Of a stretch of 64,000 nucleotides of DNA, positions 1 to 64,000 are shown piece by piece. The position numbers and the translations under genes were made by a program. This stretch comes from Planctomycetota bacterium (GTDB taxonomy: Bacteria > Planctomycetota > Phycisphaerae > Phycisphaerales > UBA1924), in NCBI GenBank assembly GCA_039819165.1, contig JBCBSM010000001.1, positions 1,736,001-1,800,000 of the forward strand, given 5' to 3'. The notes beneath the pieces were generated by a model, which was not told the DNA's origin, searched no databases, and was given only the letters and a program-made list of their open reading frames with translations. Each line of letters opens with the position of its first letter. Position 1 is the first letter of the stretch.

Positions 1-415
1 GCTGCGCATCGACGCCGCTGCGGGTGTCCGAGTGCATGTAGCTCTGCACCGTGCCCAGGTCCCCGGCTTCGATCGCGGTGACAACCTCGCCGTATCGCGT
101 GTACTGCTGAAACACCCAGTTGCCGCCGATGATCATCGCCACGTTGATCGCGCCGGCGATCAGGCCCAGCACGACGGCGGCGATCGCGAAGCCCGTGCCC
201 TTCTTGCGGCCGTCGGACATCGAGATCGAGATCAGGGCGATGGCCCCGAGCACGAGGCCCAGCGTGCCCACCATGCCTACGACCGGCACGCAGCAGAGCA
301 CGAAGCCCAGCAGCGAGGCCACGAACGCGACGATCGCCAGCACGCTCGTCTTGGGCTCGAGGTACTCCGGCTGGTGGCCCGGCATGTCCATCGGCTGCGA
401 GAAGGTGTCGCTCAT
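1..415 (-). CDS. DUF4190-like multi-pass membrane protein, truncated by window edge
   Basis: The reading frame starts at an ATG complementary to 413-415 and runs off the left edge, so only about 138 N-terminal codons are visible. After a short Pro/Glu-containing head (residues 1-22) there are hydrophobic segments at about 24-44, 48-65 and 75-97, with a short basic loop (DGRKK) before the last. The Gly-rich helices separated by a small basic turn resemble DUF4190-type membrane domains, whose function is unknown. The stretch after residue 98 (NWVFQQYTRYGE onward) looks like the start of a soluble domain. It lies upstream of, and on the same strand as, nothing else visible. The family call is by resemblance only. 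Confidence 0.6.
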   Translation of the reverse strand, partial: MSDTFSQPMDMPGHQPEYLEPKTSVLAIVAFVASLLGFVLCCVPVVGMVGTLGLVLGAIALISISMSDGRKKGTGFAIAAVVLGLIAGAINVAMIIGGNWVFQQYTRYGEVVTAIEAGDLGTVQSYMHSDTRSGVDAQ

Positions 416-485
416 GCCGCAGGGTAGCCAGAAAGGGCCGGGACAGCCCTAGGCCCGTCCGGCGTCGAGCGAACGACTCGGACGC

Positions 486-1652
486 TCAGATCGCCGCCGT
501 CACCACCCGCCACGCCTCGGCGATGGCGTCGGCCGCCTGCGACACCTCATCATCGGTCGTGAAGCGCGACAGGCTCAGCCGAAGCGAGCCCGCGGCCAGC
601 CGCGTGTCGACGCCCATCGCGCACAGCACCGGGCTGGGCTCCAGCGAGCCGCTGCTGCACGCCGACCCCGCCGACGCGCACACGCCCATCTCGGCCAGCG
701 TCAGCAGGATGATCTCGGCGTCGACGCCGGGCAGCGCGATGTTGGTCGTGTTGTACAGCCGGCAGTGCGGACCGACCGACCCGTTGACCGACGCGCCCGG
801 CACGCGCCCCAGGATCTCGCGCTCCAGGCGATCCCGCTGCGCCGCGATGCGCTCGCGGTGGCCCTCGTCGGCGAGCCACTCGGCCGCCTGCGACGCGGCC
901 ACGCCCAGCCCGACGATGCCCGGCACGTTCTCGGTGCCGCCGCGCCGGCCGAGCTCCTGCGAGCCGGGCGTCAGCTTGCACAGCTTCACGCCGCGGCGGA
1001 TCCACAGCACGCCCACGCCCTTCGGCCCGTGGAACTTGTGGGCCGAGCACGTCAGCATGTCGAAGGGCATGTCCTGCAGGTTGGCGGGCATCCGACCGAC
1101 CCACTGCGTGCCGTCGACGTGCATCAGCGCACCCGCCGCCCGCGCCATCTCGCCGATCTCCTCGACGGGCTGCACCGCCCCGGTCTCGTTGTTGACCCAC
1201 TGCAGGCTGACGAGGCACACGCCCTCGGTGATCACCCCGCGGGCGGCCTCCACGTCGACGACGCCCCGCCCGTCAACCGGCAGCCAGCGGACCTCGTGGC
1301 CGTCGCACTCGCCGAAGGACTTGGCCAGATCCCGCACCGCCGAGTGCTCGACCGGCGAGGTCACCATCGTCCGCCAGGGAGTGGGCGACTCGAAGTCCGG
1401 ACGCCCCAGCGCCCCGCGGATGGCGATCTGGCACGACTCGGTGCCCCCCGAGCAGAACACCACCTCCCGCGGACCGACGCCCAGCAGGTCGGCCATCGCC
1501 CGCCGGGCCTTCTCGACCCGGGCCCGGGCGGTCTGCCCCGGGCGGTGGATGCTCGAGGGGTTGGCCCAGCAGTGCTCCAGGGCCTCGGACATCGCCGACA
1601 CCACCTCGGGCAGCGGCCGCGTCGTCGCGTTGTTGTCCAGGTAGGCCTTCAA
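486..1652 (-). CDS. Cysteine desulfurase (NifS/IscS family)
   Basis: A 388-residue PLP-dependent aminotransferase-fold enzyme that takes sulfur from L-cysteine as an enzyme persulfide for Fe-S cluster or thio-cofactor synthesis. The N-terminal YLDNNATTRP is the family hallmark. The PLP-binding lysine is K206 in SAHKFHGPKG. The nucleophilic cysteine lies at about C332 in ASAGSACSSGS, close to the GGTENV cofactor loop. Length and motifs match group I (IscS/NifS-like) enzymes rather than SufS. There is no iscU or other scaffold gene beside it, so its partner cannot be told from context. The ferredoxin at 41394 is ISC-like but 40 kb away. The ATG start sits right at the conserved N-terminus. Confidence 0.93.
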   Translation of the reverse strand: MKAYLDNNATTRPLPEVVSAMSEALEHCWANPSSIHRPGQTARARVEKARRAMADLLGVGPREVVFCSGGTESCQIAIRGALGRPDFESPTPWRTMVTSPVEHSAVRDLAKSFGECDGHEVRWLPVDGRGVVDVEAARGVITEGVCLVSLQWVNNETGAVQPVEEIGEMARAAGALMHVDGTQWVGRMPANLQDMPFDMLTCSAHKFHGPKGVGVLWIRRGVKLCKLTPGSQELGRRGGTENVPGIVGLGVAASQAAEWLADEGHRERIAAQRDRLEREILGRVPGASVNGSVGPHCRLYNTTNIALPGVDAEIILLTLAEMGVCASAGSACSSGSLEPSPVLCAMGVDTRLAAGSLRLSLSRFTTDDEVSQAADAIAEAWRVVTAAI

Positions 1653-1766
1653 GAGCGAAACCCCCGCCCGCCCCGGAAGCGGGCGTGCAGGGGATTCTAC
1701 TGAACCCGCGGGGCCGGCGTGACAGCCAATCCGGAGGCGACGACCGAAGGGGAGGCGCCGGGCGCG

Positions 1767-2471
1767 TTACCGGTCGTCGTCTCCATCGGCGTCCTCACCG
1801 TCGCCATCCTCGTCCTCGTACTCCTCGTCGTCCTCGTACTCGTCCTCGTAGTCGTCGTCCTGGGCGTGATCCTCGGCGGCCCGGTTGCGCTCCTCGAGCA
1901 ACTCCTTGAGCTGATCGGGGTTGAGCACCCGCACCAGGCCGTCCTTGAGCCGCCGCTGGGCGAAGTTGATGATCAGGCCCAGCTCCAGCTCCAGGCTGCG
2001 GAGCTTGGCCCGCGTCTGCAGCCGCTCGCCCGTGCCCACGTCGCCCGGGCGGGAGACCAGATCCACGATGAATCGATCCTCGACGAATAGCGACGCGGCC
2101 ACCTGGCCGATCAGCGTGCCGCCGTACTCCACGTCGATCTTGCGATCGGCCACGTGGTCGATGCCTGCGTTGTCCAGTTCGGCCTGGAGCGCCTTGCTGT
2201 AGAGCTCGATGGGGTAGCCCGGCCCCAGCGTCTTGTGGACCTCAATGGCGCAGCCGATGACCCGGCGGCTTATGTCGGTCAGCTCGGGATCGAGGGCCGA
2301 CAGCGGGATGCCGTGGCGATCGTGCTGCTGGTGGCTGCCGCGGCCCCGGTGGCCGCCGCGCCCGTGACCGCCCCGGTGGCCCCCGCGGCGCCCCCCGCCG
2401 CGCGGTCGGTACTCACCCCGGTCGTCGTAGTCTCGGCTGTCGTTGCTCAAGTTGCGTGCTCCATGGCTCAT
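1767..2471 (-). CDS. GxxExxY-family protein with RGG-rich head and acidic tail
   Basis: A 234-residue protein in three parts. Residues ~1-62 are an Arg/Gly/His-rich low-complexity head with repeated RGG and HRG units. Residues ~65-190 match the GxxExxY family (PD-(D/E)XK nuclease superfamily): the signature GPGYPIELY is present, followed by a VEYGG strand and a C-terminal LGLIINF strand. Residues ~205-234 are almost entirely Asp/Glu. Where family members usually have an ADLLV strand and an E-x-K catalytic pair, this one reads AASLFV and VDLVS, so the expected acidic and Lys residues are missing. A longer frame opens at 2549, but I place the start at the ATG at 2469-2471 (MSHGARN), because the upstream residues look like read-through of non-coding DNA. 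Cellular role unknown; nucleic-acid binding by the RGG head is inference. Confidence 0.72.
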   Translation of the reverse strand: MSHGARNLSNDSRDYDDRGEYRPRGGGRRGGHRGGHGRGGHRGRGSHQQHDRHGIPLSALDPELTDISRRVIGCAIEVHKTLGPGYPIELYSKALQAELDNAGIDHVADRKIDVEYGGTLIGQVAASLFVEDRFIVDLVSRPGDVGTGERLQTRAKLRSLELELGLIINFAQRRLKDGLVRVLNPDQLKELLEERNRAAEDHAQDDDYEDEYEDDEEYEDEDGDGEDADGDDDR

Positions 2472-2907
2472 GCCAGCGTGTGGGATCGCACTCCGTTCGG
2501 ACAGCACGGGCCGGCAGATCCGAGGGACTGCACCAACCGGGGGGATCACCGAGCCTCAGCGGCGGCCTTCGGGCGTTTGTGCGAGCGGTCTCTCATCCAG
2601 CAACTGTCCTAAGAGCCACCCATCGCCCGAAGCGGCACACTCCGCGAGGCGCTCGGCACCGAACGATAGGGCCCAACCCGCGCCCGGAGGCGGATTGCCC
2701 CCCAAACATCCCCGCATAGCGCGGGTCGACCCGAATCCCGGGGTAACCAAGACTCACGCCGGGTCCCGCAATGAGGAAGTACGCGTTGCGTCCGCTCGCG
2801 CGTTATCGCACCATCCCAGGAATGTAAGTCCCCAGGACTTTCGAGAATGCGAAGATGTGCGATCAAGAGCGTGGCACGTGCATTGGTGCTTACCGGACTA
2901 GATCGCA
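2472..2907. other. 436-nt stretch without a supported gene
   Basis: Open frames on both strands here (for example on the minus strand across 2609-2908) have low third-position GC and no recognisable motif or ribosome-binding site, so I do not call them. The region is less GC-rich than its neighbours and contains a GCGGCCTTCGGGCG segment near 2565 that faintly resembles the dispersed repeat described elsewhere. It must hold the promoter for the minus-strand gene starting at 2471, but no clear -35/-10 pair is visible. Confidence 0.4.
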
Positions 2908-3285
2908 ATGACCGTCACGGCAACGAGTTCGCCCGACAGCGACGGCAACGCAGCATTCTGGCCAACGGATTCGGATGGCGCCGTCCCCGCTGCCGTCACC
3001 GAAGGCATCGCGTCGATGGTGTACTTCATCCAGGTTGATGTCGCCGCGACGGGCACGGCTAGCTCCTCGAGTGGCACACGCCACGCCGGAGCGGTCATCG
3101 CTCGTGCCGATGGCACCTTCGAGTACCTCGGCGACCTCGATGATCCCACGTTCGATCCGAGCGCCGGCAGCGACACGCTCACGCTCAACACCACGATCGC
3201 CGGCGACCCGAGCAAGGCCAACGCCTCCAATGACAAGCATGTGATCACGACGGGCTCGAGTGCCCACGGCACCTCGAGTCAATAG
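2908..3285 (+). CDS. Hypothetical Ser/Thr/Asp-rich protein
   Basis: A 125-codon ATG frame whose third positions are mostly G or C, unlike the competing minus-strand frames over the same DNA, which supports real coding. The product is polar and rich in Ser, Thr, Ala, Gly and Asp, with one hydrophobic strand (VYFIQVDV, about residues 38-45) and a segment reading FEYLGDLDDPTF. It has no cysteine, no signal peptide at this start and no recognised domain. Composition resembles surface or pilin-like extracellular segments, so it may be the distal part of a degraded secreted protein; no intact upstream part was found in another frame. It ends 10 nt before a strong hairpin at 3300-3322. There is no convincing Shine-Dalgarno, so the start is tentative. 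Confidence 0.4.
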   Translation: MTVTATSSPDSDGNAAFWPTDSDGAVPAAVTEGIASMVYFIQVDVAATGTASSSSGTRHAGAVIARADGTFEYLGDLDDPTFDPSAGSDTLTLNTTIAGDPSKANASNDKHVITTGSSAHGTSSQ

Positions 3286-3295
3286 TCGAGAGCAC

Positions 3296-3322
3296 AAAAA
3301 ACCCCGGCTGGACGCCGGGGTT
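3296..3322 (-). terminator. Rho-independent terminator (minus strand)
   Basis: A perfect 9-bp stem AACCCCGGC / GCCGGGGTT with a 5-nt loop lies at 3300-3322. Read on the minus strand it is followed by a run of U residues (the plus strand has AAAAAA at 3296-3301), the classic intrinsic layout. It ends transcription from the small membrane-protein gene whose stop is at 3358. On the plus strand the following sequence is only weakly T-rich, so it could act as a poorer terminator for the ORF ending at 3285. Confidence 0.85.
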
Positions 3323-3357
3323 GTTGCGGGCTGTCCGAGAGACAATCCGGAAAGTCG

Positions 3358-3558
3358 CTAGCCGCCGGGTGCCGTCGCACGCGAGCCACCGACGTAGCCC
3401 TCGTCGGCAACACGATCAACCAATTCCTGGTCCTCGGCGATGCCGGGGGCGCGCTCGTTCTCGCCACCCAGGAGAGAACGAGCGATGAGGACCACGGCGA
3501 CGATCAGGAGCGCCGCCCCGGCGAGGATCATGCCGAACTTTTTCTTGTCTTCAATCAT
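3358..3558 (-). CDS. Small single-pass membrane protein
   Basis: A 66-residue protein: a short charged N-terminus (MIEDKKK), a hydrophobic helix at about residues 8-28 (GMILAGAALLIVAVVLIARSLL), then an acidic soluble tail ending in TAPGG. The single helix with positive charges before it predicts a bitopic membrane protein with the tail outside or periplasmic. An intrinsic terminator lies 36 nt past the stop. It is the next same-strand gene after the pseudopilin that ends at 3606, with a 47-nt gap, so the two may be co-transcribed. No family was recognised. Confidence 0.65.
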   Translation of the reverse strand: MIEDKKKFGMILAGAALLIVAVVLIARSLLGGENERAPGIAEDQELVDRVADEGYVGGSRATAPGG

Positions 3559-3605
3559 GCGGAGTACACTCCGTCCAGGAGGCGAGTCCTGCTGACACCC
3601 CCAGG

Positions 3606-4508
3606 TTATCCGGGAGGCTCATCGCCCGCCAGCTCGAACACGAACGTGTAGTCGTCGGTCCGGAAGGTGTTGGGCTCTACGACGACGTACTCGGAATGTC
3701 CGTCCATGAACGCCATGACGGACTTGTTGCGATCACCGAATTCGCCGATGATGCCCTCTCCCGAACTATCGTTTGCGACGATGTCCGCCGTCTCATCGTG
3801 GATCCAGACGAACTTGGACGGGTTGAAGCCCGACGCAAGCCGGAGCCTGGCCGTGCCCTGCTCGAACGCCGCCCAGAAATCTCCGCCGGTCTGCTCCCGC
3901 ATGTAGTCGAACCACTTCATGTTGGTGTGGTAGCTGGTGCCCACGTCTTCATAACTGCTGAGGCTGTTGGTGGGGCGTGGCCACTGCTGCTGGTAGGTGA
4001 CCTTGTCGCCCGGTGACCGAAAGGCCTCCAGCTGCAGGCGCTCGCGGTAGTTGTCGCTGGGCGGCGCCTCGCGATAAGGATCGTCCTGCCATCCATCGGG
4101 GCGCAACAGCTCGATATCGCCGTGCACGTAGGGGTTCAGCGGCCGACCGAAGGCGGCCTCGTCGAAGAGGCCGCTGCTGCGGGTCCTCCAGTAGTCGTTG
4201 TTGTTCTTGCCGCCGAAGCTCCACGTGCACCAGCCGCCCCTGGACGCACCGCGATAGCTCTCCTTAAAGGGGAGTTCGTCGTGGTCGACGACGTACTGCG
4301 TCTGCGCAATGTTGATCTGGCGCGTGTTGCTGAGCGACACCGACTGCCAGCCCATCTGGCGGGCGCGGCCGAGCGCCGGCAGCAGGATGCCGATGAGCAG
4401 CGCGATGATCGCGATGACCACCAGCAGCTCGATGAGCGTGAAGCCGGGTCGCAACCTTCTGCTGAGCAGTGCGGTACGACGTGCGCGTCGCGACGTTGGT
4501 CCTGGCAT
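3606..4508 (-). CDS. Type II secretion/type IV pilin-like pseudopilin
   Basis: A 300-residue protein with a class III (prepilin) leader: a basic head rich in Arg, then [20 protein letters not shown] with cleavage expected between Gly and Phe and the conserved Glu at mature position 5. The helix continues into LPALGRARQMGWQ. The soluble domain has many Trp, Tyr and Asn residues and ends with an MAFMDGHSEYVV segment, recalling the C-terminal H/D-G motif of planctomycete DUF1559-type pseudopilins. The ATG at 4508 is preferred because GAGGA lies about 9 nt upstream; the open frame extends to 4730 but that part is not pilin-like. Substrate or role (pseudopilus component or surface filament) is unknown. 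Related tandem copies lie at 27.6-30.0 kb. Confidence 0.85.
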   Translation of the reverse strand: MPGPTSRRARRTALLSRRLRPGFTLIELLVVIAIIALLIGILLPALGRARQMGWQSVSLSNTRQINIAQTQYVVDHDELPFKESYRGASRGGWCTWSFGGKNNNDYWRTRSSGLFDEAAFGRPLNPYVHGDIELLRPDGWQDDPYREAPPSDNYRERLQLEAFRSPGDKVTYQQQWPRPTNSLSSYEDVGTSYHTNMKWFDYMREQTGGDFWAAFEQGTARLRLASGFNPSKFVWIHDETADIVANDSSGEGIIGEFGDRNKSVMAFMDGHSEYVVVEPNTFRTDDYTFVFELAGDEPPG

Positions 4509-4669
4509 TTCGAGATGTCCTCGCCGTTGGGTGCCCGCGTGCCGCCGGAGCCCCGGCCGATCGGTGCGCACGATGTCGCATCCGGCCGGTTGGCCCGGGA
4601 GAATGGCACGCCCGCACATGCGAACATGGACCGGCGCAACGACCGCCGGTGCCTCCCCTGGTGGTCGCC

Positions 4670-4697
4670 AGTATACACGATGGGGCGGCCGCCACAA
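4670..4697 (-). promoter_or_regulatory. Candidate sigma70-type promoter for the pseudopilin
   Basis: On the minus strand, TTGTGG (complement of 4692-4697) and TATACT (complement of 4670-4675) are separated by 16 nt, a good -35/-10 pair in an otherwise GC-rich region. It faces the pseudopilin starting at 4508, giving a leader of roughly 155 nt. That leader contains a perfect 7-bp hairpin, ACCGGCG / CGCCGGT, around 4632-4652. Confidence 0.55.
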
Positions 4698-4771
4698 TGG
4701 GTTTCGTGCCGCCGGCGCGCATGGCTGCACATTCCGGGGAGGTCCGTACCGGTCGCGCCGGCGGCGACACC

Positions 4772-5929
4772 TTACTTAAAACGAACCTTGCCGCTGCCGC
4801 TTCGGATAACCCCTAGCCGTGCGACGAGTTCTCCGGACCGCGCGAGCTTGGCGACCACGGCGTCGGCGAAGGTCGGCCGCACGATCAGGCAGAAGCCCAC
4901 GCCCATGTTGAAGACGCGGTCCATCTCCGCCGGCCGCACCGAGCCCCGCCGCTTGAGGAAGTCGAATATCGGCGGCACGCTCCAGCTCCCGCGGTCGAGC
5001 ACGGCGTCGACGCGGGGGTGCAGCGCCCGCTCGAGGTTGGCCGCCAGCCCGCCGCCGGTGACGTGCGCCATCCCGCTCACCACCCGCTTCACGCGGTAGC
5101 CCCGAAGCAGCTTGACGATGGGCTGGGCGTAGATCCGCGTGGGCGTCAGCAGCACCTCGCCCAGCGTGCGCTCCTCGTCCAGCTCCGGATAGACCGACGC
5201 GAGATCGAGGTTGGCGTGCCGGATGATGCGGCGGACCAGGCTGAACCCGTTGGAGTGCACGCCCGACGACGACAGCCCCAGCACGACGTCGCCCGGCTCG
5301 ACCCGCAGCGGGTCGATCGCCCGCTTGAGCTCGACGACGCCCACCGCGAAGCCCGCCAGGTCGTAGTCGCCCTCGGCGTACACGTCGGGCATCTCGGCCG
5401 TCTCGCCGCCCAGCAGCGAGCAGCCGGCGATGCGACAGCCATCCGCGACTCCCTTGACGATCTGCTCGATCTGCGCGGGCACCACGCGATGGATGCCGAT
5501 GTAATCCAGGAAGAACAAGGGCTCGGCGCCCTGCACGATCATGTCGTTGACGTTCATCGCAACGCAGTCCTGGCCGACGGTGTCGTGGCGGTCCATCGCG
5601 ACGGCCAGCAGCACCTTGGTGCCCACGCCGTCGGTGCAGGCGACCAGCACCGGGTCGCGGTAGTTCCGCTTGAAGAGCTGCTGGTTGTAATCCAGGCGAA
5701 AGAGGCCCGCGAAGCCCCCCGCGTTGGCGATCACCCGCTGGCCGTGCGTGCGGCGCATGTGCCCCAGGATGCGTCCGACCGCCTCGTCGCCCGCGTCGAT
5801 GTCCACGCCCGAGTCGGCGTAGGTCAGCCCCCGCGGACGAGACCGGTCCCGGGACCGCTCGCCGTGCTGTCCCTTCCCCGGGCCGCCGGAAGGGCCCGGA
5901 CGCTCGCTGCGGGTCTGGCTGCGGGGCAC
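4772..5929 (-). CDS. purM: Phosphoribosylformylglycinamidine cyclo-ligase (AIR synthetase)
   Basis: Catalyses ATP-dependent closure of FGAM to aminoimidazole ribotide, step five of de novo purine synthesis, in the cytosol. The family core starts at TYADSGVDIDAG (about residue 36) and includes ACTDGVGTKVLLA, VAMNVNDM, GGETAEMP, SSSGVHSNGFSLVR and the Gly-rich AHVTGGGLAANL. I choose a GTG start at 5929 (385 residues): AAGGAAG lies about 9 nt upstream, and the longer open frame to 6031 adds only non-conserved sequence. This start still leaves a ~35-residue Arg/Gly/Pro-rich extension before the conserved core, which is unusual. The gene is divergent from metK and is not next to purN or other purine genes. 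Confidence 0.93.
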   Translation of the reverse strand: MPRSQTRSERPGPSGGPGKGQHGERSRDRSRPRGLTYADSGVDIDAGDEAVGRILGHMRRTHGQRVIANAGGFAGLFRLDYNQQLFKRNYRDPVLVACTDGVGTKVLLAVAMDRHDTVGQDCVAMNVNDMIVQGAEPLFFLDYIGIHRVVPAQIEQIVKGVADGCRIAGCSLLGGETAEMPDVYAEGDYDLAGFAVGVVELKRAIDPLRVEPGDVVLGLSSSGVHSNGFSLVRRIIRHANLDLASVYPELDEERTLGEVLLTPTRIYAQPIVKLLRGYRVKRVVSGMAHVTGGGLAANLERALHPRVDAVLDRGSWSVPPIFDFLKRRGSVRPAEMDRVFNMGVGFCLIVRPTFADAVVAKLARSGELVARLGVIRSGSGKVRFK

Positions 5930-6092
5930 GGCGGGGCGCTTCCTTGCTTCGGGGCCGGGTGGGACGAGGCGGGATGGTCGAGTGCAGTGAGGATAGTGCC
6001 CGCCCCACGCCCGGGGCCCGCTTGGGACCAACGAACGCTCCGCCTATGCTGCCGACTCACGCAATCCCGAGCCGCCGAGACGCCGAGGCCCC

Positions 6093-7280
6093 ATGCACAG
6101 CACGCACCTGTTCACCTCCGAGTCCGTGTCGATGGGCCACCCCGACAAGGTGGCCGACCAGATCTCCGATGCCGTCCTGGACGCGATGCTGGCCGACGAT
6201 CCGCACTCCCGCGTGGCCGTGGAGACCATGGTCGCCACGGGGCTGGTGGTCGTCGCGGGCGAGGTGACCACCAACACCTACGTCGACATCCAGGATCTGG
6301 TCCGAGACACGATCCGCGGCATCGGCTACGACGACGCCCACATGCGCTTCGATTGCGATTCGTGCGCCGTGCTCGTCGCCCTCAACAAGCAGAGCCCCGA
6401 CATCGCCCAGGGCGTGGACCGCGAGGGCGCGGGCGACCAGGGCCTCATGTTCGGCTTCGCCTGCAACGAGACCGATGCGCTCATGCCGCTGCCCATCCAG
6501 CTGGCGCACCGCCTCGTCGAGCAGCAGGCCCACGTCCGCCGCGAAGAGATCATTCCCGGGCTGCGGCCCGACGCCAAGAGCCAGGTCACCATCGAGTACG
6601 ACGGGCTGGCCCCCAAGCGGGTCGACACGCTGGTGATGTCCACCCAGCACGACTCGTCCTGGAACGGCCGCCAGGACGCCCTCCGACGCGAGGTCATCGA
6701 GCACGTCTTCAAGCCCGTGCTCGGCGAGTGGTGGAACCCGGGCATCACCATCCACGTCAACCCGACGGGCAAGTTCGAGATCGGCGGGCCCCACGGCGAC
6801 GCCGGCCTGACCGGACGCAAGATCATCGTCGATACCTACGGCGGCCGCGGACGCCACGGCGGCGGCGCCTTCAGCGGCAAGGACCCCACCAAGGTCGATC
6901 GCTCGGCGGCCTACATGGCCCGCTACATCGCCAAGAACGTCGTCGCCGCCGATCTCGCCGACGTCTGCGAGGTGCAGCTCAGCTACGCCATCGGCGTGGC
7001 CGAGCCCACCAGCGTGCACCTGGACTGTTACGGCACCCAGAAGGTTGATCTCGCCCAGATCGAGAAGGCCATCCGCGAGGTCTTCCCGCTCACGCCCCGC
7101 GCCATCATCGAGACGCTCGACCTCCGCAAGCCCATCTACACCCGCACCGCGCGGCACGGCCACTTCGGACGCAAGCCGCTGGAAAAGGACGGCCGGACCT
7201 ACTTCGGCTGGGAGCGGACCGACCGAGTCGATCAGCTGCGGTCCGCCGCGGGCGCGTCGGCGTCGGCCGCCATGCCGTAG
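6093..7280 (+). CDS. metK: S-adenosylmethionine synthetase
   Basis: Makes S-adenosylmethionine from methionine and ATP, releasing phosphate and pyrophosphate; cytosolic tetramer in known enzymes. At 395 residues it has the standard length. Visible hallmarks are [17 protein letters not shown] at the N-terminus, the [12 protein letters not shown] hexapeptide region, and the phosphate loop [16 protein letters not shown]. The final 49 nt overlap the 3' end of nadD on the other strand, so the two mRNAs can pair tail to tail. The upstream 160 nt, shared with purM, show no recognisable SAM riboswitch and only a weak ribosome-binding site. Confidence 0.97.
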
Positions 7281-7960
7281 AGCGCATGCCGCCGCGCATA
7301 CGCGGCCACCCCCGGATGCAGCGGCGTCTCGAAGGGCCCGCCGTCGGCCTCCCGCACGTCGGTCGACGCCGCCCGCACGCCCGGCACCGCCACGAAGCGG
7401 TTCCGCCAGGCGTCGAGCTCGGCGTCGCTCCAGAACCCGCTCGAGCGCATCGCCTCGCGGAGCGCCGCGGCGTCCCGCACCCGGCCCCGGGGCAGCACCA
7501 GCGGCCGCGCCCGATCGAGCAGGCCGCGCGGATCCCGCCAGCGGTCGAATGCGGCGGCCTGGTCTGCGCCGATGACGAACCACAGCGTGGCACCGCCGGC
7601 CTGCGCCGCCGCTCGCTCGAGAGTCAGCGCCCAGTAGCTGGGTTCGCCCGCACGCGCCCGATCGATCTCGTCGCTCCACACCGCGCACCGGTCCACCTCA
7701 GCAGACGCGATGCACACCATCTCCAGCCGCTGGCGATCGCCGGCCTCGGGCGGATCGGCCTTGTGGGGCGACCGGGCCGCCGGCACGAACACCAGCCACG
7801 CGCGCTCGCCGGTGTCGGCTTCGACGCGTCGCCGCGCGAGGTCGGCGAGGTCCACGTGGGCGACGTGCGGCGGATCGAATGTGCCGCCGAACAGCACGAC
7901 GTGCGCGCACTCCGGGGGAACATGCAGCACCGGTACGGGCTGGCGAGATTCAACGGCCAC
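7232..7960 (-). CDS. nadD: Nicotinate-nucleotide adenylyltransferase
   Basis: Adenylates nicotinate mononucleotide to deamido-NAD in NAD synthesis. The nucleotidyltransferase fold is marked by [13 protein letters not shown] near the N-terminus, SPHK, the [11 protein letters not shown] segment, and a C-terminal ISSTxVR-like motif here reading [13 protein letters not shown] start at 7960 gives 242 residues; the open frame reaches 8062 but that upstream part overlaps the preceding gene and is not conserved, and no clear Shine-Dalgarno settles the choice. It follows the small anchored protein gene ending at 7996 with a 35-nt gap and probably shares its transcript. Its 3' end overlaps metK by 49 nt in antisense. 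Confidence 0.87.
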
Positions 7961-7995
7961 GCGGCACGCTAGCGCGCCCGGCCGTTGCGGCGGCC

Positions 7996-8373
7996 CTAGG
8001 GCCCGTCGTCGGGCACCATCATGATCGGGCCGAACTCCGCCGGCGCCGCGTCGGCGTGCCAATCCCCCGGCGCAAGCTCGGGGAAGCGCTCGGCCAGCGT
8101 CTCGAAGGTAAGCCGCTCGGCCACGATCACGCCCGCGTCGCTCTTGACGGTGTAGCGAGGGCCGTCGGCGGTCGCCTCGATGACCACCTCGTGCCCGCGG
8201 CCCACGAGCGAGCCGAGGGCGACCGGCTTGCGCTCGGAGAAGGTGCCGAGCTGCTCGTCCTGCGTCGCCGTGCCCGCCCGGGGCTCGATCGCGAACAGCG
8301 CCACGAGCACCGCGGCCGCAATCGCCAGGGCGCTCGCGCGGGTGCGGGGTCGGAATCTCGGGACGGGCCTCAT
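7996..8373 (-). CDS. Hypothetical exported or membrane-anchored protein
   Basis: 125 residues from the ATG at 8371-8373: a basic head (MRPVPRFRPRTR), a hydrophobic helix (ASALAIAAAVLVALFAI, about residues 13-30), then a soluble domain of about 90 residues beginning RAGTATQDEQLG. The domain contains an EVVIEATADGPRYTVKSDAG strand pair and an ERLTFETLAERFPELAP stretch, with no cysteine and no recognised family. The longer open frame to 8529 runs through a structured repeat and is not a credible start. It lies between prfA and nadD on the same strand. Confidence 0.6.
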   Translation of the reverse strand: MRPVPRFRPRTRASALAIAAAVLVALFAIEPRAGTATQDEQLGTFSERKPVALGSLVGRGHEVVIEATADGPRYTVKSDAGVIVAERLTFETLAERFPELAPGDWHADAAPAEFGPIMMVPDDGP

Positions 8374-8453
8374 GCGGATGTCATCGGCTCCCGGGCGGAT
8401 TGAATGGAGCAATGTCGGTGAACTCGTCGCGTCGGGGAGGGCATTGGAGCAGA

Positions 8454-8525
8454 CCGAAGCCCGCAGATTTGCTCCTGCGCGGGTTCGATAAGCGAGCGTC
8501 GCGGCCGAAGGCCGCGACGGAGCGA
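8454..8525 (-). repeat. Dispersed structured repeat, copy A (downstream of prfA)
   Basis: Read on the minus strand this 72-nt element starts TCGCTCCGTCGCGGCCTTCG and closely matches, across its whole length, the plus-strand element at 48025-48096. It folds into a perfect 10-bp hairpin CGTCGCGGCC-TTC-GGCCGCGACG (8498-8520), followed by a second stem built from CGAACCCGC and GCGGGCTTCG. It begins 11 nt after the prfA stop; a further small hairpin AGCGATC/GATCGCT fills that gap. There is no U-tract, so it is not a standard intrinsic terminator. Confidence 0.75.
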
Positions 8526-8536
8526 TCAAGATCGCT

Positions 8537-9640
8537 CTAGAGCGCCGCGAGCCGCTCGGCGGTCCGCTGCTCGGTGAGGGCCTGCATGATCGGACCCAGG
8601 TCGCCCTCCATCAGCGTCGTGCGGAGGTTGAACTTGGCGTCCAGCCGCTGGTCGGCCACGATGCCGTCCTGGTAGCGGTAGACGCGGACCTTCTCGGACC
8701 GCTCGCCGGTGCCGATCTGTCCCTTGCGGGCGGCGGAACGCTCGGCCTCGGCCTCCCGCAGCTGGCGCTCGTAGAGCCTCGCCATCAGCAGCCGCCGCGC
8801 CTTCTCCCGGTTCTGGTGCTGGCTCTTGCTCTCCTGCATCCGCACCTCGATGCCGGTGGGCGCGTGCACCAGGTGCACCGCGGTGGCCACCTTGTTGACG
8901 TTCTGCCCGCCCGGACCCTGGGCGGTCGTGATGTGCTCGGTCACGTCGTTCGCCCAGTCGACCTTGATCTCGACCTGCTTGGGCTCGGGCAGCACCGCGA
9001 CGGTCGCCGTCGACGTGTGGATGCGGCCCTGGGCCTCGGTCTCGGGCACCCGCTTGACCGAATGCACGCCGGCCTCGAAGCTCAGTTCGGCCCAGACGCC
9101 CTCGCCCTTCACGCCCACGGTGACCGACCGCACGCCCCCGAGGCCGTCGCCGCCGCTGACGTCCATGGCCTCGAAGCTCCAGCTCCGCCGGCCGGCGTAT
9201 TTCTCGTACATCTGCAGCAGGTCGCGGGCCCAGAGCTGCGCTTCGTCGCCCCCGGCTCCGGCCCGCACCTCGAGGATCACCGAGCCCACCAGCTGGTCGT
9301 CGGAGCCGACGAGCGCCCCCTTGACCGCCTCGATCTCCTCGACCGCCTTGGCCTCCAGCTCGGGCAACTCGGCCCGGGCCATCTCGACCAGCTCGGCGTC
9401 GTCGCCGGCATCGATGGCCTGCCGCATCTCGGCCGCTTCGTCCAGCAGCCCGCGGTACCGCTGGTAGCCCTCGGCGACCGGCGCGAGCGCGGCTCGCTTG
9501 ATCGACAGGTCCCGCACCTTCTCGTGGTCCGCCAGCACCTCGGGATCCTGCAGGTCGGACTCAACCCGGCGGAACTGGTCGGCCAGCTCGTCGAGCTTGG
9601 CGCGGACGGCGTCGGGGATGTCGGCGGCGGTGGTGCTCAC
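8537..9640 (-). CDS. prfA: Peptide chain release factor 1
   Basis: A 367-residue class I release factor that reads UAA/UAG stop codons and triggers peptidyl-tRNA hydrolysis. The hydrolysis motif GPGGQNVNKV is present. The codon-reading tripeptide is PET within RVPETEAQGRIHTSTATVAVLPE, fitting the P-x-T class of RF1 and excluding the SPF motif of RF2. The N-terminal helical domain and the SKSQHQNREKA segment are typical. No prmC/hemK methylase gene is adjacent, although it is a common neighbour. The structured repeat copy A follows the stop codon. Confidence 0.96.
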   Translation of the reverse strand: MSTTAADIPDAVRAKLDELADQFRRVESDLQDPEVLADHEKVRDLSIKRAALAPVAEGYQRYRGLLDEAAEMRQAIDAGDDAELVEMARAELPELEAKAVEEIEAVKGALVGSDDQLVGSVILEVRAGAGGDEAQLWARDLLQMYEKYAGRRSWSFEAMDVSGGDGLGGVRSVTVGVKGEGVWAELSFEAGVHSVKRVPETEAQGRIHTSTATVAVLPEPKQVEIKVDWANDVTEHITTAQGPGGQNVNKVATAVHLVHAPTGIEVRMQESKSQHQNREKARRLLMARLYERQLREAEAERSAARKGQIGTGERSEKVRVYRYQDGIVADQRLDAKFNLRTTLMEGDLGPIMQALTEQRTAERLAAL

Positions 9641-9712
9641 GTCGCATTGTTCGCGGCCGGGCGGACCGACGCGAGGGCTCTACGCCGCGGCGGCCCGGGC
9701 GTAACGTTGGCC

Positions 9713-10483
9713 ATGGCCCGCGACGACCTGCACGAGTCCGCCGACATCGTCCGCCACAAGAAGCCCAAGGAGCGGGGCTTCGAGCTCGCCCACGGCGACG
9801 AGGCCCTCATCAACGCCGTCACCGAGCACTTCACCCGGCACATCGGCGAGCCCGAGCACGTCTACCACGAAATGGTCTCCGACCTCATCCACCTCGACGT
9901 GCACTTCATCCCGCCCAGCAACGAGCACCCCTACTACACCGCCTTCACCACCGGCATGGCCGAGCGAGCCATGCAGGCCCCCGAGGGCGCCGAGGAGTTC
10001 ACCCACGCCGAGCTGATGATCAAGCTGCCCGAGACCTGGCGGACCGACTTCACCGACGAGTTCCTCGAGTTGCCCGAGGCCGAGCAGCAGCGGCACTTCT
10101 GGCCCATCGGCGTGATGAAGACCCTGGCCCGCTTCCCCCACGAGTACCAGACCTGGCTCTACTCGGGCCACACCGTGCCCAACGGCGACCCGCCCGCCCC
10201 CTTCGCCGACGACACGCAGATGGCCTGCGCCCTGCTCACCCCGCCGATGATCGAGAGCGAGGACTTCGGCACCGTCGAGCTCGCCGACGGACGACGCGTG
10301 TTCATCCTGCAGCTCTTGCCCATCGGAGCGGGCGAGACCGAGTACAAGCTGCGCAACGGCGTGGAAACGCTCATCGATCTCTTCCAAGAACAGGGCGTGG
10401 GCGACGTGGTGGACCCAGGCCGCCCGGACGTCTCGGGGCTGCGGGCCCGCCGGCGTCGCAAGAAGTTCCTCGGCCTCTTCTAG
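9713..10483 (+). CDS. SUFU (suppressor of fused) domain protein
   Basis: A 256-residue cytosolic protein matching bacterial SUFU-domain proteins: HVYHEMVSDLIHLDVHFI near residues 50-67, a THAELMIKLP strand, the WPIGVMKTLARFPHEYQTWLYSGHTVPNG block in the middle and a C-terminal LLPIGAGETEYKLRNGVETLI. Bacterial SUFU domains are of uncertain function; comparative genomics has linked some to immunity in polymorphic-toxin loci. No toxin, Rhs or YD-repeat gene is adjacent, so that role is not supported here. The start is the ATG at 9713, divergent from prfA; a much longer in-frame extension upstream is antisense to prfA and is discounted. The tail is basic (RARRRRKKFLGLF). Confidence 0.87.
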   Translation: MARDDLHESADIVRHKKPKERGFELAHGDEALINAVTEHFTRHIGEPEHVYHEMVSDLIHLDVHFIPPSNEHPYYTAFTTGMAERAMQAPEGAEEFTHAELMIKLPETWRTDFTDEFLELPEAEQQRHFWPIGVMKTLARFPHEYQTWLYSGHTVPNGDPPAPFADDTQMACALLTPPMIESEDFGTVELADGRRVFILQLLPIGAGETEYKLRNGVETLIDLFQEQGVGDVVDPGRPDVSGLRARRRRKKFLGLF

Positions 10484-10566
10484 GGCGCACCGCCGCCGAC
10501 GCCGCGTACCGCTGCCGGGCGGGGCGGGCGGGCACCGCCGCTACCATTGGCCCCTCGGAGGCCCCC

Positions 10567-11559
10567 GTGACCAACGCCATCTCCATGCGCCACATCCGAA
10601 AGACCTTCGGGCCCAAGGTCGCCGTCGAGGGGCTGGACCTGGCCATCCGCGAGGGCGCGATGGTCGGCATGATCGGCCCCAACGGCGCGGGCAAGAGCAC
10701 CACCATCCGCATGATCATGTCCATCCTCTTCCCGGATTCGGGAGAGCTCCAGGTGCTCGGACGCAAGAGCGCCCTAGAGAGCAAGGACCGCATCGGCTAC
10801 CTGCCCGAGGAACGCGGCGTCTACCGCAAGATGAAGGTCCGCGGCTTCCTCAAGTACGTGGGCAAGCTCAAGGGCGTCCGCGAGCCCGAGCTCGGCCAGC
10901 GCGTGCAGCACTGGCTCGATCGCGTGGGCCTCGCCGACGCCGCCGACAAGAAGTGCGAGGAGCTCAGCAAGGGCATGCAGCAGAAGGTGCAGTTCATCGC
11001 CGCCGTGCTGCACGAGCCCGAACTGCTGATCCTCGACGAGCCCTTCAGCGGCCTGGACCCGGTCAATCTCCGGCTGCTGCAGGACCTGATGACCGAGCAG
11101 CACCGGGCGGGCAGGACCGTGGTGCTCTGCACGCACGTGATGTTCCAGGCCGAGCAAATGTGCGACGAGATCGTGATGATCCATGACGGCCGCAAGGTGC
11201 TGGACGCGTCGATGGCCGAGATCCGCGCTCAGCACGAGCCCAACGCCGTGGTGTTCGAACCCGTGAATGGGTCCAACGCCGAGGCCGCCGCCCGGGCCAT
11301 CCCCGGCGTGCAGGCCGTCACGCAGACCCGCGAGGGCTGGATGGCCTACACCGATCCCGAGGCGCTGCCCGCGCACGACGCCGTCCGCGCCATCGCGGCC
11401 GCCATCGACGTGCGGAGCGTGGCCGCCAAGCGGGTGACGCTCGAGGACGTGTTCGTCGAGATCGTCGCCGGCGGCGACGCCGAGGACCGAGACGAGATCC
11501 GCCAGCGGCTGCACGAGCCGGCGCAGGCGAGCGAGCAACCGGAGGCCGCCGGCACGTGA
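10567..11559 (+). CDS. ABC transporter ATP-binding protein (NatA-like)
   Basis: A 330-residue ATPase of an ABC-2 exporter. Walker A is GPNGAGKST, the signature LSKGMQQKVQFIA, Walker B LLILDEPFSGLDP, and the switch histidine is in CTHVMFQAEQM. After the ~215-residue ATPase core there is a C-terminal domain of about 110 residues of the kind seen in NatA/ABC-2 proteins that ends in a charged tail. The start is a GTG with GGAGG 8 nt upstream. The stop overlaps the permease start by 4 nt (GTGA), showing translational coupling. The substrate is unknown; the NatAB resemblance suggests Na+ or small-molecule extrusion but this is inference. Confidence 0.93.
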   Translation: MTNAISMRHIRKTFGPKVAVEGLDLAIREGAMVGMIGPNGAGKSTTIRMIMSILFPDSGELQVLGRKSALESKDRIGYLPEERGVYRKMKVRGFLKYVGKLKGVREPELGQRVQHWLDRVGLADAADKKCEELSKGMQQKVQFIAAVLHEPELLILDEPFSGLDPVNLRLLQDLMTEQHRAGRTVVLCTHVMFQAEQMCDEIVMIHDGRKVLDASMAEIRAQHEPNAVVFEPVNGSNAEAAARAIPGVQAVTQTREGWMAYTDPEALPAHDAVRAIAAAIDVRSVAAKRVTLEDVFVEIVAGGDAEDRDEIRQRLHEPAQASEQPEAAGT

Positions 11560-12932
11560 CACGCATCCTCAACATCGCCGCCCGCGAGTACGCCTCCACC
11601 GTGATCACCAAGGCCTTCCTGATCGGCGCCGTGGTCGTGCCGGCCATCTTCGCCGCCGCCATCCCGGTGGTCGGCTGGATCATCAGCCAGCAGGAGGCGC
11701 CGGCCATCAAGGGCGTGGTCGCCGTGATCGATCCCACGGGCGAGGTCGCCCCCCGGCTGGCCGAGTATCTCGCCCCCGAGGCCATCGCCGAGCGCCGCGG
11801 CGACTTCATCGAGCAGGCCCCGATCTCCACGCCGCAGGTGCCCGAGGCCGGCCAGGAGCAGGTCGATCGCGCCCTCGACCTCGTCCTGGGCGAGGTCCCC
11901 ACGCTCACCGTCGAGACGCTGCCGAGCGGGACCGACCCCGAGGCCGCCAAGGCCCGCATCCTGGAGGGCCAGAAGGACGACCCGACCGCGACCATCGCCG
12001 TCGCGATCATCGACGCCGACGCGCTGGTCAAGCCCGACGAGCAGGAGTCCTTCGGCGGCTACGCGCTCTCGACCAGGCCCAAGCTCGACGACCGCATCAC
12101 CGACGAGATCGAGGGCGGCCTCCGCCGGACGATCCGCGATGCGCGGTACGAGGCCAACGGCTTCAGCCGCGAGGTGATCGGCGCCCTGGTCAACGTCGAT
12201 GCACCCCGCACGACCGAGATCACCGAGGAGGGCGAGCGAGAGTCCAGCGAGGTCTTCAGCTTCATCCTGCCCATCGTCATGATGATGCTGGTGCTCGGCG
12301 CCGTGTTCACCGGCGGCCAGTACCTGCTCACGACGACGATCGAGGAGAAGTCCAACCGCGTGGTCGAGGTGCTGCTCAGCGCCGTCTCGCCCATGCAGCT
12401 GATGGCCGGCAAGATCCTGGGCCAGATGTGCGTCGGGCTGACGATGCTGCTGATCTACTCGGGCGTGGGCATCGCGGCGCTCATCGCCTTCAGCCTGAGC
12501 TACCTCGTCGAGCCGCTGGTGCTGGTGTACATGTTCCTGTTCTTCCTGGCGGGCTACGGCATGATCGCCAGCCTGATGGCCGCCGCCGGCGCCGCTGTGA
12601 ACGACCTCCGCGAGGCCCAGGCCTTCATGACGCCCATCATGATGGTGATGATGGTCCCCTACCTTGCGATGCTCATCATCCCGCGGAACCCCAACTCCAC
12701 CCTCGCGGTGGTCATGAGCTTCCTGCCGCCCATCAATCCCTTCATCATGATGCTGCGGATCGCCAGCAACGATCCGCCGCCCCTCTGGCAGATCCTCGCG
12801 GCCCTGGTCGTCGCCTTCGCCGGCGCCGCCGCCGCCATGTGGCTGGCCGCCAAGGTCTTCCGCGTCGGTCTGCTCATGTTCGGCAAGCCGCCGGACTTCA
12901 AGACGCTCATCCGCTGGGTGCGGATGGCGTGA
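11556..12932 (+). CDS. ABC-2 type transporter permease (NatB-like)
   Basis: A 458-residue membrane partner of the preceding ATPase. One helix near residues 20-45 is followed by a large extracytoplasmic domain (about residues 50-235), then a cluster of about five helices (FILPIVMMMLVLGAVFTGGQYLL onward) with the EEKSNRVVEVLLSAVSPMQLMAGKI coupling segment typical of ABC-2 permeases. The overall layout matches NatB-type permeases. Its GTG start overlaps the ATPase stop, and its own stop overlaps the next gene's GTG by 4 nt, so all three are translated as a coupled unit. Confidence 0.92.
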   Translation: MTRILNIAAREYASTVITKAFLIGAVVVPAIFAAAIPVVGWIISQQEAPAIKGVVAVIDPTGEVAPRLAEYLAPEAIAERRGDFIEQAPISTPQVPEAGQEQVDRALDLVLGEVPTLTVETLPSGTDPEAAKARILEGQKDDPTATIAVAIIDADALVKPDEQESFGGYALSTRPKLDDRITDEIEGGLRRTIRDARYEANGFSREVIGALVNVDAPRTTEITEEGERESSEVFSFILPIVMMMLVLGAVFTGGQYLLTTTIEEKSNRVVEVLLSAVSPMQLMAGKILGQMCVGLTMLLIYSGVGIAALIAFSLSYLVEPLVLVYMFLFFLAGYGMIASLMAAAGAAVNDLREAQAFMTPIMMVMMVPYLAMLIIPRNPNSTLAVVMSFLPPINPFIMMLRIASNDPPPLWQILAALVVAFAGAAAAMWLAAKVFRVGLLMFGKPPDFKTLIRWVRMA

Positions 12933-13738
12933 CCGACAGCCGCGCCGCGCCCTCGGCCCAGGACCTCTACGAGCTCTGCGTGCAGAGCCCACCCGAGGTC
13001 GTCCGGCTGCTGCGGGCGATCCACGGCGGCGAACCCAAGATCCTCGGCGAGGACTTCGCCGGCAGCGGCGCCATCAGCCGCGCATGGGTCACGCAGAGCG
13101 AGACCCACATCGCCACGGCGGTCGATCGCGACGCCGGCGCGCTCGCCCGCTGCGATGGCGTTCCACGCCTCACTCCCATCGCCGGCGACGCCCTGGACGC
13201 CGACGCCCAAGCCGACGCCATCTGGGTGGGCAACTTCTCGATCGGCTACCACCACGACCGCGCGCAGCTCGTGCGGTACCTGGCCAACGCCCGCGCGAGA
13301 TTGCACAAGGGCGGCGTCTTCGTCTGCGATACCTACGGCGGCGAGACGGCCTTCCTGACCGGCGAGGTCCACCGATTCCACCCGCTGCCCGAGCACTTGT
13401 CACCCGACGGCACCGGCGGCTGGCGCATCCGCTACACCTGGGAGCAGCGCGAGGCCGACCCGCTCACGGGCATGGTCACCGACGTGCTGCACTTCCGCCT
13501 CGAGCGTGCGGGCGTAATCGACATGGAATTCCCCGACGCCTTCGTTTATCGCTGGCGGCTGTGGAGCGTGCCCGAGCTGCGGGACGCGATGCGCGAGGCG
13601 GGCCTGACCCGGACCGCCGTGTACGCCCAGCTGCCCGACGCCGAGGACGACGACGGCACGCCCTACATCCGGCCGATCGAGGACGCGAGCGAGCTGGACG
13701 ACAGCTTCATCGTGTGCGTGGCCGGCCGCGTGCCGTAG
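12929..13738 (+). CDS. Class I SAM-dependent methyltransferase
   Basis: 269 residues from a GTG that overlaps the permease stop by 4 nt. Motif I is a variant, LGEDFAGSGAISRAW, followed by an acidic-loop strand ATAVDRDAGALARC and AIWVGNFSIGYHHDR at the post-motif II position, then LHKGGVFVCDTYGGE, all in Rossmann-fold methyltransferase order. The substrate is unknown. A fixed, overlapping position behind an exporter is suggestive of modification of the exported compound or of the transporter, but other members would be needed to show that. A longer in-frame ORF opening at 12428 inside the permease is a shadow. Confidence 0.85.
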   Translation: MTDSRAAPSAQDLYELCVQSPPEVVRLLRAIHGGEPKILGEDFAGSGAISRAWVTQSETHIATAVDRDAGALARCDGVPRLTPIAGDALDADAQADAIWVGNFSIGYHHDRAQLVRYLANARARLHKGGVFVCDTYGGETAFLTGEVHRFHPLPEHLSPDGTGGWRIRYTWEQREADPLTGMVTDVLHFRLERAGVIDMEFPDAFVYRWRLWSVPELRDAMREAGLTRTAVYAQLPDAEDDDGTPYIRPIEDASELDDSFIVCVAGRVP

Positions 13739-13813
13739 CGCACGTGGCGGCTCAACGCTGCGGCGTAGCATCCCATTCGGCCACCAGTACGCGTATGACT
13801 CGGAGACGCCCGC

Positions 13814-15085
13814 ATGCATCGCCCGCTCGCCACCCTTGCCGCACTCGCCTCGACGGCCTCTCTCGCCGCCGCCCAGTCGAGCATCGCCAACGCCCTGGCC
13901 AGCAGCGATCCGCTGGTGCGGACCTACGACGCACACGTGACCACGCTGGCCAATCCGGCCATGGGCGGACGCCTGCCGGGCAGCCAGGGCATGGAATGGG
14001 CCAAGCAGTACGTCGAGCACTACTTCGAGGCCGCGGGCCTCGAGCCCGCCTTCGGCTCGGGTGAGCCCTCCTGGCGGCAGCCCTTCCCGCTGGGCCGGAT
14101 CACCGCCGAGAACGTCGGCGGCGTGCTGCCCGGCGTAGGGGAGTTGGCCGACGAGTACGTCGTCGTCGGCGCCCACCTCGATCATCTGGGCACGGGCCTC
14201 TTCGGCTCGCGGGGCACCGTGGGCATGCTGCACCCCGGCGCCGACGACAACGCCTCGGGCGTGGCGGGCATCCTGGTGCTGGCCGAGATGCTGGCCGCCG
14301 ATTTCGCCGACGACACCGCCGACCGCCGCGGCGTGCTGTTCCTGGCCTTCAGCGGCGAGGAATCGGGCCTGCACGGCGCAAACTACTACGTCGACAATCC
14401 CATCGCCGCCGCCGACAAGCACGCGCTCATGATCAACTTCGACATGATCGGCCGCATCCAGGGCGGCGGCGTCTCGGTCTCGGGTGCGCAGTCGGGCGAG
14501 GGGTTGCGGAACTTGCTCGAGCCCATCTTCGAGGAGTCGGACCTCACCGAGACCATCGAGGGCACCACCATCGCCGCCAGCGACCACTGGTCGTTCTACG
14601 CCGCGGGCATCCCGGTGCTCTTCGGCTCCGCGTCGTCGATCAACCCCGACTACCACACCGAGGACGACGTGTCCTGGAAGATCAACCGCGTCGATGCGGT
14701 GCGGGCGATGCGGGTGTTCGCCGACGTGATCGAGGCCGCCGCCACGCACGCCGACGGCTTCGAGTTCGTGCGATCCGATCCGCAACGCAGCGGGCCATCG
14801 ATGGCCGACATCCGCGTGCGCTTCGGCATCCGTCCGGGCGCGTACGGCGACGGCGAGTCGGGCGTGGCGGTCGGCGGCGTATCGCCCGACACCTCGGCCG
14901 AGGCCGCGGGCCTGCGAGAGGGCGACGTCCTGATCGCCTGGGACGGGGAGGAGATCGGCGACATCCGCGGCTGGATGGGCATGCTCGCGCGGCACGACCC
15001 CGGCGACGTCGTCGTCGTGACCATCCTGCGCGACGGCGATCGGCAGGACATCGAGGTCACCCTGCAGGGCAAGAGCGGCAACTAA
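13814..15085 (+). CDS. Secreted M28-family metallopeptidase with C-terminal PDZ domain
   Basis: A 423-residue exported aminopeptidase-like enzyme. A signal peptide (MHRPLATLAALASTASLAAAQ) precedes the catalytic domain. The two-zinc site is readable in order: VVGAHLDHLG (His), PGADDNASG (Asp), FSGEESGLHG (Glu-Glu), INFDMIGR (Asp) and NPDYHTEDD (His). Residues from about 335 form a PDZ domain (GVAVGGVSPDTSAEAAGLREGDVLIAWDGEEI), an arrangement found in several bacterial M28 proteins where PDZ may guide substrate choice. It is a single gene with its own ATG, 75 nt after the methyltransferase gene. Confidence 0.93.
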   Translation: MHRPLATLAALASTASLAAAQSSIANALASSDPLVRTYDAHVTTLANPAMGGRLPGSQGMEWAKQYVEHYFEAAGLEPAFGSGEPSWRQPFPLGRITAENVGGVLPGVGELADEYVVVGAHLDHLGTGLFGSRGTVGMLHPGADDNASGVAGILVLAEMLAADFADDTADRRGVLFLAFSGEESGLHGANYYVDNPIAAADKHALMINFDMIGRIQGGGVSVSGAQSGEGLRNLLEPIFEESDLTETIEGTTIAASDHWSFYAAGIPVLFGSASSINPDYHTEDDVSWKINRVDAVRAMRVFADVIEAAATHADGFEFVRSDPQRSGPSMADIRVRFGIRPGAYGDGESGVAVGGVSPDTSAEAAGLREGDVLIAWDGEEIGDIRGWMGMLARHDPGDVVVVTILRDGDRQDIEVTLQGKSGN

Positions 15086-15196
15086 CCGCACGCGGCGCCC
15101 GGCGGGCGTCGCCGCTCGCGACGCGCACGTCGATCCGCCGCTCGACGCTGCGCGGACGCTCCGCTAACCTGAGAGCCGCGCGGTGTTCCGGTTCTT

Positions 15197-15211
15197 GAGA
15201 AGGCTCTTCTC
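15197..15211. promoter_or_regulatory. Inverted repeat upstream of the ZIP transporter
   Basis: GAGAAG-GCT-CTTCTC is a perfect 6-3-6 palindrome ending 23 nt before the GTG start of the ZIP gene. It could be an operator for a metal-responsive regulator or an RNA hairpin in the leader; no regulator gene lies beside it to decide. Confidence 0.35.
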
Positions 15212-15234
15212 GACCGTGCAGGCCTGGAGCACGC

Positions 15235-16050
15235 GTGCCCGAGTCCTCCTCCACGCTGGCCGAGCAGATCGCCTGGCTCCTGGGCGGCGGGCTGCTGATG
15301 GCGGCGATCGCGCTCGTCGGCAGCGTCACGCTGCTGCTCAAGCCCGAGCGGCTGCGGAAGCTGCTGCCGGCGATGATCGGCCTGGCCGCGGGCAGCCTGC
15401 TCGCCGGCGGCGCCCTGCACATGCTGCCCGCGGGCCTCGAGCACGCCGGCGTCCACGCCACCATGCTGTGGTTCCTGCTGGGCTTCCTGGTGTTCATGGC
15501 CGTCGAGGCCGTGCTGCGGTCCAGCGTGCACGCCGCCGCCAAGCCCCAGGTGCCGTTGATCCTGATCGGCGACGGGCTGCACAACCTGATCGGCGGGGTC
15601 TCGGTGGGCGCTGCGTTCTTGATCGATCCGAAGCTGGGCATCGCCGCCTGGATCGCCGCCGCCGCCCACGAGGCGCCCCAGGAGATCGGCGACTTCGGCG
15701 TGCTGGTCGACGGCGGGCTGCGGCCCCGCCACGCGCTGCTGGCCAACTTCGTGTCGGCACTGCTCTTTCCCGTCGGGGCGCTGCTCAGCCTGCTAGCGAA
15801 CGACCTGGGCACCATCCTGCCGGCGCTCGTTGCCTTCGGCGCGGGCAACTTCGTCTACATCGCCGCCGTCGACCTGCTGCCCGACGTCCTCCGCGATCCC
15901 GACAACCGAAGGCGGATGCAGGCGCTCGTCGCCTTCTTCGTCGGCGCGGGCCTGCTGGCGTTGATCCCCCACGCCCACGGCACCGAGCACGGCACGCCGC
16001 ACGCCGACGAAGAGCACGCGCACGACCCGCACGCCGGCCACAACCACTAG
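15235..16050 (+). CDS. ZIP-family divalent metal transporter
   Basis: A 271-residue, roughly eight-helix membrane protein. The metal-binding helices are recognisable: IGDGLHNLIGGVSVG (helix IV, His-Asn) and AAHEAPQEIGDFG (helix V, HExxxE). The C-terminus is a His-rich tail, with HAHGTEHGTPHADEEHAHD and HAGHNH, fitting zinc or iron handling. ZIP proteins bring Zn2+, Fe2+ or Mn2+ into the cytoplasm. The start is a GTG with TGGAG 7 nt upstream. Its last 4 nt overlap the end of the DUF2071 gene on the other strand. Confidence 0.92.
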   Translation: MPESSSTLAEQIAWLLGGGLLMAAIALVGSVTLLLKPERLRKLLPAMIGLAAGSLLAGGALHMLPAGLEHAGVHATMLWFLLGFLVFMAVEAVLRSSVHAAAKPQVPLILIGDGLHNLIGGVSVGAAFLIDPKLGIAAWIAAAAHEAPQEIGDFGVLVDGGLRPRHALLANFVSALLFPVGALLSLLANDLGTILPALVAFGAGNFVYIAAVDLLPDVLRDPDNRRRMQALVAFFVGAGLLALIPHAHGTEHGTPHADEEHAHDPHAGHNH

Positions 16051-16793
16051 TCCACGGACACGCGTCCGGGCAGCCACGCCCGCACCGCCAGTTCGTGGGC
16101 GTAGTGCAAGAGCGGCGGCGTTCCGGGCAGCGGCACGCCGATGGGGTCGGCCATCGTGTTCGCGCGGATCTCGCACTCGGCCGGGGCCAGCGGCCACGGG
16201 CCGTGATCGATCTCGCCCTTCCACACCCTGGGATGCTCGCGCGGAGTGAGATCCGACGCGAAGAGCCGATAGCGATCGGTCAGGAACGCCTCGAGCGAGC
16301 CGGGAGCCGCGGGCCGGGGCTCGCCCATCGGCGCGTAGCGCACGTCGAGCTCGGCCGGGCCGCCCCGCGCATCGGTCCGCGTGGAGCGGTACTCGATGGC
16401 GCCCGCGCGCTCGCTGAGCCGCATCGCCGCCATCAGGTAGTTCAGGTGGAAGACGCGGCGGGCCGCCTCGACGCCGAGGCGGTGCGCGGCATCGAGGCCG
16501 AAGAACCACACGCCCGCGAAGTCGCCGTGCCGCACGTAGGTCCGGACGTTGAGCTCGTGGAAGGCCGACAGCCCCGGCACGGCGGGCGTGCATCGGGCCC
16601 GCACCCCCGCCATCGTGAAGGGCACGATGCCCAGCCAGGCCGTCCCGTCGCAGGTCTCGATCTCCAGGGCGTCGGGTACGTGCGGCCGCAGTGCGTCGGC
16701 GGGCACGGGCCAGTGCATGAACAGCAGCCGCTCCCACCGCATGGCCATCGCCCAGGGGGCGCGGGGCGGCGGGTAGGGCCGGTGGCCTGCCAC
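16047..16793 (-). CDS. DUF2071 (YqjF-like) protein
   Basis: A 248-residue soluble protein. The N-terminal MRWERLLFMHWPVPADALRPHVPD and the following IETCDGTAWLGIVPFTMAGVR are hallmark blocks of DUF2071, as are FHELNVRTYVR and GVWFFGLDA. The family has no proven function; the fold is related to acetoacetate-decarboxylase-like beta-cones. ATG at 16793 gives a full-length product, though MAMRWER eleven residues or so downstream could also serve. It follows the metallo-beta-lactamase-fold gene with essentially no gap, so the two are probably co-transcribed from the tRNA side. Confidence 0.85.
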   Translation of the reverse strand: MAGHRPYPPPRAPWAMAMRWERLLFMHWPVPADALRPHVPDALEIETCDGTAWLGIVPFTMAGVRARCTPAVPGLSAFHELNVRTYVRHGDFAGVWFFGLDAAHRLGVEAARRVFHLNYLMAAMRLSERAGAIEYRSTRTDARGGPAELDVRYAPMGEPRPAAPGSLEAFLTDRYRLFASDLTPREHPRVWKGEIDHGPWPLAPAECEIRANTMADPIGVPLPGTPPLLHYAHELAVRAWLPGRVSVD

Positions 16794-16794
16794 G

Positions 16795-17757
16795 CTAGAG
16801 GCCGACCCGCTCGCCGCCGACGGCGACGGCGAACCCCGCGTCGAGCACCCGCTGCCGCTCGGGCGAGTCGGTCCACTGCGCCGGGTTGGTGTGGTTGAGG
16901 TGGATGAAGCGGACCTTGGCGGCCTGGTCCGGAGCCGTCGAGTTGATCCGCTCCATCGTCTGCACGATGCGTGGGTGCGGGAAGCCGCTCATGTCGCGGC
17001 CGACGATCTCGCCGTCGGCGAAGAAGGTGCCGTCGAGATACGCGACGTCGACGGTGGCGAGCTGGTCCTCGAGCCGCACGCCCGAGTCGTCCCACAGCGA
17101 CCACGAATCGATGTCGGGGATGTACAGCACCGCCCGCGTCGGCCCGTCGATGCGGAAGCCCACCACCTCGCTGTACTCCTGGCGGTGCGGCACGAGAAAG
17201 GGCGTGACGGCGATGTCGTCGGCCAGGGCCACCGGCTGCCCCGCCCGCAGGCCCCGCAGCTCGATATTGCCCAGCCGCACGAGCTGGTCCCACGGGCCGT
17301 TGGTGCGCAGGAACTCGGCCATCCGCGGCATGGCAAAGACCAGCACGCCGTGCGCCCCGATGGACTCGTGCCCCAGGAACACCAACCCCGCGTAGTGGCC
17401 GATGTGGGCGTGCGTGAGGAAGACGCCGTCGAGCCCGAGCCGCGTCCGCCGCGGGGCCGCCTGGTTGAGCGCCCAGAACTGCTCGCGGAAGTCGGGCGTG
17501 GCATCGACCATCCAGCGGCCGCCGCTGCGGGGGTCGACGATGCCCAGGCACGACGCCAGCCTTCGCCGCAGCGGATCGAGCCGCGCGGGGTGGTCCGCGG
17601 GCGAGTTGGCCTGGGGCGAGCCGGCGTCCTGGGCGGTGCCCAGCACCAGCACGTAGGGCGCGTCGCCGCCGACCTCGGTGAACTCCGGGGCGGGTTGCAG
17701 CGTCCCGCAGCCCGCGGCCGCGAGCCCGGGGAGCGCCAGGGCGAGCCCCGGCGTCAC
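16795..17757 (-). CDS. Metallo-beta-lactamase-fold lipoprotein (PqqB-like)
   Basis: 320 residues from a GTG at 17757. A short hydrophobic leader ends at a lipobox-like AAAGC (Cys17), so it is probably lipid-anchored. The metal site reads THAHIGHYAGL (residues 115-125): HxHxGH in place of the standard HxHxDH, as seen in PqqB-like relatives. HRQEY, DGTFF and HLNHTNP complete the fold. The leader lacks the usual positive n-region. The next bases upstream encode tRNA-Thr, so an earlier start is excluded: the longer open frame is translated tRNA sequence. Substrate unknown. The tRNA and this gene are 11 nt apart on the same strand and may share a promoter. Confidence 0.83.
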   Translation of the reverse strand: MTPGLALALPGLAAAGCGTLQPAPEFTEVGGDAPYVLVLGTAQDAGSPQANSPADHPARLDPLRRRLASCLGIVDPRSGGRWMVDATPDFREQFWALNQAAPRRTRLGLDGVFLTHAHIGHYAGLVFLGHESIGAHGVLVFAMPRMAEFLRTNGPWDQLVRLGNIELRGLRAGQPVALADDIAVTPFLVPHRQEYSEVVGFRIDGPTRAVLYIPDIDSWSLWDDSGVRLEDQLATVDVAYLDGTFFADGEIVGRDMSGFPHPRIVQTMERINSTAPDQAAKVRFIHLNHTNPAQWTDSPERQRVLDAGFAVAVGGERVGL

Positions 17758-17768
17758 CCGGCGTGCAA

Positions 17769-17841
17769 AGCCACCTACTGGACTCGAACCAGCGACCTGA
17801 GCTTTACGAAAGCTCCGCTCTACCAACTGAGCTAAGGTGGC
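17769..17841 (-). tRNA. tRNA-Thr (anticodon CGU)
   Basis: Minus strand. The acceptor stem is GCCACCT/AGGTGGC, D arm GCTC-AGTTGGTA-GAGC, anticodon stem GAGCT/AGCTC around loop TTCGTAA, and T arm GCTGG-TTCGAGT-CCAGT. The anticodon CGT (DNA) reads the ACG threonine codon. The discriminator is U and CCA is not encoded. There is no second tRNA nearby. Confidence 0.96.
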
Positions 17842-17988
17842 ACCGAACATCGTTCTATCAAATCGATCGCCCCTGGGGCGACGGCCTGAAGTATTCGTGA
17901 GCGGTCGCCGCCTGTCCACTGCCGCCGCGGGGGAGCACCGGCGGGCTGCGCGGCGTTCTGCAACTGCGACTCAGTCACATGTTTTGAT

Positions 17989-18003
17989 TGAGACTAATTC
18001 TCA
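17989..18003 (+). promoter_or_regulatory. Fur-like 7-1-7 inverted repeat
   Basis: TGAGACTAATTCTCA is a near-perfect 7-1-7 palindrome: the arms differ at one base, and it closely resembles TGAGAATnATTCTCA-type Fur boxes. It lies 60 nt upstream of the ATG of the small four-cysteine protein, in the most A/T-rich part of this intergenic region, where an operator is expected. Function is inferred from sequence only. Confidence 0.5.
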
Positions 18004-18062
18004 CTTCCCTTTCCAAAGGGCCTTGGCATACTTGTCTCTGGAGCCAGCCAAGGAGGTCCACC

Positions 18063-18272
18063 ATGCTCACCATCACCGACGGCCAGTGCGGCAAGTGCGC
18101 CCATTTCGGCGAGAACGCCGGCGACGAGGACAAGCTGGTGCAGATCCGCATCAGCGGCCAGGCACCCGAGAACTTCCAGGAGCCCTGCGGCCACCCGACG
18201 CTCAAGCCGCTCAACCTCACGGTGACCGCCACGAGCGGCTGTGCGGGCTTCACGCCGGCGATGGCGGGCTGA
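18063..18272 (+). CDS. Small conserved-looking four-cysteine protein
   Basis: A 69-residue protein with cysteines at C9, C12, C42 and C60 (CGKCAHF, PCGHP, SGCAGF) and His at 14 and 44. This spacing is suited to binding a metal or Fe-S cluster; there is no signal peptide or membrane helix, so it is probably cytosolic. A strong ribosome-binding site (AAGGAGGT, 18050-18057) sits 5 nt before the ATG and decides the start against a longer frame. A Fur-like palindrome lies 60 nt upstream. It is a single gene, convergent with hflX, which ends 36 nt away. No named family was recognised. Confidence 0.8.
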   Translation: MLTITDGQCGKCAHFGENAGDEDKLVQIRISGQAPENFQEPCGHPTLKPLNLTVTATSGCAGFTPAMAG

Positions 18273-18308
18273 GCGACCGCCCACGGTGGAGCGGGCGCCG
18301 CCGTGGCG

Positions 18309-19724
18309 CTATTGCCCCGTCCACCCCGATCGCCTAGCCGCCTCCAGTTCGGGGGTCTCGACACCCATCTGCCGGAGCTGGCGGAGCACGCGGTTGCTCA
18401 CGCGGGCTCGGACGGTGGCGCTCGTCTCGTCGTAGTCGCGATCGCGGACGTCGGCCTGCGTCTCGAGCAGGTGCATGGCCCGCGAATTGGCCAGCGGCAC
18501 CCGCAGCTCGACGTCCCGCACGCCGCCCTCGGCGATCGACCGCACCCGGGCCGCCAGCCGTTCCTGGCCCGGCCGCGGCTCGTCGGCGGCCGCGGGCCTC
18601 GCGCACAGCGGGATGGCATCCGGGTAGCGCTGCTGCCACACGAGCAGCTCGCGGTTGTCCGCCAGCCGATCGATCTTGTTGAGCACCAGCACCCGCTCGG
18701 GGGGCGACCACCGTGGCACGCCGTCGCCGCTGGCCTCGCCACCCGCGGCCTCCAGCCGGCGTGTCTCCTCGTCGAGTTCGTCGAGCGTCCGCGTGACTGC
18801 GTCGTGCTGGAGTTCGGCCGCCGGATCGGACACGTCGAGCACGACGACGAGAACATCGGCGTGTGTGGCCTCCTCGAGCGTGGCGCGGAACGAGGCGATG
18901 AGCCGGTGCGGCAGGTCCCGGACGAAGCCAACGGTGTCGCTGAGCATGACCTCCATGCCACCGCCCAGGTCCCACGCGCGGGTGCGGGTCATGAGCGTGG
19001 CGAACACGCGATCGTCGGCGTAGGCGCCGCCGGTGGTCAGCGTGTTGAACAGCGTGCTCTTGCCCGCGTTGGTGTAGCCCACGAGTCCCACGGTAAAGCT
19101 CGAGGCGTTGCGCTTGCGGACGGCCCGCCGCTTGCGATCCTGCACCTGGCGGAGCTCGCGCTCGAGTTCGCCCCGGCGGCGCTGGACGAGGCGGCGGTCG
19201 ATCTCGAGCTGCTGCTCGCCCGGGCCGCGGGTGCCCACGCCGCCGATGCCCCCGCTGCCGACGATCCGCTCGAGGTGGTCCCACATCGCCCGCAGCCTGG
19301 GGTAGGTGTACTCGAGCTGGGCGAGCTCGACCTGGAGCTTGGCCTCGTGCGTGGTGGCGCGGCTGGCGAAGATGTCGAGGATCAACTCGCTGCGGTCGAG
19401 CACCTTGCGCTCGGTGGCGCGCTCGATGGCGCTGATCTGCGCGGGCGAGAGGTCGTGATCGAAGATGATGGTGCCGGCCTCGAGCGCCTCGCAGAGCATC
19501 TTCAGCTCGTCGACCTTGCCGCGGCCCATGTAGGTGCCGGCCTCCGGGCGGCCGCGGCGCTGCTCGAGCTCGCCCACCACGATCGCGCCCGCCTGCTCGG
19601 CCAGGGCCCGCAGCTCGCCGAAGGGGTCGGCCGGGTCGTAGGTCGAGTCGGGCAGGCGGACGGCGGCAAGCACCGTGCGCTCGGCGCGGACCTCGATGGC
19701 GGTTCGTTCTTTGCTTGGAGGCAC
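18309..19724 (-). CDS. hflX: Ribosome-associated GTPase HflX
   Basis: A 471-residue GTPase that splits stalled or hibernating ribosomes in characterised bacteria. The N-terminal HflX domain carries YMGRGKVDEL, IIFDHDLSPAQISAIER, RSELILDIFASRA and the GIGGVGTRGPGEQQLE glycine-rich linker. The G domain has GYTNAGKST (about residue 215), the DTVGFVRDLP switch and NKID. A C-terminal domain of about 90 residues follows. I use the GTG at 19724, just before the conserved region; the open frame reaches 19922 but crosses into the protease gene's leader. No hfq or hflK/C neighbour is present. It is divergent from the protease-tsaD-mutS run. Confidence 0.93.
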   Translation of the reverse strand: MPPSKERTAIEVRAERTVLAAVRLPDSTYDPADPFGELRALAEQAGAIVVGELEQRRGRPEAGTYMGRGKVDELKMLCEALEAGTIIFDHDLSPAQISAIERATERKVLDRSELILDIFASRATTHEAKLQVELAQLEYTYPRLRAMWDHLERIVGSGGIGGVGTRGPGEQQLEIDRRLVQRRRGELERELRQVQDRKRRAVRKRNASSFTVGLVGYTNAGKSTLFNTLTTGGAYADDRVFATLMTRTRAWDLGGGMEVMLSDTVGFVRDLPHRLIASFRATLEEATHADVLVVVLDVSDPAAELQHDAVTRTLDELDEETRRLEAAGGEASGDGVPRWSPPERVLVLNKIDRLADNRELLVWQQRYPDAIPLCARPAAADEPRPGQERLAARVRSIAEGGVRDVELRVPLANSRAMHLLETQADVRDRDYDETSATVRARVSNRVLRQLRQMGVETPELEAARRSGWTGQ

Positions 19725-19837
19725 GCGGCGGATCCCGGGATGCGAGGGTGCAGCCCGGACGGGCCGGACCGCGAACGATGCAGGATATGGGCGTGCCGCG
19801 GCGTCGACCGGGCGGGCCCGCCCGGGAGGTCCAGCCC

Positions 19838-21364
19838 ATGCCCGCAACCACCACCCCGCCGCGCGGCACCACGCCCATGGCGGCGCTCGCCCGCGTGCTG
19901 TTCTGGGGGGCCGTGCTCGCAACGGTCGCCGGCGTCAGCTACGTGATCCGCGGCAACGTGCTGGGGCTGGGCCGCTTCTCGCAGACGGCCGCGGTGCTCG
20001 AGCTCATCCAGAGCGAGTACGTGGAGGAGACCAGCCCCGACGATCTGACGCGGGCGACCATCGCCGGCATGCTCGGGCAGCTCGACGATCCCAACTCGCT
20101 GTACGTGCCGCCCGGACCGGCGTCGCAGTTCCAGCGGCGGATCCGCGGCGACTACGTGGGCATCGGCGTGCAGATCGTGCGTCGCGACGGATTCGTGACC
20201 GTCGTCACCCCCATCGCCGGTTCGCCCGCCGCCCGCGCCGGCGTGCTCGCGGGCGACCGCATCGTCGCCGTCGAGGGCGTGGACGTCACCGAGAGCGCCA
20301 CCGACGAGGTTGTCACGCTCATCAGCGGCCCCAAGGGCGAGGCGGTGCGGCTCGACGTTGACCGCGACGGCGCCATCGAGCAATTCGACATCGTCCGCGA
20401 CGACATCCGGACCGAATCGGTCAAGGGCCTCAAGCGGCTGGACGCCGAGGGCGCGTGGCGGCACGCACTCGATGCCGATCGCGGCATCGCGTATGTCCGC
20501 ATCACGCAGTTCACGACCGGCACGACGGCGGCCACCGCGGCTGCGATCGAGCGCGCCCGGACGCAGCTGCCCGAGCTGCGGGGCCTCGTCCTCGACCTGC
20601 GGGGCAACCCCGGCGGCATCATCGACGAGGCCGCGGGCGTGGCCGACCTGTTCGTCCGCGATGGGGCCATCGTGAGCACCCAGCGGCGCGAGCAGACGGG
20701 CGACGTGCTCCGCGCGCGGCCGAGAGCCGAGTTCGACGGGCCCGTGCTGGTGCTGATCGACGGCGCCAGCGCCTCGGGCTCCGAGATCGTCGCGGGCGCG
20801 CTGCTCGAGCTGCGGGGCGAGTCGGCCGCGGCGCTGGGCACGCGGACCTTCGGCAAGGGCAGCGTGCAGGGCGTCTACAACCTGCCCGACGGCGGCACGC
20901 TGAAGCTCACCGAGGCGATGTACGCGCTGCCCTCGGGCCGGATCATCCAGCGGCAACCGGACTCGGGGGTCTGGGGCGTCGACCCCAGCCCCGGGATGCT
21001 CGTGCCGCTCCGCGACGGCGACGGCCCGCGGCTCGGCCGGCTGTACGCCCAGCTCGACGAGGTGGGCGCGGCCGATGCCGACGGCGGCGTGCCGGCCGAC
21101 GCCTGGGACTCGCCCGCGGCGCTGCTCTCGGCGATCGACGATCCGCAGCTCGCCGCCGCCCACGCGGCGATGCTCGGCAAGCTCGAGACGGGCGGCTGGC
21201 TTCGCGTCGGCGGTGACCCGCTCACCGGCACCCAGGCCCTGCGGCTGGCGCAGGCGCAGCGGGCGCTCGATCGCATCCGGGCCGAGGAACGGCGGCTCGT
21301 CGAGGAGATCGAGCGGCTGAGCACCGGCGGGGGTGGCGACGACGCCGAGCCCGATGCCTCGTAG
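19838..21364 (+). CDS. C-terminal processing protease (S41 family)
   Basis: A 508-residue exported protease of the CtpA/Prc type that trims C-termini of envelope proteins. A single N-terminal helix (about residues 18-40) serves as signal anchor. A PDZ domain (YVGIGVQIVRRDGFVTV to RAGVLAGDRIVAVEGVDV) precedes the protease core, with the nucleophile region DGASASGSEIVAGAL (about 309-322) and the general-base lysine K340 in TFGKGSVQ. The ATG at 19838 is set by GGAGGT 8 nt upstream; the longer frame to 19715 is antisense to hflX. The last ~50 residues form a charged helix (ERRLVEEIERL). tsaD follows after 9 nt. Confidence 0.93.
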   Translation: MPATTTPPRGTTPMAALARVLFWGAVLATVAGVSYVIRGNVLGLGRFSQTAAVLELIQSEYVEETSPDDLTRATIAGMLGQLDDPNSLYVPPGPASQFQRRIRGDYVGIGVQIVRRDGFVTVVTPIAGSPAARAGVLAGDRIVAVEGVDVTESATDEVVTLISGPKGEAVRLDVDRDGAIEQFDIVRDDIRTESVKGLKRLDAEGAWRHALDADRGIAYVRITQFTTGTTAATAAAIERARTQLPELRGLVLDLRGNPGGIIDEAAGVADLFVRDGAIVSTQRREQTGDVLRARPRAEFDGPVLVLIDGASASGSEIVAGALLELRGESAAALGTRTFGKGSVQGVYNLPDGGTLKLTEAMYALPSGRIIQRQPDSGVWGVDPSPGMLVPLRDGDGPRLGRLYAQLDEVGAADADGGVPADAWDSPAALLSAIDDPQLAAAHAAMLGKLETGGWLRVGGDPLTGTQALRLAQAQRALDRIRAEERRLVEEIERLSTGGGGDDAEPDAS

Positions 21365-21373
21365 CGTGCACGC

Positions 21374-22462
21374 ATGAGCGAAGGCCGCCCGCCGACGACC
21401 ATCCTGGGCTTCGAGACCTCGTGCGACGAGACCGCCTGCGCCGTCGTCCGCCACGACGCCGGCGGCACGCGGGTGCTCGGCAACGCCATCGCCACGCAAG
21501 TCGACCTGCACGAGGGCTACGGCGGCGTGGTGCCCGAGATCGCCGGCCGGGCGCACGTCGAGCGGCTGATCCCCGTGCTCCGCCGGGCGCTCCGCGACGC
21601 GGGCGCGGACGCGCCCAAGATCGATGCCGTGGCGGTCGGGCACCGCCCCGGGCTCATCGGCTCGCTGCTCGTGGGCGTGGCGGCGGCGAAGGCGGCGGCC
21701 TTTGCCCTGGGCGTGCCGATCATCGGCGTGGACCACGTGCACGCGCACCTCGTCGCGGGGCTGCTCGATGCAGAGGCCGACCCCGTGTTCCCGGCGCTCG
21801 GGCTTGTCGTCAGCGGCGGGCACACGGCGATGTACCGCATGGCGAGCGACATCGACGTCGAGCGCATCGCCTCGACCCGCGACGACGCGCTGGGCGAGGC
21901 GTACGACAAGGCCGCCACGATCCTGGGGCTGGCCTACCCCGGCGGGCCCAAGCTCGATGCGCTGGCGCAGGAGCAGGGCGCCGACGATCGCGCGTTCGAC
22001 CTGCCCGTCAGCCGGCTGGAGAAGGGCTCGCTCGATTTTTCGTTCAGCGGGCTGAAGACCGCGGTGCTCTACGAGGTCAACGGCGTGCCACACCGGCCCG
22101 GCGCGCCGGAGCGGCCACCGGTTCCGCCGATGACCGACGCGCGGCGGCGGGACCTGGCCGCGAGCTTCCAGCGGGCGGCCTGCCGCGCGATCGTTCTGAA
22201 GATCACGCGCGCACTCGAGCAGGCGCTCGATCGCGAGCAACCGTACCGCTCGCTGCTCGTCGGCGGCGGCGTCACGGCGAACAGCAGGCTGCGACGCGAA
22301 CTGCAGGATGTCGCCGCGGAGCACGACCTCGAGTTGCGGCTGCCCGCGATGGGCTTCTGCCTCGACAACGCGGCGATGATCGCGGGCCTCGGCGGCCGGC
22401 TGCTGGCGGACGGCGACGCCGACGACCTCACGCTCCGCGCGCACCCCTCGAGTGCGCTATGA
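21374..22462 (+). CDS. tsaD: tRNA N6-adenosine threonylcarbamoyltransferase
   Basis: Transfers the threonylcarbamoyl group to A37 of ANN-reading tRNAs (t6A), working with TsaB and TsaE in bacteria. The 362-residue ASKHA-fold protein begins ILGFETSCDETACAVV and has the metal-binding HVHAHL motif, VVSGGHTAMY, LGEAYDKAATILGL and GGGVTANSRLRREL. Length is slightly above the usual 340 owing to an insertion rich in Pro/Arg (about 235-255). The start is 9 nt past the protease stop, and the stop overlaps the next gene by 4 nt (ATGA). Confidence 0.96.
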   Translation: MSEGRPPTTILGFETSCDETACAVVRHDAGGTRVLGNAIATQVDLHEGYGGVVPEIAGRAHVERLIPVLRRALRDAGADAPKIDAVAVGHRPGLIGSLLVGVAAAKAAAFALGVPIIGVDHVHAHLVAGLLDAEADPVFPALGLVVSGGHTAMYRMASDIDVERIASTRDDALGEAYDKAATILGLAYPGGPKLDALAQEQGADDRAFDLPVSRLEKGSLDFSFSGLKTAVLYEVNGVPHRPGAPERPPVPPMTDARRRDLAASFQRAACRAIVLKITRALEQALDREQPYRSLLVGGGVTANSRLRRELQDVAAEHDLELRLPAMGFCLDNAAMIAGLGGRLLADGDADDLTLRAHPSSAL

Positions 22463-23001
22463 GCATGCTCGACGACCAGCCGCCACAGCCCAGGCCGACC
22501 CACCCCGCCGCCCTCGCCGACGACGCGCTGCGGGCGCAGAGCACGCTGGAGCGCACCCGCCTGGGCGGGCCGGGCGGCCAGCGGCGCAACAAGGTGGAGA
22601 CCGCGGTCATCTTCACGCACGATCCCACGGGCGTGCACGCGCAGGCGGGCGAGCGGCGGAGCCCCGCCGAGAACGAGAGAATCGCGCTCCGCCGCCTCCG
22701 CCTCGCGCTGGCCACCGAGGTCCGCCTGCCCGTGCCCGCGGGCGAGATCCGAAGCGACATGTGGCGGCAGCGTACTAGGACCGGCCGCATCCTGATCAGC
22801 GATCGGCACCGCGACTTCCCCGCGATACTGGCCGAGGCCCTCGACGTCGTGTCCGCCAGCCGGCTTGATGTCCGCAAGGCCGCGACCCGCCTGGGGGTGA
22901 GCATGACCCAACTCGTCCGGTGCATCGCCAAGCACCCACCCGCACTGGCGGCCATGAACGAGGCGCGGAAGCAGCGGAACCTGCGACCGCTGCAGGCGTA
23001 G
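22459..23001 (+). CDS. RF-1-domain (GGQ) protein, ArfB/release-factor-like
   Basis: 180 residues from an ATG overlapping the tsaD stop. It carries only the peptidyl-tRNA hydrolysis domain: LGGPGGQRRNKVETAVIFTHDPTG is the GGQ loop and following strand. The codon-recognition domain of RF1/RF2 is absent, as in stalled-ribosome rescue factors (ArfB/YaeJ, mtRF-R). Unlike YaeJ, it has no long basic K/R tail; instead residues about 130-165 (RLDVRKAATRLGVSMTQLVRCIAKHP) read like a helix-turn-helix. Rescue of non-stop ribosomes is the best guess. A longer in-frame ORF from 21421 is a shadow over tsaD. Confidence 0.85.
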   Translation: MSMLDDQPPQPRPTHPAALADDALRAQSTLERTRLGGPGGQRRNKVETAVIFTHDPTGVHAQAGERRSPAENERIALRRLRLALATEVRLPVPAGEIRSDMWRQRTRTGRILISDRHRDFPAILAEALDVVSASRLDVRKAATRLGVSMTQLVRCIAKHPPALAAMNEARKQRNLRPLQA

Positions 23002-23022
23002 GGACGCGCACTATCCTCCGTG

Positions 23023-25737
23023 ATGCCCGCCTCCGAACCCCGCAAGCTCACGCCAGCCATGCGGCAGTTCGACGCCTTCAAGAAGCGGCACCCCGACTGC
23101 GTGCTGCTGTTCCGCATGGGCGACTTCTACGAGTTGTTCTACGAGGACGCCGTCGTCGTCTCCAGGGCCATCGGCCTGACGCTCACCGAGCGAAGCCCGG
23201 GCCAGCCGATGGCCGGCGTGCCCCACCACCAGCTGGACAACTACCTCCGCAAGCTGGTGGACTGCGGCTTCCGCGTCGCCATCGCCGACCAGGTGCAGGA
23301 CCCCAGGGAGGCCAAGGGCGTGGTCGAGCGTGCCGTCACGCGGGTCATCACGCCCGGCACGCTGGTGGACGACGAGCTGCTCGACACGCGGGCCGGCGGC
23401 ACGCTCGCCGCGGCGTACCTCGACGGCGACGGCGTGGCGCTCGCGGCGCTCGATGTCTCCACCGGCGCGTTCACGCTCGATGATGCGCCGCTGGACGGGC
23501 TCGTCGACGGTCTCTCTCGCCTGGGCGCGGCCGAGCTGCTGATCGCCGACGATGCGCCCGCGGAGTTGCTCTCGCGCATCGAGATCGAGGCCGGCCGCGT
23601 CGGCTGCGCGGTGTCGAAGCGTCCATCGTGGCAGTTTCGCCGGGACGAATCGCTCGAGGCCGTGCATCAGCACTTCGGCGTGTCGGGCGTCGAGGGCTTC
23701 GGCCTGTTGCCCGACGACCCTGCGCTCGTCGCCGCGGGCGCGGTGCTCCGGTACGCCGCCGAGACGCAGACGCCCGGCGATGGTCACCGCCGTGATTCCG
23801 GCCGGGACAACGCTCTGACGCCCACGCTCGCGCACGTCCGCCCGCCGAGGCGGGCCAATCCGGGCGACCGGCTCGTGCTCGACGCGACGTCGCTGCGGGC
23901 CCTCGAGATCGAGCGCACCATCCGCCGGGGCGACACCGACGGCTCGCTCGTGGGCGAACTGCTCGCCGACGGTCGCTGCGCCACGGCGATGGGCCGCCGC
24001 TGCATCGCCGGCTGGCTCCGCGAGCCGAGCGCGAGCGCCGAAGAGATTGCCGCGCGGCACGCGGCGGTCGCGGCCCTCGTCGAGGATCGGCGACTGGCCG
24101 CCGAGCTGCGGGAGGCGCTCGAGCCCGTGCAGGACGTGGCGCGCATCGCCGGCCGCATCGCGCTGGGCCGGGCGACGCCGCGGGACCTCGTCGGGCTGGG
24201 CCAATCGCTGCGGGCGCTCGTCGGCGTCCGTGCCGCGTGCGTGGCCACGCCCGCCCTCGCACGCGAGGCGGGCGAACTCGACGCCGTGCTCGGCGCGCTG
24301 CGGCCGCTGGGCGAACGCATCGGCGAGGCCTGCGTCGAACGCCCGCCCGCGAAGCTCACGGACGGCGGGCTGATCCGCGGTGGCGTCGACGCCGAGCTCG
24401 ACGAAGCCCGCTCGCTCCAGCGCGATGCCGGGCAGTGGCTTGCCGAGTACCAGCAGCGGCTCGCGGCGCAGATCGACCTGCCGTCCATCCGCGTGGGCTT
24501 CAACAAGGTCTTCGGGTACTACGTGGAGCTGAGCGCCGCGCAGGCCCGCGACCACGGCGAGAAGCTCGAAGCCGCGGGCCTCAGCCGCAAGCAGACGCTC
24601 AAGAACGCCGAGCGGTACGTCAACGACGAGCTGCGGGACTTCGAGCAGCGGGTGCAGACGGCCGAGGCCCGGGCCCTCGAACGCGAGCGGGTGGTGTTCG
24701 AGGCGCTGTGCGTCGCGTCCCGGGAGCACCTGGCCGCAATCGCGCAGGGCGGCGAGGCGATCGCGAGGCTCGACGCGCTGTCGTGCTTCGCGGCCATTGC
24801 CCGCCGCCGCAGCTGGGTGCGGCCCGCGATGGTCGACGAGCCCGCGCTGGAGCTGCTGGAGGCGCGGCACCCCGTGCTCGAGCGGACGCTGGCCGACGGA
24901 CTCGTGCCCAACACCGTGGCGCTGGACGGCGGGGACGGCCGGCTGGCGATCATCACCGGACCCAACATGGCCGGCAAGAGCACCTACATCCGCACCGCGG
25001 CGCTGCTCGTCGTGCTGGCGCACGCGGGCAGCTTCGTGCCGGCGGCGTCGGCGATCATCGGTCTGGCCGACCGCGTGTGCACCCGCGTGGGCGCCGACGA
25101 CGCGCTGCACGAGGGCCGCTCGACGTTCATGGTCGAGATGGCCGAGACCGCCGCCATCCTTAACAACGCCACCGAGCGGTCGGTCGTCGTGCTCGACGAG
25201 ATCGGCCGCGGCACCAGCACGCTCGACGGGCTGAGCCTCGCGTGGGCGATCGCCGAGCGGCTCGCCGACCAGCGCGGGCCCCGGGCGCTCTTCGCGACGC
25301 ACTACCACGAGCTGACTCGGCTGGAGGACCAGCTGCCGGGCCGCGTGCGCAACCTCGCCGTCCGCGTGCGGGAGGTGGGCGAGGAGATCGTCTTCCTGCA
25401 CCACGTCGAGCCGGGCCGCGGCGACCGCAGCTACGGCGTGCAGGTCGCGCGGCTCGCGGGCATACCGCCGGCGGTTGTCGAGCGCGCACGGGACCTGCTG
25501 GCGACGCTCTCGGTCCGGGAGGACGAGGCCCCACCGCCGCCCGCGGAGGCGCGCCCGGTCGGGGACCACGCCGGACGTGCCGGACAGCTCGGCCTCTTCG
25601 ACGCGCACGAGCCCCACCCGGCGGTCGATCGGCTGGCCGAGATCCGCCTCGAGGAGCTCACGCCGCTGGCCGCCTTTGATGCGCTCCGCGAGCTGCGGGC
25701 GCTGGTCGAACGCAACGGCGACGGTGCGCCCGCGTGA
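23023..25737 (+). CDS. mutS: DNA mismatch repair protein MutS
   Basis: A 904-residue MutS. The mismatch-reading Phe-x-Glu is F35-Y-E37 in MGDFYELF. Walker A is GPNMAGKST (residues 646-654), Walker B DEIGRGTST (about 725-733), followed by ATHYHEL. The clamp and lever domains are full length, so this is MutS1 rather than MutS2. An ATG at 23023 and a GTG at 23020 are adjacent; the ATG is preferred. The 3' end overlaps the HAD gene by 4 nt (GTGA). No mutL is present in the window. Confidence 0.97.
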   Translation: MPASEPRKLTPAMRQFDAFKKRHPDCVLLFRMGDFYELFYEDAVVVSRAIGLTLTERSPGQPMAGVPHHQLDNYLRKLVDCGFRVAIADQVQDPREAKGVVERAVTRVITPGTLVDDELLDTRAGGTLAAAYLDGDGVALAALDVSTGAFTLDDAPLDGLVDGLSRLGAAELLIADDAPAELLSRIEIEAGRVGCAVSKRPSWQFRRDESLEAVHQHFGVSGVEGFGLLPDDPALVAAGAVLRYAAETQTPGDGHRRDSGRDNALTPTLAHVRPPRRANPGDRLVLDATSLRALEIERTIRRGDTDGSLVGELLADGRCATAMGRRCIAGWLREPSASAEEIAARHAAVAALVEDRRLAAELREALEPVQDVARIAGRIALGRATPRDLVGLGQSLRALVGVRAACVATPALAREAGELDAVLGALRPLGERIGEACVERPPAKLTDGGLIRGGVDAELDEARSLQRDAGQWLAEYQQRLAAQIDLPSIRVGFNKVFGYYVELSAAQARDHGEKLEAAGLSRKQTLKNAERYVNDELRDFEQRVQTAEARALERERVVFEALCVASREHLAAIAQGGEAIARLDALSCFAAIARRRSWVRPAMVDEPALELLEARHPVLERTLADGLVPNTVALDGGDGRLAIITGPNMAGKSTYIRTAALLVVLAHAGSFVPAASAIIGLADRVCTRVGADDALHEGRSTFMVEMAETAAILNNATERSVVVLDEIGRGTSTLDGLSLAWAIAERLADQRGPRALFATHYHELTRLEDQLPGRVRNLAVRVREVGEEIVFLHHVEPGRGDRSYGVQVARLAGIPPAVVERARDLLATLSVREDEAPPPPAEARPVGDHAGRAGQLGLFDAHEPHPAVDRLAEIRLEELTPLAAFDALRELRALVERNGDGAPA

Positions 25738-26384
25738 CCGCGATCGTCTTCGACGTCGACGGCGTGCTCGTCTCGACCGATGCGCTGCACGAGCACGCGT
25801 GGCGGCGGATGGCCCGCGAGTTCGGCGTGCCCTTCGCCGACGACCTGCCGCCCAAGTTGCGCGGCGTCAGCCGGACCGAGTCGCTGCGGCGGCTGCTCGG
25901 CGACCGGCATCGGGGCTTCTCCGAGAGCACGCAAGCCGAGATGCTCGTCCGCAAGAACGAGCTGTTCCTTGCGGCGGTCGACGCGCTATCGCCGAGCGAC
26001 GCGATGCCCAACGCCCGCGAGATCCTGTCCGAGTTGCGGCGGCGGGGCGTGCCCGTCGCGGCGGCGTCGTCGAGCAGGAACGCCCGGCGGGTGCTGTGGC
26101 AGGTGGAGCTGGCCCCGCTCATCGATGCGGTGGTCGACGGCAACGACGTGGCGAGCGCCAAGCCCGCGCCCGATGCCTTCGCGCAGGCCGCCCTCCGGCT
26201 GGGCATCGACCCCGGCGAGTGCCTCGCCGTCGAGGACGCCGACGCGGGCGTGGCCTCGGCGCGGGCCGCGGGGCTGCGGGTGTTCGCCGTCGGCGCCGCC
26301 GCGGGCGACGAGCGGGCCGCGGCGTCGGCTGCGTCGCTGGCCGAGATCGACGCCGACCGGCTTCTGGCCGCAGCGACCGCCTAG
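25734..26384 (+). CDS. HAD-superfamily phosphatase / beta-phosphoglucomutase-like
   Basis: 216 residues from a GTG overlapping the mutS stop. HAD motif I is FDVDGVL (nucleophile Asp7, acid/base Asp9), motif II the Ser-rich AAASSSRN, motif III Lys in SAKPAPDAF, and motif IV VEDADAG. A helical cap sits between motifs I and II. The LRGVSRTESLRRLL segment in the cap matches beta-phosphoglucomutases, which need this loop to hold the sugar phosphate, so that activity is possible; a general sugar phosphatase is the alternative. The 3' end overlaps the next, convergent gene by 4 nt. Confidence 0.88.
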   Translation: MTAIVFDVDGVLVSTDALHEHAWRRMAREFGVPFADDLPPKLRGVSRTESLRRLLGDRHRGFSESTQAEMLVRKNELFLAAVDALSPSDAMPNAREILSELRRRGVPVAAASSSRNARRVLWQVELAPLIDAVVDGNDVASAKPAPDAFAQAALRLGIDPGECLAVEDADAGVASARAAGLRVFAVGAAAGDERAAASAASLAEIDADRLLAAATA

Positions 26385-27433
26385 CGGGGCCGGTTGGCCC
26401 AGGACCACTGCAGCGAGGGGTCCAGCGGCTCGATGCGCATCCGCCCGCGCAGCTCGTTGAGGTAGGCCCCGATGGCCCGCTGCTCGGCGTCGAGGCGGAG
26501 CTGCTCGACGAGCGCCGGCCGCGCCTCCTCGAACGCCACTCCATCGCCCGGGCGGATGTCCTCCACGAATGCGAAGGCGAAGCCCTCATCAAGGGCGATG
26601 ATCGGCGTGAGCGCGCCCGACGGCGTCGCGAAGACGGCCGCCCGGAAGGCGTCGGGGTACTGCGGATCGTGCGGCGTCATCGGATCCAGCAGGCCGCCGC
26701 GGGCCGACGACACGTCGCTGGAGTGCTCGACGGCGGCGTCGATCATCTCGATCCGCGCCGCCCGCAGCCCGGCGTCGAGGTCGCCCGAGCGGACGCCGCG
26801 ATCGAATGCGAGCTGCGCCCGGCGGCGGAGGTCCACCGCCAGCCGCTCGCGCGCGGTGACGACCACGCGGACGATCCGCCGCGGCCCATGCACCGTGTCG
26901 TAGAGCCGGCGGACGTCGACCTCGGCGGGTTGTGGTACGCGATCGGCGGTGAGCCGGCGGAGCCGCGCGTTGCGCTCCAGCAGCGCGTCGAACCACCGCG
27001 GGCCCCAGCCCCGGCGGGCGCGGGCCTGTTCCACCGCGCGACCCCGCGATACCCGGTCGGCCAGGCCCGCCCGCGCGAGCGTCTCCTCGAGCACACGCCG
27101 CTCGTAGGCCACGTCGGCCTCCGAGACCGAGATCCCTGCGCGGTCCGCGGCCTCGGCCACCGTGCGATCGAGCGCGAGGGCCTCCAGGGCGGCCGCCCCC
27201 GCGCGCTCGGCGACCAGCGGCCAGAGCGTCTCGGACGACACCACCTCACCGGACACGAAGGCGGCCCGGTCGACCGCCGGGGCGGACGCGTCGGAGACCG
27301 GCGAGAGCCGCGGGCCGGCCTGGGAGGTGCAGCCACCTGCGATCAGCATGCTAACAGGCGCCGCCGCCACGACCCAGCGGAACGCCGGAGCGCCGGGGCG
27401 GGGGCATAAAGACCAAAAAATGTGCGTCACCAT
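26381..27433 (-). CDS. Parvulin-like (SurA/PpiC-type) lipoprotein
   Basis: 350 residues. A hydrophobic leader ends at a lipobox, MLIAGGC (Cys35), predicting a lipid-anchored envelope protein. A helical SurA-N-like region (about 75-170) is followed by a parvulin-type domain in which [49 protein letters not shown] follows the usual GGDLG...LxxGexS-V-G-H order. Such proteins are peptidyl-prolyl isomerases or chaperones for outer-membrane or secreted proteins. The key catalytic residues are poorly conserved, so it may be chaperone only. The leader before the hydrophobic core is long (about 18 residues); no better start exists. It is convergent with the HAD gene and divergent from the pseudopilin at 27598. 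Confidence 0.75.
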
Positions 27434-27597
27434 GTCCCAATCATCCGGTAAGGTCTGTATGCGTCAAGGGCTCGCCCTTATGGCGGGCCATACGCGGGCC
27501 GCGCGACCGCGGCCGCCCCTTCGTGGGGGGCACGCAGAGCGAGGAACTCGTGGGGACTGCGAGTCGGTGGTCCCCGCTCCGGGAAGGACGGACCACG

Positions 27598-28641
27598 ATG
27601 CTGCATCGCCACGGGCCGGCTCACAGGCCGGCATTCACGCTCATCGAACTGCTCGTCGTCATCGCGATCATCGCGCTGCTCATCGCCATCCTGCTGCCCG
27701 CCCTGGGCGAGGCCCGCAAGTCGGCCCGACTCGCGTTGGACATGGGCAACATGAAGCAATTCGGCTTCGCCACGGGCACCTACTCGGCGGACTACCAGGA
27801 CCGCCAGTGGGCGTTCACCTGGAACGATGCGGAGGATACCCAGCAGTCCGAGTTCGGCGATCTGCGTGGCGCCAGCAGCCCCATGGACGCGGCCGCGCGG
27901 CAGGCCATCGACATCATCCGGCGGCGGGCCGATCGGCTCGACATACCCCGCGTCTCGGGCTGGGTGCCCCAGGTGTACTACAGCCACCTCGTCGTGAACG
28001 ACTACCTGGCCCAGAAGCTGCCCGAGAAGATGGTGGTCTCGCCGGCCGACCGCGATCGCCTCAACTGGCAGATCGATCCGCGGAACCTCTTCGACACCAA
28101 CTACTGGGCGCCGCGCCAGGTCCGCCCGGATGGTGGTCGATCCAAGCGGTGGCCCTACAGCTCCAGCTACCAGCTCGTGCCAGCGGCCTACGACCGCTCC
28201 TCGAATCCGCAGGACCGCCTCATCCAGGGCTCGGCCCACTGGAACTACTCGGTGAGCCCCCGGATGCGGCTCGGTGATGTGCGGCTGACCGACGTCGAGT
28301 TCCCCTCGAAGAAGGTGCAGATGCACGACGCCGAGGGGCGGCACTTCAGCAAGCAGCCCGTCTGGCTGGGCTACGACACGTGCCGCCAGCCCGTGCTGGC
28401 CTACGACGGCTCGTGCACCGTGCAGCTGAGCTTCGATTACAACCTCGGCTGGCGGCCGCGGGATCCGACCTCGGGCGATTACACCAGGATCCCCTACAAC
28501 CCCCGTGGCTGGGAGGCGCCGACGCTGGATGGCTCGGTCACGGACATCACCCCCGGCAAGATCCGCTGGGCCCGGGGCGGCATCAGGGGCGTCGACTTCG
28601 GCCAGGGCGAGGTCGACACGGGCCAGCCCAAGGATCCCTAA
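27598..28641 (+). CDS. Pseudopilin, tandem copy 1
   Basis: 347 residues with a short class III leader ([12 protein letters not shown]) then [20 protein letters not shown], continuing [25 protein letters not shown]. The soluble domain has the blocks [32 protein letters not shown] and [11 protein letters not shown] and ends [14 protein letters not shown]. These blocks recur almost unchanged in the next gene, so the two are recent duplicates. GAAGGA about 9 nt before the ATG decides the start over an in-frame ATG at 27523. The 164-nt leader carries three hairpins, including GGCCGCG/CGCGGCC and GGGGAC/GTCCCC. It is presumably assembled by a type II secretion or pilus machine; an ATPase for one lies at 34.5-36.2 kb. 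Confidence 0.9.
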
Positions 28642-28962
28642 TCGCCGCATCCGGCATGCTCGGGCGGGCATCGAACCGCCGCCGGGCACGCCGCTCGAGC
28701 CGTGCGTCGCGGACACGCGACGCCGGACGTTTCCCGAGCAGGACCTCCTTGCATCCCGCCGCCCGTGCTCCGATTAGGGATTATCGCCGGGATCCAATCT
28801 GTCTTCCGTGCGAAAACGAACTGGATTGGGTCGCAGAATTGTTGTATTCTGCCCGAAGGCCCAACCATGGGCAAGGATACTGATAGGTATTTACTCGGTA
28901 TTCTGCACGGGGACGTCAACAATCCAGGACGCCCGGATGGGCGGTACGGGAGGACCGACGAA
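28642..28962 (+). other. 321-nt leader between tandem pseudopilins
   Basis: No gene is supported here. The second half (28780-28910) is clearly more A/T-rich than its surroundings and holds a perfect palindrome (listed separately), so it is probably a promoter region giving the second pseudopilin its own transcription. No intrinsic terminator follows the first pseudopilin's stop, so read-through from it is also likely. No unambiguous -35/-10 pair was found. Confidence 0.45.
28833..28852. promoter_or_regulatory. Palindrome GCAGAAT-N6-ATTCTGC upstream of pseudopilin 2
   Basis: A perfect inverted repeat with 7-bp arms and a 6-nt AT-rich spacer, 110 nt before the pseudopilin start, inside the A/T-rich leader. 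The arm/spacer layout fits a dimeric regulator site; it could equally form a leader hairpin. No matching site was seen before the first pseudopilin. Confidence 0.4.
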
Positions 28963-30021
28963 ATGCGTTTGTCTGAGATCAGGTACCGGGCGTCCGAACG
29001 CCGCGGCTTTACCCTCATCGAGTTGCTGGTCGTCATCGCGATCATCGCGCTGCTGATCAGCATCCTCCTCCCGTCGCTGGGCGAGGCCCGCAAGACGGCC
29101 CGGCTGGCGACCGACCTGGGCAACGTGAAGCAGTTCGGCTTCGCGAACGGCACCTACTCGGCCGACTACCAGGATCGCATCTTCGCGTTCACCTGGAACA
29201 CCCAGGAGGACGCGGACAAGGAGGCGCAGGATCGCACCGGCAGCTATTCCGTCGGCAACCCGACGGCCGGCGGCGCCGCCCAGGCGACCGACATCATCCG
29301 CTTCCGCGGCGATCGCCGGGACATCGAGCAGCCGAGCAACTGGATTCCGCACGTCCTCTACACCCACCTCGTCATCAACGACTACCTCGCGCAGAAGCTG
29401 CCCGAGAAGATGGTGGTGTCCCCGGCCGATCGCAAGCGGCTGAACTGGCAGGAAGATCCGCGGAACTTGTTCGATACGACGTACTGGACCATCACGGGCC
29501 AGCCCCCGGTGCCGCCGGATTCGAACAAGCGCTGGCCGTACAGCTCGAGCTACCAGGTCGTGCCGGCCTCCTACGACGGCGCCGTGCGGCCGCAGGATCG
29601 CGTCGCCCAGGGCGGGACGCACCGCACCTATTCGACCGGTGGCGGCAAGCTCGGCGGGCTGCGGATCAGCAACGTTGCCGCCCCCTCGCAGAAGGTGTTC
29701 ATGCACGACTCGGTGGATCGCTACAGCCGCGACGAGTTGTACTACGCCTTCCCCGACGCCCGGGCCGTCGTGCTGATGTTCGACTACTCGGCCGGTCAGC
29801 GGCTCACGGCGGATTCCAACAAGGGCTGGGACCCCCGGGATCCGGACTCTTCCGACCCGACCACGGCGACGTACAGCCCCGACCGCTGGGAGCCGCAGTC
29901 CCGCAGCGGCGAGACGTTCGAGGGCTACTACCGCTGGACCCGCGGCGGCCTGCTGGGCATCGATTTCGGCGGCACCGAGATCGACACCGGCCAGCCGAAG
30001 GAGCCGCCTCCCGGTGGCTAA
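28963..30021 (+). CDS. Pseudopilin, tandem copy 2
   Basis: 352 residues, start fixed by GGGAGGA 8 nt upstream of ATG 28963 (the open frame reaches back to 28702). The leader [15 protein letters not shown] precedes [20 protein letters not shown]. The soluble domain mirrors copy 1: [50 protein letters not shown], and a final [16 protein letters not shown]. The copies differ mainly in loops around residues 70-95 and 230-310, the expected exposed face. It closes with a strong terminator 29 nt after the stop. Confidence 0.9.
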
Positions 30022-30049
30022 TGCCGCGACACTGAACGCCTGAGCGCGC

Positions 30050-30075
30050 GACCCGGCCTACGCCGGGTCGTTTTT
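30050..30075 (+). terminator. Rho-independent terminator after pseudopilin 2
   Basis: An 8-bp perfect stem GACCCGGC / GCCGGGTC with loop CTAC is followed by GTTTTTG. This is a textbook intrinsic terminator, ending the pseudopilin transcript 80 nt before serA. Confidence 0.92.
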
Positions 30076-30154
30076 GTTGGTGGCGCGCTATCGTCCGCCG
30101 TGGCGGGGCATGCGCCCCGCGCATCGGCTCGCGGACGGCGAAGGGAGCGATCGC

Positions 30155-31138
30155 ATGAAGGTGCTCATCGCGGACAAGTTCGAGGCCTCGGGCATCGAGG
30201 CGCTGCGGGCCGGAGGCCACGACGTCGTCTCGCAGCCCGACCTAGGCCCCGACACCCTGCCGGCGGCGCTCGCCGAGCACCGGCCCGACGTGCTCGTGGT
30301 CCGCTCGACCAAGGTGCCGGCGGCCGTCATTGAGGCCCAGGATTCGCTGAAGGGCATCATCCGGGCGGGGGCGGGCCACGACAACATCGATTCGGCCGCT
30401 GCCTCGGCCAGGGGTGTCGCGGTCTGCAATTGCCCGGGCATGAACGCGGTCGCCGTCGCCGAACTGGCGATGGGCCACCTGATCAACTGCGATCGCCGGC
30501 TGCCGGCCCAGGATGCCGAGCTTCGGCGGGGCCACTGGCACAAGAAGGAGTTCGCCAAGGCCCGCGGGCTGAAGGGCCGCACGCTCGGGCTGGTGGGCAT
30601 GGGCGCCATCGGCCGGGAGGTCGCCGCCCGGGCCAACGCCTTCGGCATGGATGTCGTCGGCTGGTCGCGGAGCCTGACGCCCGAGTCGGCCTCGGCGCTG
30701 GGCATCCGCTGCGGCGGCTCGTCCCGCGACGAGCTCGCCGCCATGCTCGGCGAGTGCGACGCGGTGAGCCTGCACGTCGCCGCGACGCCCGAGACCAAGG
30801 GCATGTGCGACGCGGGCTTCTTTGCCGCCATGAAGGACGGCGCCTACTTCGTCAACACCGCCCGGGGCACGCTGGTGGACGAGGCCGCGCTCGTCGACGC
30901 CATCGAGGGCAAGGGCCTGCGGGTCGCCACCGACGTCTACCAGAACCAGCCGGCGACGCCCGACGAGGCGTTCGAGACGCCAATGGCCCGCGCGGCGACG
31001 GCGAGCCTGTCGCACCACTGCGGCGCCTCGACCGACCAGGCCCAGCAGGCCGTCGCCGACGAGACGGTGCGGATCATCGAGGCGTTCGCCGCGAGTGGCG
31101 TCTTCGAGAACGTGGTGAACGAGCTGCAGCCGGCGTGA
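30155..31138 (+). CDS. serA: D-3-phosphoglycerate dehydrogenase, short form
   Basis: Oxidises 3-phosphoglycerate to 3-phosphohydroxypyruvate with NAD, the first step of serine synthesis. 327 residues, lacking the C-terminal ACT regulatory domain of long SerA, so it should not be serine-inhibited through that domain. The NAD site is LGLVGMGAIGREVA; VNTARGTLVDE and SHHCGAST hold the catalytic Arg and His. AAGGGAG 8 nt before the ATG sets the start. serC follows 43 nt downstream, which supports the serine-pathway call over other 2-hydroxyacid dehydrogenases. Confidence 0.9.
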   Translation: MKVLIADKFEASGIEALRAGGHDVVSQPDLGPDTLPAALAEHRPDVLVVRSTKVPAAVIEAQDSLKGIIRAGAGHDNIDSAAASARGVAVCNCPGMNAVAVAELAMGHLINCDRRLPAQDAELRRGHWHKKEFAKARGLKGRTLGLVGMGAIGREVAARANAFGMDVVGWSRSLTPESASALGIRCGGSSRDELAAMLGECDAVSLHVAATPETKGMCDAGFFAAMKDGAYFVNTARGTLVDEAALVDAIEGKGLRVATDVYQNQPATPDEAFETPMARAATASLSHHCGASTDQAQQAVADETVRIIEAFAASGVFENVVNELQPA

Positions 31139-31181
31139 CCGCCCGCGATCCGGCGGCGAGCAATTCCTAGGAGGTCCCGCG

Positions 31182-32285
31182 ATGACGGCAACCCAGACCG
31201 CGACGCAGACGCGCAGCACGTTCAACTTCTCCGCCGGCCCGGCCGTCATGCCCGAGGACGTCATCCGCCGCGTGCAGCAGGACATCTGGGACATCGACGG
31301 CACGGGCATCGGCATCATGGAGCACAGCCACCGCGGCCCGGTGGTCGACGGCGTATGGCAGCGGGCCGAGGCGGCCTGCCGCTCGCTCGCGGGCATCCCC
31401 GACGACTACGCCGTGCTGTTCGTGCAGGGCGGCGCCTCGATGCAGTTCGCGATGTCGGCGGCCAACTACCTGCCCGGGGGCGGCACGGCCGACTACATCA
31501 ACACCGGCTCGTGGTCCAAGAAGGCGATCAAGGAGGCCACGCTCTACGGCGGCGTGCATGTCGCGGGGTCGAGCGAGGCCTCCAACTTCGACCACATCCC
31601 GTCGCAGCTCGAGCACTCCGCCGATCCGGCCTACGTCCACTTTACCTCCAACAACACGATCTTCGGCACCGAGTTCGCGGGCGAGCCCACCTGCCCGGAC
31701 GGCTCGTTCCTGATCTGCGACGCCTCGAGCGACATCTTCAGCCGCCCGATCGACGTCCGCAGGTACGGGCTTATCTACGCCGGCGCGCAGAAGAATCTCG
31801 GACCGTCGGGCGTGGTGCTGCTGATCGCGCGGAGGGACGTGGCCGAGCGATCGGTGCGCGAGCTGCCGACGATGCTCCAGTACAAGACGTTTCTGGAGAA
31901 TGACAGCCGGTACAACACGCCGCCGGTCTTCGGCGTGTACGTGATGGGGCTGGTCTTCGAGTGGATCCTGGAGCAGGGCGGGCTGGCGGCGATGGCCGAG
32001 CGCAACGCCGCCAAGGCGAAGCTGATCTACGACGTGCTCGACGCCGGCTTCTACAAGCCGCACGCCAAGACCGACAGCCGATCGCGGATGAACGTGACAT
32101 TCAACTGCCCGAGCGACGAGCTCAACAAGACCTTCCTCTCCGAGGCCGGCGAGCGAGGCTTCGACGGCCTCAAGGGCCACCGGTCGGTCGGCGGCATCCG
32201 AGCGAGCATCTACAACGCCTTCCCGCACGCGGGCTGCGAGGCGCTGGCCGAGTTCATGAAGGGCTTCGCGCAGCGGTACGGCTGA
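31182..32285 (+). CDS. serC: Phosphoserine aminotransferase
   Basis: PLP enzyme converting 3-phosphohydroxypyruvate and glutamate to phosphoserine; also used in pyridoxine synthesis in some bacteria. 367 residues; NFSAGPAVMPEDV, GIGIMEHSHRG, GGASMQFAM and the PLP lysine K204 in YAGAQKNLGPSG are all family signatures. TAGGAGGT lies 8 nt before the ATG. It forms a two-gene serine operon with serA; serB was not seen here. Its 3' 32 nt overlap the end of the convergent glycosyltransferase gene. Confidence 0.96.
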   Translation: MTATQTATQTRSTFNFSAGPAVMPEDVIRRVQQDIWDIDGTGIGIMEHSHRGPVVDGVWQRAEAACRSLAGIPDDYAVLFVQGGASMQFAMSAANYLPGGGTADYINTGSWSKKAIKEATLYGGVHVAGSSEASNFDHIPSQLEHSADPAYVHFTSNNTIFGTEFAGEPTCPDGSFLICDASSDIFSRPIDVRRYGLIYAGAQKNLGPSGVVLLIARRDVAERSVRELPTMLQYKTFLENDSRYNTPPVFGVYVMGLVFEWILEQGGLAAMAERNAAKAKLIYDVLDAGFYKPHAKTDSRSRMNVTFNCPSDELNKTFLSEAGERGFDGLKGHRSVGGIRASIYNAFPHAGCEALAEFMKGFAQRYG

Positions 32286-33318
32286 GCCGCCCGAGCGCCG
32301 CCGCCTCGACCTCGTCGACCGAGATCGTGCGCATCATCGCGGCGTTCGCGGGATCCTTGTGCGCGGCTGTGTGCCCGGGCGTCGCGTGCTGCAGCACGTC
32401 CGCCTCGCGGCCGTAGGGCCCGACCAAGTGCGTCAGCGTCGGGCCGAAGAGCGCGACGAGCGGACGATCGAAGCCGACGGCCATGTGCAACGCCGCCGAG
32501 TCGTTGGCGATCACCAGGTCGCCGCGCGCCACCACCGCCATGAGCCGGCCGATGGTGGTGCCACCTACCAGATCGAGCACGCGTCGCTCCCGCCGGGCGA
32601 GTGCGAGCAGCGCCGGGCATTGCTCGCCCTCGTCCACGCCGCCGACGACCGCGATCGTCGCGTCGGTCCGCCGCATGAGCCGCTCGGCGAGGTCGGCGAA
32701 GCGGTCCTGCGGCCACCGCTTGGCCATCCAGCGAGCCGTCGGCGCCAGCACGACGAGCGGCCCCACGCCGGCGAGCGTCCGCTCGGCCCACGCCGCATCG
32801 CTCTCGGCGAGGTGCAGCCGCATGTCTGGATCCGCGGATGCGTCGTGCGCCCCCGCTGCTTCCGCGAGAGCCATCATGCGGTCGACGGTGTGGGCGTCCG
32901 CCGGCACGTCGACACGCTCGGTGTAGCAGCGGGCGGCTCCCTCGCGGGCGGCGGCGTCGCCGACGCGACGCGGGGCACCGGTGGCCCACGTGATCAGCCC
33001 GCTGCGGAGCAGGCCCTGGCAATCCAGCACGAGGTCGTAGCGGCGGCGGCGGAGCCCCAGCGCCCAGCGCGCCGCGGCGGCCATGCGATCGGGACGGCCT
33101 ATCGGCGACAGCCGCCGCCGCGGGAACGGGACGGCTTCCGTCAGTGCGGGGTGGGCGGCGATCGCCTGGGCAAAGCCGTCCTGCACCAGCCAGTCGATCC
33201 GGGCGTCGGGCCAGCGGCGGCGGAGGGCCGCGAGGACGGGCACCGTGCGGCACACGTCGCCCAGGGCGCTCGGCCGGACGAGCAGGATCCGCTCGGGATC
33301 TGTGGGCTCGGCTGCCAT
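32254..33318 (-). CDS. Glycosyltransferase family 9 (heptosyltransferase-like)
   Basis: 354 residues from ATG 33318. RILLVRPSALGDVCRTVPVLAALRRRWPDA is the GT9 N-terminal block; the C-terminal nucleotide-sugar half has VLAPTARWMAKRWPQDRFADL, VVGGVDEG, LVGGTTIGRLMAVVARGDLVIANDSAALHMA and ALFGPT. GT9 enzymes add heptose or related sugars to lipopolysaccharide core. Together with the LAB_N, GT2, LptF/G and GT39-type genes in the window it argues for LPS-like glycolipid synthesis. Its 3' end overlaps serC. It is divergent, only 41 nt apart, from the exported protein gene at 33360. Confidence 0.88.
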   Translation of the reverse strand: MAAEPTDPERILLVRPSALGDVCRTVPVLAALRRRWPDARIDWLVQDGFAQAIAAHPALTEAVPFPRRRLSPIGRPDRMAAAARWALGLRRRRYDLVLDCQGLLRSGLITWATGAPRRVGDAAAREGAARCYTERVDVPADAHTVDRMMALAEAAGAHDASADPDMRLHLAESDAAWAERTLAGVGPLVVLAPTARWMAKRWPQDRFADLAERLMRRTDATIAVVGGVDEGEQCPALLALARRERRVLDLVGGTTIGRLMAVVARGDLVIANDSAALHMAVGFDRPLVALFGPTLTHLVGPYGREADVLQHATPGHTAAHKDPANAAMMRTISVDEVEAAALGRLSRTAARSPS

Positions 33319-33359
33319 CGGCCAGTGTATCGGCGGACGTGCGGCTCTACGCTCGGGGC

Positions 33360-34472
33360 ATGACACGCCTCGTCGCCATCGCCGTGCTGATCACCGTGGT
33401 GCTCGCGCCCCGGGCGTTGGGCCAGGCCGAGGCCGACGCGCCCCGGCCGCTGGCGGGCGTCATCGCCCATGGGGAGGGGGAGGTCGACGCCGCCGACGCG
33501 GCACGCATCCGCCGGGCATTCGGCGGGCTGGACGCCTTCGAGTCCCTGGACGACGCGGCGAGCATCGCGGCGCTGGCGCGCGCGATGCTGGCGGTCGCCG
33601 GCACGCCCGGGGCCTCCATGGCATTGCTGGAGGCGGGCCCCGATGCCCTCGTCGTGGCGGCCAGGATGCCGGGGTCGGTGGTGCTCAGCGCCAGCGGCCG
33701 CGTGCAGGTGTGGGGCATCCGCGGAGATACGTACGTCGTGTACGACCGCGCGACCAGTGCCGGCCCGCCCGCGGACGCGATCGCGGCGCTGGCCGACGCC
33801 TTCGACGCGCACCGCGAGGCCGACGCACCCACCGGCGTGGAACTCATGCTCGACCTCGAGAACCTCCGCCGGGCGTGGCCCGATGCGTTCGGCCCGGGGA
33901 CGGCCCGCAGCGTGCTCCGCGCGACGGGGCTGGCCAACGCCCGCAAGATCCATCTCACGCTGCCCGACGATGGCGCCGTGCGACTGGCGTATTCGAGCCG
34001 CGCCGAGCCGGCCGATCGCGTCGCGGTGGTCGAGGGTCCCGCGGGCCTGGGCGAGGCCGACGGCTTCGGCTTTGGGTCGAACTGGCCGCGCATCGCCAAC
34101 GCGGTGCTGGCGCTCTACGCCGCCGCGCTGCCGGCCGAGAGCCGGGGTGCCGCGGGCCAGCGGATCCGGTCCTGGATGGAGGCCAACGGCGGGCGGCTGC
34201 GGGCCATCCTCGGCGCGGCCGACGCGGGCGGCGCCTGGAGCCTTAAGGCCGGGCGGCCCGCGCTCGCGGTGCCCGTGCGCGATGCCGTCGGCGAGGCGCG
34301 GCTCCGCGAGGTCGCCGGCCCGCTCTTCCCCGCGCTGGGCATGGCCGAAATCGAGAACGGCGGCTCGATGCCGTTGCCCGCGCACTTCGCCGCCGCGCTC
34401 GGCGGCTCGACGCTCACCGCGACGATCGAGACGCGGGAGGGCGGCCTGTTCTACGTGCTGGCGATCGAATAG
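33360..34472 (+). CDS. Hypothetical exported protein
   Basis: 370 residues. A signal peptide (MTRLVAIAVLITVVLAPRALGQ) is followed by a soluble domain with alternating strands and helices, low in Cys and rich in Ala, Asp and Gly. Recognisable segments are VELMLDLENLRRAWPD (about 160-175) and IENGGSMPLPAHFAAALGGSTL near the end. The layout is reminiscent of planctomycete exported proteins of unknown function with paired similar halves, but no family was identified. The ATG at 33360 directly precedes the signal peptide. The 3' end is 15 nt from the convergent ATPase gene. Confidence 0.7.
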   Translation: MTRLVAIAVLITVVLAPRALGQAEADAPRPLAGVIAHGEGEVDAADAARIRRAFGGLDAFESLDDAASIAALARAMLAVAGTPGASMALLEAGPDALVVAARMPGSVVLSASGRVQVWGIRGDTYVVYDRATSAGPPADAIAALADAFDAHREADAPTGVELMLDLENLRRAWPDAFGPGTARSVLRATGLANARKIHLTLPDDGAVRLAYSSRAEPADRVAVVEGPAGLGEADGFGFGSNWPRIANAVLALYAAALPAESRGAAGQRIRSWMEANGGRLRAILGAADAGGAWSLKAGRPALAVPVRDAVGEARLREVAGPLFPALGMAEIENGGSMPLPAHFAAALGGSTLTATIETREGGLFYVLAIE

Positions 34473-34487
34473 GACGCGGGGCCCGGG

Positions 34488-36182
<1,695 letters not shown>

Positions 36183-36278
36183 GCCGCGAAAGCATACCGC
36201 GCCGCGGCCGCGATGGAACGGCAAACTGCGGCCGGTACACGCCCGTGACGCGGGGTTATGGGCGGCTGGAGAGGGCGA

Positions 36279-36719
36279 CTAGCCGCGGGGCGGCGTGATC
36301 GCGTGCTCGCCCCAGACCGCCACGGCGTACGGCCTGACCTCGGCGATCATGAAGCCGCCGGCGACGGCGGGATCCGCGTTGCTGAGGGCCCGGGCCTCCT
36401 CGGCCGTGCGGGCCCGGTAGATCACCAGGCCCATGGGCTCGGCGTCCATCGTGCGGCCGGCGAGGATGACGGTGCCTTCGTCCCGCAGGCGTACGAGCCG
36501 CTGGTAGTGCTCCCCCACGGCCCGGATGGCCTCGGGACTCGGCTCGTCGGCCAGCACGGCCTCGGTCGCGGTCAGCACCACGAGCCACTCCCTCATCGGC
36601 GGATGGGAGTCATCCGCTTGTTGGCCGGGCGAAGGGGCATGCTGAGCGAGTCCCAGCACGCTGGCGAGCGATGCGACCAGAACGACGACGACGGCGAGGG
36701 ACGGCAGCGAGGGGTGCAT
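36279..36719 (-). CDS. Exported YCII-related domain protein
   Basis: 146 residues: signal peptide (MHPSLPSLAVVVVLVASLASVLG), then a YCII-like domain: REWLVVLTATEAVLADEPSPEAIRAVGEHYQRLVRLRDEGTVILAGRTMDAEPMGLVIYRARTAEEARALSNADPAV in overview, with the family's typical AGR and DP-x-V elements. YCII domains have a ferredoxin-like fold; the function of exported ones is unknown. GGAGGT 5 nt before the ATG at 36719 decides the start. It is divergent from the DinB / ArsR pair across a promoter region with a palindrome, so it may be part of the same regulon. Confidence 0.8.
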   Translation of the reverse strand: MHPSLPSLAVVVVLVASLASVLGLAQHAPSPGQQADDSHPPMREWLVVLTATEAVLADEPSPEAIRAVGEHYQRLVRLRDEGTVILAGRTMDAEPMGLVIYRARTAEEARALSNADPAVAGGFMIAEVRPYAVAVWGEHAITPPRG

Positions 36720-36774
36720 CGGGGACCTCCGGGGGCGTGGCGGCGAGTTTTGGATCCGATCGCCGCAAAAGGGC

Positions 36775-36812
36775 TTGACTGGGGGACAACAATATGTGAC
36801 TATATGGTCACA
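36775..36812 (+). promoter_or_regulatory. Promoter with palindromic operator for DinB/ArsR operon
   Basis: A -35-like TTGACT lies at 36775-36780. The -10 region overlaps a perfect palindrome TGTGAC-TATATG-GTCACA (36795-36812). The central TATATG is the best -10 candidate although the 20-nt spacing is longer than ideal. A repressor on the palindrome would block the -10. The operon it drives encodes an ArsR-family regulator at 37415, the natural candidate to bind here. It sits between divergent genes and could control both. Confidence 0.6.
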
Positions 36813-36868
36813 AATCAACCCCGCCTGTCGATGAGCGGGCTTGCACCACGAGCAGAAAGGTCCCTCCC

Positions 36869-37384
36869 ATGTCCGACGCCGCCGCCACGCAGCTCTCGCC
36901 ACTCCTCCGCACGGGGCTGGATGCCCTGGCGTTCTCCCGCCGGCTGATGGACGGCCTAGTGCAGGCCACCCCCGGGGAGGAGTTCTTCCTGCCGGCCTGC
37001 GAGGGCACCAACCACGCCGGCTGGGTTGCGGGGCACATCGCCAACACCGATGCGGGGCTGATGCAGGCCGTCGGTGGCCCCAAGTCGATGCTCAACCCCA
37101 GGTGGAACGAGCTGTTCGGCGACGGCTCGACGTGCACGGCCGGCCCATCGGCCTACCCGTCGCGCGACGAGATCATCGACACGCTGGCGCGCACGCGCGC
37201 GGCGTTGCGGGACTGGCTCAGCGGGCTCAGCGAGGCCGAGTTGCTCGAGCCGATCGAGGGCGACCTCGGCCGGTTTGCGAACTCCCGGGCGATGCTCATG
37301 AGCTCGATCGCCTTCCACGAGGGCTTCCACAGCGGACAGGCCAGCGTGGCGCGCCGCGCCAACGGCCTGCCGTCGCTGTTCTGA
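36869..37384 (+). CDS. DinB-family protein
   Basis: 171 residues, all-helical DinB/YfiT-like fold with the metal triad H56 (WVAGHIANTD), H150 and H154 (AFHEGFHSGQ). The family includes thiol-dependent S-transferases and damage-inducible proteins of unclear role. An AAAGG site precedes the ATG. It is the first gene of a two-gene unit with the ArsR-SRPBCC fusion (31-nt gap), placed just behind the palindromic promoter. Confidence 0.87.
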   Translation: MSDAAATQLSPLLRTGLDALAFSRRLMDGLVQATPGEEFFLPACEGTNHAGWVAGHIANTDAGLMQAVGGPKSMLNPRWNELFGDGSTCTAGPSAYPSRDEIIDTLARTRAALRDWLSGLSEAELLEPIEGDLGRFANSRAMLMSSIAFHEGFHSGQASVARRANGLPSLF

Positions 37385-37414
37385 ACGGGCTCAGCGAAGA
37401 TCGGGAGGCTGCGC

Positions 37415-38224
37415 ATGGAGGCCACTTCCGATGGCGAGCTCGATGCGGTCTGGCGGGCGCTGGCCGACCCGACGCGTCGCTCGATCCTGGACCTGCTCCG
37501 CGGGGGCGGCCGGGCGACGACGGGGGAGTTGGTCGAGGCGTTCCCGGGCCTGTCGCGGTTCGCGGTGATGAAGCACCTGGGGGTGCTTGAGGACGCGGGG
37601 CTGGTGGTGTCCAGGAAGGACGGCCGGCGCAAGTGGAACCAGCTCAACGCCGTGCCGCTGCGTCGCGTGTACGAGCGTTGGGTCAGCAAGTACGAGGACC
37701 GCTGGGCGGGATCGCTCGTGGGCCTCAAGCGGCTCGTCGAGAGCCGGGGAGATGCAGCCATGCCGGTCGCCGAGATTGCCATCAGTGCGCGGATCATCCA
37801 GACCGAGATCGAGATCGACGCGCCCGCCGAGCGGGTGTTCGATGCCTACTTCGCCGACGCGCACAACTGGTTCTACGAGAGCGAGGAGAGCAGGCGGCAC
37901 ACCAAGACGATCTTCGAGCGGGAGCTGGGCGGGCGGTTCTACCTAGAGACCGTCCGCGACGACGGCCAGGTGGATCGCAACCTCATGGGCATCGTGACGC
38001 TGATCCGGCCCAACCGCAAGATCCGCCTGCGGGGAGACTGCACCATTCCCAGCGCCTTCGTGGCCAACATGACCATCGCCTTCGAGGAGCGGGATGGGCG
38101 GACGGTGGTCTCGGTCGAGCACCGCATGGCCGGCGAGTTCGACGAGGACCTGCCCGCGGGCTTCGAGGAGGGTTGGCAGGACGGGCTGCAGAAGCTCAAG
38201 GCGCTGGTGGAGTCGCGGAACTAG
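37415..38224 (+). CDS. ArsR-type regulator fused to SRPBCC (AHSA1-like) domain
   Basis: 269 residues. Residues 1-100 are a winged helix of the ArsR/SdpR type: VWRALADPTRRSILDLL, TTGELVEAFPGLSRFAVMKHLGVLEDAGLV and the wing RKDGRRKWNQL. No metal-binding CxC motif is present, so it is not a metal sensor of the classic kind. Residues ~120-265 form a START-like SRPBCC domain (IEIDAPAERVFDAYF to GFEEGWQDGLQKLKALV), a hydrophobic-cavity fold. In many genomes these two are separate, adjacent genes; here they are one chain, suggesting a one-component sensor. It probably represses its own operon at the palindrome 36795-36812. Confidence 0.87.
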   Translation: MEATSDGELDAVWRALADPTRRSILDLLRGGGRATTGELVEAFPGLSRFAVMKHLGVLEDAGLVVSRKDGRRKWNQLNAVPLRRVYERWVSKYEDRWAGSLVGLKRLVESRGDAAMPVAEIAISARIIQTEIEIDAPAERVFDAYFADAHNWFYESEESRRHTKTIFERELGGRFYLETVRDDGQVDRNLMGIVTLIRPNRKIRLRGDCTIPSAFVANMTIAFEERDGRTVVSVEHRMAGEFDEDLPAGFEEGWQDGLQKLKALVESRN

Positions 38225-39861
38225 CGCAGGCGGACCGTGTACTCGGCGGGTGCGAGCGGGGCGGCGGCGTCCACCTGCAGCGGCTGGACGAAGCCGCCGT
38301 CGCCCTCGAATCGCAGGGCGGAGACCGGCCGCACACGCCCCTGCCCGTCGATCGTGAGCGCCCGCACGCGATCCCAGGAGATGAGCACGGGCGGGACGCG
38401 GCCGCCATCCCACGCCGGGCCCTTGGATAGCCCCACCCGCCAGCCCTCGGGCGACACGTCCGCCGCGGTGATGTTGTTCGCTGCAAAGCGATTCTTGGCG
38501 AAGAGGTCACTCCGGCCATAGGCGTGGCGGACCACGGCCGTCGCCATGTGGTCCATCTGCCATGCGCTCCAGAAGCGCATGTCGTAGCGGCGCAGGCCCG
38601 TGTCGGCCTGCCGCCAGGCCTGCCGCGCGATGAGGATGACCGCGCCCCCGGGCGGGCCGGGGTGGGCCGCGACGATGGCCGCGGCGTCCTCCATGTCCAT
38701 CTGGGCGCGGACGCGCAGCGTGGTCTGGATCCCGACGAGGCTGATGGCCATCGCGAGCGCCGCCGCTGCCACAAGCAGGCGTCCACCGATGGCGACGAGC
38801 GCGGGAGCCGGAATACGCGCGGCGCTGATCGATGCGGCCAGCAGTACGCCGAGGAGCGGCAGGTAGAGGTGGCGGGCCTCGATCGGGCCCGTGCGGACGA
38901 CGATGAATGGGGTGAGTCCGAGCGCCGCCCAGGCGATGCCCGCGGCGGCCACGGGCCAGTGCCCGCGCTCGCCATCGGCATCCGGGCGGCGGGCAAGCGA
39001 CCACCACACCCCGGCAAGAACGGCGGCCGCGACGAGCGCCACGCCCCACGCGCCGAGGGCGGGCCAGGCCGTTTCGAGGCCGCCCAGCAGGAGGTGGCGG
39101 CCCCGCTCGCCCATGAGTTGGTCGGCCGAGCTCGCAAGGGCCGAGATGGCGCGTGGCCCCCAGTCGGAGGGGTCTACTAGTGTGCCGACGCCGCCCCGGT
39201 GGTTGGGCGGGGCCGTCATCATCGTCAGCGTGACGTACGCCACGCAGGGAAGCCCGATCGCGAGCGCCACGCCGATCGCTGATCGACGCCGCTGCAGCAA
39301 TGGGACAACGACGACCGCGGCGAGACAGGCCGCCGCCTGTTCGTTCAGGCAGCAGCAGAGGAACGCCAGCGCCGCGATCCCCGCGAGGCGCCTAGCCGCT
39401 CGCTCTTCGCCTGTCGAGCCGAGCGCGAGTCGGGCCGCGACGATCGCGACGATCGCGGAGAGCGCGGTGGGCATCGCGGCGGGCCAGTGCATGACGTCGT
39501 AGGCGATCGGCAGGGCCACGAAGAGCATGGCCGATGCGTCCGCCGCCGCGCCGCAGCCCAGCTTGCGCAGCCACCGCCAGAAGACGAGCACCAGCGAGAG
39601 GTGCGCCAGGGCGGTCAGCAGATTCGCAATCCAGGGCGCATCCCAGGTGAGGCTCACGAGGTGCCGGACCAGCACGAGCGACGCGGGCCTCCAGAACAGC
39701 GGGAGCCGCCAGAGGTCGACCGCGTCGGCGGCGCCGGTCGCGGGGTCGTTGACCGCCCAGGTGTAGTCGTCGCGGGTCTTGCCGAGGTCTCCGCCGTAGA
39801 ACGCGCCGGCGAGCAGCCACAGCAATAGGAGCAGCACGAGGAACGGCAGGACGCGTCTCAC
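38221..39861 (-). CDS. Polytopic membrane protein, probable GT-C-type glycosyltransferase
   Basis: 546 residues from a GTG at 39861 that overlaps the LAB_N gene stop by 4 nt. About ten hydrophobic helices (first VLPFLVLLLLLWLLAGAFYGG) are followed by a C-terminal soluble domain of about 150 residues ending APAEYTVRLR. An acidic motif after helix 1 (GGDLGKTRDDYTWA) is placed like the catalytic Asp loop of GT-C glycosyltransferases such as ArnT/PMT. Being third in an operon with a GT2 transferase and a LAB_N protein supports a role in glycolipid or glycan modification; this is inference. The long frame upstream to 40152 is a shadow. Confidence 0.72.
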   Translation of the reverse strand: MRRVLPFLVLLLLLWLLAGAFYGGDLGKTRDDYTWAVNDPATGAADAVDLWRLPLFWRPASLVLVRHLVSLTWDAPWIANLLTALAHLSLVLVFWRWLRKLGCGAAADASAMLFVALPIAYDVMHWPAAMPTALSAIVAIVAARLALGSTGEERAARRLAGIAALAFLCCCLNEQAAACLAAVVVVPLLQRRRSAIGVALAIGLPCVAYVTLTMMTAPPNHRGGVGTLVDPSDWGPRAISALASSADQLMGERGRHLLLGGLETAWPALGAWGVALVAAAVLAGVWWSLARRPDADGERGHWPVAAAGIAWAALGLTPFIVVRTGPIEARHLYLPLLGVLLAASISAARIPAPALVAIGGRLLVAAAALAMAISLVGIQTTLRVRAQMDMEDAAAIVAAHPGPPGGAVILIARQAWRQADTGLRRYDMRFWSAWQMDHMATAVVRHAYGRSDLFAKNRFAANNITAADVSPEGWRVGLSKGPAWDGGRVPPVLISWDRVRALTIDGQGRVRPVSALRFEGDGGFVQPLQVDAAAPLAPAEYTVRLR

Positions 39862-40523
39862 GCGGGCGCATCCGAGTGTGCATGCGCCGGCGCGCGGCGC
39901 TGGGTGCGTCGCCGCTGCTTGTGGATGAGCCGGAGGTTGCGGGCGTAGATCACCACGCCGGTGGACTGGCCCAGCACGCCGACTGGGTCCTGCCGCCAGA
40001 CAAAGTAGGCGAACAAGCCAACGCCGCCGAGGAGGCTGAGCCACCAGAAGGCTTCGGGCACGACGCTGTCGCGCTTCTTCTCGCTGACAACCCATTGGAT
40101 GAGCATGCGGCCGAAGAAGGCCAGCTGCGCGCCGAGCCCGACGGCCACCCACACGAGGCTGCCCCAGTGCGTGATGTTGAGCAGGCGGAAGATCCAGTTG
40201 TCGCGGTTGGCCAGGACGCTGGCGTGCATGGACTCACCGAAGCGCTCCGCGAACGCGCGGTCGCCCATCGGGCCGAGGGTCTCGCCGTTGCGATAGAGCA
40301 CGCGGAAGCGGTGGCCGCCGCCGGACTGGGGCAACACTTCGACCTTGCCCCGCTCGGTGCCGATGCGGAAGGGCACGCCGATGGCGCCGTCCTGCACGTC
40401 GACGCTGGTGGGCCCGGTGACGAGGTACAGCCCGAGCAATAGCAGGAGCACCATCGCGAGGATGGGCTCCCACTTCACCCGGCGGCCAGTGAGCCGCTCG
40501 AGCAGGCGATCAACGGCCCGCAC
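39858..40523 (-). CDS. Lipid-A-disaccharide synthase N-terminal (LAB_N) domain protein
   Basis: 221 residues. An N-terminal helix (about 16-34) and a short periplasmic-looking segment are followed by the LAB_N block: QLAFFGRMLIQWVVSEKKRDSVVPEAFWWLSLLGGVGLFAYFVWRQDPVGVLGQ in overview, with STGVVIYARNLRLI at the end. Free-standing LAB_N proteins are small membrane proteins often next to GT2 enzymes that act on undecaprenyl-phosphate sugars. The GTG at 40523 lies inside the end of the GT2 gene (14-nt overlap) and its stop overlaps the next gene, so the three are translationally coupled. Confidence 0.87.
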   Translation of the reverse strand: MRAVDRLLERLTGRRVKWEPILAMVLLLLLGLYLVTGPTSVDVQDGAIGVPFRIGTERGKVEVLPQSGGGHRFRVLYRNGETLGPMGDRAFAERFGESMHASVLANRDNWIFRLLNITHWGSLVWVAVGLGAQLAFFGRMLIQWVVSEKKRDSVVPEAFWWLSLLGGVGLFAYFVWRQDPVGVLGQSTGVVIYARNLRLIHKQRRRTQRRAPAHAHSDAPA

Positions 40524-41358
40524 CGGTGAGTTCCTGGGCGGCGGCCTCGGGCGTTGCGGAGCGTTCGATGCGCTCGGCGGCGATCGGCCGGCGGCGGTTG
40601 CCCATCCAGCGGATGGCGAAGCAGTCGATGAGCCCCGGAATCGCCCGCTTGCCCACGCCCATGCCGTACTTGGTCTCGCCGCTGTGGCGGTGTCGGTGGT
40701 TGACGGGCAGCTCCACGACTCGATAGCCCATCTGCCGAGCCGTAACGGGGATGAAGCGGTGGGCGCCCTTGAACTCCAGGGGCAGCCGCAGCGCGATCTC
40801 GCGGTGCATGACGCGGAGCGAGCAGCCGGTATCGCGGATGGTGTCGCCCAGCAGCATGCGGCGGAACGCCCGGCCAACGAGCGAGGTGTACCTGCGGTGC
40901 CAGGCGTCGCCCTGGCTGCGGGCGGCCGAGCGATCGCCCTGGACCATCTGGGCGTCGGTGCGGTCCATCTCCTCGAGCAGGCGTGGCAGGTCGGCGGGAT
41001 CGTTCTGGAGGTCGGCGTCGAGGGTGGCGATCAGTTCGCCGTATGCCGCCCGGAAGCCCACGTAGAACGCCGCCGATTGGCCGTTGCCGAGGCCTGGGGG
41101 CGTGCCGGCCGTCGCGATGCACCGCAGCTCGGGCGCGACGGCCATGGCGTCGACGATGCGCTGGCGGGTGGCGTCGGTGGAGCCGTCGTCGACGAGCACG
41201 ATCTCGAAGTGGATGCCGAGCGGCCGGAGTGCGCTGCAGATCTCCTCGACGAGCGCGCGGACGTTGCCCTCCTCGTTGTGGGCGGGCGCGACCACCGAGA
41301 GCCGCAGCGGGGACGCTTCGTCGGACACCGGCAAGGGTAGGGGCGGCCGCCGTGGCAT
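40510..41358 (-). CDS. Glycosyltransferase family 2 (polyprenyl-phosphate sugar transferase-like)
   Basis: 282 residues. LSVVAPAHNEEGNVRALVEEI, VLVDDGSTDATRQRI and the DxD-equivalent TLDADLQNDPADLPRLLEEM are GT2 signatures; FRRMLLGDTIRDTGCSLRVM and HRHRHSGETKYGMG match dolichol/undecaprenyl-phosphate mannose or aminoarabinose transferases (DPM1/ArnC class). There are no C-terminal membrane helices, so membrane attachment is probably supplied by the coupled LAB_N protein. ATG at 41358 is used; a GTG ten codons later (VSDEASP) is possible. Confidence 0.9.
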   Translation of the reverse strand: MPRRPPLPLPVSDEASPLRLSVVAPAHNEEGNVRALVEEICSALRPLGIHFEIVLVDDGSTDATRQRIVDAMAVAPELRCIATAGTPPGLGNGQSAAFYVGFRAAYGELIATLDADLQNDPADLPRLLEEMDRTDAQMVQGDRSAARSQGDAWHRRYTSLVGRAFRRMLLGDTIRDTGCSLRVMHREIALRLPLEFKGAHRFIPVTARQMGYRVVELPVNHRHRHSGETKYGMGVGKRAIPGLIDCFAIRWMGNRRRPIAAERIERSATPEAAAQELTGAGR

Positions 41359-41393
41359 GGCACGCAGGGCGCGAGGTTGCCTAGCCTGATTCC

Positions 41394-41792
41394 ATGCACC
41401 TGCGGCACAGCGATCACGACCACGGCCCGAAGGAGGTGCCGGTGACGTTCGTCCTCGAGGACCCCCAGGGCCTGACCGACACCGATCAGGCCGAGTGGGA
41501 GGTGCTCGCGGCCAAGGGCGAGCACCTGCTGGAGGTCGCCGTCGAGAACGGCATCAACATCGAGCACGCCTGCGGCGGGGTGTGCGCGTGCTCGACGTGC
41601 CACGTGTACGTCGAGAAGGGCCTGGACCAGGTGACCGAGGCCACCGAGGCCGAAGAGGATCGCGTCGAAGAGGCACCGGGGCTGCAGATCAACAGCCGGC
41701 TGAGCTGCCAGTGCGAGATCGAGGGCGACGGCCCGATCACGGTGCGGGTGCCCGCGTGGAACCGCAACGCCGTCAAGGAAGTGCCGCACTAG
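41394..41792 (+). CDS. [2Fe-2S] ferredoxin, ISC/adrenodoxin type
   Basis: 132 residues. Cluster ligands follow the C-x5-C-x2-C...C pattern: C60, C66, C69 and C105 (HACGGVCACSTC and SRLSCQC), plus extra cysteines C64 and C107. VTFVLEDPQG and EEAPGLQINSRLSCQ are typical of the electron donor used in Fe-S assembly and by some oxygenases. A His/Asp-rich N-terminus (MHLRHSDHDHG) is unusual. It is divergent from the GT2 gene and unaccompanied by other isc genes, so its redox partner is unknown. Confidence 0.92.
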   Translation: MHLRHSDHDHGPKEVPVTFVLEDPQGLTDTDQAEWEVLAAKGEHLLEVAVENGINIEHACGGVCACSTCHVYVEKGLDQVTEATEAEEDRVEEAPGLQINSRLSCQCEIEGDGPITVRVPAWNRNAVKEVPH

Positions 41793-41852
41793 GACCGAGG
41801 CGGGATGGCCCGCGGGGCCGCTCGCCCGCAACCGGCCGCGGGTGGTCGCGGT

Positions 41853-41869
41853 ATCGTTGTTACAACAAT
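41853..41869. promoter_or_regulatory. Palindromic operator upstream of MarR gene
   Basis: ATCGTTGT-T-ACAACAAT is an 8-1-8 inverted repeat with one mismatch, 12 nt before the MarR start codon. Its core TTGT-TACA-ACAA recurs as TTGT-TTAG-ACAA in front of the pirin gene. MarR regulators commonly repress themselves from such a site. Confidence 0.6.
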
Positions 41870-41881
41870 GGTGTGTACCTG

Positions 41882-42346
41882 ATGGCGCGAAGCCTGCGCG
41901 AACAAATCGGCAAGAAGCAGCCCTTCGAACAGGCCGAGGAAGAGGCCTACCTGAACATCGTGCGGACGGCCGCGGCGCTGCAGTGCGAGTTCCAGCGGCT
42001 GTTCAAGCAGCACGGCCTGGGCGAGAGCGGCTACAACGTGCTGCGCATCCTGCACGCCGCGGGCCGCGACGGCCGAACGTGGAGCGAGATCCGCGGCGAG
42101 ATGGTCGTGCCCGCGCCCGACGCCACGCGGGTGATCGCCCGGCTCGAGCGAGACGAGCTGGTCACGCGGGAGCCCGACGCCGCCGACGGCCGGGTCATCC
42201 GCGTGCGGATCACGCGGCGTGGATCGGGGCTGATCCGCCGGCTGCAGGGGCCGGTGCGGGCGCTGCACGACGAGTTGCTGGGGCACGTGCCCGACGGCGA
42301 GCTGCGCCGCCTGAGCCGGTTGCTCGAGCGTACCCGCGACGGCTAG
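41882..42346 (+). CDS. MarR-family transcriptional regulator
   Basis: 154 residues with the MarR winged helix: AALQCEFQRLFKQHGLGESGYNVLRILHAAG leads to the recognition helix region PAPDATRVIARLERDELVTREP and the wing DAADGRVIRVRITRRGSGLI. Dimerisation helices lie at both ends. An isolated Cys near residue 40 (LQCEFQRL) might sense oxidants, as in some MarR proteins, but this is only a position. The start is the ATG at 41882, just after the palindrome; the longer frame is antisense or overlaps ferredoxin. It lies upstream of pirin and SnoaL-like genes that carry a related operator. Confidence 0.9.
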   Translation: MARSLREQIGKKQPFEQAEEEAYLNIVRTAAALQCEFQRLFKQHGLGESGYNVLRILHAAGRDGRTWSEIRGEMVVPAPDATRVIARLERDELVTREPDAADGRVIRVRITRRGSGLIRRLQGPVRALHDELLGHVPDGELRRLSRLLERTRDG

Positions 42347-42417
42347 GGACCTCCCGAACACTCGCCCAGCAAGGACGGCATCGAGGGGGCTTGATTCCCA
42401 TCGATGGGGGCATAAAG

Positions 42418-42429
42418 TTGTTTAGACAA
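42418..42429. promoter_or_regulatory. TTGT-N4-ACAA operator in pirin promoter
   Basis: TTGTTTAGACAA lies 110 nt before the pirin ATG. It directly follows a -10-like TAAAGT (42413-42418) that is 16 nt from a -35-like TTGATT (42391-42396), so a bound repressor would cover the promoter. The half-sites match those of the MarR operator at 41857-41868. Confidence 0.55.
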
Positions 42430-42538
42430 GTGCTTGCCCGGTCACGCGGACCATCGCACCGTAGCACGAGATGTTCCGACGCAGCGGCGCACCGCCGGAA
42501 GAGCCGCGTCGCAGGAACGCCGCGAAGGGAGCAGTACG

Positions 42539-43249
42539 ATGATCGAGATCCGATCGGCCGCGGGACGGGGCACGACCAACCTGGGCTGGCTGGACAGCCG
42601 GCACACCTTCGCCTTTGGCCGGGGCTTTCCGGCGGACGGCGAGCCCCACGCCATGGGCTTCCGCGGGCTGCGGGTGATCAACGACGACCGCATCGCCGCG
42701 GGCGCGGGCTTCCAGACCCACCCGCACGACAACATGGAGATCCTCTCCTACGTCCTGGAGGGCGGACTCGAGCACAAGGACTCGATGGGCACGGTGCAGA
42801 CCATCCGCCCCGGAGACTTCCAGCTGACCAGCGCGGGCACGGGCATCACGCACAGCGAGTACAACCCCAGCGATGAGGAGCCCGGCCGCTTCATCCAGAT
42901 CTGGATCAAGCCCAGCGAACGGGACATCGAGCCGAGCTACGCGGTGCTCACGCACGACGCGGAGGCGGCCCGCAATGCGCTGCGGCCGGTGGCCAGCCCG
43001 GATGGCGCCGCCGGCAGCATGCGGATGCACGCCGACGCGCGGGTGTACGTCTCGGAGCTGGACGCGGGCGAGCGGGTGTCGCTCGGGCTCGGGGCCGACC
43101 GGCACGCCTGGGTGCAGGTGGCGCGGGGCACGGTCCGCGTCGGCGAGCACTCGCTCGTCGAGGGCGACGGCGCGGCCATCAGCGACGAATCGGAGGTCAC
43201 CATCGACGCCACGAGCGGCGCCGAGGTGCTGGTGTTCGACCTGCCGTAG
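42539..43249 (+). CDS. Pirin-family bicupin protein
   Basis: 236 residues. The N-terminal cupin carries the metal ligands in THPHDNMEILSYVLEG and LEHKDS, with the final Glu/His region TSAGTGITHSEYNPS; this matches pirins such as YhhW, some of which have quercetin dioxygenase activity. AAGGGAG 8 nt upstream fixes the ATG at 42539. It heads a two-gene unit with the SnoaL-like gene, with its own promoter and MarR-type operator, and is a probable target of the adjacent MarR regulator. Confidence 0.92.
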   Translation: MIEIRSAAGRGTTNLGWLDSRHTFAFGRGFPADGEPHAMGFRGLRVINDDRIAAGAGFQTHPHDNMEILSYVLEGGLEHKDSMGTVQTIRPGDFQLTSAGTGITHSEYNPSDEEPGRFIQIWIKPSERDIEPSYAVLTHDAEAARNALRPVASPDGAAGSMRMHADARVYVSELDAGERVSLGLGADRHAWVQVARGTVRVGEHSLVEGDGAAISDESEVTIDATSGAEVLVFDLP

Positions 43250-43294
43250 TGGGTCGAACGAGATCACGAACCGCTCACCACGAGGAGCAACGCC

Positions 43295-43651
43295 ATGAGC
43301 GACCTGAGCAGCAAGGTGCACGACCTGATCGACAAGATGAAGAACGGCCAGATCCTGGAGGCCTTCGACCAGTACTACGCCGACGGCGTGGTGATGCAGG
43401 AGAACGCCGAGACGCCCACGGAGGGCAAGGCCGCCAACCGCGAGCGGGAGCAGCAGTTCCTGGCGAGCATCGGCGAATGGAAGAGCCTGTGGATCGACAA
43501 CGTCGCGATCGATGAGCAGGCCGGCGTCGCCTTCATCGAGTACGGCTTCAACTTCGTGAACACCGACGGCCAGGACATCACCTACCAGCAGGCGACGCGG
43601 CAGACCTGGAAGGACGGCCAGATTACTAGCGAGCGGTTCTACCACGGCTGA
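43295..43651 (+). CDS. SnoaL-like / NTF2-fold protein
   Basis: 118 residues with a SnoaL/NTF2-type cone fold: an N-terminal helix (VHDLIDKMKNGQILEAFDQYYADG), the VVMQENAETPTEGKAANREREQQFL segment, then strands VAFIEYGFNFVNTDG and YQQATRQTWKDGQITSERFY. Members are isomerases, hydrolases or of unknown role. AGGAG precedes the ATG. It lies 45 nt behind pirin on the same strand and is probably co-regulated. Confidence 0.85.
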   Translation: MSDLSSKVHDLIDKMKNGQILEAFDQYYADGVVMQENAETPTEGKAANREREQQFLASIGEWKSLWIDNVAIDEQAGVAFIEYGFNFVNTDGQDITYQQATRQTWKDGQITSERFYHG

Positions 43652-43683
43652 GCCGGGCCCCACCGCCGGCCTCGCGGGCCTGC

Positions 43684-44121
43684 CTACCGCACCCGGGCGA
43701 TCACCTTGAGTTCCACGGCGATGGGCGCGTCCCCTCCCTGCGGCAGCCGGCTGACCTCGATGGTCGTGCGGCAGGGATTGGGCTTGCCCTCACCCGCGAA
43801 GGCCTGCTTCCAGAGTTCGTTGAAGGTCGCGAAGTCCCGCGGCAGGTCGGTCAGGTAGGCCTGCACGTCGACGATGTCCTCGAAGCGTGCGCCCGCGGCT
43901 TCCACGACGGCGCGGACGTTGTCGAAGCACGAGCGGCACTGCGCAGCGAAGTCATAGTCGATGAGCGCGCCCGAGGCGTCGAGCGTCACGCCCGGCACCG
44001 TGTTGGCCCCCGGCGACCGCGGACCGACGCCCGAGCAGAAGAGCAGGTCGCCCACCCGGCGGGCGTGCGGGTAGGCTCCGACGGGTCGGGGCGCGTCATC
44101 GGTTCGGATCGCGTCGCTCAT
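43684..44121 (-). CDS. RidA-family protein, 2-aminomuconate deaminase-like
   Basis: 145 residues, RidA/YjgF fold. PVGAYPHARRVGDLLFCSGVGPRSP at the start and the VDVQAYLTDLPRDFATFNELW and RTTIEVSRLP blocks resemble 2-aminomuconate deaminases more than canonical imine-deaminating RidA. The catalytic Arg is in CRTTIEV. Its ATG overlaps the stop of the ALDH gene (ATGA), and ALDH8A1-like features of that neighbour support the same pathway: 2-aminomuconate to 4-oxalocrotonate in tryptophan or aminophenol breakdown. Longer frames to 44847 are shadows. Confidence 0.87.
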   Translation of the reverse strand: MSDAIRTDDAPRPVGAYPHARRVGDLLFCSGVGPRSPGANTVPGVTLDASGALIDYDFAAQCRSCFDNVRAVVEAAGARFEDIVDVQAYLTDLPRDFATFNELWKQAFAGEGKPNPCRTTIEVSRLPQGGDAPIAVELKVIARVR

Positions 44122-45572
44122 GCCGATGCTCCGCTCGTGTCGATCGTGACGGCCTTGGGCTCGGTGAAGAAGCGCATGGCCTCCCAGCCGCCCTCGCGGC
44201 CGACGCCGGAGTGGCCCATGCCGCCGAAGGGCGTCCGCAGGTCGCGGAGCATCCAGCAATTGAGCCAGATGATGCCGCAGTCGACGGCCTCGGCCATGCG
44301 GTGTCCGCGGGCGAGATCCCGCGTCCAGATGCTCGCGGCGAGCCCGTAGTCGGACGCGTTGGCGAGCGCGACGGCGTCGGCCTCGGTCTCGAAGCGCTGC
44401 ACGGTGCACACCGGGCCGAAGACCTCCTCGGACAGGATTGCGCAGCCCGCGGTCGCGTTCGCGATCACCGTGGGCGAGTAGTACGCACCGCTTGCGACGC
44501 GCGGCGGAAGGGCGTCGGGCGGGGCGCCGCCGGCCAGCACCTCGGCGCCATCGGCCCGCGCAGCGTCGACGTAGGCGGCGACCTTGTCTCGGTGGTCGTG
44601 CGACACGAGCGCCCCGAACCGCGTGGCGTCGTCCAGCGGATCGCCCGGCCGCAGCGATCGTGCACCCTCCACCAGCGCGGCGAGCACGCGGTCGTACGCG
44701 CCCGACTGTACCAGCACGCGGGAGCCGCAGAGGCAGATCTGGCCCTGGTTGCTGAACGCCGCGCGCACGGCGGTTTCGGCGGCGCGATCGATGTCCGCGT
44801 CGTCGAAGATCACCAGCGGGTTCTTGCCGCCCAGCTCGAGCGAGCACCGCTTGAGCAGATCGCCGCAGGTGGAGCCGATCCAGCGGCCGACCTTCGTCGA
44901 GCCGGTGAAGGTGACGCTCGGCACACCGGGATGGCGGACGATCGCGGCGCCCGTGGGCTCACCCGCCCCGTGCACGACGTTGAGCACGCCCGGCGGCAGG
45001 ATCGAGGCGGCGCGCTTGGCGAGCATGGCGGCCGTCGTGGGCGTCAGCTCGCTGGGCTTGGCGACGGCGGTGCAGCCCGACGCCAGCGCGGGCGCGAGCT
45101 TCCAGGTGAGCAGGTACAGCGGCAGGTTCCACGGCGAGATGCACCCGGCGACGCCCCGGGGACGGCGGAGCGTGTAGCTCAGCATCGCGCCGGGGGCGTC
45201 GTGGCTCTCGCTGGCGGCCTGCACCGCCGCGGTGGCGAAGAAGCGCAGGTTGCGGACCGCCCGCGGGATGTCGACCGACCGGGCGACCGCGATCGGCTTG
45301 CCGCTATCGATCGACTCGGCCCGCGCGAAGGCCTCGAGGTCGGCCTCAACGGCGTCGGCGAGCGCGAGCAGCAGGCGGCAACGCTCCTCGCCCGGCGTGC
45401 GGGCCCAGGCATCGAAGGCGGCATTGGCCGCATCGACCGCGGCGGCTACGTCGGCCTCGGTCGACGCGGGCACGGTGCCGATGCGCTCGCCCGTCGCGGG
45501 ATCGATGTTGTCGAGCGTGCCCGCGGTTGCGTGCGGCTCGCCGGCGATCCAATTGGTGAGCGCTGCGGCCAT
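44118..45572 (-). CDS. Aldehyde dehydrogenase, 2-aminomuconate-semialdehyde DH-like
   Basis: 484 residues from ATG 45572. ISPWNLPLYLLTWKLAPALASG, FTGSTKVGRWI, the catalytic Glu in LELGGKNPLVIF and the catalytic Cys in FSNQGQICLCGSRVLV are all present, as is the distinctive C-terminal IIWLNCWMLRDLRTPFGGMGHSGVGREGG. The SPWNLPLYLLTWK and NCW...R-L-x-x-PFGG blocks match ALDH8A1 and bacterial 2-amino/2-hydroxymuconate semialdehyde dehydrogenases. It is preceded by the SDR gene (10-nt gap) and coupled to the RidA gene. Confidence 0.91.
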   Translation of the reverse strand: MAAALTNWIAGEPHATAGTLDNIDPATGERIGTVPASTEADVAAAVDAANAAFDAWARTPGEERCRLLLALADAVEADLEAFARAESIDSGKPIAVARSVDIPRAVRNLRFFATAAVQAASESHDAPGAMLSYTLRRPRGVAGCISPWNLPLYLLTWKLAPALASGCTAVAKPSELTPTTAAMLAKRAASILPPGVLNVVHGAGEPTGAAIVRHPGVPSVTFTGSTKVGRWIGSTCGDLLKRCSLELGGKNPLVIFDDADIDRAAETAVRAAFSNQGQICLCGSRVLVQSGAYDRVLAALVEGARSLRPGDPLDDATRFGALVSHDHRDKVAAYVDAARADGAEVLAGGAPPDALPPRVASGAYYSPTVIANATAGCAILSEEVFGPVCTVQRFETEADAVALANASDYGLAASIWTRDLARGHRMAEAVDCGIIWLNCWMLRDLRTPFGGMGHSGVGREGGWEAMRFFTEPKAVTIDTSGASA

Positions 45573-45582
45573 GGGCGCAAGT

Positions 45583-46374
45583 CTAGATGGATGGCGTGCG
45601 GCCGCCGTCGACGGGCAGCACCGTGCCCGTGATGTAGCCGGCGGCGGGCGTGCAGAGGAACGCGATGGCGGCGGCGACCTCCCGGGCCTCGCCCAGCCGT
45701 CCCGCGGGGATGCCGGCGATGGCGTCGGCCTTGACGTCGGCGGCCGCCCGGCCCTCGCGCTGGCCCTTCGCGTCGAAGAGCGACGCCAGCCGCGCGGTAT
45801 CGGTGAAGCCCGGCAGCACGCTGTTGACGGTGACGCCGTCGGCGGCGACCTCGCCCGCCAGCGTCTTGGCCCAGCCCGCGACGGCCGCCCGGATGGTGTT
45901 GCTGACCCCCAGCCCCGGGATCGGGCAGCGGACCGACGTGGAGATGATGTTGACGATGCGGCCGAAGCCCGCCGCACGCATGCCGGGCAGCACGAGCTGC
46001 GCGAGCCGGTGGTTGTTGACCAGGTGGGCCGTGAAGCCCTCGACGAAGGCGTCGGCCGACGCATCGACCATCGGCCCGCTGGGCGGCCCACCGGTGTTGT
46101 TGACCAGGATGTCGAAGCGGCCGCCGGCGCGATCGAGCGCCGCCGTCGCGGCATCGACCACGTCGTCGGGCCGCTGGAAGTCGGCCTCGGCGACGTCGTG
46201 CTGGACGCCATCGCCCGCCGGCAGCTCGGCCAGCGCCCCGCCCAGGCGCGAGGCGTTGCGTGCCAGCAGCGTGACGCGGGCGCCGAGTGCGGCCAGCTCG
46301 ACGGCGGCGGCAAGCCCGATGCCCTGGCTGGAGCCGCACACGAGCGCAGTCCGTCCGGTGAGGTCGACGTTCAT
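45583..46374 (-). CDS. Short-chain dehydrogenase-like protein with altered active site
   Basis: 263 residues. The Rossmann motif GSSQGIGLAAA and NNTGGPPSG are standard, as is the C-terminal VLPVDGGRTPS. The catalytic YxxxK is missing: where it should stand the sequence reads LGVSNTIRAAVAGWAKTLA, so neither the Tyr nor the Lys is at its place, although the preceding IISTSV Ser is kept. Similar SN-x-x-R variants occur in a sub-clade of FabG-like proteins. Its activity is therefore doubtful or mechanistically different. First gene of the SDR-ALDH-RidA operon. Confidence 0.87.
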   Translation of the reverse strand: MNVDLTGRTALVCGSSQGIGLAAAVELAALGARVTLLARNASRLGGALAELPAGDGVQHDVAEADFQRPDDVVDAATAALDRAGGRFDILVNNTGGPPSGPMVDASADAFVEGFTAHLVNNHRLAQLVLPGMRAAGFGRIVNIISTSVRCPIPGLGVSNTIRAAVAGWAKTLAGEVAADGVTVNSVLPGFTDTARLASLFDAKGQREGRAAADVKADAIAGIPAGRLGEAREVAAAIAFLCTPAAGYITGTVLPVDGGRTPSI

Positions 46375-46537
46375 GCCGCGAGGCTAGCCCTACAGAGTGA
46401 GAATGGCCTTGCGCCAATCGAACCCATCAGGACGATGAGATTGGGATCGTTGCGGTGAGCGGCCGTCAGCAGGTAGATCCCAGCCGCGGCAAACCGCCGC
46501 GAATCGCGCGCACCCGAAGATGAGAAGGCGGGGAGAC

Positions 46538-47110
46538 ATGATCCGAGCAAGCAGCACCATCGCGTGCCTGTCCCTGGCCACCGGCGTGGCCGCGGGGCAG
46601 CTCATCGACCTCGACGCCTCCCCATCGACGATCGGCCCCGGCGAGTCGACCGTGATCACCATGTCGGCTGGCTTCGATTCGGCCGACTTTGCCATGGCCG
46701 GCATCGCGACGGAACTGGTCATCAACGCGGCCGAGGGCGAGTTCAGCGACCTGCGGCTCATCGCACCGATGGACGGACCCGGCACCAGCGAGGGCGTGCT
46801 CGCCGGCTCGGCGATCGAGGGCATCATCGCCGGCCAGCTCAACTTCCCGCCGGCGGGCATCTACGCCGATCCGACCAACCCGATCGCCTTCTGGCAGGTC
46901 ACCTTCACCGCGTCCGTGCCCACCGGCGGGTTGATCCTCGACATCGAGACCCGGACGTCGCGCTTCGATGTCTACACGGCCATGGGTTCGGCCACCAGCG
47001 AGTCGCGGCTGGCCGACCTGAGCGAGGGCAGAGCCGTGATCTTCCCTTCTCCGGGGACGGCCGGGCTGCTGGGCGTTGGTGGCCTGCTGGCGTGCCGGCG
47101 GCGAAGATAG
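46538..47110 (+). CDS. Exported protein with PEP-CTERM-like sorting tail, copy 1
   Basis: 190 residues: signal peptide (MIRASSTIACLSLATGVAAGQ), a beta-rich middle (cohesin-like pattern: SPSTIGPGESTVITMSAGF, ELVINAAEGEFSDLRL, FWQVTFTA), and a C-terminal FPSPGTAGLLGVGGLLACRRRR. The tail has the Pro motif, hydrophobic helix and Arg run of PEP-CTERM/exosortase signals in the planctomycete form. It is expected to be processed and held at the cell surface. GGGGAGA just before the second ATG (46538) decides against the in-frame ATG at 46520. A related copy follows at 47349. Confidence 0.85.
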   Translation: MIRASSTIACLSLATGVAAGQLIDLDASPSTIGPGESTVITMSAGFDSADFAMAGIATELVINAAEGEFSDLRLIAPMDGPGTSEGVLAGSAIEGIIAGQLNFPPAGIYADPTNPIAFWQVTFTASVPTGGLILDIETRTSRFDVYTAMGSATSESRLADLSEGRAVIFPSPGTAGLLGVGGLLACRRRR

Positions 47111-47348
47111 CGACGCCCCGACCTCCCGAACCCCTGACTACACGGATATGGGCTGATTCAGGTCGTATCCGATCGCCGGCGGGCATGGAACGAGCCTCGC
47201 CCGCCGCAGACGGCGCGACATTCCTCGCGCCGCGGCCACTTTGGGCTTGTCTCGGCTCGCCTTGTCTGTAGACTGTCGGAAGACAACGGGTGATCCCCAA
47301 TTGTCCGGGGTGAATCCCGCGTCGGGGTGGAGTCACGAGGAGGCCGGG

Positions 47349-47930
47349 ATGCAGCACGCCGCGACCGCGTTGACGATCGTCGGACTCGCCGCGAGCGTGG
47401 CGGCCGGGCAGTTCATTGGCGCCAGCGTCGCCAACCCGACGCTGAGCCCGGGGGAGACAACCACGCTCACGCTGACCGCGGGCTACGCGGACCCCGACTA
47501 CGCGATCGCGGGCATCGCCACGAGCCTCGTGGTCGATCGCAGCGAGGTGGACTTGAGCGATCCCAGGCTGGTGGCGCCAATGGACGGCCCGGGCACGAGC
47601 GCGGGCGTCATCGTGGCCGACGGGATCGACGGCATCCTCGCCGGCCAGCTGAACTTCCCGACGGCGGGCATCTACGCCGACCCGACCAACCCCATCGCGT
47701 TCTGGCAGATCGACCTGACGCTGGTGGATACGCCGACGAGCCCCGTGTTCCTGTCCGCCACGACCGAGACGACCCGCTTCGACGTCTACATCGACATGGG
47801 CTCCGCCATGAGCGTGTCGCGGCTGGACGACCTGCAGGAGGCCGACATCCTCGTCGCGCTGCTGCCCTCGCCGGGGACGGCCGCGATGCTGGGCCTCGGC
47901 GGGCTGCTCGCCTGCCGGCGGCGACGCTAG
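47349..47930 (+). CDS. Exported protein with PEP-CTERM-like sorting tail, copy 2
   Basis: 193 residues, start fixed by GAGGAGG 6 nt upstream of ATG 47349. Same order as copy 1: signal peptide, NPTLSPGETTTLTLTAGY, IAGIATSLVV, APMDGPGTSAGV, NFPTAGIYADPTNPIAFWQ, RFDVYIDMGSA, and tail LPSPGTAAMLGLGGLLACRRRR. Long stretches such as ADPTNPIAFWQ are shared with copy 1, so these are tandem duplicates. A -35/-10-like pair TTGTCT-N16-TAGACT lies near 47247-47274, so it may have its own promoter. Function unknown. Confidence 0.85.
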   Translation: MQHAATALTIVGLAASVAAGQFIGASVANPTLSPGETTTLTLTAGYADPDYAIAGIATSLVVDRSEVDLSDPRLVAPMDGPGTSAGVIVADGIDGILAGQLNFPTAGIYADPTNPIAFWQIDLTLVDTPTSPVFLSATTETTRFDVYIDMGSAMSVSRLDDLQEADILVALLPSPGTAAMLGLGGLLACRRRR

Positions 47931-47959
47931 CCGCACCAACGAACGAGAAGTGAGGGAGT

Positions 47960-47991
47960 GGCCCTCGGACGCCCACGTGCGCCCGAGGGCC
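47960..47991. terminator. Strong hairpin between convergent genes, possible bidirectional terminator
   Basis: GGCCCTCGG / CCGAGGGCC (9 bp) with an inner 3-bp continuation CGC/GCG and a CCACGT loop, 29 nt after the sorting-tail gene. Only a weak T-tract (CTTGT) follows on the plus strand. It may slow polymerase or protect the 3' end. Confidence 0.5.
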
Positions 47992-48024
47992 CTTGTCGGA
48001 TGCCGGCGGCTAGATCGATCCCTG

Positions 48025-48096
48025 TCGCTCCGTAGCGGCCTTCGGCCGCACACTCGCTCGCCGAACCCGCGCAGGAGTGAATCCTGCGGGGTTCGG
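48025..48096 (+). repeat. Dispersed structured repeat, copy B
   Basis: The plus-strand partner of copy A (8454-8525, minus). It begins TCGCTCCGTAGCGGCCTTCG and folds as GCGGCC-TTC-GGCCGC followed by a long stem CCGAACCCGC...GCGGGGTTCGG (48061-48096) capped by AGGA/TCCT. Base changes relative to copy A fall mostly in loops or keep pairing. It lies 94 nt past the stop of a same-strand gene, again in a 3' position. Confidence 0.75.
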
Positions 48097-48142
48097 ACCG
48101 CTCGAACCGGTCCAGAGTTGCTACGAACTTGCTGAGTCTGCT

Positions 48143-49651
48143 CTAGCAGCCCGCATCGAAGAGGTTCTGGAACGCCAGGAAGTCGAACAGCGTGAGCGCG
48201 CCGTCGCCATCGACGTCGGCTCTCGGATCGCCCGCGTCGAAGAGGTTCTGGAAGGCGAGGAAGTCGAACAGCGTCAGCGCACCGTCGCCATCGATGTCGG
48301 CCGGGCAGTCCGCGGCTACGACCTCGCCAACGACGCGAACGACGCGGACGGGCTCGTCGGGGTCGTTCGACAGGATCCGCAGCTCGGCATCGAAGGGACC
48401 GAGGGCGGCCGAATCGATGGCGATGGCCTGCAGGTCGAGCGTGCCGCCGGCGGGATCGGCGAATTCGCCGGCGGGCGGTTGCAGCGGCGCGTCGGCCTGG
48501 AACGAGTAGACCAGGTCCTGGATGCCGGCGGCCGACCAGCGGGCGACGTCGCCCGCGTTGCCGACGGGCAGGTCGACCGAGGCGGCGGCGCCCCGCTCGA
48601 TCTCGCCGGCGTCGAGGCTCGTGAGCGAGCCGATCTTCGCGGGCACCCGCAGATCGAGGAACACGGGAAGGTGCCCGAGCGAGCCACCCGGCGCCAGGAA
48701 GAGGGCGCGGGCGATGGTGCGGCCGACCATGGCGTTATCGCGGGCCATCGGCTCGTCGAGGGTCGTGCCGTCGTTACCCCAGGTGCGGAAGCTGTGGTCG
48801 GGGTCGGCGAACGTGGTCCGGCTGATGCGCTTTGTGGCGTCGCCCAGGTAGTCGAGTCCGTCGCCGTCGATGAGATCGTCGTTGACGAGGATCTGGTCGA
48901 AGCGGTCGTCCATCGCGTCGACGGGGTCCTGGGTGTGCAGGAAGCGGAACAGCGAGCTATCCCGCCAGGTGCCGGGGCTCACGATGGGATCGAACAGCCG
49001 CCCGTTGTTGCTCGCGCGCGACTCGACCAGTTCGCGGTAGGCGAACTCGTCCGAGCCCCGCATGTTGAGGTCCCCCGCGAGCAGGAAGTGCGTGCCGGCG
49101 GGCAGCCCGCGGGCGTCGGCGCGGAGGGCGAGCGCCTCGGCAAGCCTTCGGTCACGATCGGTGGACGACGTGCCCGCCTTCATGTGCGTGCCGTAGATCA
49201 CCAGCCTGGGCTCGTCGTAGCCGAAGACGGCGAGGTCGTACCGCATCAGGTGCCGGGGGTGCGCCGGGGCCGCGCCGCCGGGCGAGACGACGCTCGTATC
49301 GCGGAGCGACGCACGGCTCGCGCGGTAGAAGAGCACGGTGTCGGTCGTCGGGCCGTCGATGTAGGGCGCCGCGACCCAATCGCCGCCCCCGCGGGCATCG
49401 CTGTTCAAGATGCCGAGAAACCGGTCTGCGGCCGAGGCCGAGCCCATCTCCTGCACGACGAGCACGTCGGGGCGGAACGATCGGCCCTCGAACTCGTCGA
49501 AGAGCGCGACGCGGAAGTGCTCGTCGCGGCCGGGCTCGCCGCGGTAGTCGGTCAGGTTCCAGGTGCCCACGCGGAGCTGGCCTATCGATGGTGCGGCCGC
49601 CGCCAGAACGATCGCCCCCGCCAGCCGTGCCGCGTGCCGCGCCGATGCCAT
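48143..49651 (-). CDS. Exported endonuclease/exonuclease/phosphatase-fold protein with dockerin
   Basis: 502 residues. A signal peptide ends near PSIGQ; RVGTWNLTDYRG, VLVVQEMGS, IYGTHMKAG, LLAGDLNMRG and DPDHSFRTW give the EEP-fold active-site series (Asn, Glu, Asp-x-Asn, Asp-His), so it is a likely secreted nuclease or phosphoesterase. A beta domain (about 325-445) follows, then a dockerin-like end: CPADIDGDGALTLFDFLAF and DPRADVDGDGALTLFDFLAF, two DxDxDG calcium loops, finishing at Cys. This is the planctomycete 'GC-type dockerin' architecture. No cohesin gene is visible in the window. Confidence 0.88.
   Translation of the reverse strand: MASARHAARLAGAIVLAAAAPSIGQLRVGTWNLTDYRGEPGRDEHFRVALFDEFEGRSFRPDVLVVQEMGSASAADRFLGILNSDARGGGDWVAAPYIDGPTTDTVLFYRASRASLRDTSVVSPGGAAPAHPRHLMRYDLAVFGYDEPRLVIYGTHMKAGTSSTDRDRRLAEALALRADARGLPAGTHFLLAGDLNMRGSDEFAYRELVESRASNNGRLFDPIVSPGTWRDSSLFRFLHTQDPVDAMDDRFDQILVNDDLIDGDGLDYLGDATKRISRTTFADPDHSFRTWGNDGTTLDEPMARDNAMVGRTIARALFLAPGGSLGHLPVFLDLRVPAKIGSLTSLDAGEIERGAAASVDLPVGNAGDVARWSAAGIQDLVYSFQADAPLQPPAGEFADPAGGTLDLQAIAIDSAALGPFDAELRILSNDPDEPVRVVRVVGEVVAADCPADIDGDGALTLFDFLAFQNLFDAGDPRADVDGDGALTLFDFLAFQNLFDAGC
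48158..48301 (-). repeat. 81-nt-period tandem duplication inside the dockerin
   Basis: Two 63-nt blocks (48158-48220 and 48239-48301) are almost identical, offset by 81 nt (27 residues). They encode the two dockerin calcium-loop segments. The nucleotide similarity, higher than protein constraint needs, points to recent duplication or conversion within the domain. Confidence 0.8.
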
Positions 49652-49708
49652 GCCCCATCCTCCCCGCCGCCGCTCCCTCCGCGGCGCCGCAGATGATACG
49701 GAGCCGGC

Positions 49709-51775
49709 CTACCGCACGGTCAGCTTCTCGAAGTAGCTGCGGCGTTGGGCCTCGGCGGCGGCGAGGTCCCGCTGGGCCTGCTCGATGTCGTCCCGCAGCG
49801 TGCCGAGTTGGTCCTCCTGCTCGTTGAGCGTGCCGAGATAGCGGCGGTAGAGGTCGGTGCCGCTATCGATGGCCTGCATGTTGCTGCGGATGCGGGACTG
49901 GTCGGCGGTGATGGCCTGCACACGGGCCTGCAGCACGCGGACCCGCTCCTCCAGGTCGGCGACGCGGCGGTTGAGGCGGCCGCCCTCGCGGAGGGCCTCG
50001 AGGAGATCCGCGTCGGGCGAGCCGTTCCGCTCGATGCGTTCGATGAGCGAGCCGATGTCGGCATCGACCAGCGCGTAGCGAGTGCGATCGGTGGTGCTCT
50101 CGCGGACCTCGAAGCGCAGCTCCTTGCCACGGGCGACGGACCGCTCGAAGCGGAGATTGCCGTCGTCGGTCGTGGCGCCGTCGCCGGGCGTGTCGATGGT
50201 CCAGCCGATCGAGGGGTGCTCCACGATGACGGTGCGATCGCGGCCCGACTCGTTCCGCAGGATGTAGATGGTCGTCTGCGTGCGGCCGTAGGTCTGGATG
50301 AGCACGCCGTCGACGATGCGGAAGGTTGATCGCTGCGTGGCGCTGCGGCGCTCGGTGCGGGCCTTGAGCTCGAGGTCGACGGCGTAGGCCAGCAGCCGCT
50401 GGGCGTCGGCGGGCACGTAGCCGATCTGGGCGTCGCCGGCGTAGGCGCCGCCGTCGTAGACGCTGACGGGCCCGTCGATGAGCGGCGTGCCCGTGCTGTT
50501 GGCCATCTCGACGCCGTGCATGGCCTGCTGCTCGAAGGCGGTGTAGATGCTGACCTTGCGGGCGTCGACGCCCTCGGTGAGCATCGGGATCATCGCGCTC
50601 TGCCGGCGGTCGAGCGACACCGGATCGGCGATGCGGAGCTGGATGGACTCGCCGACCTGGGCGGCCGCTGCACGGCCGGCCATGCTGCTCATCGCATCCA
50701 AGCGTAGCTGTGGCGTCTCGGCCCGCTCCATGTCTCCGCTGTCCGCGAAGGGCGATTGCCCGCGACCGCGCGACCTTCGGTCCATGGCCGGCGACGGCTG
50801 TCGCGCCGCTTCCGGCATCAGTCCGCCAACTCCCGAGTCGCCCGTGTACACCTTGGCCCGCGCCAGCGCCCCCACCGGCACCGGCAGCTGCGGCCGCTGG
50901 ACGAACAGCGGCGTCTGGAGGTCCATCGTGAAGCCCACGGGCTGGCTGGCGACCAGCGCCAGCTCCACGTCCCGCCAGTCCTCCTCGGTGGTGTTCTCGA
51001 CGATGGCCCAGGCCTGCAGGATGGGCTCGGCGTCGGAGCCCTCGCCCAGCACCAGCCGATAGGCCGTCTTCCACACGGGCATCTCGTGCACGTAGCTGAC
51101 GATCATCGAGCGCGGCCCGTCGCCATCGCTGGCGACCTCGACGGTGCGGATGGTCTCGTCGCGCTGCTCGTCGAGGACGGCCAACGCCCGCTGCATGTCC
51201 TGCTTGAGGCGCTCGTCGAGGAATTCCAGCCCGACGAGATCGCCCAGGTCGATCCGGGTGAGTCCCGCGCCGGTGAAGATCGAGACGCTGGCCTCCCGCC
51301 TCGTGCCGTCGTCGCCCGCGATTGTGCGCTGCTCGACGCCAACGATGGTGCCGGTGGTCGCGCTGTCGGCCGTCTGCGCGGTGACCCGCGTGCCGCGGAG
51401 CCGCGAGAGCAGCTCGGCCATCGAGGGGTTGTCCGCCAGGTTGACGCCGAAGCTGGCCAGCCGGCGGGCGACGGGCTCCCGAGAGCCGTAGCTGACGGCC
51501 TCGACCTGGCCGCCGCCGAGATCGAGCACGACCAGGCTCTTGAGCAGGTCGTTGAGCTGGGCCTCGTCGACGCGGAGGCGGACGCGGGCGTCGTCCTCGA
51601 TCGTGCCCCGCCGCTCGAAGGAGCCGACGCCCGAGCGGTAGAGCGTGATGGACGTGACCGGCAGGTCCTGGGCATCCTGGGCGAATGCGGCGGGCGTGGC
51701 GGCGACGCCGGCGAACAGGGCGATCGCGGCGGTGCGGGCGGCGGTATGGGCGGCGATGCGGGGCGTCGTCGGCAT
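49709..51775 (-). CDS. Exported DUF4139 protein
   Basis: 688 residues from ATG 51775, with AAGGAGA 8 nt upstream. A signal peptide (to AAFAQ) is followed by an N-terminal beta region (VTSITLYRSGVGSFERRG, typical of DUF4139/DUF4140 proteins), the DUF4139 block VSYVHEMPVWKTAYRLVLG and ENTTEEDWRDVELALVASQPVGFTMDLQTPL, and a coiled coil at about 590-680 (RVADLEERVRVLQARVQAI). A Ser/Arg-rich linker lies at about 345-390. Family function unknown; it is thought to be a surface or envelope protein. Confidence 0.87.
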   Translation of the reverse strand: MPTTPRIAAHTAARTAAIALFAGVAATPAAFAQDAQDLPVTSITLYRSGVGSFERRGTIEDDARVRLRVDEAQLNDLLKSLVVLDLGGGQVEAVSYGSREPVARRLASFGVNLADNPSMAELLSRLRGTRVTAQTADSATTGTIVGVEQRTIAGDDGTRREASVSIFTGAGLTRIDLGDLVGLEFLDERLKQDMQRALAVLDEQRDETIRTVEVASDGDGPRSMIVSYVHEMPVWKTAYRLVLGEGSDAEPILQAWAIVENTTEEDWRDVELALVASQPVGFTMDLQTPLFVQRPQLPVPVGALARAKVYTGDSGVGGLMPEAARQPSPAMDRRSRGRGQSPFADSGDMERAETPQLRLDAMSSMAGRAAAAQVGESIQLRIADPVSLDRRQSAMIPMLTEGVDARKVSIYTAFEQQAMHGVEMANSTGTPLIDGPVSVYDGGAYAGDAQIGYVPADAQRLLAYAVDLELKARTERRSATQRSTFRIVDGVLIQTYGRTQTTIYILRNESGRDRTVIVEHPSIGWTIDTPGDGATTDDGNLRFERSVARGKELRFEVRESTTDRTRYALVDADIGSLIERIERNGSPDADLLEALREGGRLNRRVADLEERVRVLQARVQAITADQSRIRSNMQAIDSGTDLYRRYLGTLNEQEDQLGTLRDDIEQAQRDLAAAEAQRRSYFEKLTVR

Positions 51776-52007
51776 GGGTCGTCTCCTTCGCGGGGCCGGG
51801 TGCGATAACTCGGGCGGCTCGCCGCATGGCCTGTACGGCCGGCACCACACCCGGATCGGTCCGGCGGCCCCATCCGTCCCTGGATCGGCCGATTGTGACC
51901 CGGGCGTGACACGCCCCATAAGCATCGGCTCGCGCCGGGGTTGGCGGGCCCCCGCAGCGCAGGTCCGGCGTGTGGACTTGCCGGCACTTGCTTGGGACAC
52001 TCAGGGG

Positions 52008-55000
52008 ATGGTCCCGCCCGCCCTCTCGCTGCCGCAGCTCGCCCCGGGCGGCCGCGGCGCGATCCCGGCGGCGGCCGCCGACAACCTGCGGAGGTTGCTG
52101 CGGGGCGAGGTGCGGACCACGCTGCACGACCGCATGCTCTACGCCACCGATGCGTCGAGCTACCAGGTCGAACCCCTGGCCGTCGTCGTGCCGGCGAACG
52201 CGCAAGACGTGGTCGCGGCCGTCCGCTTCGCGCACGACCACGGCCTGCCCATCCTGCCCCGGGGCGGGGGCACGAGCCTCGCGGGCCAGTGCACGAATCG
52301 CGCGATCGTGCTCGACGTGTCGGCCCACCTGACCGCGATGCGGAACATCGACACGGATCGCCGCCGCTGCACGGCCGAGGCCGGCCTCACGCTCGACGAC
52401 CTGAACGCGCAGCTCGCCGCCACGGGTCTGTTCTTCGCGCCCGATCCGTCGACTTCGCGTCAGGCGAACGTCGGGGGGTGCATCGGCAACAACGCCGCGG
52501 GAGCGCGCTCGGTGCTCTATGGACGCACCAGCGAGAACGTGGCCGCGATCGACGCCTGCCTGGCCGACGGCACGCCGACGCGCTTCGAGGCGGGCGCGAC
52601 GGATCCGGCCGCGCGGCGGATCGCATCGGGCGTGCTCGACGTCGCCCGCCGGCACCGCCAGCTCATCCGGGAGCGATTTCCCAGAACGCTCCGCCGCAAT
52701 GCGGGGTATGCGCTCGACCTCGTGCTCGATGACCTGGAGTGCGCCGAGCGCCAGGGCCGCGACCCGCTCGACGCCGTCAACCTCGCGCGGCTGCTGTGCG
52801 GCAGCGAGGGCACGCTCGCGGTGACGCTGGCGGCCGACCTCATCCTGCACGAGAAGCCCCGCGCGACGGGGCTGCTGCTGCTGGGCTTCAACGATCTGGA
52901 CGCCGCGATCGCCGCCGTCGGCTCGCTGCTGGAGACCCAGCCGTCGGCCATCGAGCTCGTGGACGACGTAGTGATCGACCTGGCGATGGCCAACCGCCAG
53001 CACCGGCGATCGGCCGAGGCCATGCCGCCGCCGGCGACCGGCTCGCTCCGCGGCGTGCTCTACGTCGAGTACTTCGCGCAGTCGATCGACGAGCTCGAAG
53101 CAAAGCTCGCCGAGGGCGAAGGCGTGGCCCGCGCAAGCGACCCGGCGGTGGGCGCGCAGCGTGTCAGCGATCCGGCTGCGGTCGGCCGCGCCTGGGCCCT
53201 CCGCAAGGCGGGCGAGCCCCTCCTGCACGGCGTGCCGAGCGACCGCAAGCCCGTGTCCTTCGTCGAGGACAACGCCGTCCCGGTCGAGCGGCTGGGCGAG
53301 TGGGTGCGGCGGTTCCGGGCGATCGTCCGGAAACACGGCACCTACGCATCCTTCTATGCGCACGCCTCGGTGGGCGTGCTGCACGTGCGGCCGATGCTCG
53401 ATCCGAGGGACCCCGGCGACGAGCGGCGGATGACGGACATCGCCGTCGAGGTCGCCGACCTTGCGCAAGAACTCGGCGGCGTGATGTCGGGCGAGCACGG
53501 CGACGGCCGCGTGCGCGGGCCGCTGCTCGAGCGCTTCTACGGCCCCGAGCTGATGCGCGCCTTCGCGGAGGTCAAGGCCATCTTCGATCCTGCGGGCCTG
53601 CTGAACCCCGGCAACATCGTCGGCGCGCCGGTCGACATCGGCACGATGCTGGAACGCACACGCATCCGGCCGCGGGAGGACGAGGTCGATGTTGCCGGCG
53701 TCGAGACCTACTTCGACTACCAGGACCAGCACGGCTTCCGCGGGGCCGTCGAGATGTGCAACGGCGCTGGCGTCTGCCGCAAGCGCAGCGGCGGCGTCAT
53801 GTGTCCCAGCTACATGGCCACCCTCGACGAGCGGCACAGCACGCGGGGCCGCGGCAACGCCCTGCGGCTGGCGACCACGGGCCAGCTGACCGGCGGCGAC
53901 GAGAGCCCCTGGAGCGACCCGGGCACCATCGAGACGCTCAACCTGTGCCTGAGCTGCAAGGCCTGCAAGAGCGAGTGCCCCAGCAACGTCGACATCGCGA
54001 GGCTCAAGGCCGAGTACACCGCTCAGCGGTTCCGCGAGCGGGGTCGCCCGAGCCTGCAGGCGCTGGCCTTCGGCAACATCCGCCTGCTGAACCGGATGGG
54101 CGCACTGGCCCCGGGCCTCGCGAACACCCTGAGCGGATCCCCGCTGATGCGGTGGCTGCTCGGGGCGCTGCTGCGCGTCGATCGCCGGCGGAGCCTGCCG
54201 AGGTTCTCGACCTCGCTTGCGCGGCTGTGGAAGCGGGCGCGTCTCGACGCACCGGCCGAGGGCCCGCGGATCGCGGTCTTCGGCGACTGCTTCACGATGT
54301 TCAACGAGCCACGGATCGGCCTCGCGGCGGCGCGGGTGCTGGGGGCCTTCGGCTACCGGCCGGTGCTGATCGACGCCGGCTGCTGCGGCCGTCCCCAGAT
54401 CAGCATGGGCATGCTCGATGCGGCCCAGGCCACGCTGGCGCGCACGTTCGCGGCGCTCGAGGCCGCCGACGCCGAGGCCATCGTCGTGCTCGAGCCCAGC
54501 TGCCTGTCGGCCATCCGCGACGACTGGGTGCAGCTCAGGAGCGCCGTCCCCATCGAACGCCGGCGCTCCCTGGCGTCCCGGTGCCACACGCTGGAGGGCT
54601 TCCTGGAGGCCGGGTGGGGTGAGCACCCCCGGCGGCCCGAGTTCGCCGAGTCCTCGGCCGAGATCCTGATGCACGGGCACTGCCACGAGCGGTCGCTGTG
54701 GGGCAGCGACGCGGGCCGGGCGCTGCTCGGGCGGCTGGGGGCGGTGCGGACGACCGACGCGACCTGCTGCGGCATGGCCGGCTCCTTCGGCTTCACGACC
54801 GACCGCTACGAGCTGTCGATGAAGATCGGCGAGCTGGGGGCGCTGCCCGAGGCCCGGGCCGCCGCCGGCCCGGTCGTCGCCGCGGGCACGAGCTGCCGCC
54901 ACCAGATGCTCGACGGCGCCGGCGTGCACGCGCTGCATCCGGCCGAGGTCCTTGCCGATGCCCTGGATGGGGCCCGGCACGAGGCCGCGAGCCGCGACGC

Positions 55001-55019
55001 CCGGGCCGCACCCATGTAG
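52008..55019 (+). CDS. FAD-linked oxidase fused to GlcF-type Fe-S subunit
   Basis: 1003 residues. Residues ~1-540 are an FAD-binding (PCMH/GlcD) oxidase: VVVPANAQDVVAAVRFA, LPRGGGTSLAGQC, NVGGCIGNNAAG and SGEHGDGRVRG. Residues ~575-1000 carry two Fe-S clusters (CNGAGVCRKRSGGVMCPSY and CLSCKACKSECP) and two CCG-type repeats (DAGCCGRPQ and ATCCGMAGSF) found in heterodisulfide reductase and GlcF subunits. The fusion resembles YdiJ-type D-2-hydroxyacid (glycolate/lactate) dehydrogenases that pass electrons to the quinone pool. The ATG at 52008 begins just before conserved sequence. Confidence 0.92.
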   Translation: MVPPALSLPQLAPGGRGAIPAAAADNLRRLLRGEVRTTLHDRMLYATDASSYQVEPLAVVVPANAQDVVAAVRFAHDHGLPILPRGGGTSLAGQCTNRAIVLDVSAHLTAMRNIDTDRRRCTAEAGLTLDDLNAQLAATGLFFAPDPSTSRQANVGGCIGNNAAGARSVLYGRTSENVAAIDACLADGTPTRFEAGATDPAARRIASGVLDVARRHRQLIRERFPRTLRRNAGYALDLVLDDLECAERQGRDPLDAVNLARLLCGSEGTLAVTLAADLILHEKPRATGLLLLGFNDLDAAIAAVGSLLETQPSAIELVDDVVIDLAMANRQHRRSAEAMPPPATGSLRGVLYVEYFAQSIDELEAKLAEGEGVARASDPAVGAQRVSDPAAVGRAWALRKAGEPLLHGVPSDRKPVSFVEDNAVPVERLGEWVRRFRAIVRKHGTYASFYAHASVGVLHVRPMLDPRDPGDERRMTDIAVEVADLAQELGGVMSGEHGDGRVRGPLLERFYGPELMRAFAEVKAIFDPAGLLNPGNIVGAPVDIGTMLERTRIRPREDEVDVAGVETYFDYQDQHGFRGAVEMCNGAGVCRKRSGGVMCPSYMATLDERHSTRGRGNALRLATTGQLTGGDESPWSDPGTIETLNLCLSCKACKSECPSNVDIARLKAEYTAQRFRERGRPSLQALAFGNIRLLNRMGALAPGLANTLSGSPLMRWLLGALLRVDRRRSLPRFSTSLARLWKRARLDAPAEGPRIAVFGDCFTMFNEPRIGLAAARVLGAFGYRPVLIDAGCCGRPQISMGMLDAAQATLARTFAALEAADAEAIVVLEPSCLSAIRDDWVQLRSAVPIERRRSLASRCHTLEGFLEAGWGEHPRRPEFAESSAEILMHGHCHERSLWGSDAGRALLGRLGAVRTTDATCCGMAGSFGFTTDRYELSMKIGELGALPEARAAAGPVVAAGTSCRHQMLDGAGVHALHPAEVLADALDGARHEAASRDARAAPM

Positions 55020-55114
55020 CCGGCCGATACCATCGATGCGGCGGGGCAAAACGCCGAGGGATCGACGGCCGTAGACCTCACGCGGCCACGTGGCCCGCCA
55101 AGGGGATGAGACGC

Positions 55115-56662
55115 ATGCACCCGAACACGCTCCTGATCACGCTCGCGGTGGCCACCCTGGCCGGGACGGCGATGGCCCAGGTCCGCTTCTCGGACGTCAC
55201 GACCGACTGCGGCCTCGACTTCGTGCACGCCCAGGGCGATGCGCCCGTGCCGCCGCTGTTCGAGGGGCAGAACGAGCGGTTCGGCGTCGGCGCGGCCGTG
55301 GGCGACTACGACAACGACGGCTTCATGGACGTGTACCTGCCCAACAGCTCGGGCACGGCCAACCAGCTCTACCGCAACAACGGCGACGGCACCTTCACCG
55401 ACGTGACGGACGCCGCGGGCGTGGGGCACATGGGCTTCAGCAAGCAGGCCCTGTGGCTGGACCTGAACAACGACGGCTTCGACGATCTGGTCGTGCTCAA
55501 CGATTCGAGCGCGGCGACGGCCGACTTTCCTCGGAGCCAGATCTTCCGCAACGACGGCGACGGCACCTTCACCAACGTGACGGCCGCCAGCGGCTTCGCC
55601 CCCACCGACGCGACGCTGGGCGGAGCCACCGCGGGCGACTACGACCGCGACGGCGACCTCGACCTGCTCGTCGTCGGCTGGTACGAATACACCCAGTACC
55701 TGTACCGCAACGACGGCAACTTCCGCTTCACCGATGTCACCGCAGAGGTTGGTGGCTTTCCGGCCGACGACCGCTTCCACTGGCAGCCCGTGATGCTCGA
55801 CATGAACGGCGACGGCTGGGTGGACATCTTTGCCGCCGTCGACTTCTTCCCCGATTACAGCCTGCGGAACAACGGCGACGGCACCTTTACGGACGTGAGC
55901 ACCGAGTGGAACACGGTGCACGTGGCCAACGACATGGGCGTGGCCGTCGCCGACGTGGACGGCGACCTGGACCTGGACATCTACACCACCAACATGTCCT
56001 TCAGCCCCAGCAACACCAACGACGAGCCGGGACCCAACATGCTCTACGTCAACGACGGGAGCGGCGTGATGACGCCGGGCGCGATCCCGGCGGGCATCGA
56101 CAACACCTTCTTCGCGTGGGGCACGTGGTTCTTCGATGCCGACCTGGACGGCGACAAGGACCTGGCGGCCGTCAACGGCTGGCAGCAGCCCGAGTGGCAC
56201 ACTCGGGCGCAGTTCTTCCTGAACCGCGGCGACGGCCGATTCGACGACGCCGGCCTGGGCAGCGGGCTGGACCACCGCGGCAACTCGCGGGGCCTCACGC
56301 CCATCGACCTCGAGAACGACGGCGACATCGACTTCATCATCACCGACGTCTACGGGCCCGCCACGGTCTACCGCAACGAGACCGAGCGCAACGGCAACGC
56401 CTGGGTCCGCATCGAGGCACAGGGCACCGTAAGCAACCGCAACGGCGTGGGAAGCAAGGTCTACGTCACCGCGGGCGGCCGCACGCAGTTCATCGAGATC
56501 ATGGCGGGCGGCAGCTTCTACTCGGCCCCGCCGCTGTCGGCCCACTTCGGCCTGGGCCGCGTCGACGTCATCGATCGGATCCGCGTCGTGTTCCCCAGCG
56601 GCCGCGAGGCCACGCTCACCGGCGTGGAGGCCAACCGGGTCGTCACGGTCACCGAGCCCTAG
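55115..56662 (+). CDS. Secreted FG-GAP/VCBS repeat protein with ASPIC/UnbV C-terminus
   Basis: 515 residues. A signal peptide (MHPNTLLITLAVATLAGTAMAQ) precedes six or more integrin-like repeats with DxDxDG loops: GDYDNDGFMDVYLP, LDLNNDGFDDLVVL, GDYDRDGDLDLLVV, LDMNGDGWVDIFAA, ADVDGDLDLDIY, DADLDGDKDLAAV and LENDGDIDFIITDVYG. The end (WVRIEAQGTVSNRNGVGSKVYVTAGG, GLGRVDVIDRIRVVFPSG) is an ASPIC/UnbV domain, as in CRTAC1-like proteins. It folds as a calcium-bound beta-propeller, extracellular. The ATG at 55115 is preferred over the one at 55106 because AAGGGG then has correct spacing. Confidence 0.92.
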   Translation: MHPNTLLITLAVATLAGTAMAQVRFSDVTTDCGLDFVHAQGDAPVPPLFEGQNERFGVGAAVGDYDNDGFMDVYLPNSSGTANQLYRNNGDGTFTDVTDAAGVGHMGFSKQALWLDLNNDGFDDLVVLNDSSAATADFPRSQIFRNDGDGTFTNVTAASGFAPTDATLGGATAGDYDRDGDLDLLVVGWYEYTQYLYRNDGNFRFTDVTAEVGGFPADDRFHWQPVMLDMNGDGWVDIFAAVDFFPDYSLRNNGDGTFTDVSTEWNTVHVANDMGVAVADVDGDLDLDIYTTNMSFSPSNTNDEPGPNMLYVNDGSGVMTPGAIPAGIDNTFFAWGTWFFDADLDGDKDLAAVNGWQQPEWHTRAQFFLNRGDGRFDDAGLGSGLDHRGNSRGLTPIDLENDGDIDFIITDVYGPATVYRNETERNGNAWVRIEAQGTVSNRNGVGSKVYVTAGGRTQFIEIMAGGSFYSAPPLSAHFGLGRVDVIDRIRVVFPSGREATLTGVEANRVVTVTEP

Positions 56663-56665
56663 TCG

Positions 56666-56962
56666 GTGTCCTGGCGTCTGGCGATCGTCGCGGCGGCGGT
56701 CGCGTGGTACGCGGGCGTCGGCTGCTGGACCGCGGGCGTGTACGCGATCGACAAGCGGCGGGCGGCCACCGGCGGCCGCCGCGTACCCGAGCGCCGGCTG
56801 CGGAAGCTGGAGATCCTGGGCGGGGCCTTCGGCGCGGCGATCGCCCAGCCGATGCTCCGCCACAAGACCCGCAAGCCGGGCTTCCGGGGCCTCACGCTGC
56901 TGATCGCCGCGGTGCACGCCGCCGCCATCGCGGGGGCGGGCTGGCTCATTACCAGTCACTAA
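56666..56962 (+). CDS. DUF1294 small membrane protein
   Basis: 98 residues from a GTG at 56666, 3 nt after the FG-GAP gene. Helix, a central basic segment YAIDKRRAATGGRRVPERRLRKLEILGGAFGAAIAQPMLRHKTRK and a final helix match DUF1294; the Y-x-x-DK-x-A and HKT-x-K residues are family marks. Two to three membrane passes. Function unknown. Confidence 0.87.
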   Translation: MSWRLAIVAAAVAWYAGVGCWTAGVYAIDKRRAATGGRRVPERRLRKLEILGGAFGAAIAQPMLRHKTRKPGFRGLTLLIAAVHAAAIAGAGWLITSH

Positions 56963-57057
56963 CCTGGCGACGTGAACCGCGGGGCCACCCCGCGTACCCT
57001 GCGTGTTCCGCTGCCGGGTGCCCGCACGCCCCGGCCGCGTCATCGCGAGGAGGCCGA

Positions 57058-58215
57058 ATGGCGCAGTCGCTGGGCGCTGCCACCACCGAATTCGAGAAGG
57101 CGGACCGCTGCGCCGACCTGCACCACCGCCCCCGCGTGCTGCTGGGCAAGATGGGGCTGGACGGGCACGACCGCGGCGTGAAGGTCATCGCCCGGGCGCT
57201 GCGAGATTCGGGCGTGCACGTCATCTACTCGGGGCTGTGGCAGACGCCGCGGAGCCTGGCGATCAGCGCCCGCGACGAGGACGTGGACGTCATCGCCGCC
57301 AGCATGATGTCCAACAGCCACCTCACGCTGGGCCCCCGCCTCATCGAGGCGCTCAACGAGGTCGGCCGGCCCGACATCCCCGTGCACATGGGGGGCATCC
57401 TGCCCCAGGAGGACCTGCCCGCGCTCAGGGAGGCGGGCGTTGCCGAGTGCTTCACCACCGGCACGGGCTTGCTCGACATCGTGGAAGCCGCCAAGCGCAC
57501 CGTGAAGCCCTACGCCGAGCGGGTGGTCAGCGGGCACGCCACGGCGCAGCTGAGCCGGGATCTCTCGCTGCTGCACCTCGAGCAGGCCATCCGCGGCGAC
57601 GCGACGCGGCGGCGGCCAAAGCGCGTCATCGGCGTCACCGGCTCGCCCGGCGCGGGCAAGAGCACGCTGGTGGCGCAGCTCGTGGGCGAGCACGCGCGGC
57701 GCGCCGGGGCTAATCCCGCCATGGGCCGCTGCGCGGTGGTCGCCTTCGATCCGATGAGCCCTATCACCGGCGGAGCGCTGCTCGGCGACCGCCTCCGCGT
57801 GGACTTCAACCGGCTCGAAGAGAACGTCTACTACCGCAGCCTGGCCATCCGCGGCGAGGACTACCACGCGCTCGACGACATCGTGCACCTCATCGGCGGC
57901 GCGCACGACGGCGACGACGCCTTCGATACCGTCTTCGTCGAGACCGTCGGCGCGGGCCAGAACGAGACCCGCATCCGCGACCACGTCGACTCGACGATGG
58001 TCGTGCTCACGCCGGGCATGGGCGACGCGGTGCAGATGGACAAGGCCGGCATCCTCGAGATCGCCGACCTGTTCGTGTGCAACAAGGCCGACCACCCGGG
58101 CGAGAACGAGCTGGTTCGCGACCTGCGGGACATCAGCGGACGGCGACCCGTGCTCGAGACCATCGCCACGCACGGCACGGGCATCGCCGAGCTCTTGGAC
58201 GCGCTCTCGACCTGA
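57058..58215 (+). CDS. B12-binding domain fused to MeaB/ArgK GTPase
   Basis: 385 residues. Residues ~25-150 are a methylmalonyl-CoA-mutase-type cobalamin-binding domain: MGLDGHDRGVKVIARAL contains the D35-x-H37-x-x-G40 motif with the Co-ligating His, and AASMMSNSHLTL and MGGILPQEDL follow. Residues ~185-385 are the G-protein chaperone of B12 mutases: Walker A GSPGAGKST (195-203), DPMSPITGGALLGDR, ETVGAGQNE and NKAD. The same order starts IcmF, but the ~600-residue mutase domain of IcmF is absent here. A good site (GAGGAGG, 6 nt) fixes the ATG. No mutase gene is in the window, so the partner enzyme is elsewhere. Confidence 0.92.
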   Translation: MAQSLGAATTEFEKADRCADLHHRPRVLLGKMGLDGHDRGVKVIARALRDSGVHVIYSGLWQTPRSLAISARDEDVDVIAASMMSNSHLTLGPRLIEALNEVGRPDIPVHMGGILPQEDLPALREAGVAECFTTGTGLLDIVEAAKRTVKPYAERVVSGHATAQLSRDLSLLHLEQAIRGDATRRRPKRVIGVTGSPGAGKSTLVAQLVGEHARRAGANPAMGRCAVVAFDPMSPITGGALLGDRLRVDFNRLEENVYYRSLAIRGEDYHALDDIVHLIGGAHDGDDAFDTVFVETVGAGQNETRIRDHVDSTMVVLTPGMGDAVQMDKAGILEIADLFVCNKADHPGENELVRDLRDISGRRPVLETIATHGTGIAELLDALST

Positions 58216-58257
58216 CGACCCGCGGGACGCCTACCTTCGGCAGGAGGAGGTGTTCTT

Positions 58258-58743
58258 ATGTCGCCCAAGGTGATCGTCGTCGTGCTCCTGCTCCTGGCCG
58301 CCGCGGGCGGCGGCGTGTACTACTACCAGACGCAGGCCGGCGGGGGAGCGGCCCCGCTGCAGCCGGCGCAGCCCATCGATCCGCCGGCGGGCGCCTACGT
58401 GCTCGACAACGACGCCACGCCGCGGTTCGTGTACTCCGAACTGCAGCACATGCAGGGTGGGTCGGCCGACTGGTGGATCGGGCCGGCCGGCTGGGACGGC
58501 GAGGTGGCCCGCGTGTGGAAGGAGGCCGACGGCATCGGCTTCCAGATCACCATCGAGGATCCGCGGATCGCCGGCCAGCTGGCCGTCCGCGTGCACGTGC
58601 CCGGAGCCTTCGACATCAAGGCCGGCGACGTCGCCCGCGTCCGCGGCCGCGTCACGCACGTCGAATCCAGCCGCAACCCGGTGATGGTGCCCCACATGGT
58701 GTACGTGCGGGACGCGACGGTGATCTACCACCGATCGGTGTAG
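58258..58743 (+). CDS. Hypothetical single-pass membrane protein
   Basis: 161 residues: a short basic head, one helix (VIVVVLLLLAAAGGGVYYY), a Pro/Ala/Gly linker (about 25-45), then a compact beta-type domain: FVYSELQHMQGGSADWWIGPAGW, EVARVWKEADGIGFQITIED, DIKAGDVARVRGRVTHVESS, and PHMVYVRDATVIY. Strand order resembles an OB-type fold, but no family was identified. GGAGGAGG 9 nt before the ATG. It follows the B12-MeaB gene by 42 nt, probably in one transcript. Confidence 0.72.
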   Translation: MSPKVIVVVLLLLAAAGGGVYYYQTQAGGGAAPLQPAQPIDPPAGAYVLDNDATPRFVYSELQHMQGGSADWWIGPAGWDGEVARVWKEADGIGFQITIEDPRIAGQLAVRVHVPGAFDIKAGDVARVRGRVTHVESSRNPVMVPHMVYVRDATVIYHRSV

Positions 58744-58773
58744 CGGGTCGCGCGAAGAGGTGCGCGGCGGCGC

Positions 58774-60180
58774 CTACCCGCAGCCCGCACGCAGGGCCGC
58801 CTCGAAGGCGAGGAAGTCCAGGGCCGTCAGCGCGCCGTCGAGGTCGAGGTCGGCCCGCAGGTCGCCCGCCTCGAAGGCGTTGAAGAAGGCCAGGGCGTCG
58901 AAGAAATCGACCGCGAAGTCGGTGTTGAAGTCGGCCGGGCAGGTTGCGCAGGCGAGATCGAAGAAGTAGGCGGCCCCGCCGATGGTCGGCTGCCGGGGCG
59001 GCTTCTCGGCTTCGGCCCCCACCAGCGCGTAGCCGTCGTGCAGGGCAAGGGCGAGTCCGAAGCCCGTGGCGAAGAGCGGCGTCTTCGGGTAGAGCCGGCC
59101 GCCGAATCGCCACACGCCGTCGGCGTGCCGCCGGAACACCGCGACGAAGTCGCTCTCGTAGGGAGGATTCTGTTCGTAGTTGGCCAGCAGCACGTCGCCT
59201 TCGACCTCGACCCGCATTCCGAGGCGATGGATACGACGCGGATTAGGATGGAGGATCTCCTGACGGAGCACCCATTCGTCACCCACGAGCTTGTACGCGA
59301 AAACCGCGCCCTGAGCCTGCTCGACGCGGTCGAAGCTGTGCGCCCCGATGGCGAGCGTCTCGCCGTCGAAGTCCATGGCGTAGCCGAATGAGGCGTCGAT
59401 GCTGCCGGTTGGCGGCACGAGCTTCTGGACGAGTTCCAGCCCGGTCGGCCCGTCGCGGTACACGAAGACCGAGCCGCCCTGGGGCGAGCCCGGCGAGTCG
59501 TCGCGGATGGCCCCGATGAAGACCCAATCCTCGTAGATCTCGACGGCGCTGCCGAAGATGGCCCGGTCACTGGTGCCGTCGGGGATGCGCACCCATTGGT
59601 CGAAGGCCCACTCCCCGGAGGCCGGGTCGCGGCGGTAGGCCATCACGCCGTCGGCGGCGTCGAGGATGGCCAGGTCGCCGTGCAGGCCGGCCCGCAACGG
59701 GAAGACTGACAACGCGGCGGGATCGACCTCGCCCTCGGGCGGCCGCAGCCGGCCGACCTCGACCCACTCCTCGCCGTCGTGCTCGTAGATGAACGCGCCG
59801 CCGCGGGTCGAGAGGCCCGGCCAGATCGTAAAGGCCGCAGCTACAAGCATGCGGTTGCCGTCGATCTCGACGCGAACACCGAATCGATCCTGAAACCCGA
59901 TATCGGCGGGGACGAGAGACTGTCGCAGGACCAACCGGCCGTCGACCATTTCGTAGGAGTGCACCATGCCGGAGGTGCAGCCGTCGGGGCAGGCGGTGCT
60001 GGCGGCCGAATCGGCGATGATCCAGTGCGTGCCGTTGGTCGCCACCCGCACGCCGAAGGCCCGCGGTGCTGGTGTTGCCGGCGCGAGCATCCGCTGCCCA
60101 TCGCAGTGCTGCGGTAGCTGGGCCAGGGCGGGGGCGGCCAGGCAGCCGGTCGCAAGGGCGGCGAGGGTGAACCGGGGCAT
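58774..60180 (-). CDS. Secreted FG-GAP-like protein with GC-type dockerin
   Basis: 468 residues from ATG 60180 with a signal peptide (to PALAQ). The body is a repeated beta pattern of 'name-value' blades such as FGVRVEIDGNRMLVAA, GGAFIYEHDGEEWVEVG, FGSAVEIYEDWVFIGA, GGSVFVYRDGPTGLELV, FGYAMDFDGETLAIGA and GAVFAYKLVGDEWVL, an integrin-type propeller. It ends CPADFNTDFAVDFFDALAFFNAFEAGDLRADLDLDGALTALDFLAF plus a final Cys-Gly: a dockerin-like domain whose first loop is degenerate. It is likely exported and surface-associated. Confidence 0.88.
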   Translation of the reverse strand: MPRFTLAALATGCLAAPALAQLPQHCDGQRMLAPATPAPRAFGVRVATNGTHWIIADSAASTACPDGCTSGMVHSYEMVDGRLVLRQSLVPADIGFQDRFGVRVEIDGNRMLVAAAFTIWPGLSTRGGAFIYEHDGEEWVEVGRLRPPEGEVDPAALSVFPLRAGLHGDLAILDAADGVMAYRRDPASGEWAFDQWVRIPDGTSDRAIFGSAVEIYEDWVFIGAIRDDSPGSPQGGSVFVYRDGPTGLELVQKLVPPTGSIDASFGYAMDFDGETLAIGAHSFDRVEQAQGAVFAYKLVGDEWVLRQEILHPNPRRIHRLGMRVEVEGDVLLANYEQNPPYESDFVAVFRRHADGVWRFGGRLYPKTPLFATGFGLALALHDGYALVGAEAEKPPRQPTIGGAAYFFDLACATCPADFNTDFAVDFFDALAFFNAFEAGDLRADLDLDGALTALDFLAFEAALRAGCG

Positions 60181-60267
60181 GCCAGCAGTATGGACCATCA
60201 TCGTGCGGCACACAAGCGAAACGCGAGATCGCGGACCGACCGCCGGCCCGCTTACCTACCCTCCATC

Positions 60268-61968
60268 GTGCGTGTCTCCTGGATCCTGCTCCGGCACGTG
60301 TCGCTCGAGCTGTGGCGGCATCTGCTGCTGACCACGGTCATCCTCGTGCTGGTCACGGCCTTCGGCGTGACGGTGCAGCACTACGCCCGCGGCAAGCTGA
60401 GCGCCTTCGACACGCTCACCTTCATGGGCCTGGCCAGCGTGCCCATGCTCGCCTACGCGCTGCCCTTCGCCGGGTGCTTCGCGGCCACGCTGGCCTACCA
60501 CCGGCTGGTGCAGGAGCGGGAGCTGATGGCCGCCCACGCCGGGGGCATGAGCCTGCCGGCGCTGCTCGCGCCCGCGGCGGCGACGGGGCTGGCGCTGTCG
60601 GTGGCGCTGAGCGGGCTCAACGAGCAGGTGATCCCACGCTTCCTGCACCAGATGGCCGAGGTCATCTCGACGCAGGCGGCGAGCCTCATCTCGCGGGCCA
60701 TCGGCCAGGGCGAGGCGGTGCAGGCCCAGGGCTTCATGATCTACGCCGACGAGGCCATCCGGCTGCCCAAGGGCGACGGCGGGGCGCAGGCGCGGCTTCG
60801 GCTCTTCGGGCCGCACGTGCTGCAGCTCAACGAGGACGGCAGCGTCAAGAACTGGGGCGCCGGCGCCACCGCCGTCGTGTGGATCATGCCCCCCCGCGAG
60901 GGCGACCTGCCGGGGCTCCGCGTCAGCGAGGTGATCTACAGCGTCGAGGAGGCCGTGGGGGACGCGGGCCCGGTAGCCGACGGCCGCGTCGGCTCGCTCA
61001 GCGGCGCGCTGCAGATGCCCGGCGGCGTGAGCGACGACCCCAAGTTCCTCACCTTCGGCGAGCTGCGGGAGGCCCGCCGCAATCCCGATCCGCTGAGCCT
61101 GGTGGATACGCCGCGGCGGGACCTGGCCTTCCATCTGGCGCAGCGCCGCGTGATGGACCGGCTGGTCTCCGAGATCCGCGCGCGGGGGTCGGCCCAGCTC
61201 CGCGGGCCCGACGGCGAGCGGCTGATCGTGCGGACCGGCGGCATCGCCTGGAGCGACGAACCGCCCGGCTGGCGGCTGGAGCCCCGGCGCACCGGGCTCG
61301 ACGCGGGCACCATCGAGATCGAACGCTACCGGCCCGGTGCGAGCGGCACCCGCGCCGTCGAACGCTTCGAGGCCGCCGGCGCCCGCGTCTCCGCGGCGCT
61401 CACGGGCGATCCGGGCGACCGCGGGCTGGCGCTCACGATCGTCGCCCGCGAGGTCCGCACCGCGCTGGCCCAGCCCGAGGCCGGCCGCGAACGCCTGGGC
61501 GGCATGCGGCAGCAGGCCACATTCGGACCGCTGCAGATCGAGGACGACCCCGTGGCCGAGTGCCTCGCGATGTCCAGCGGCACGCTGCTGGCCGAGATCG
61601 AGGCCCGCAACGACAGGCTGGGGTACGAGGACCGCTTCCTCGCGCCGCCGGCCGAGGTGCTGCGGGATCGGCTCTCCGACCTCGACCGCGAGATCCTCAG
61701 CAAGCAGCACGAGCGGATGGCGCTGAGCGTCGCGACGCTGGTGATGGTGATCGGCGGCGCGCTCGCCGCGGTCCGCTTCCAGAACACGCCGCCGCTGGTG
61801 GTCTTCCTGTGGAGCTTCTTCCCGGCGCTCGGCACGGTGCTGGCGATCTCCGGCGGCCAGCAGATGACCCACGACTTCGGCGTGCCCGGGCTGGCGATGC
61901 TGTGGGGCGGCGTCGCCGCGCTCGCGCTCGCCGCCGCCGGAACCTTCGTGCTGGCGGCGCGGCACTGA
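60268..61968 (+). CDS. LptF/LptG-family permease (YjgP/YjgQ)
   Basis: 566 residues from a GTG at 60268. Three N-terminal helices (WRHLLLTTVILVLVTAFGV; TFMGLASVPMLAYALPFAGCFAATLAYHRL with the family ERELMAAHAGGMS loop), a large periplasmic domain (about 130-470), then three C-terminal helices (MALSVATLVMVIGGALAAV; PPLVVFLWSFFPALGTVLAI; LAMLWGGVAALALAAAGTFVL). It is a permease subunit for LPS transport to the outer membrane. Only one copy is here; the partner permease is not visible. Its TGATG stop overlaps the next start. Confidence 0.9.
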   Translation: MRVSWILLRHVSLELWRHLLLTTVILVLVTAFGVTVQHYARGKLSAFDTLTFMGLASVPMLAYALPFAGCFAATLAYHRLVQERELMAAHAGGMSLPALLAPAAATGLALSVALSGLNEQVIPRFLHQMAEVISTQAASLISRAIGQGEAVQAQGFMIYADEAIRLPKGDGGAQARLRLFGPHVLQLNEDGSVKNWGAGATAVVWIMPPREGDLPGLRVSEVIYSVEEAVGDAGPVADGRVGSLSGALQMPGGVSDDPKFLTFGELREARRNPDPLSLVDTPRRDLAFHLAQRRVMDRLVSEIRARGSAQLRGPDGERLIVRTGGIAWSDEPPGWRLEPRRTGLDAGTIEIERYRPGASGTRAVERFEAAGARVSAALTGDPGDRGLALTIVAREVRTALAQPEAGRERLGGMRQQATFGPLQIEDDPVAECLAMSSGTLLAEIEARNDRLGYEDRFLAPPAEVLRDRLSDLDREILSKQHERMALSVATLVMVIGGALAAVRFQNTPPLVVFLWSFFPALGTVLAISGGQQMTHDFGVPGLAMLWGGVAALALAAAGTFVLAARH

Positions 61969-63713
61969 TGGATGCACCCGACCCGCGGACGCCGTCGCTC
62001 GCGTCCATGCTGCCCGCGGCGTTGCTGATCCTGGGCGTGACCGCCGCGCGGATCGCCTACCTCATCTGGCTCTGCCCCTATGCGCTCATCGAGGACGAGG
62101 CCCACTACTGGGAGTGGTCCCGCCATCTCGACTGGTCGTACTACAGCAAGGGCCCGGGCGTGGCGTGGACGATCTACGCGTCGACGGCGCTCTTCGGCGT
62201 GGCCGAGTGGTCGATCCGCCTGCCCGCCGCGCTCGCGATGGGTCTTGCGGCGTGGTGGATCGCGCGGCTGGCGCAGCGGATGTTCGGCGACGCCCGCGCA
62301 GGCTTCTTCGCCGCCGCGCTGGTGCTGCTGGTGCCCATCCTGCAGATGCTCGGCCTGTTGATGACCATCGACGGACCCTACCTGGCGTGCTGGGCGCTGG
62401 CGTGCCTGGCCGCCCACGCGGCGCTGCGCAACCGGGCCCGATGGGCGTGGGCCACGCTGGGCGTGGCGGTCGGCGTGGGCTTCCTGTTCAAGTACACCAT
62501 CCTGCTGCTGCTGCCGGGACTGGCGCTCACGGTGCTCGCGCTGCGATGGAGATCCGTGAGCGGCCTGCGGCTGGCACCCCGCTGGCCGGCGTGGGCGGCG
62601 ATCGGCACCCTCGCCGGCGCAGCCGCAACGACGCCGGTGTGGATCTTCAATGCCCGCGAGGGCTGGCCCACCGTCCGCCACTTGCTGGGTCACGTGAATG
62701 CGCCCGGCGGCGATACCACGGCCGCCACCGCGTGGTCGTACGACCCGGGCTGGACGCTCGAGTTCGTCGGCGTGCAGATCGCGCTCGTCGGGCCGGCGCT
62801 CTTCCTGATGGCCTACTGCGCGTGGACGCTGTACCGGCGGCCCCGGACGTCCGGCGATCGGGCGGCGGCGGCCTTCGCGGCCGCGGTGGCGCTGCCGGTG
62901 CTGGCCTTCTACCTCCTGCTCACGCTCATCACGCGCGTCGAGGGCAACTGGCCCGTGGCGGGCTACGTGTCGCTGCTGGCGCTCGCGGGCGGCGGCGTGC
63001 GGCTGGCCTTCGAGGAACGCCGCGTGCAGCGCGCGGAATGGAAGTCCTTCGGCGACGACGGCAGGCCGCCGCTGCGCGCGCGGATCTGGCCCTGGGCCCG
63101 AAAGCCCAACCTGCACCGCGTCGAGGCCTTCAAGCTCGCCATCGCATTCGGGCTGCTCGCGGGCCTGCTCGGCCCCAGGCTCGACCTGCTCAAGCCGATC
63201 CCCGTGCTGGGCAGCAGCTACACGCTGCCCTGGGACGAGCAGCAGACCGTGCGGCGGCCGATCGTGCCGGTGCAGCGGCTGATGGGCATCCGCGACGTGG
63301 CGGCCCGCGTGGACGGCCTGCGGACCGCCCTGCGCGACCGCACGGCCAAGGAGCCGTTCGTGATCGCCCAGCACTACGGCCGCGCGAGCCTGCTTGCGTT
63401 CTACCTCGAGGGTCGGCCCACGACCTATTGCTCGAGCGCGCTCATGGGCGGCCGCCGCACCCAGTACGACCACATCCCCGAGACCGATCTGCTGGATCCG
63501 GGCACGCATTCGCGCTTGCTCGGGCGGCCGGCGATCGCGCTGGGCGCGACCCACGAGCAATGGATGCACGGCTTCCCGGTCGTCGAGCGGCTGGGCGTCC
63601 TCCAGGGCGAGACCAAGCCCGACCGCGAGAGCTTCCGTGCGCTGCGCTACCGTGGCTTCCCCGAGGCGCGGCGGGCGCTGGAGGAGAGCGACACCGCGGG
63701 AGGCGAGCCCTGA
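61968..63713 (+). CDS. GT39/PMT-type membrane glycosyltransferase
   Basis: 581 residues with about nine helices. The first loop has the catalytic pair in LIEDEAHYWEWSRHLDWSYYSKGPGVAW (Glu-Asp-Glu), as in ArnT and protein O-mannosyltransferases. The C-terminal ~170 residues are soluble (FVIAQHYGRASLLAFYLEGRP). Probably uses a polyprenyl-phosphate sugar made by a GT2 enzyme, such as the one at 40510. It is coupled to the LptF/G gene by a 1-nt overlap. Confidence 0.88.
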   Translation: MDAPDPRTPSLASMLPAALLILGVTAARIAYLIWLCPYALIEDEAHYWEWSRHLDWSYYSKGPGVAWTIYASTALFGVAEWSIRLPAALAMGLAAWWIARLAQRMFGDARAGFFAAALVLLVPILQMLGLLMTIDGPYLACWALACLAAHAALRNRARWAWATLGVAVGVGFLFKYTILLLLPGLALTVLALRWRSVSGLRLAPRWPAWAAIGTLAGAAATTPVWIFNAREGWPTVRHLLGHVNAPGGDTTAATAWSYDPGWTLEFVGVQIALVGPALFLMAYCAWTLYRRPRTSGDRAAAAFAAAVALPVLAFYLLLTLITRVEGNWPVAGYVSLLALAGGGVRLAFEERRVQRAEWKSFGDDGRPPLRARIWPWARKPNLHRVEAFKLAIAFGLLAGLLGPRLDLLKPIPVLGSSYTLPWDEQQTVRRPIVPVQRLMGIRDVAARVDGLRTALRDRTAKEPFVIAQHYGRASLLAFYLEGRPTTYCSSALMGGRRTQYDHIPETDLLDPGTHSRLLGRPAIALGATHEQWMHGFPVVERLGVLQGETKPDRESFRALRYRGFPEARRALEESDTAGGEP

Positions 63714-64000
63714 CCTGGCGGTCCCCCTACGAGCGACGCGAACGCACCGTACGAGCCCTGCGCTGGACCGTGGCGGGCGTGCTGGTGTTCACCGTCCTGA
63801 CATTGCTCGACGGCGTGCTCTTCCGCGCCAGCGGCACCGGTCCGTATGAGTTGGGCGACGACCACATGCTCGCGCGCAGCCTGGGCCATCTGCCCGCGTG
63901 GATGCTGCTGGCCGCCGTGCTCACGCTGGTCGAGGTCGCCCGGCTGCGGTGGCTGGCCGCCACGCGGACTCGCTGGCTGGGCTGGCTGCCGCTGGTCGGC
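63713..64000 (+). CDS. Start of a membrane protein, possibly PAP2-type phosphatase
   Basis: A frame with GC-rich third positions is open from 63713 to the window edge: TWRSPYERRERTVRALRW, a helix (VAGVLVFTVLTLLDGVLF), GPYELGDDHMLARSLGHLPAW and another helix. The layout resembles N-termini of PAP2 family phosphatases, but the catalytic motifs would lie beyond the window. No ATG or GTG is near the apparent start; a CTG at 63710 overlapping the previous stop, or an internal GTG, may be used. Confidence 0.4.

Follow-up and report, generated by a model that had tools for sequence, protein, structure and literature searches.

A probable REP/BIME-like repeat of Phycisphaerales and related Planctomycetota, with stop codons of adjoining genes inside its ends

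The window analyzed here, a 64,000-nucleotide stretch of a Planctomycetota genome (G000), contains two copies, A and B, of an element that is repeated many times in this genome, lies at gene 3' ends with the stop codons of the adjoining genes inside its own ends, is present in a lineage-specific manner after prfA and contains a stem with compensatory changes. With moderate confidence we interpret it as a dispersed REP/BIME-like repeat of Phycisphaerales and related Planctomycetota, which would spread to gene 3' ends, supply stop codons there and then persist as a stabilizer of the 3' UTR; from these observations we infer a mobility mechanism, transcription of the element and a stabilizing role.

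Table 1. Window positions of the two copies of the repeat and of the genes that they end
Feature	Position	Strand	Remarks
Full element, copy A	8404..8540	-	137 nt, long subfamily, between prfA and next gene; covariance-model match G000:C1:1744404-1744540
Left end CTAG, copy A	8537..8540	-	TAG 8539-8537 is the prfA stop codon
Hairpin 1, copy A	8490..8527	-	GTCGCGGCC/GGCCGCGAC variant
Hairpin 2, copy A	8454..8487	-	Decayed by one base
Full element, copy B	48010..48146	+	137 nt; covariance-model match G000:C1:1784010-1784146
Hairpin 1, copy B	48023..48059	+	Outermost pairs lost
Hairpin 2, copy B	48061..48096	+	
Right end CTAG, copy B	48143..48146	+	Minus-strand reading is the TAG stop (48145-48143) of the convergent ORF 48143-49651
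prfA, peptide chain release factor 1, ended by copy A	8537..9640	-	Best NCBIfam names NF001859/TIGR00019, both below curated cut-offs
Convergent ORF, 502 aa	48143..49651	-	Weak Exo_endo_phos match; stop within right end of copy B

The end-to-end alignment of two 72-nt stretches (8454-8525, minus strand, and 48025-48096, plus strand), from which a preliminary description had started, was borne out together with its quoted motifs, and the match between the copies is far above chance. However, the 72 nt are not the repeat unit, which is longer and spans 137 nt in both window copies, and the CTAG ends, the stop codons supplied by them and the wider family had been missed. Each copy had been said to begin soon after a stop codon on its own strand, whereas copy A begins within the stop codon of prfA and copy B lies 79 nt past the same-strand ORF stop (47928-47930). 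Changes between the copies had been said to keep the stems, which is true of hairpin 1, whose stem is retained in both copies, but not of hairpin 2, which in copy A has lost one base and does not form in the minimum-energy fold. Pieces of 112 nt from both copies fold better than shuffled sequence (z -4.0 for copy A and -3.4 for copy B), and the right end of copy A is degenerate, reading CTCCAT. A GC-rich hairpin, GGCCCTCGG...CCGAGGGCC, is additionally seen at 47960-47991, between the ORF stop (47930) and copy B.

BLAST searches of the own genome with copy B (48012-48105) as query recovered 29 matches at E<=0.001, including itself and copy A. The covariance-model search suggested in the preliminary description found not just two copies, but 36 in the own genome (weakest E 8.8e-7, the 20 training copies being among these matches), and pairs of hairpin 1 do covary. 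Most full copies are 127 or 128 nt long, and a second subfamily, including both window copies, measures 137 or 138 nt. The typical element starts with CTAGAGCA and finishes with TGCTCTAG, i.e. it has inverted ends generally reading CTAG; 81.5 and 82.5% of the end cells are paired in 20 copies, and these terminal inverted repeats were seen solely in the own species. The ends of a given copy resemble each other only marginally more than swapped ends do (190 vs 179.7 +/- 5.2, 0.037; 0.093 for positions 8-16). The modules of the element, namely hairpin 1, hairpin 2 and the spacers, are found in different combinations, including arrays. The loose motif CGAACCCGCNCAGGA with two mismatches was rejected, its 164 matches being near background (137 in the reversed control).

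The gene context was tallied for 34 of the 36 own copies (those at C1:2048147 and C1:2245713 were left out), with ORFs called from length and codon-position G+C alone. These copies lie downstream of coding regions: a same-strand gene-like ORF is present upstream of 31, and 30 of these ORFs end at most 18 nt before the anchor of the element. In 26 of the 34 copies the TAG stop of a gene-like ORF is located 14-18 nt before the CGCTCCG anchor, exactly at -15 in 21 of them, and thus falls within the left end of the element; with a density of 46 genes per 64 kb, chance would account for 0.06 such cases. Of the 27 stops found between -18 and -14, 26 are TAG, whereas TAG makes up 26 of the 46 stops of a set of non-overlapping window genes, among them both ORFs ended by the window copies (binomial 4e-6). 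CTAG accounts for 21 of the 26 TAG stops of the elements, as against 13 of 26 in the same set (binomial 0.001) or 19 of 77 under a looser gene filter (binomial 3e-9). The exact TAG background varies with the gene set, since the looser filter gives 77 TAG among 105 stops; nevertheless, the binomials for TAG and CTAG against the non-overlapping set indicate that the fit of the stops exceeds the TAG preference of the genome. At the other end, the TAG of a convergent gene-like ORF falls within the element in 7 of the 34 copies (L060, L065, L073, L077, L078, L082 and L083), and as judged from their residues the right ORFs of L078 and L083 are doubtful and, like the left ORF of L072, possibly in the wrong frame. 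The genes ended by the element are ordinary, several of them core, and the share of core genes is suggestive: NCBIfam and Pfam name ribosomal proteins L21 (rplU) and L20 (rplT), NusG, IF-1 (infA), ClpP and MTHFR (metF), and the best names below curated cut-offs are RF1 (prfA), GreA and a FabH-like synthase (FabH from the last 200 residues alone).

TAG is the commonest stop in the 71% G+C window (1-64000; 26 of 46 in the non-overlapping gene set), which is unusual at such a base composition, and at prfA, clpP and nusG of the congeners it accounts for 2 of 18 stops. The tetranucleotide CTAG is depleted in the window (34 observed vs 68 expected from trinucleotides), and four CTAG sites (16047, 26381, 38221 and 56659) each provide the stop for both members of a convergent pair of gene-like ORFs. 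In two other genomes another release-factor homologue, probably prfB, has one in-frame TGA, likely a programmed frameshift (G002:C12:11704-12753 and G004:C1:1964240-1965292), and this TGA is absent from the G000 match.

Hairpin 1 has a core composed of GAGCG, an unpaired CTCC, GT, one bulged base, a variable stem of 5-6 bp with a mostly TNC loop, and then AC, ACT and CGCTC, and often directly follows a stop codon. Among 105 distinct cores (L110, L112, L149, L159, L203 and L209 left out), the 62 of exactly 37 nt were compared. In these cores 94.5% of the cells are paired, 6 of the 13 pairs carry changes on both sides, and double-change cells number 87, compared with 36.3 +/- 3.7 in shuffled controls and no more than 22 in slid ones; since most columns beyond the stem are set by the search patterns, the stem alone counts as evidence. 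In hairpin 2, three pairs have both-side changes among the 20 full own-species copies, mostly between the two subfamilies and hence perhaps reflecting few events, and pair types are no more numerous than in shuffles (65 of 500 have as many). Following the conserved GT of hairpin 1 there is an A, T or C and then a base that is part of the stem; GTAG, GTAC, GTTC, GTTG and GTCG all occur, GTAG is not conserved, and CGTC is confined to a minority variant. As far as can be judged from sequence, the element likely acts as RNA and is probably a 3'-UTR RNA structure. Two signatures of RNA were considered and dropped: the counts of G-U vs A-C in hairpin 1 were mixed (4 vs 9 in the inner helix, 23 vs 10 in the whole), and the loops, though resembling the UNCG tetraloop cUNCGg, form a TNC triloop in the actual pairing register.

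The covariance model gave 1-5 weak matches in five of six congeners, with only hairpin 1 in common, and no copies in the sixth (G006); outside the genus, G027 contains both hairpins (L090), and weak matches in G012, G014 and G055 were set aside as unrelated-looking by eye. A pattern for hairpin 1 that left the stem unconstrained matched 16 of 251 genomes of the order (one in the reversed control), 14 of them with a true stem after exclusion of G120 and G171, which have no stem. In a phylum set of 392 genomes it matched five, namely four of the own genus and G464, which again has no stem (control two). A scan of GTDB yielded at least 120 loci, and of 120 of these 116 have titles naming Planctomycetota or one of its subgroups (Phycisphaerae, Phycisphaerales, Phycisphaeraceae and, for one MAG, Planctomycetia), the remaining four being two chance matches (L203 and L209) and two contigs (L178 and L187). 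The latter two, short low-coverage contigs of a MAG titled Deltaproteobacteria Ww563 (JAHEJV), carry hairpin 1 at gene ends, which may reflect contamination or transfer. Hairpin 1 was matched 103 times among 80 of the at least 120 loci, and its exact pattern was not matched in viral contigs. Strict-pattern counts were 115 in G618 (JADFKZ), 19 in G619, 17 in G620, 12 in G622, 8 in G621, 6 in G623 and 2 in G624 (control 0), G619-G622 being G227, G249, G190 and G132 over again (equal places).

Gene contexts in other genomes were drawn from L168-L247 (80 of the at least 120 loci), minus L203, L209, repeated contexts and matches at most 300 nt from the locus start. Among 73 first-in-array units (70 of them individually listed), a gene-like stop lies no more than 20 nt away in 30, being TAG in 20 of these, and 43 have none; at least eight read TAGTTTGAGCG, its TAG serving as the stop. 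When units less than 700 nt from the locus end or preceded by another unit are further omitted, 7 of the 58 first-in-array units listed have the TAG of a convergent ORF in the right end, all of them in JADFKZ (L186, L194, L206, L213, L214, L221 and L227). In JADFKZ the left ends (CTGTTTC or CTAGTTT) and the right end (...CTGCGCTAG) do not form an inverted pair. One locus (L136, 1497-1772) contains a head-to-tail array of 4.7 copies with a 59-nt period and hairpin 1 in the unit; the array begins directly after a TAG stop.

Comparison of orthologous gene ends revealed one empty site as well as retained ones. The prfA orthologues of six congeners are 76-81% identical to that of the window, and all six have a TAA or TGA stop, a small gene a few tens of nucleotides later and no element in between, implying that copy A is lineage-specific; the gene beyond copy A shares 45-52% identity, across some 109 residues, with its counterparts in the three congeners compared. 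No element was found within 230 nt downstream of the stops of clpP and nusG in the six congeners; these were dropped as empty sites and show its absence from the 230 nt alone, because neighbors and gene order differ by eye. In four congeners, on the other hand, hairpin 1 occupies an equivalent gene end, flanked by a gene whose product ends in QRSEDLAQVFAQA... (or a near-identical version) and one whose product starts with MPIVPLPQFE, and it is retained in two congeners each at the orthologous ends of ahcY, rpoA (both identified from their last 60 residues) and one more gene. At ahcY it is identical in both genomes and is followed by a separate hairpin with a T-tract, which argues that hairpin 1 is not the terminator there. 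At rpoA (L102 and L092) the stems are GAGCCC/GGGCTC vs GCGGCC/GGCCGC and the stop codons differ, that of one genome being the TGA in the hairpin's own TGAGCG.

Y1 transposases, searched for as candidate mobilizing enzymes, were not detected in the copy-rich genomes G000 and G227, and Y1 genes are present in 8 of the 15 genomes searched; 19 Y1 loci of other genomes had no clear hairpin 1, with one fuzzy match (L149). A pattern for a full element with the same ends (at most one mismatch, 35 contigs of the own genome) gave 18 matches, 16 of which were known copies and two single mismatched ones, and 11 matches in the reversed control. Inspection of the flanks by eye revealed nothing in common beyond CTAG that could represent a target-site duplication, prfA being the single comparable empty site and diverged. 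No T-tract is present in copy A or B, nor was one detected there in terminator scans of 1-20000 and 40000-59999. At gathering level Rfam matched only tRNA in the window and SSU rRNA in L186, with nothing in L019, L103 and L136 and nothing around copy B up to E=1, and a known Rfam family was accordingly rejected as the identity of the element. A literature search found no description of the repeat family, papers containing its sequence words having been judged unrelated from their entries; most subscription journals lay outside its coverage.

BIMEs are mosaics of REPs, and the combining modules and the 59-nt-period arrays of the present family are reminiscent of them, but the units in the observed arrays are head to tail rather than inverted pairs. 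IS630-type MITEs are non-coding, of comparable size, and have inverted ends with terminal TA or CTAG, all of which the element shares; it differs in that a partner element was not found and that inverted ends occur in the source species only. REPs, as characterized in passages of Di Nocera et al. (2013; PMC3733652), are palindromes of 20-40 bp near gene 3' ends, are reported from Planctomycetes among others, and include CGTC types also occurring without a linked transposase and GTAG types whose termini often provide TAG stops. Like the GTAG/CGTC REPs of these passages, the family is a many-copy, intergenic short palindrome (36 own copies, 115 pattern matches in G618, covariation) adjoining gene 3' ends, whether the genes are codirectional or convergent. 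Unlike them, it has no conserved unpaired terminal GTAG or CGTC tag, conserves an asymmetric internal loop, CTCC/ACT, part of which the search patterns themselves impose, sits in the source species inside a 127-137 nt unit with CTAG ends, and is taxonomically concentrated, 116 of the at least 120 scanned loci being titled Planctomycetota or a subgroup. As stop-supplying REPs are already in print (PMC3733652, in the same passages), the family is best considered a variant of a known REP-like kind, and it looks like an undescribed REP lineage.

Based on these observations we propose that the copies spread as non-autonomous units into gene 3' ends. As its ends read CTAG, the element would supply a TAG stop to the preceding gene and sometimes also to the convergent gene opposite, and, carrying its own stop, it would leave the protein intact upon gene-end insertion. 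The inserted element would be transcribed as the first part of the 3' UTR, where its hairpins most likely shield the 3' end of the upstream mRNA. REPs protect mRNA 3' ends in E. coli, and near stop codons they can slow ribosomes. Several observations sit less comfortably with this proposal: neither a Y1 gene (G000, G227) nor a full element with the same ends was found, inspection by eye showed no target-site duplication beyond CTAG, the G-U vs A-C counts of hairpin 1 do not prove RNA, 43 of 73 first-in-array units elsewhere have no gene-like stop within 20 nt, swapped ends match almost as well as own ends, and prfA, the sole site with the same neighbor, has TAA or TGA in the congeners, making CTAG only a candidate target. 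The evidence favors the earlier reading, a REP/MITE-like element or a 3'-UTR RNA, over a standard terminator, except that a MITE in the strict sense calls for a partner element that the searches did not find.

We consider it unlikely that the element is such a classical MITE, that is, a small DNA transposon bounded by CTAGAGCA terminal inverted repeats, with TA or CTAG as its target, and moved in trans by a full insertion sequence. A TA/CTAG target is IS630- or IS5-like, the inverted ends CTAGAGCA...TGCTCTAG and the lineage-specific copy at prfA fit, and the four window CTAG sites that are dual convergent stops would explain why both ends are stops; but no other sequence of the own genome has these ends with one mismatch allowed, the JADFKZ left ends are not the inverse of the right end, and head-to-tail arrays exist. 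The presence of hairpin 1 at orthologous gene ends (one gene pair in four congeners; ahcY, rpoA and another gene in two apiece), the differing rpoA stems and the strong covariation of hairpin 1 are what would be expected of a vertically kept 3'-UTR RNA motif, terminator-like or a processing signal, which arose or was copied through recombination and is not mobile. We judge this equally improbable, in view of its absence after prfA, clpP and nusG (230 nt for the latter two) in six congeners, a copy number ranging from 0 (G006, model search) to 115 (G618, pattern) and, as regards a terminator, the T-tract hairpin at ahcY.

A GTAG-type REP moved by a RAYT (Y1) transposase is disfavored still more strongly and appears very improbable: a short 3'-end palindrome giving TAG stops, as GTAG REPs do in the passages of PMC3733652, and Y1 genes in 8 of 15 genomes are consistent with it, but two copy-rich genomes have no Y1 gene, none of the 19 Y1 loci has a clear hairpin 1, and GTAG is merely one of five sequences seen at its position. 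A more speculative idea, which we regard as possible though rather doubtful, is that of a mobile, non-coding gene-ending cassette with a stop in each end and, between them, a conserved protein- or ribosome-facing hairpin with an internal loop, recognized as RNA by some factor; the cassette would spread through Phycisphaerales by seizing the stops and 3' UTRs of genes, and would end two genes at once when these are convergent.

The dispersed REP/BIME-like repeat proposed here would extend stop-supplying REP-like repeats to a lineage in which a linked transposase was not found. Its copies are positioned precisely at stop codons, are kept at rpoA and ahcY in congeners and include a lineage-specific one at prfA, which makes it possible to test whether repeats of this type parasitize gene ends or serve as functional parts of the 3' UTR.
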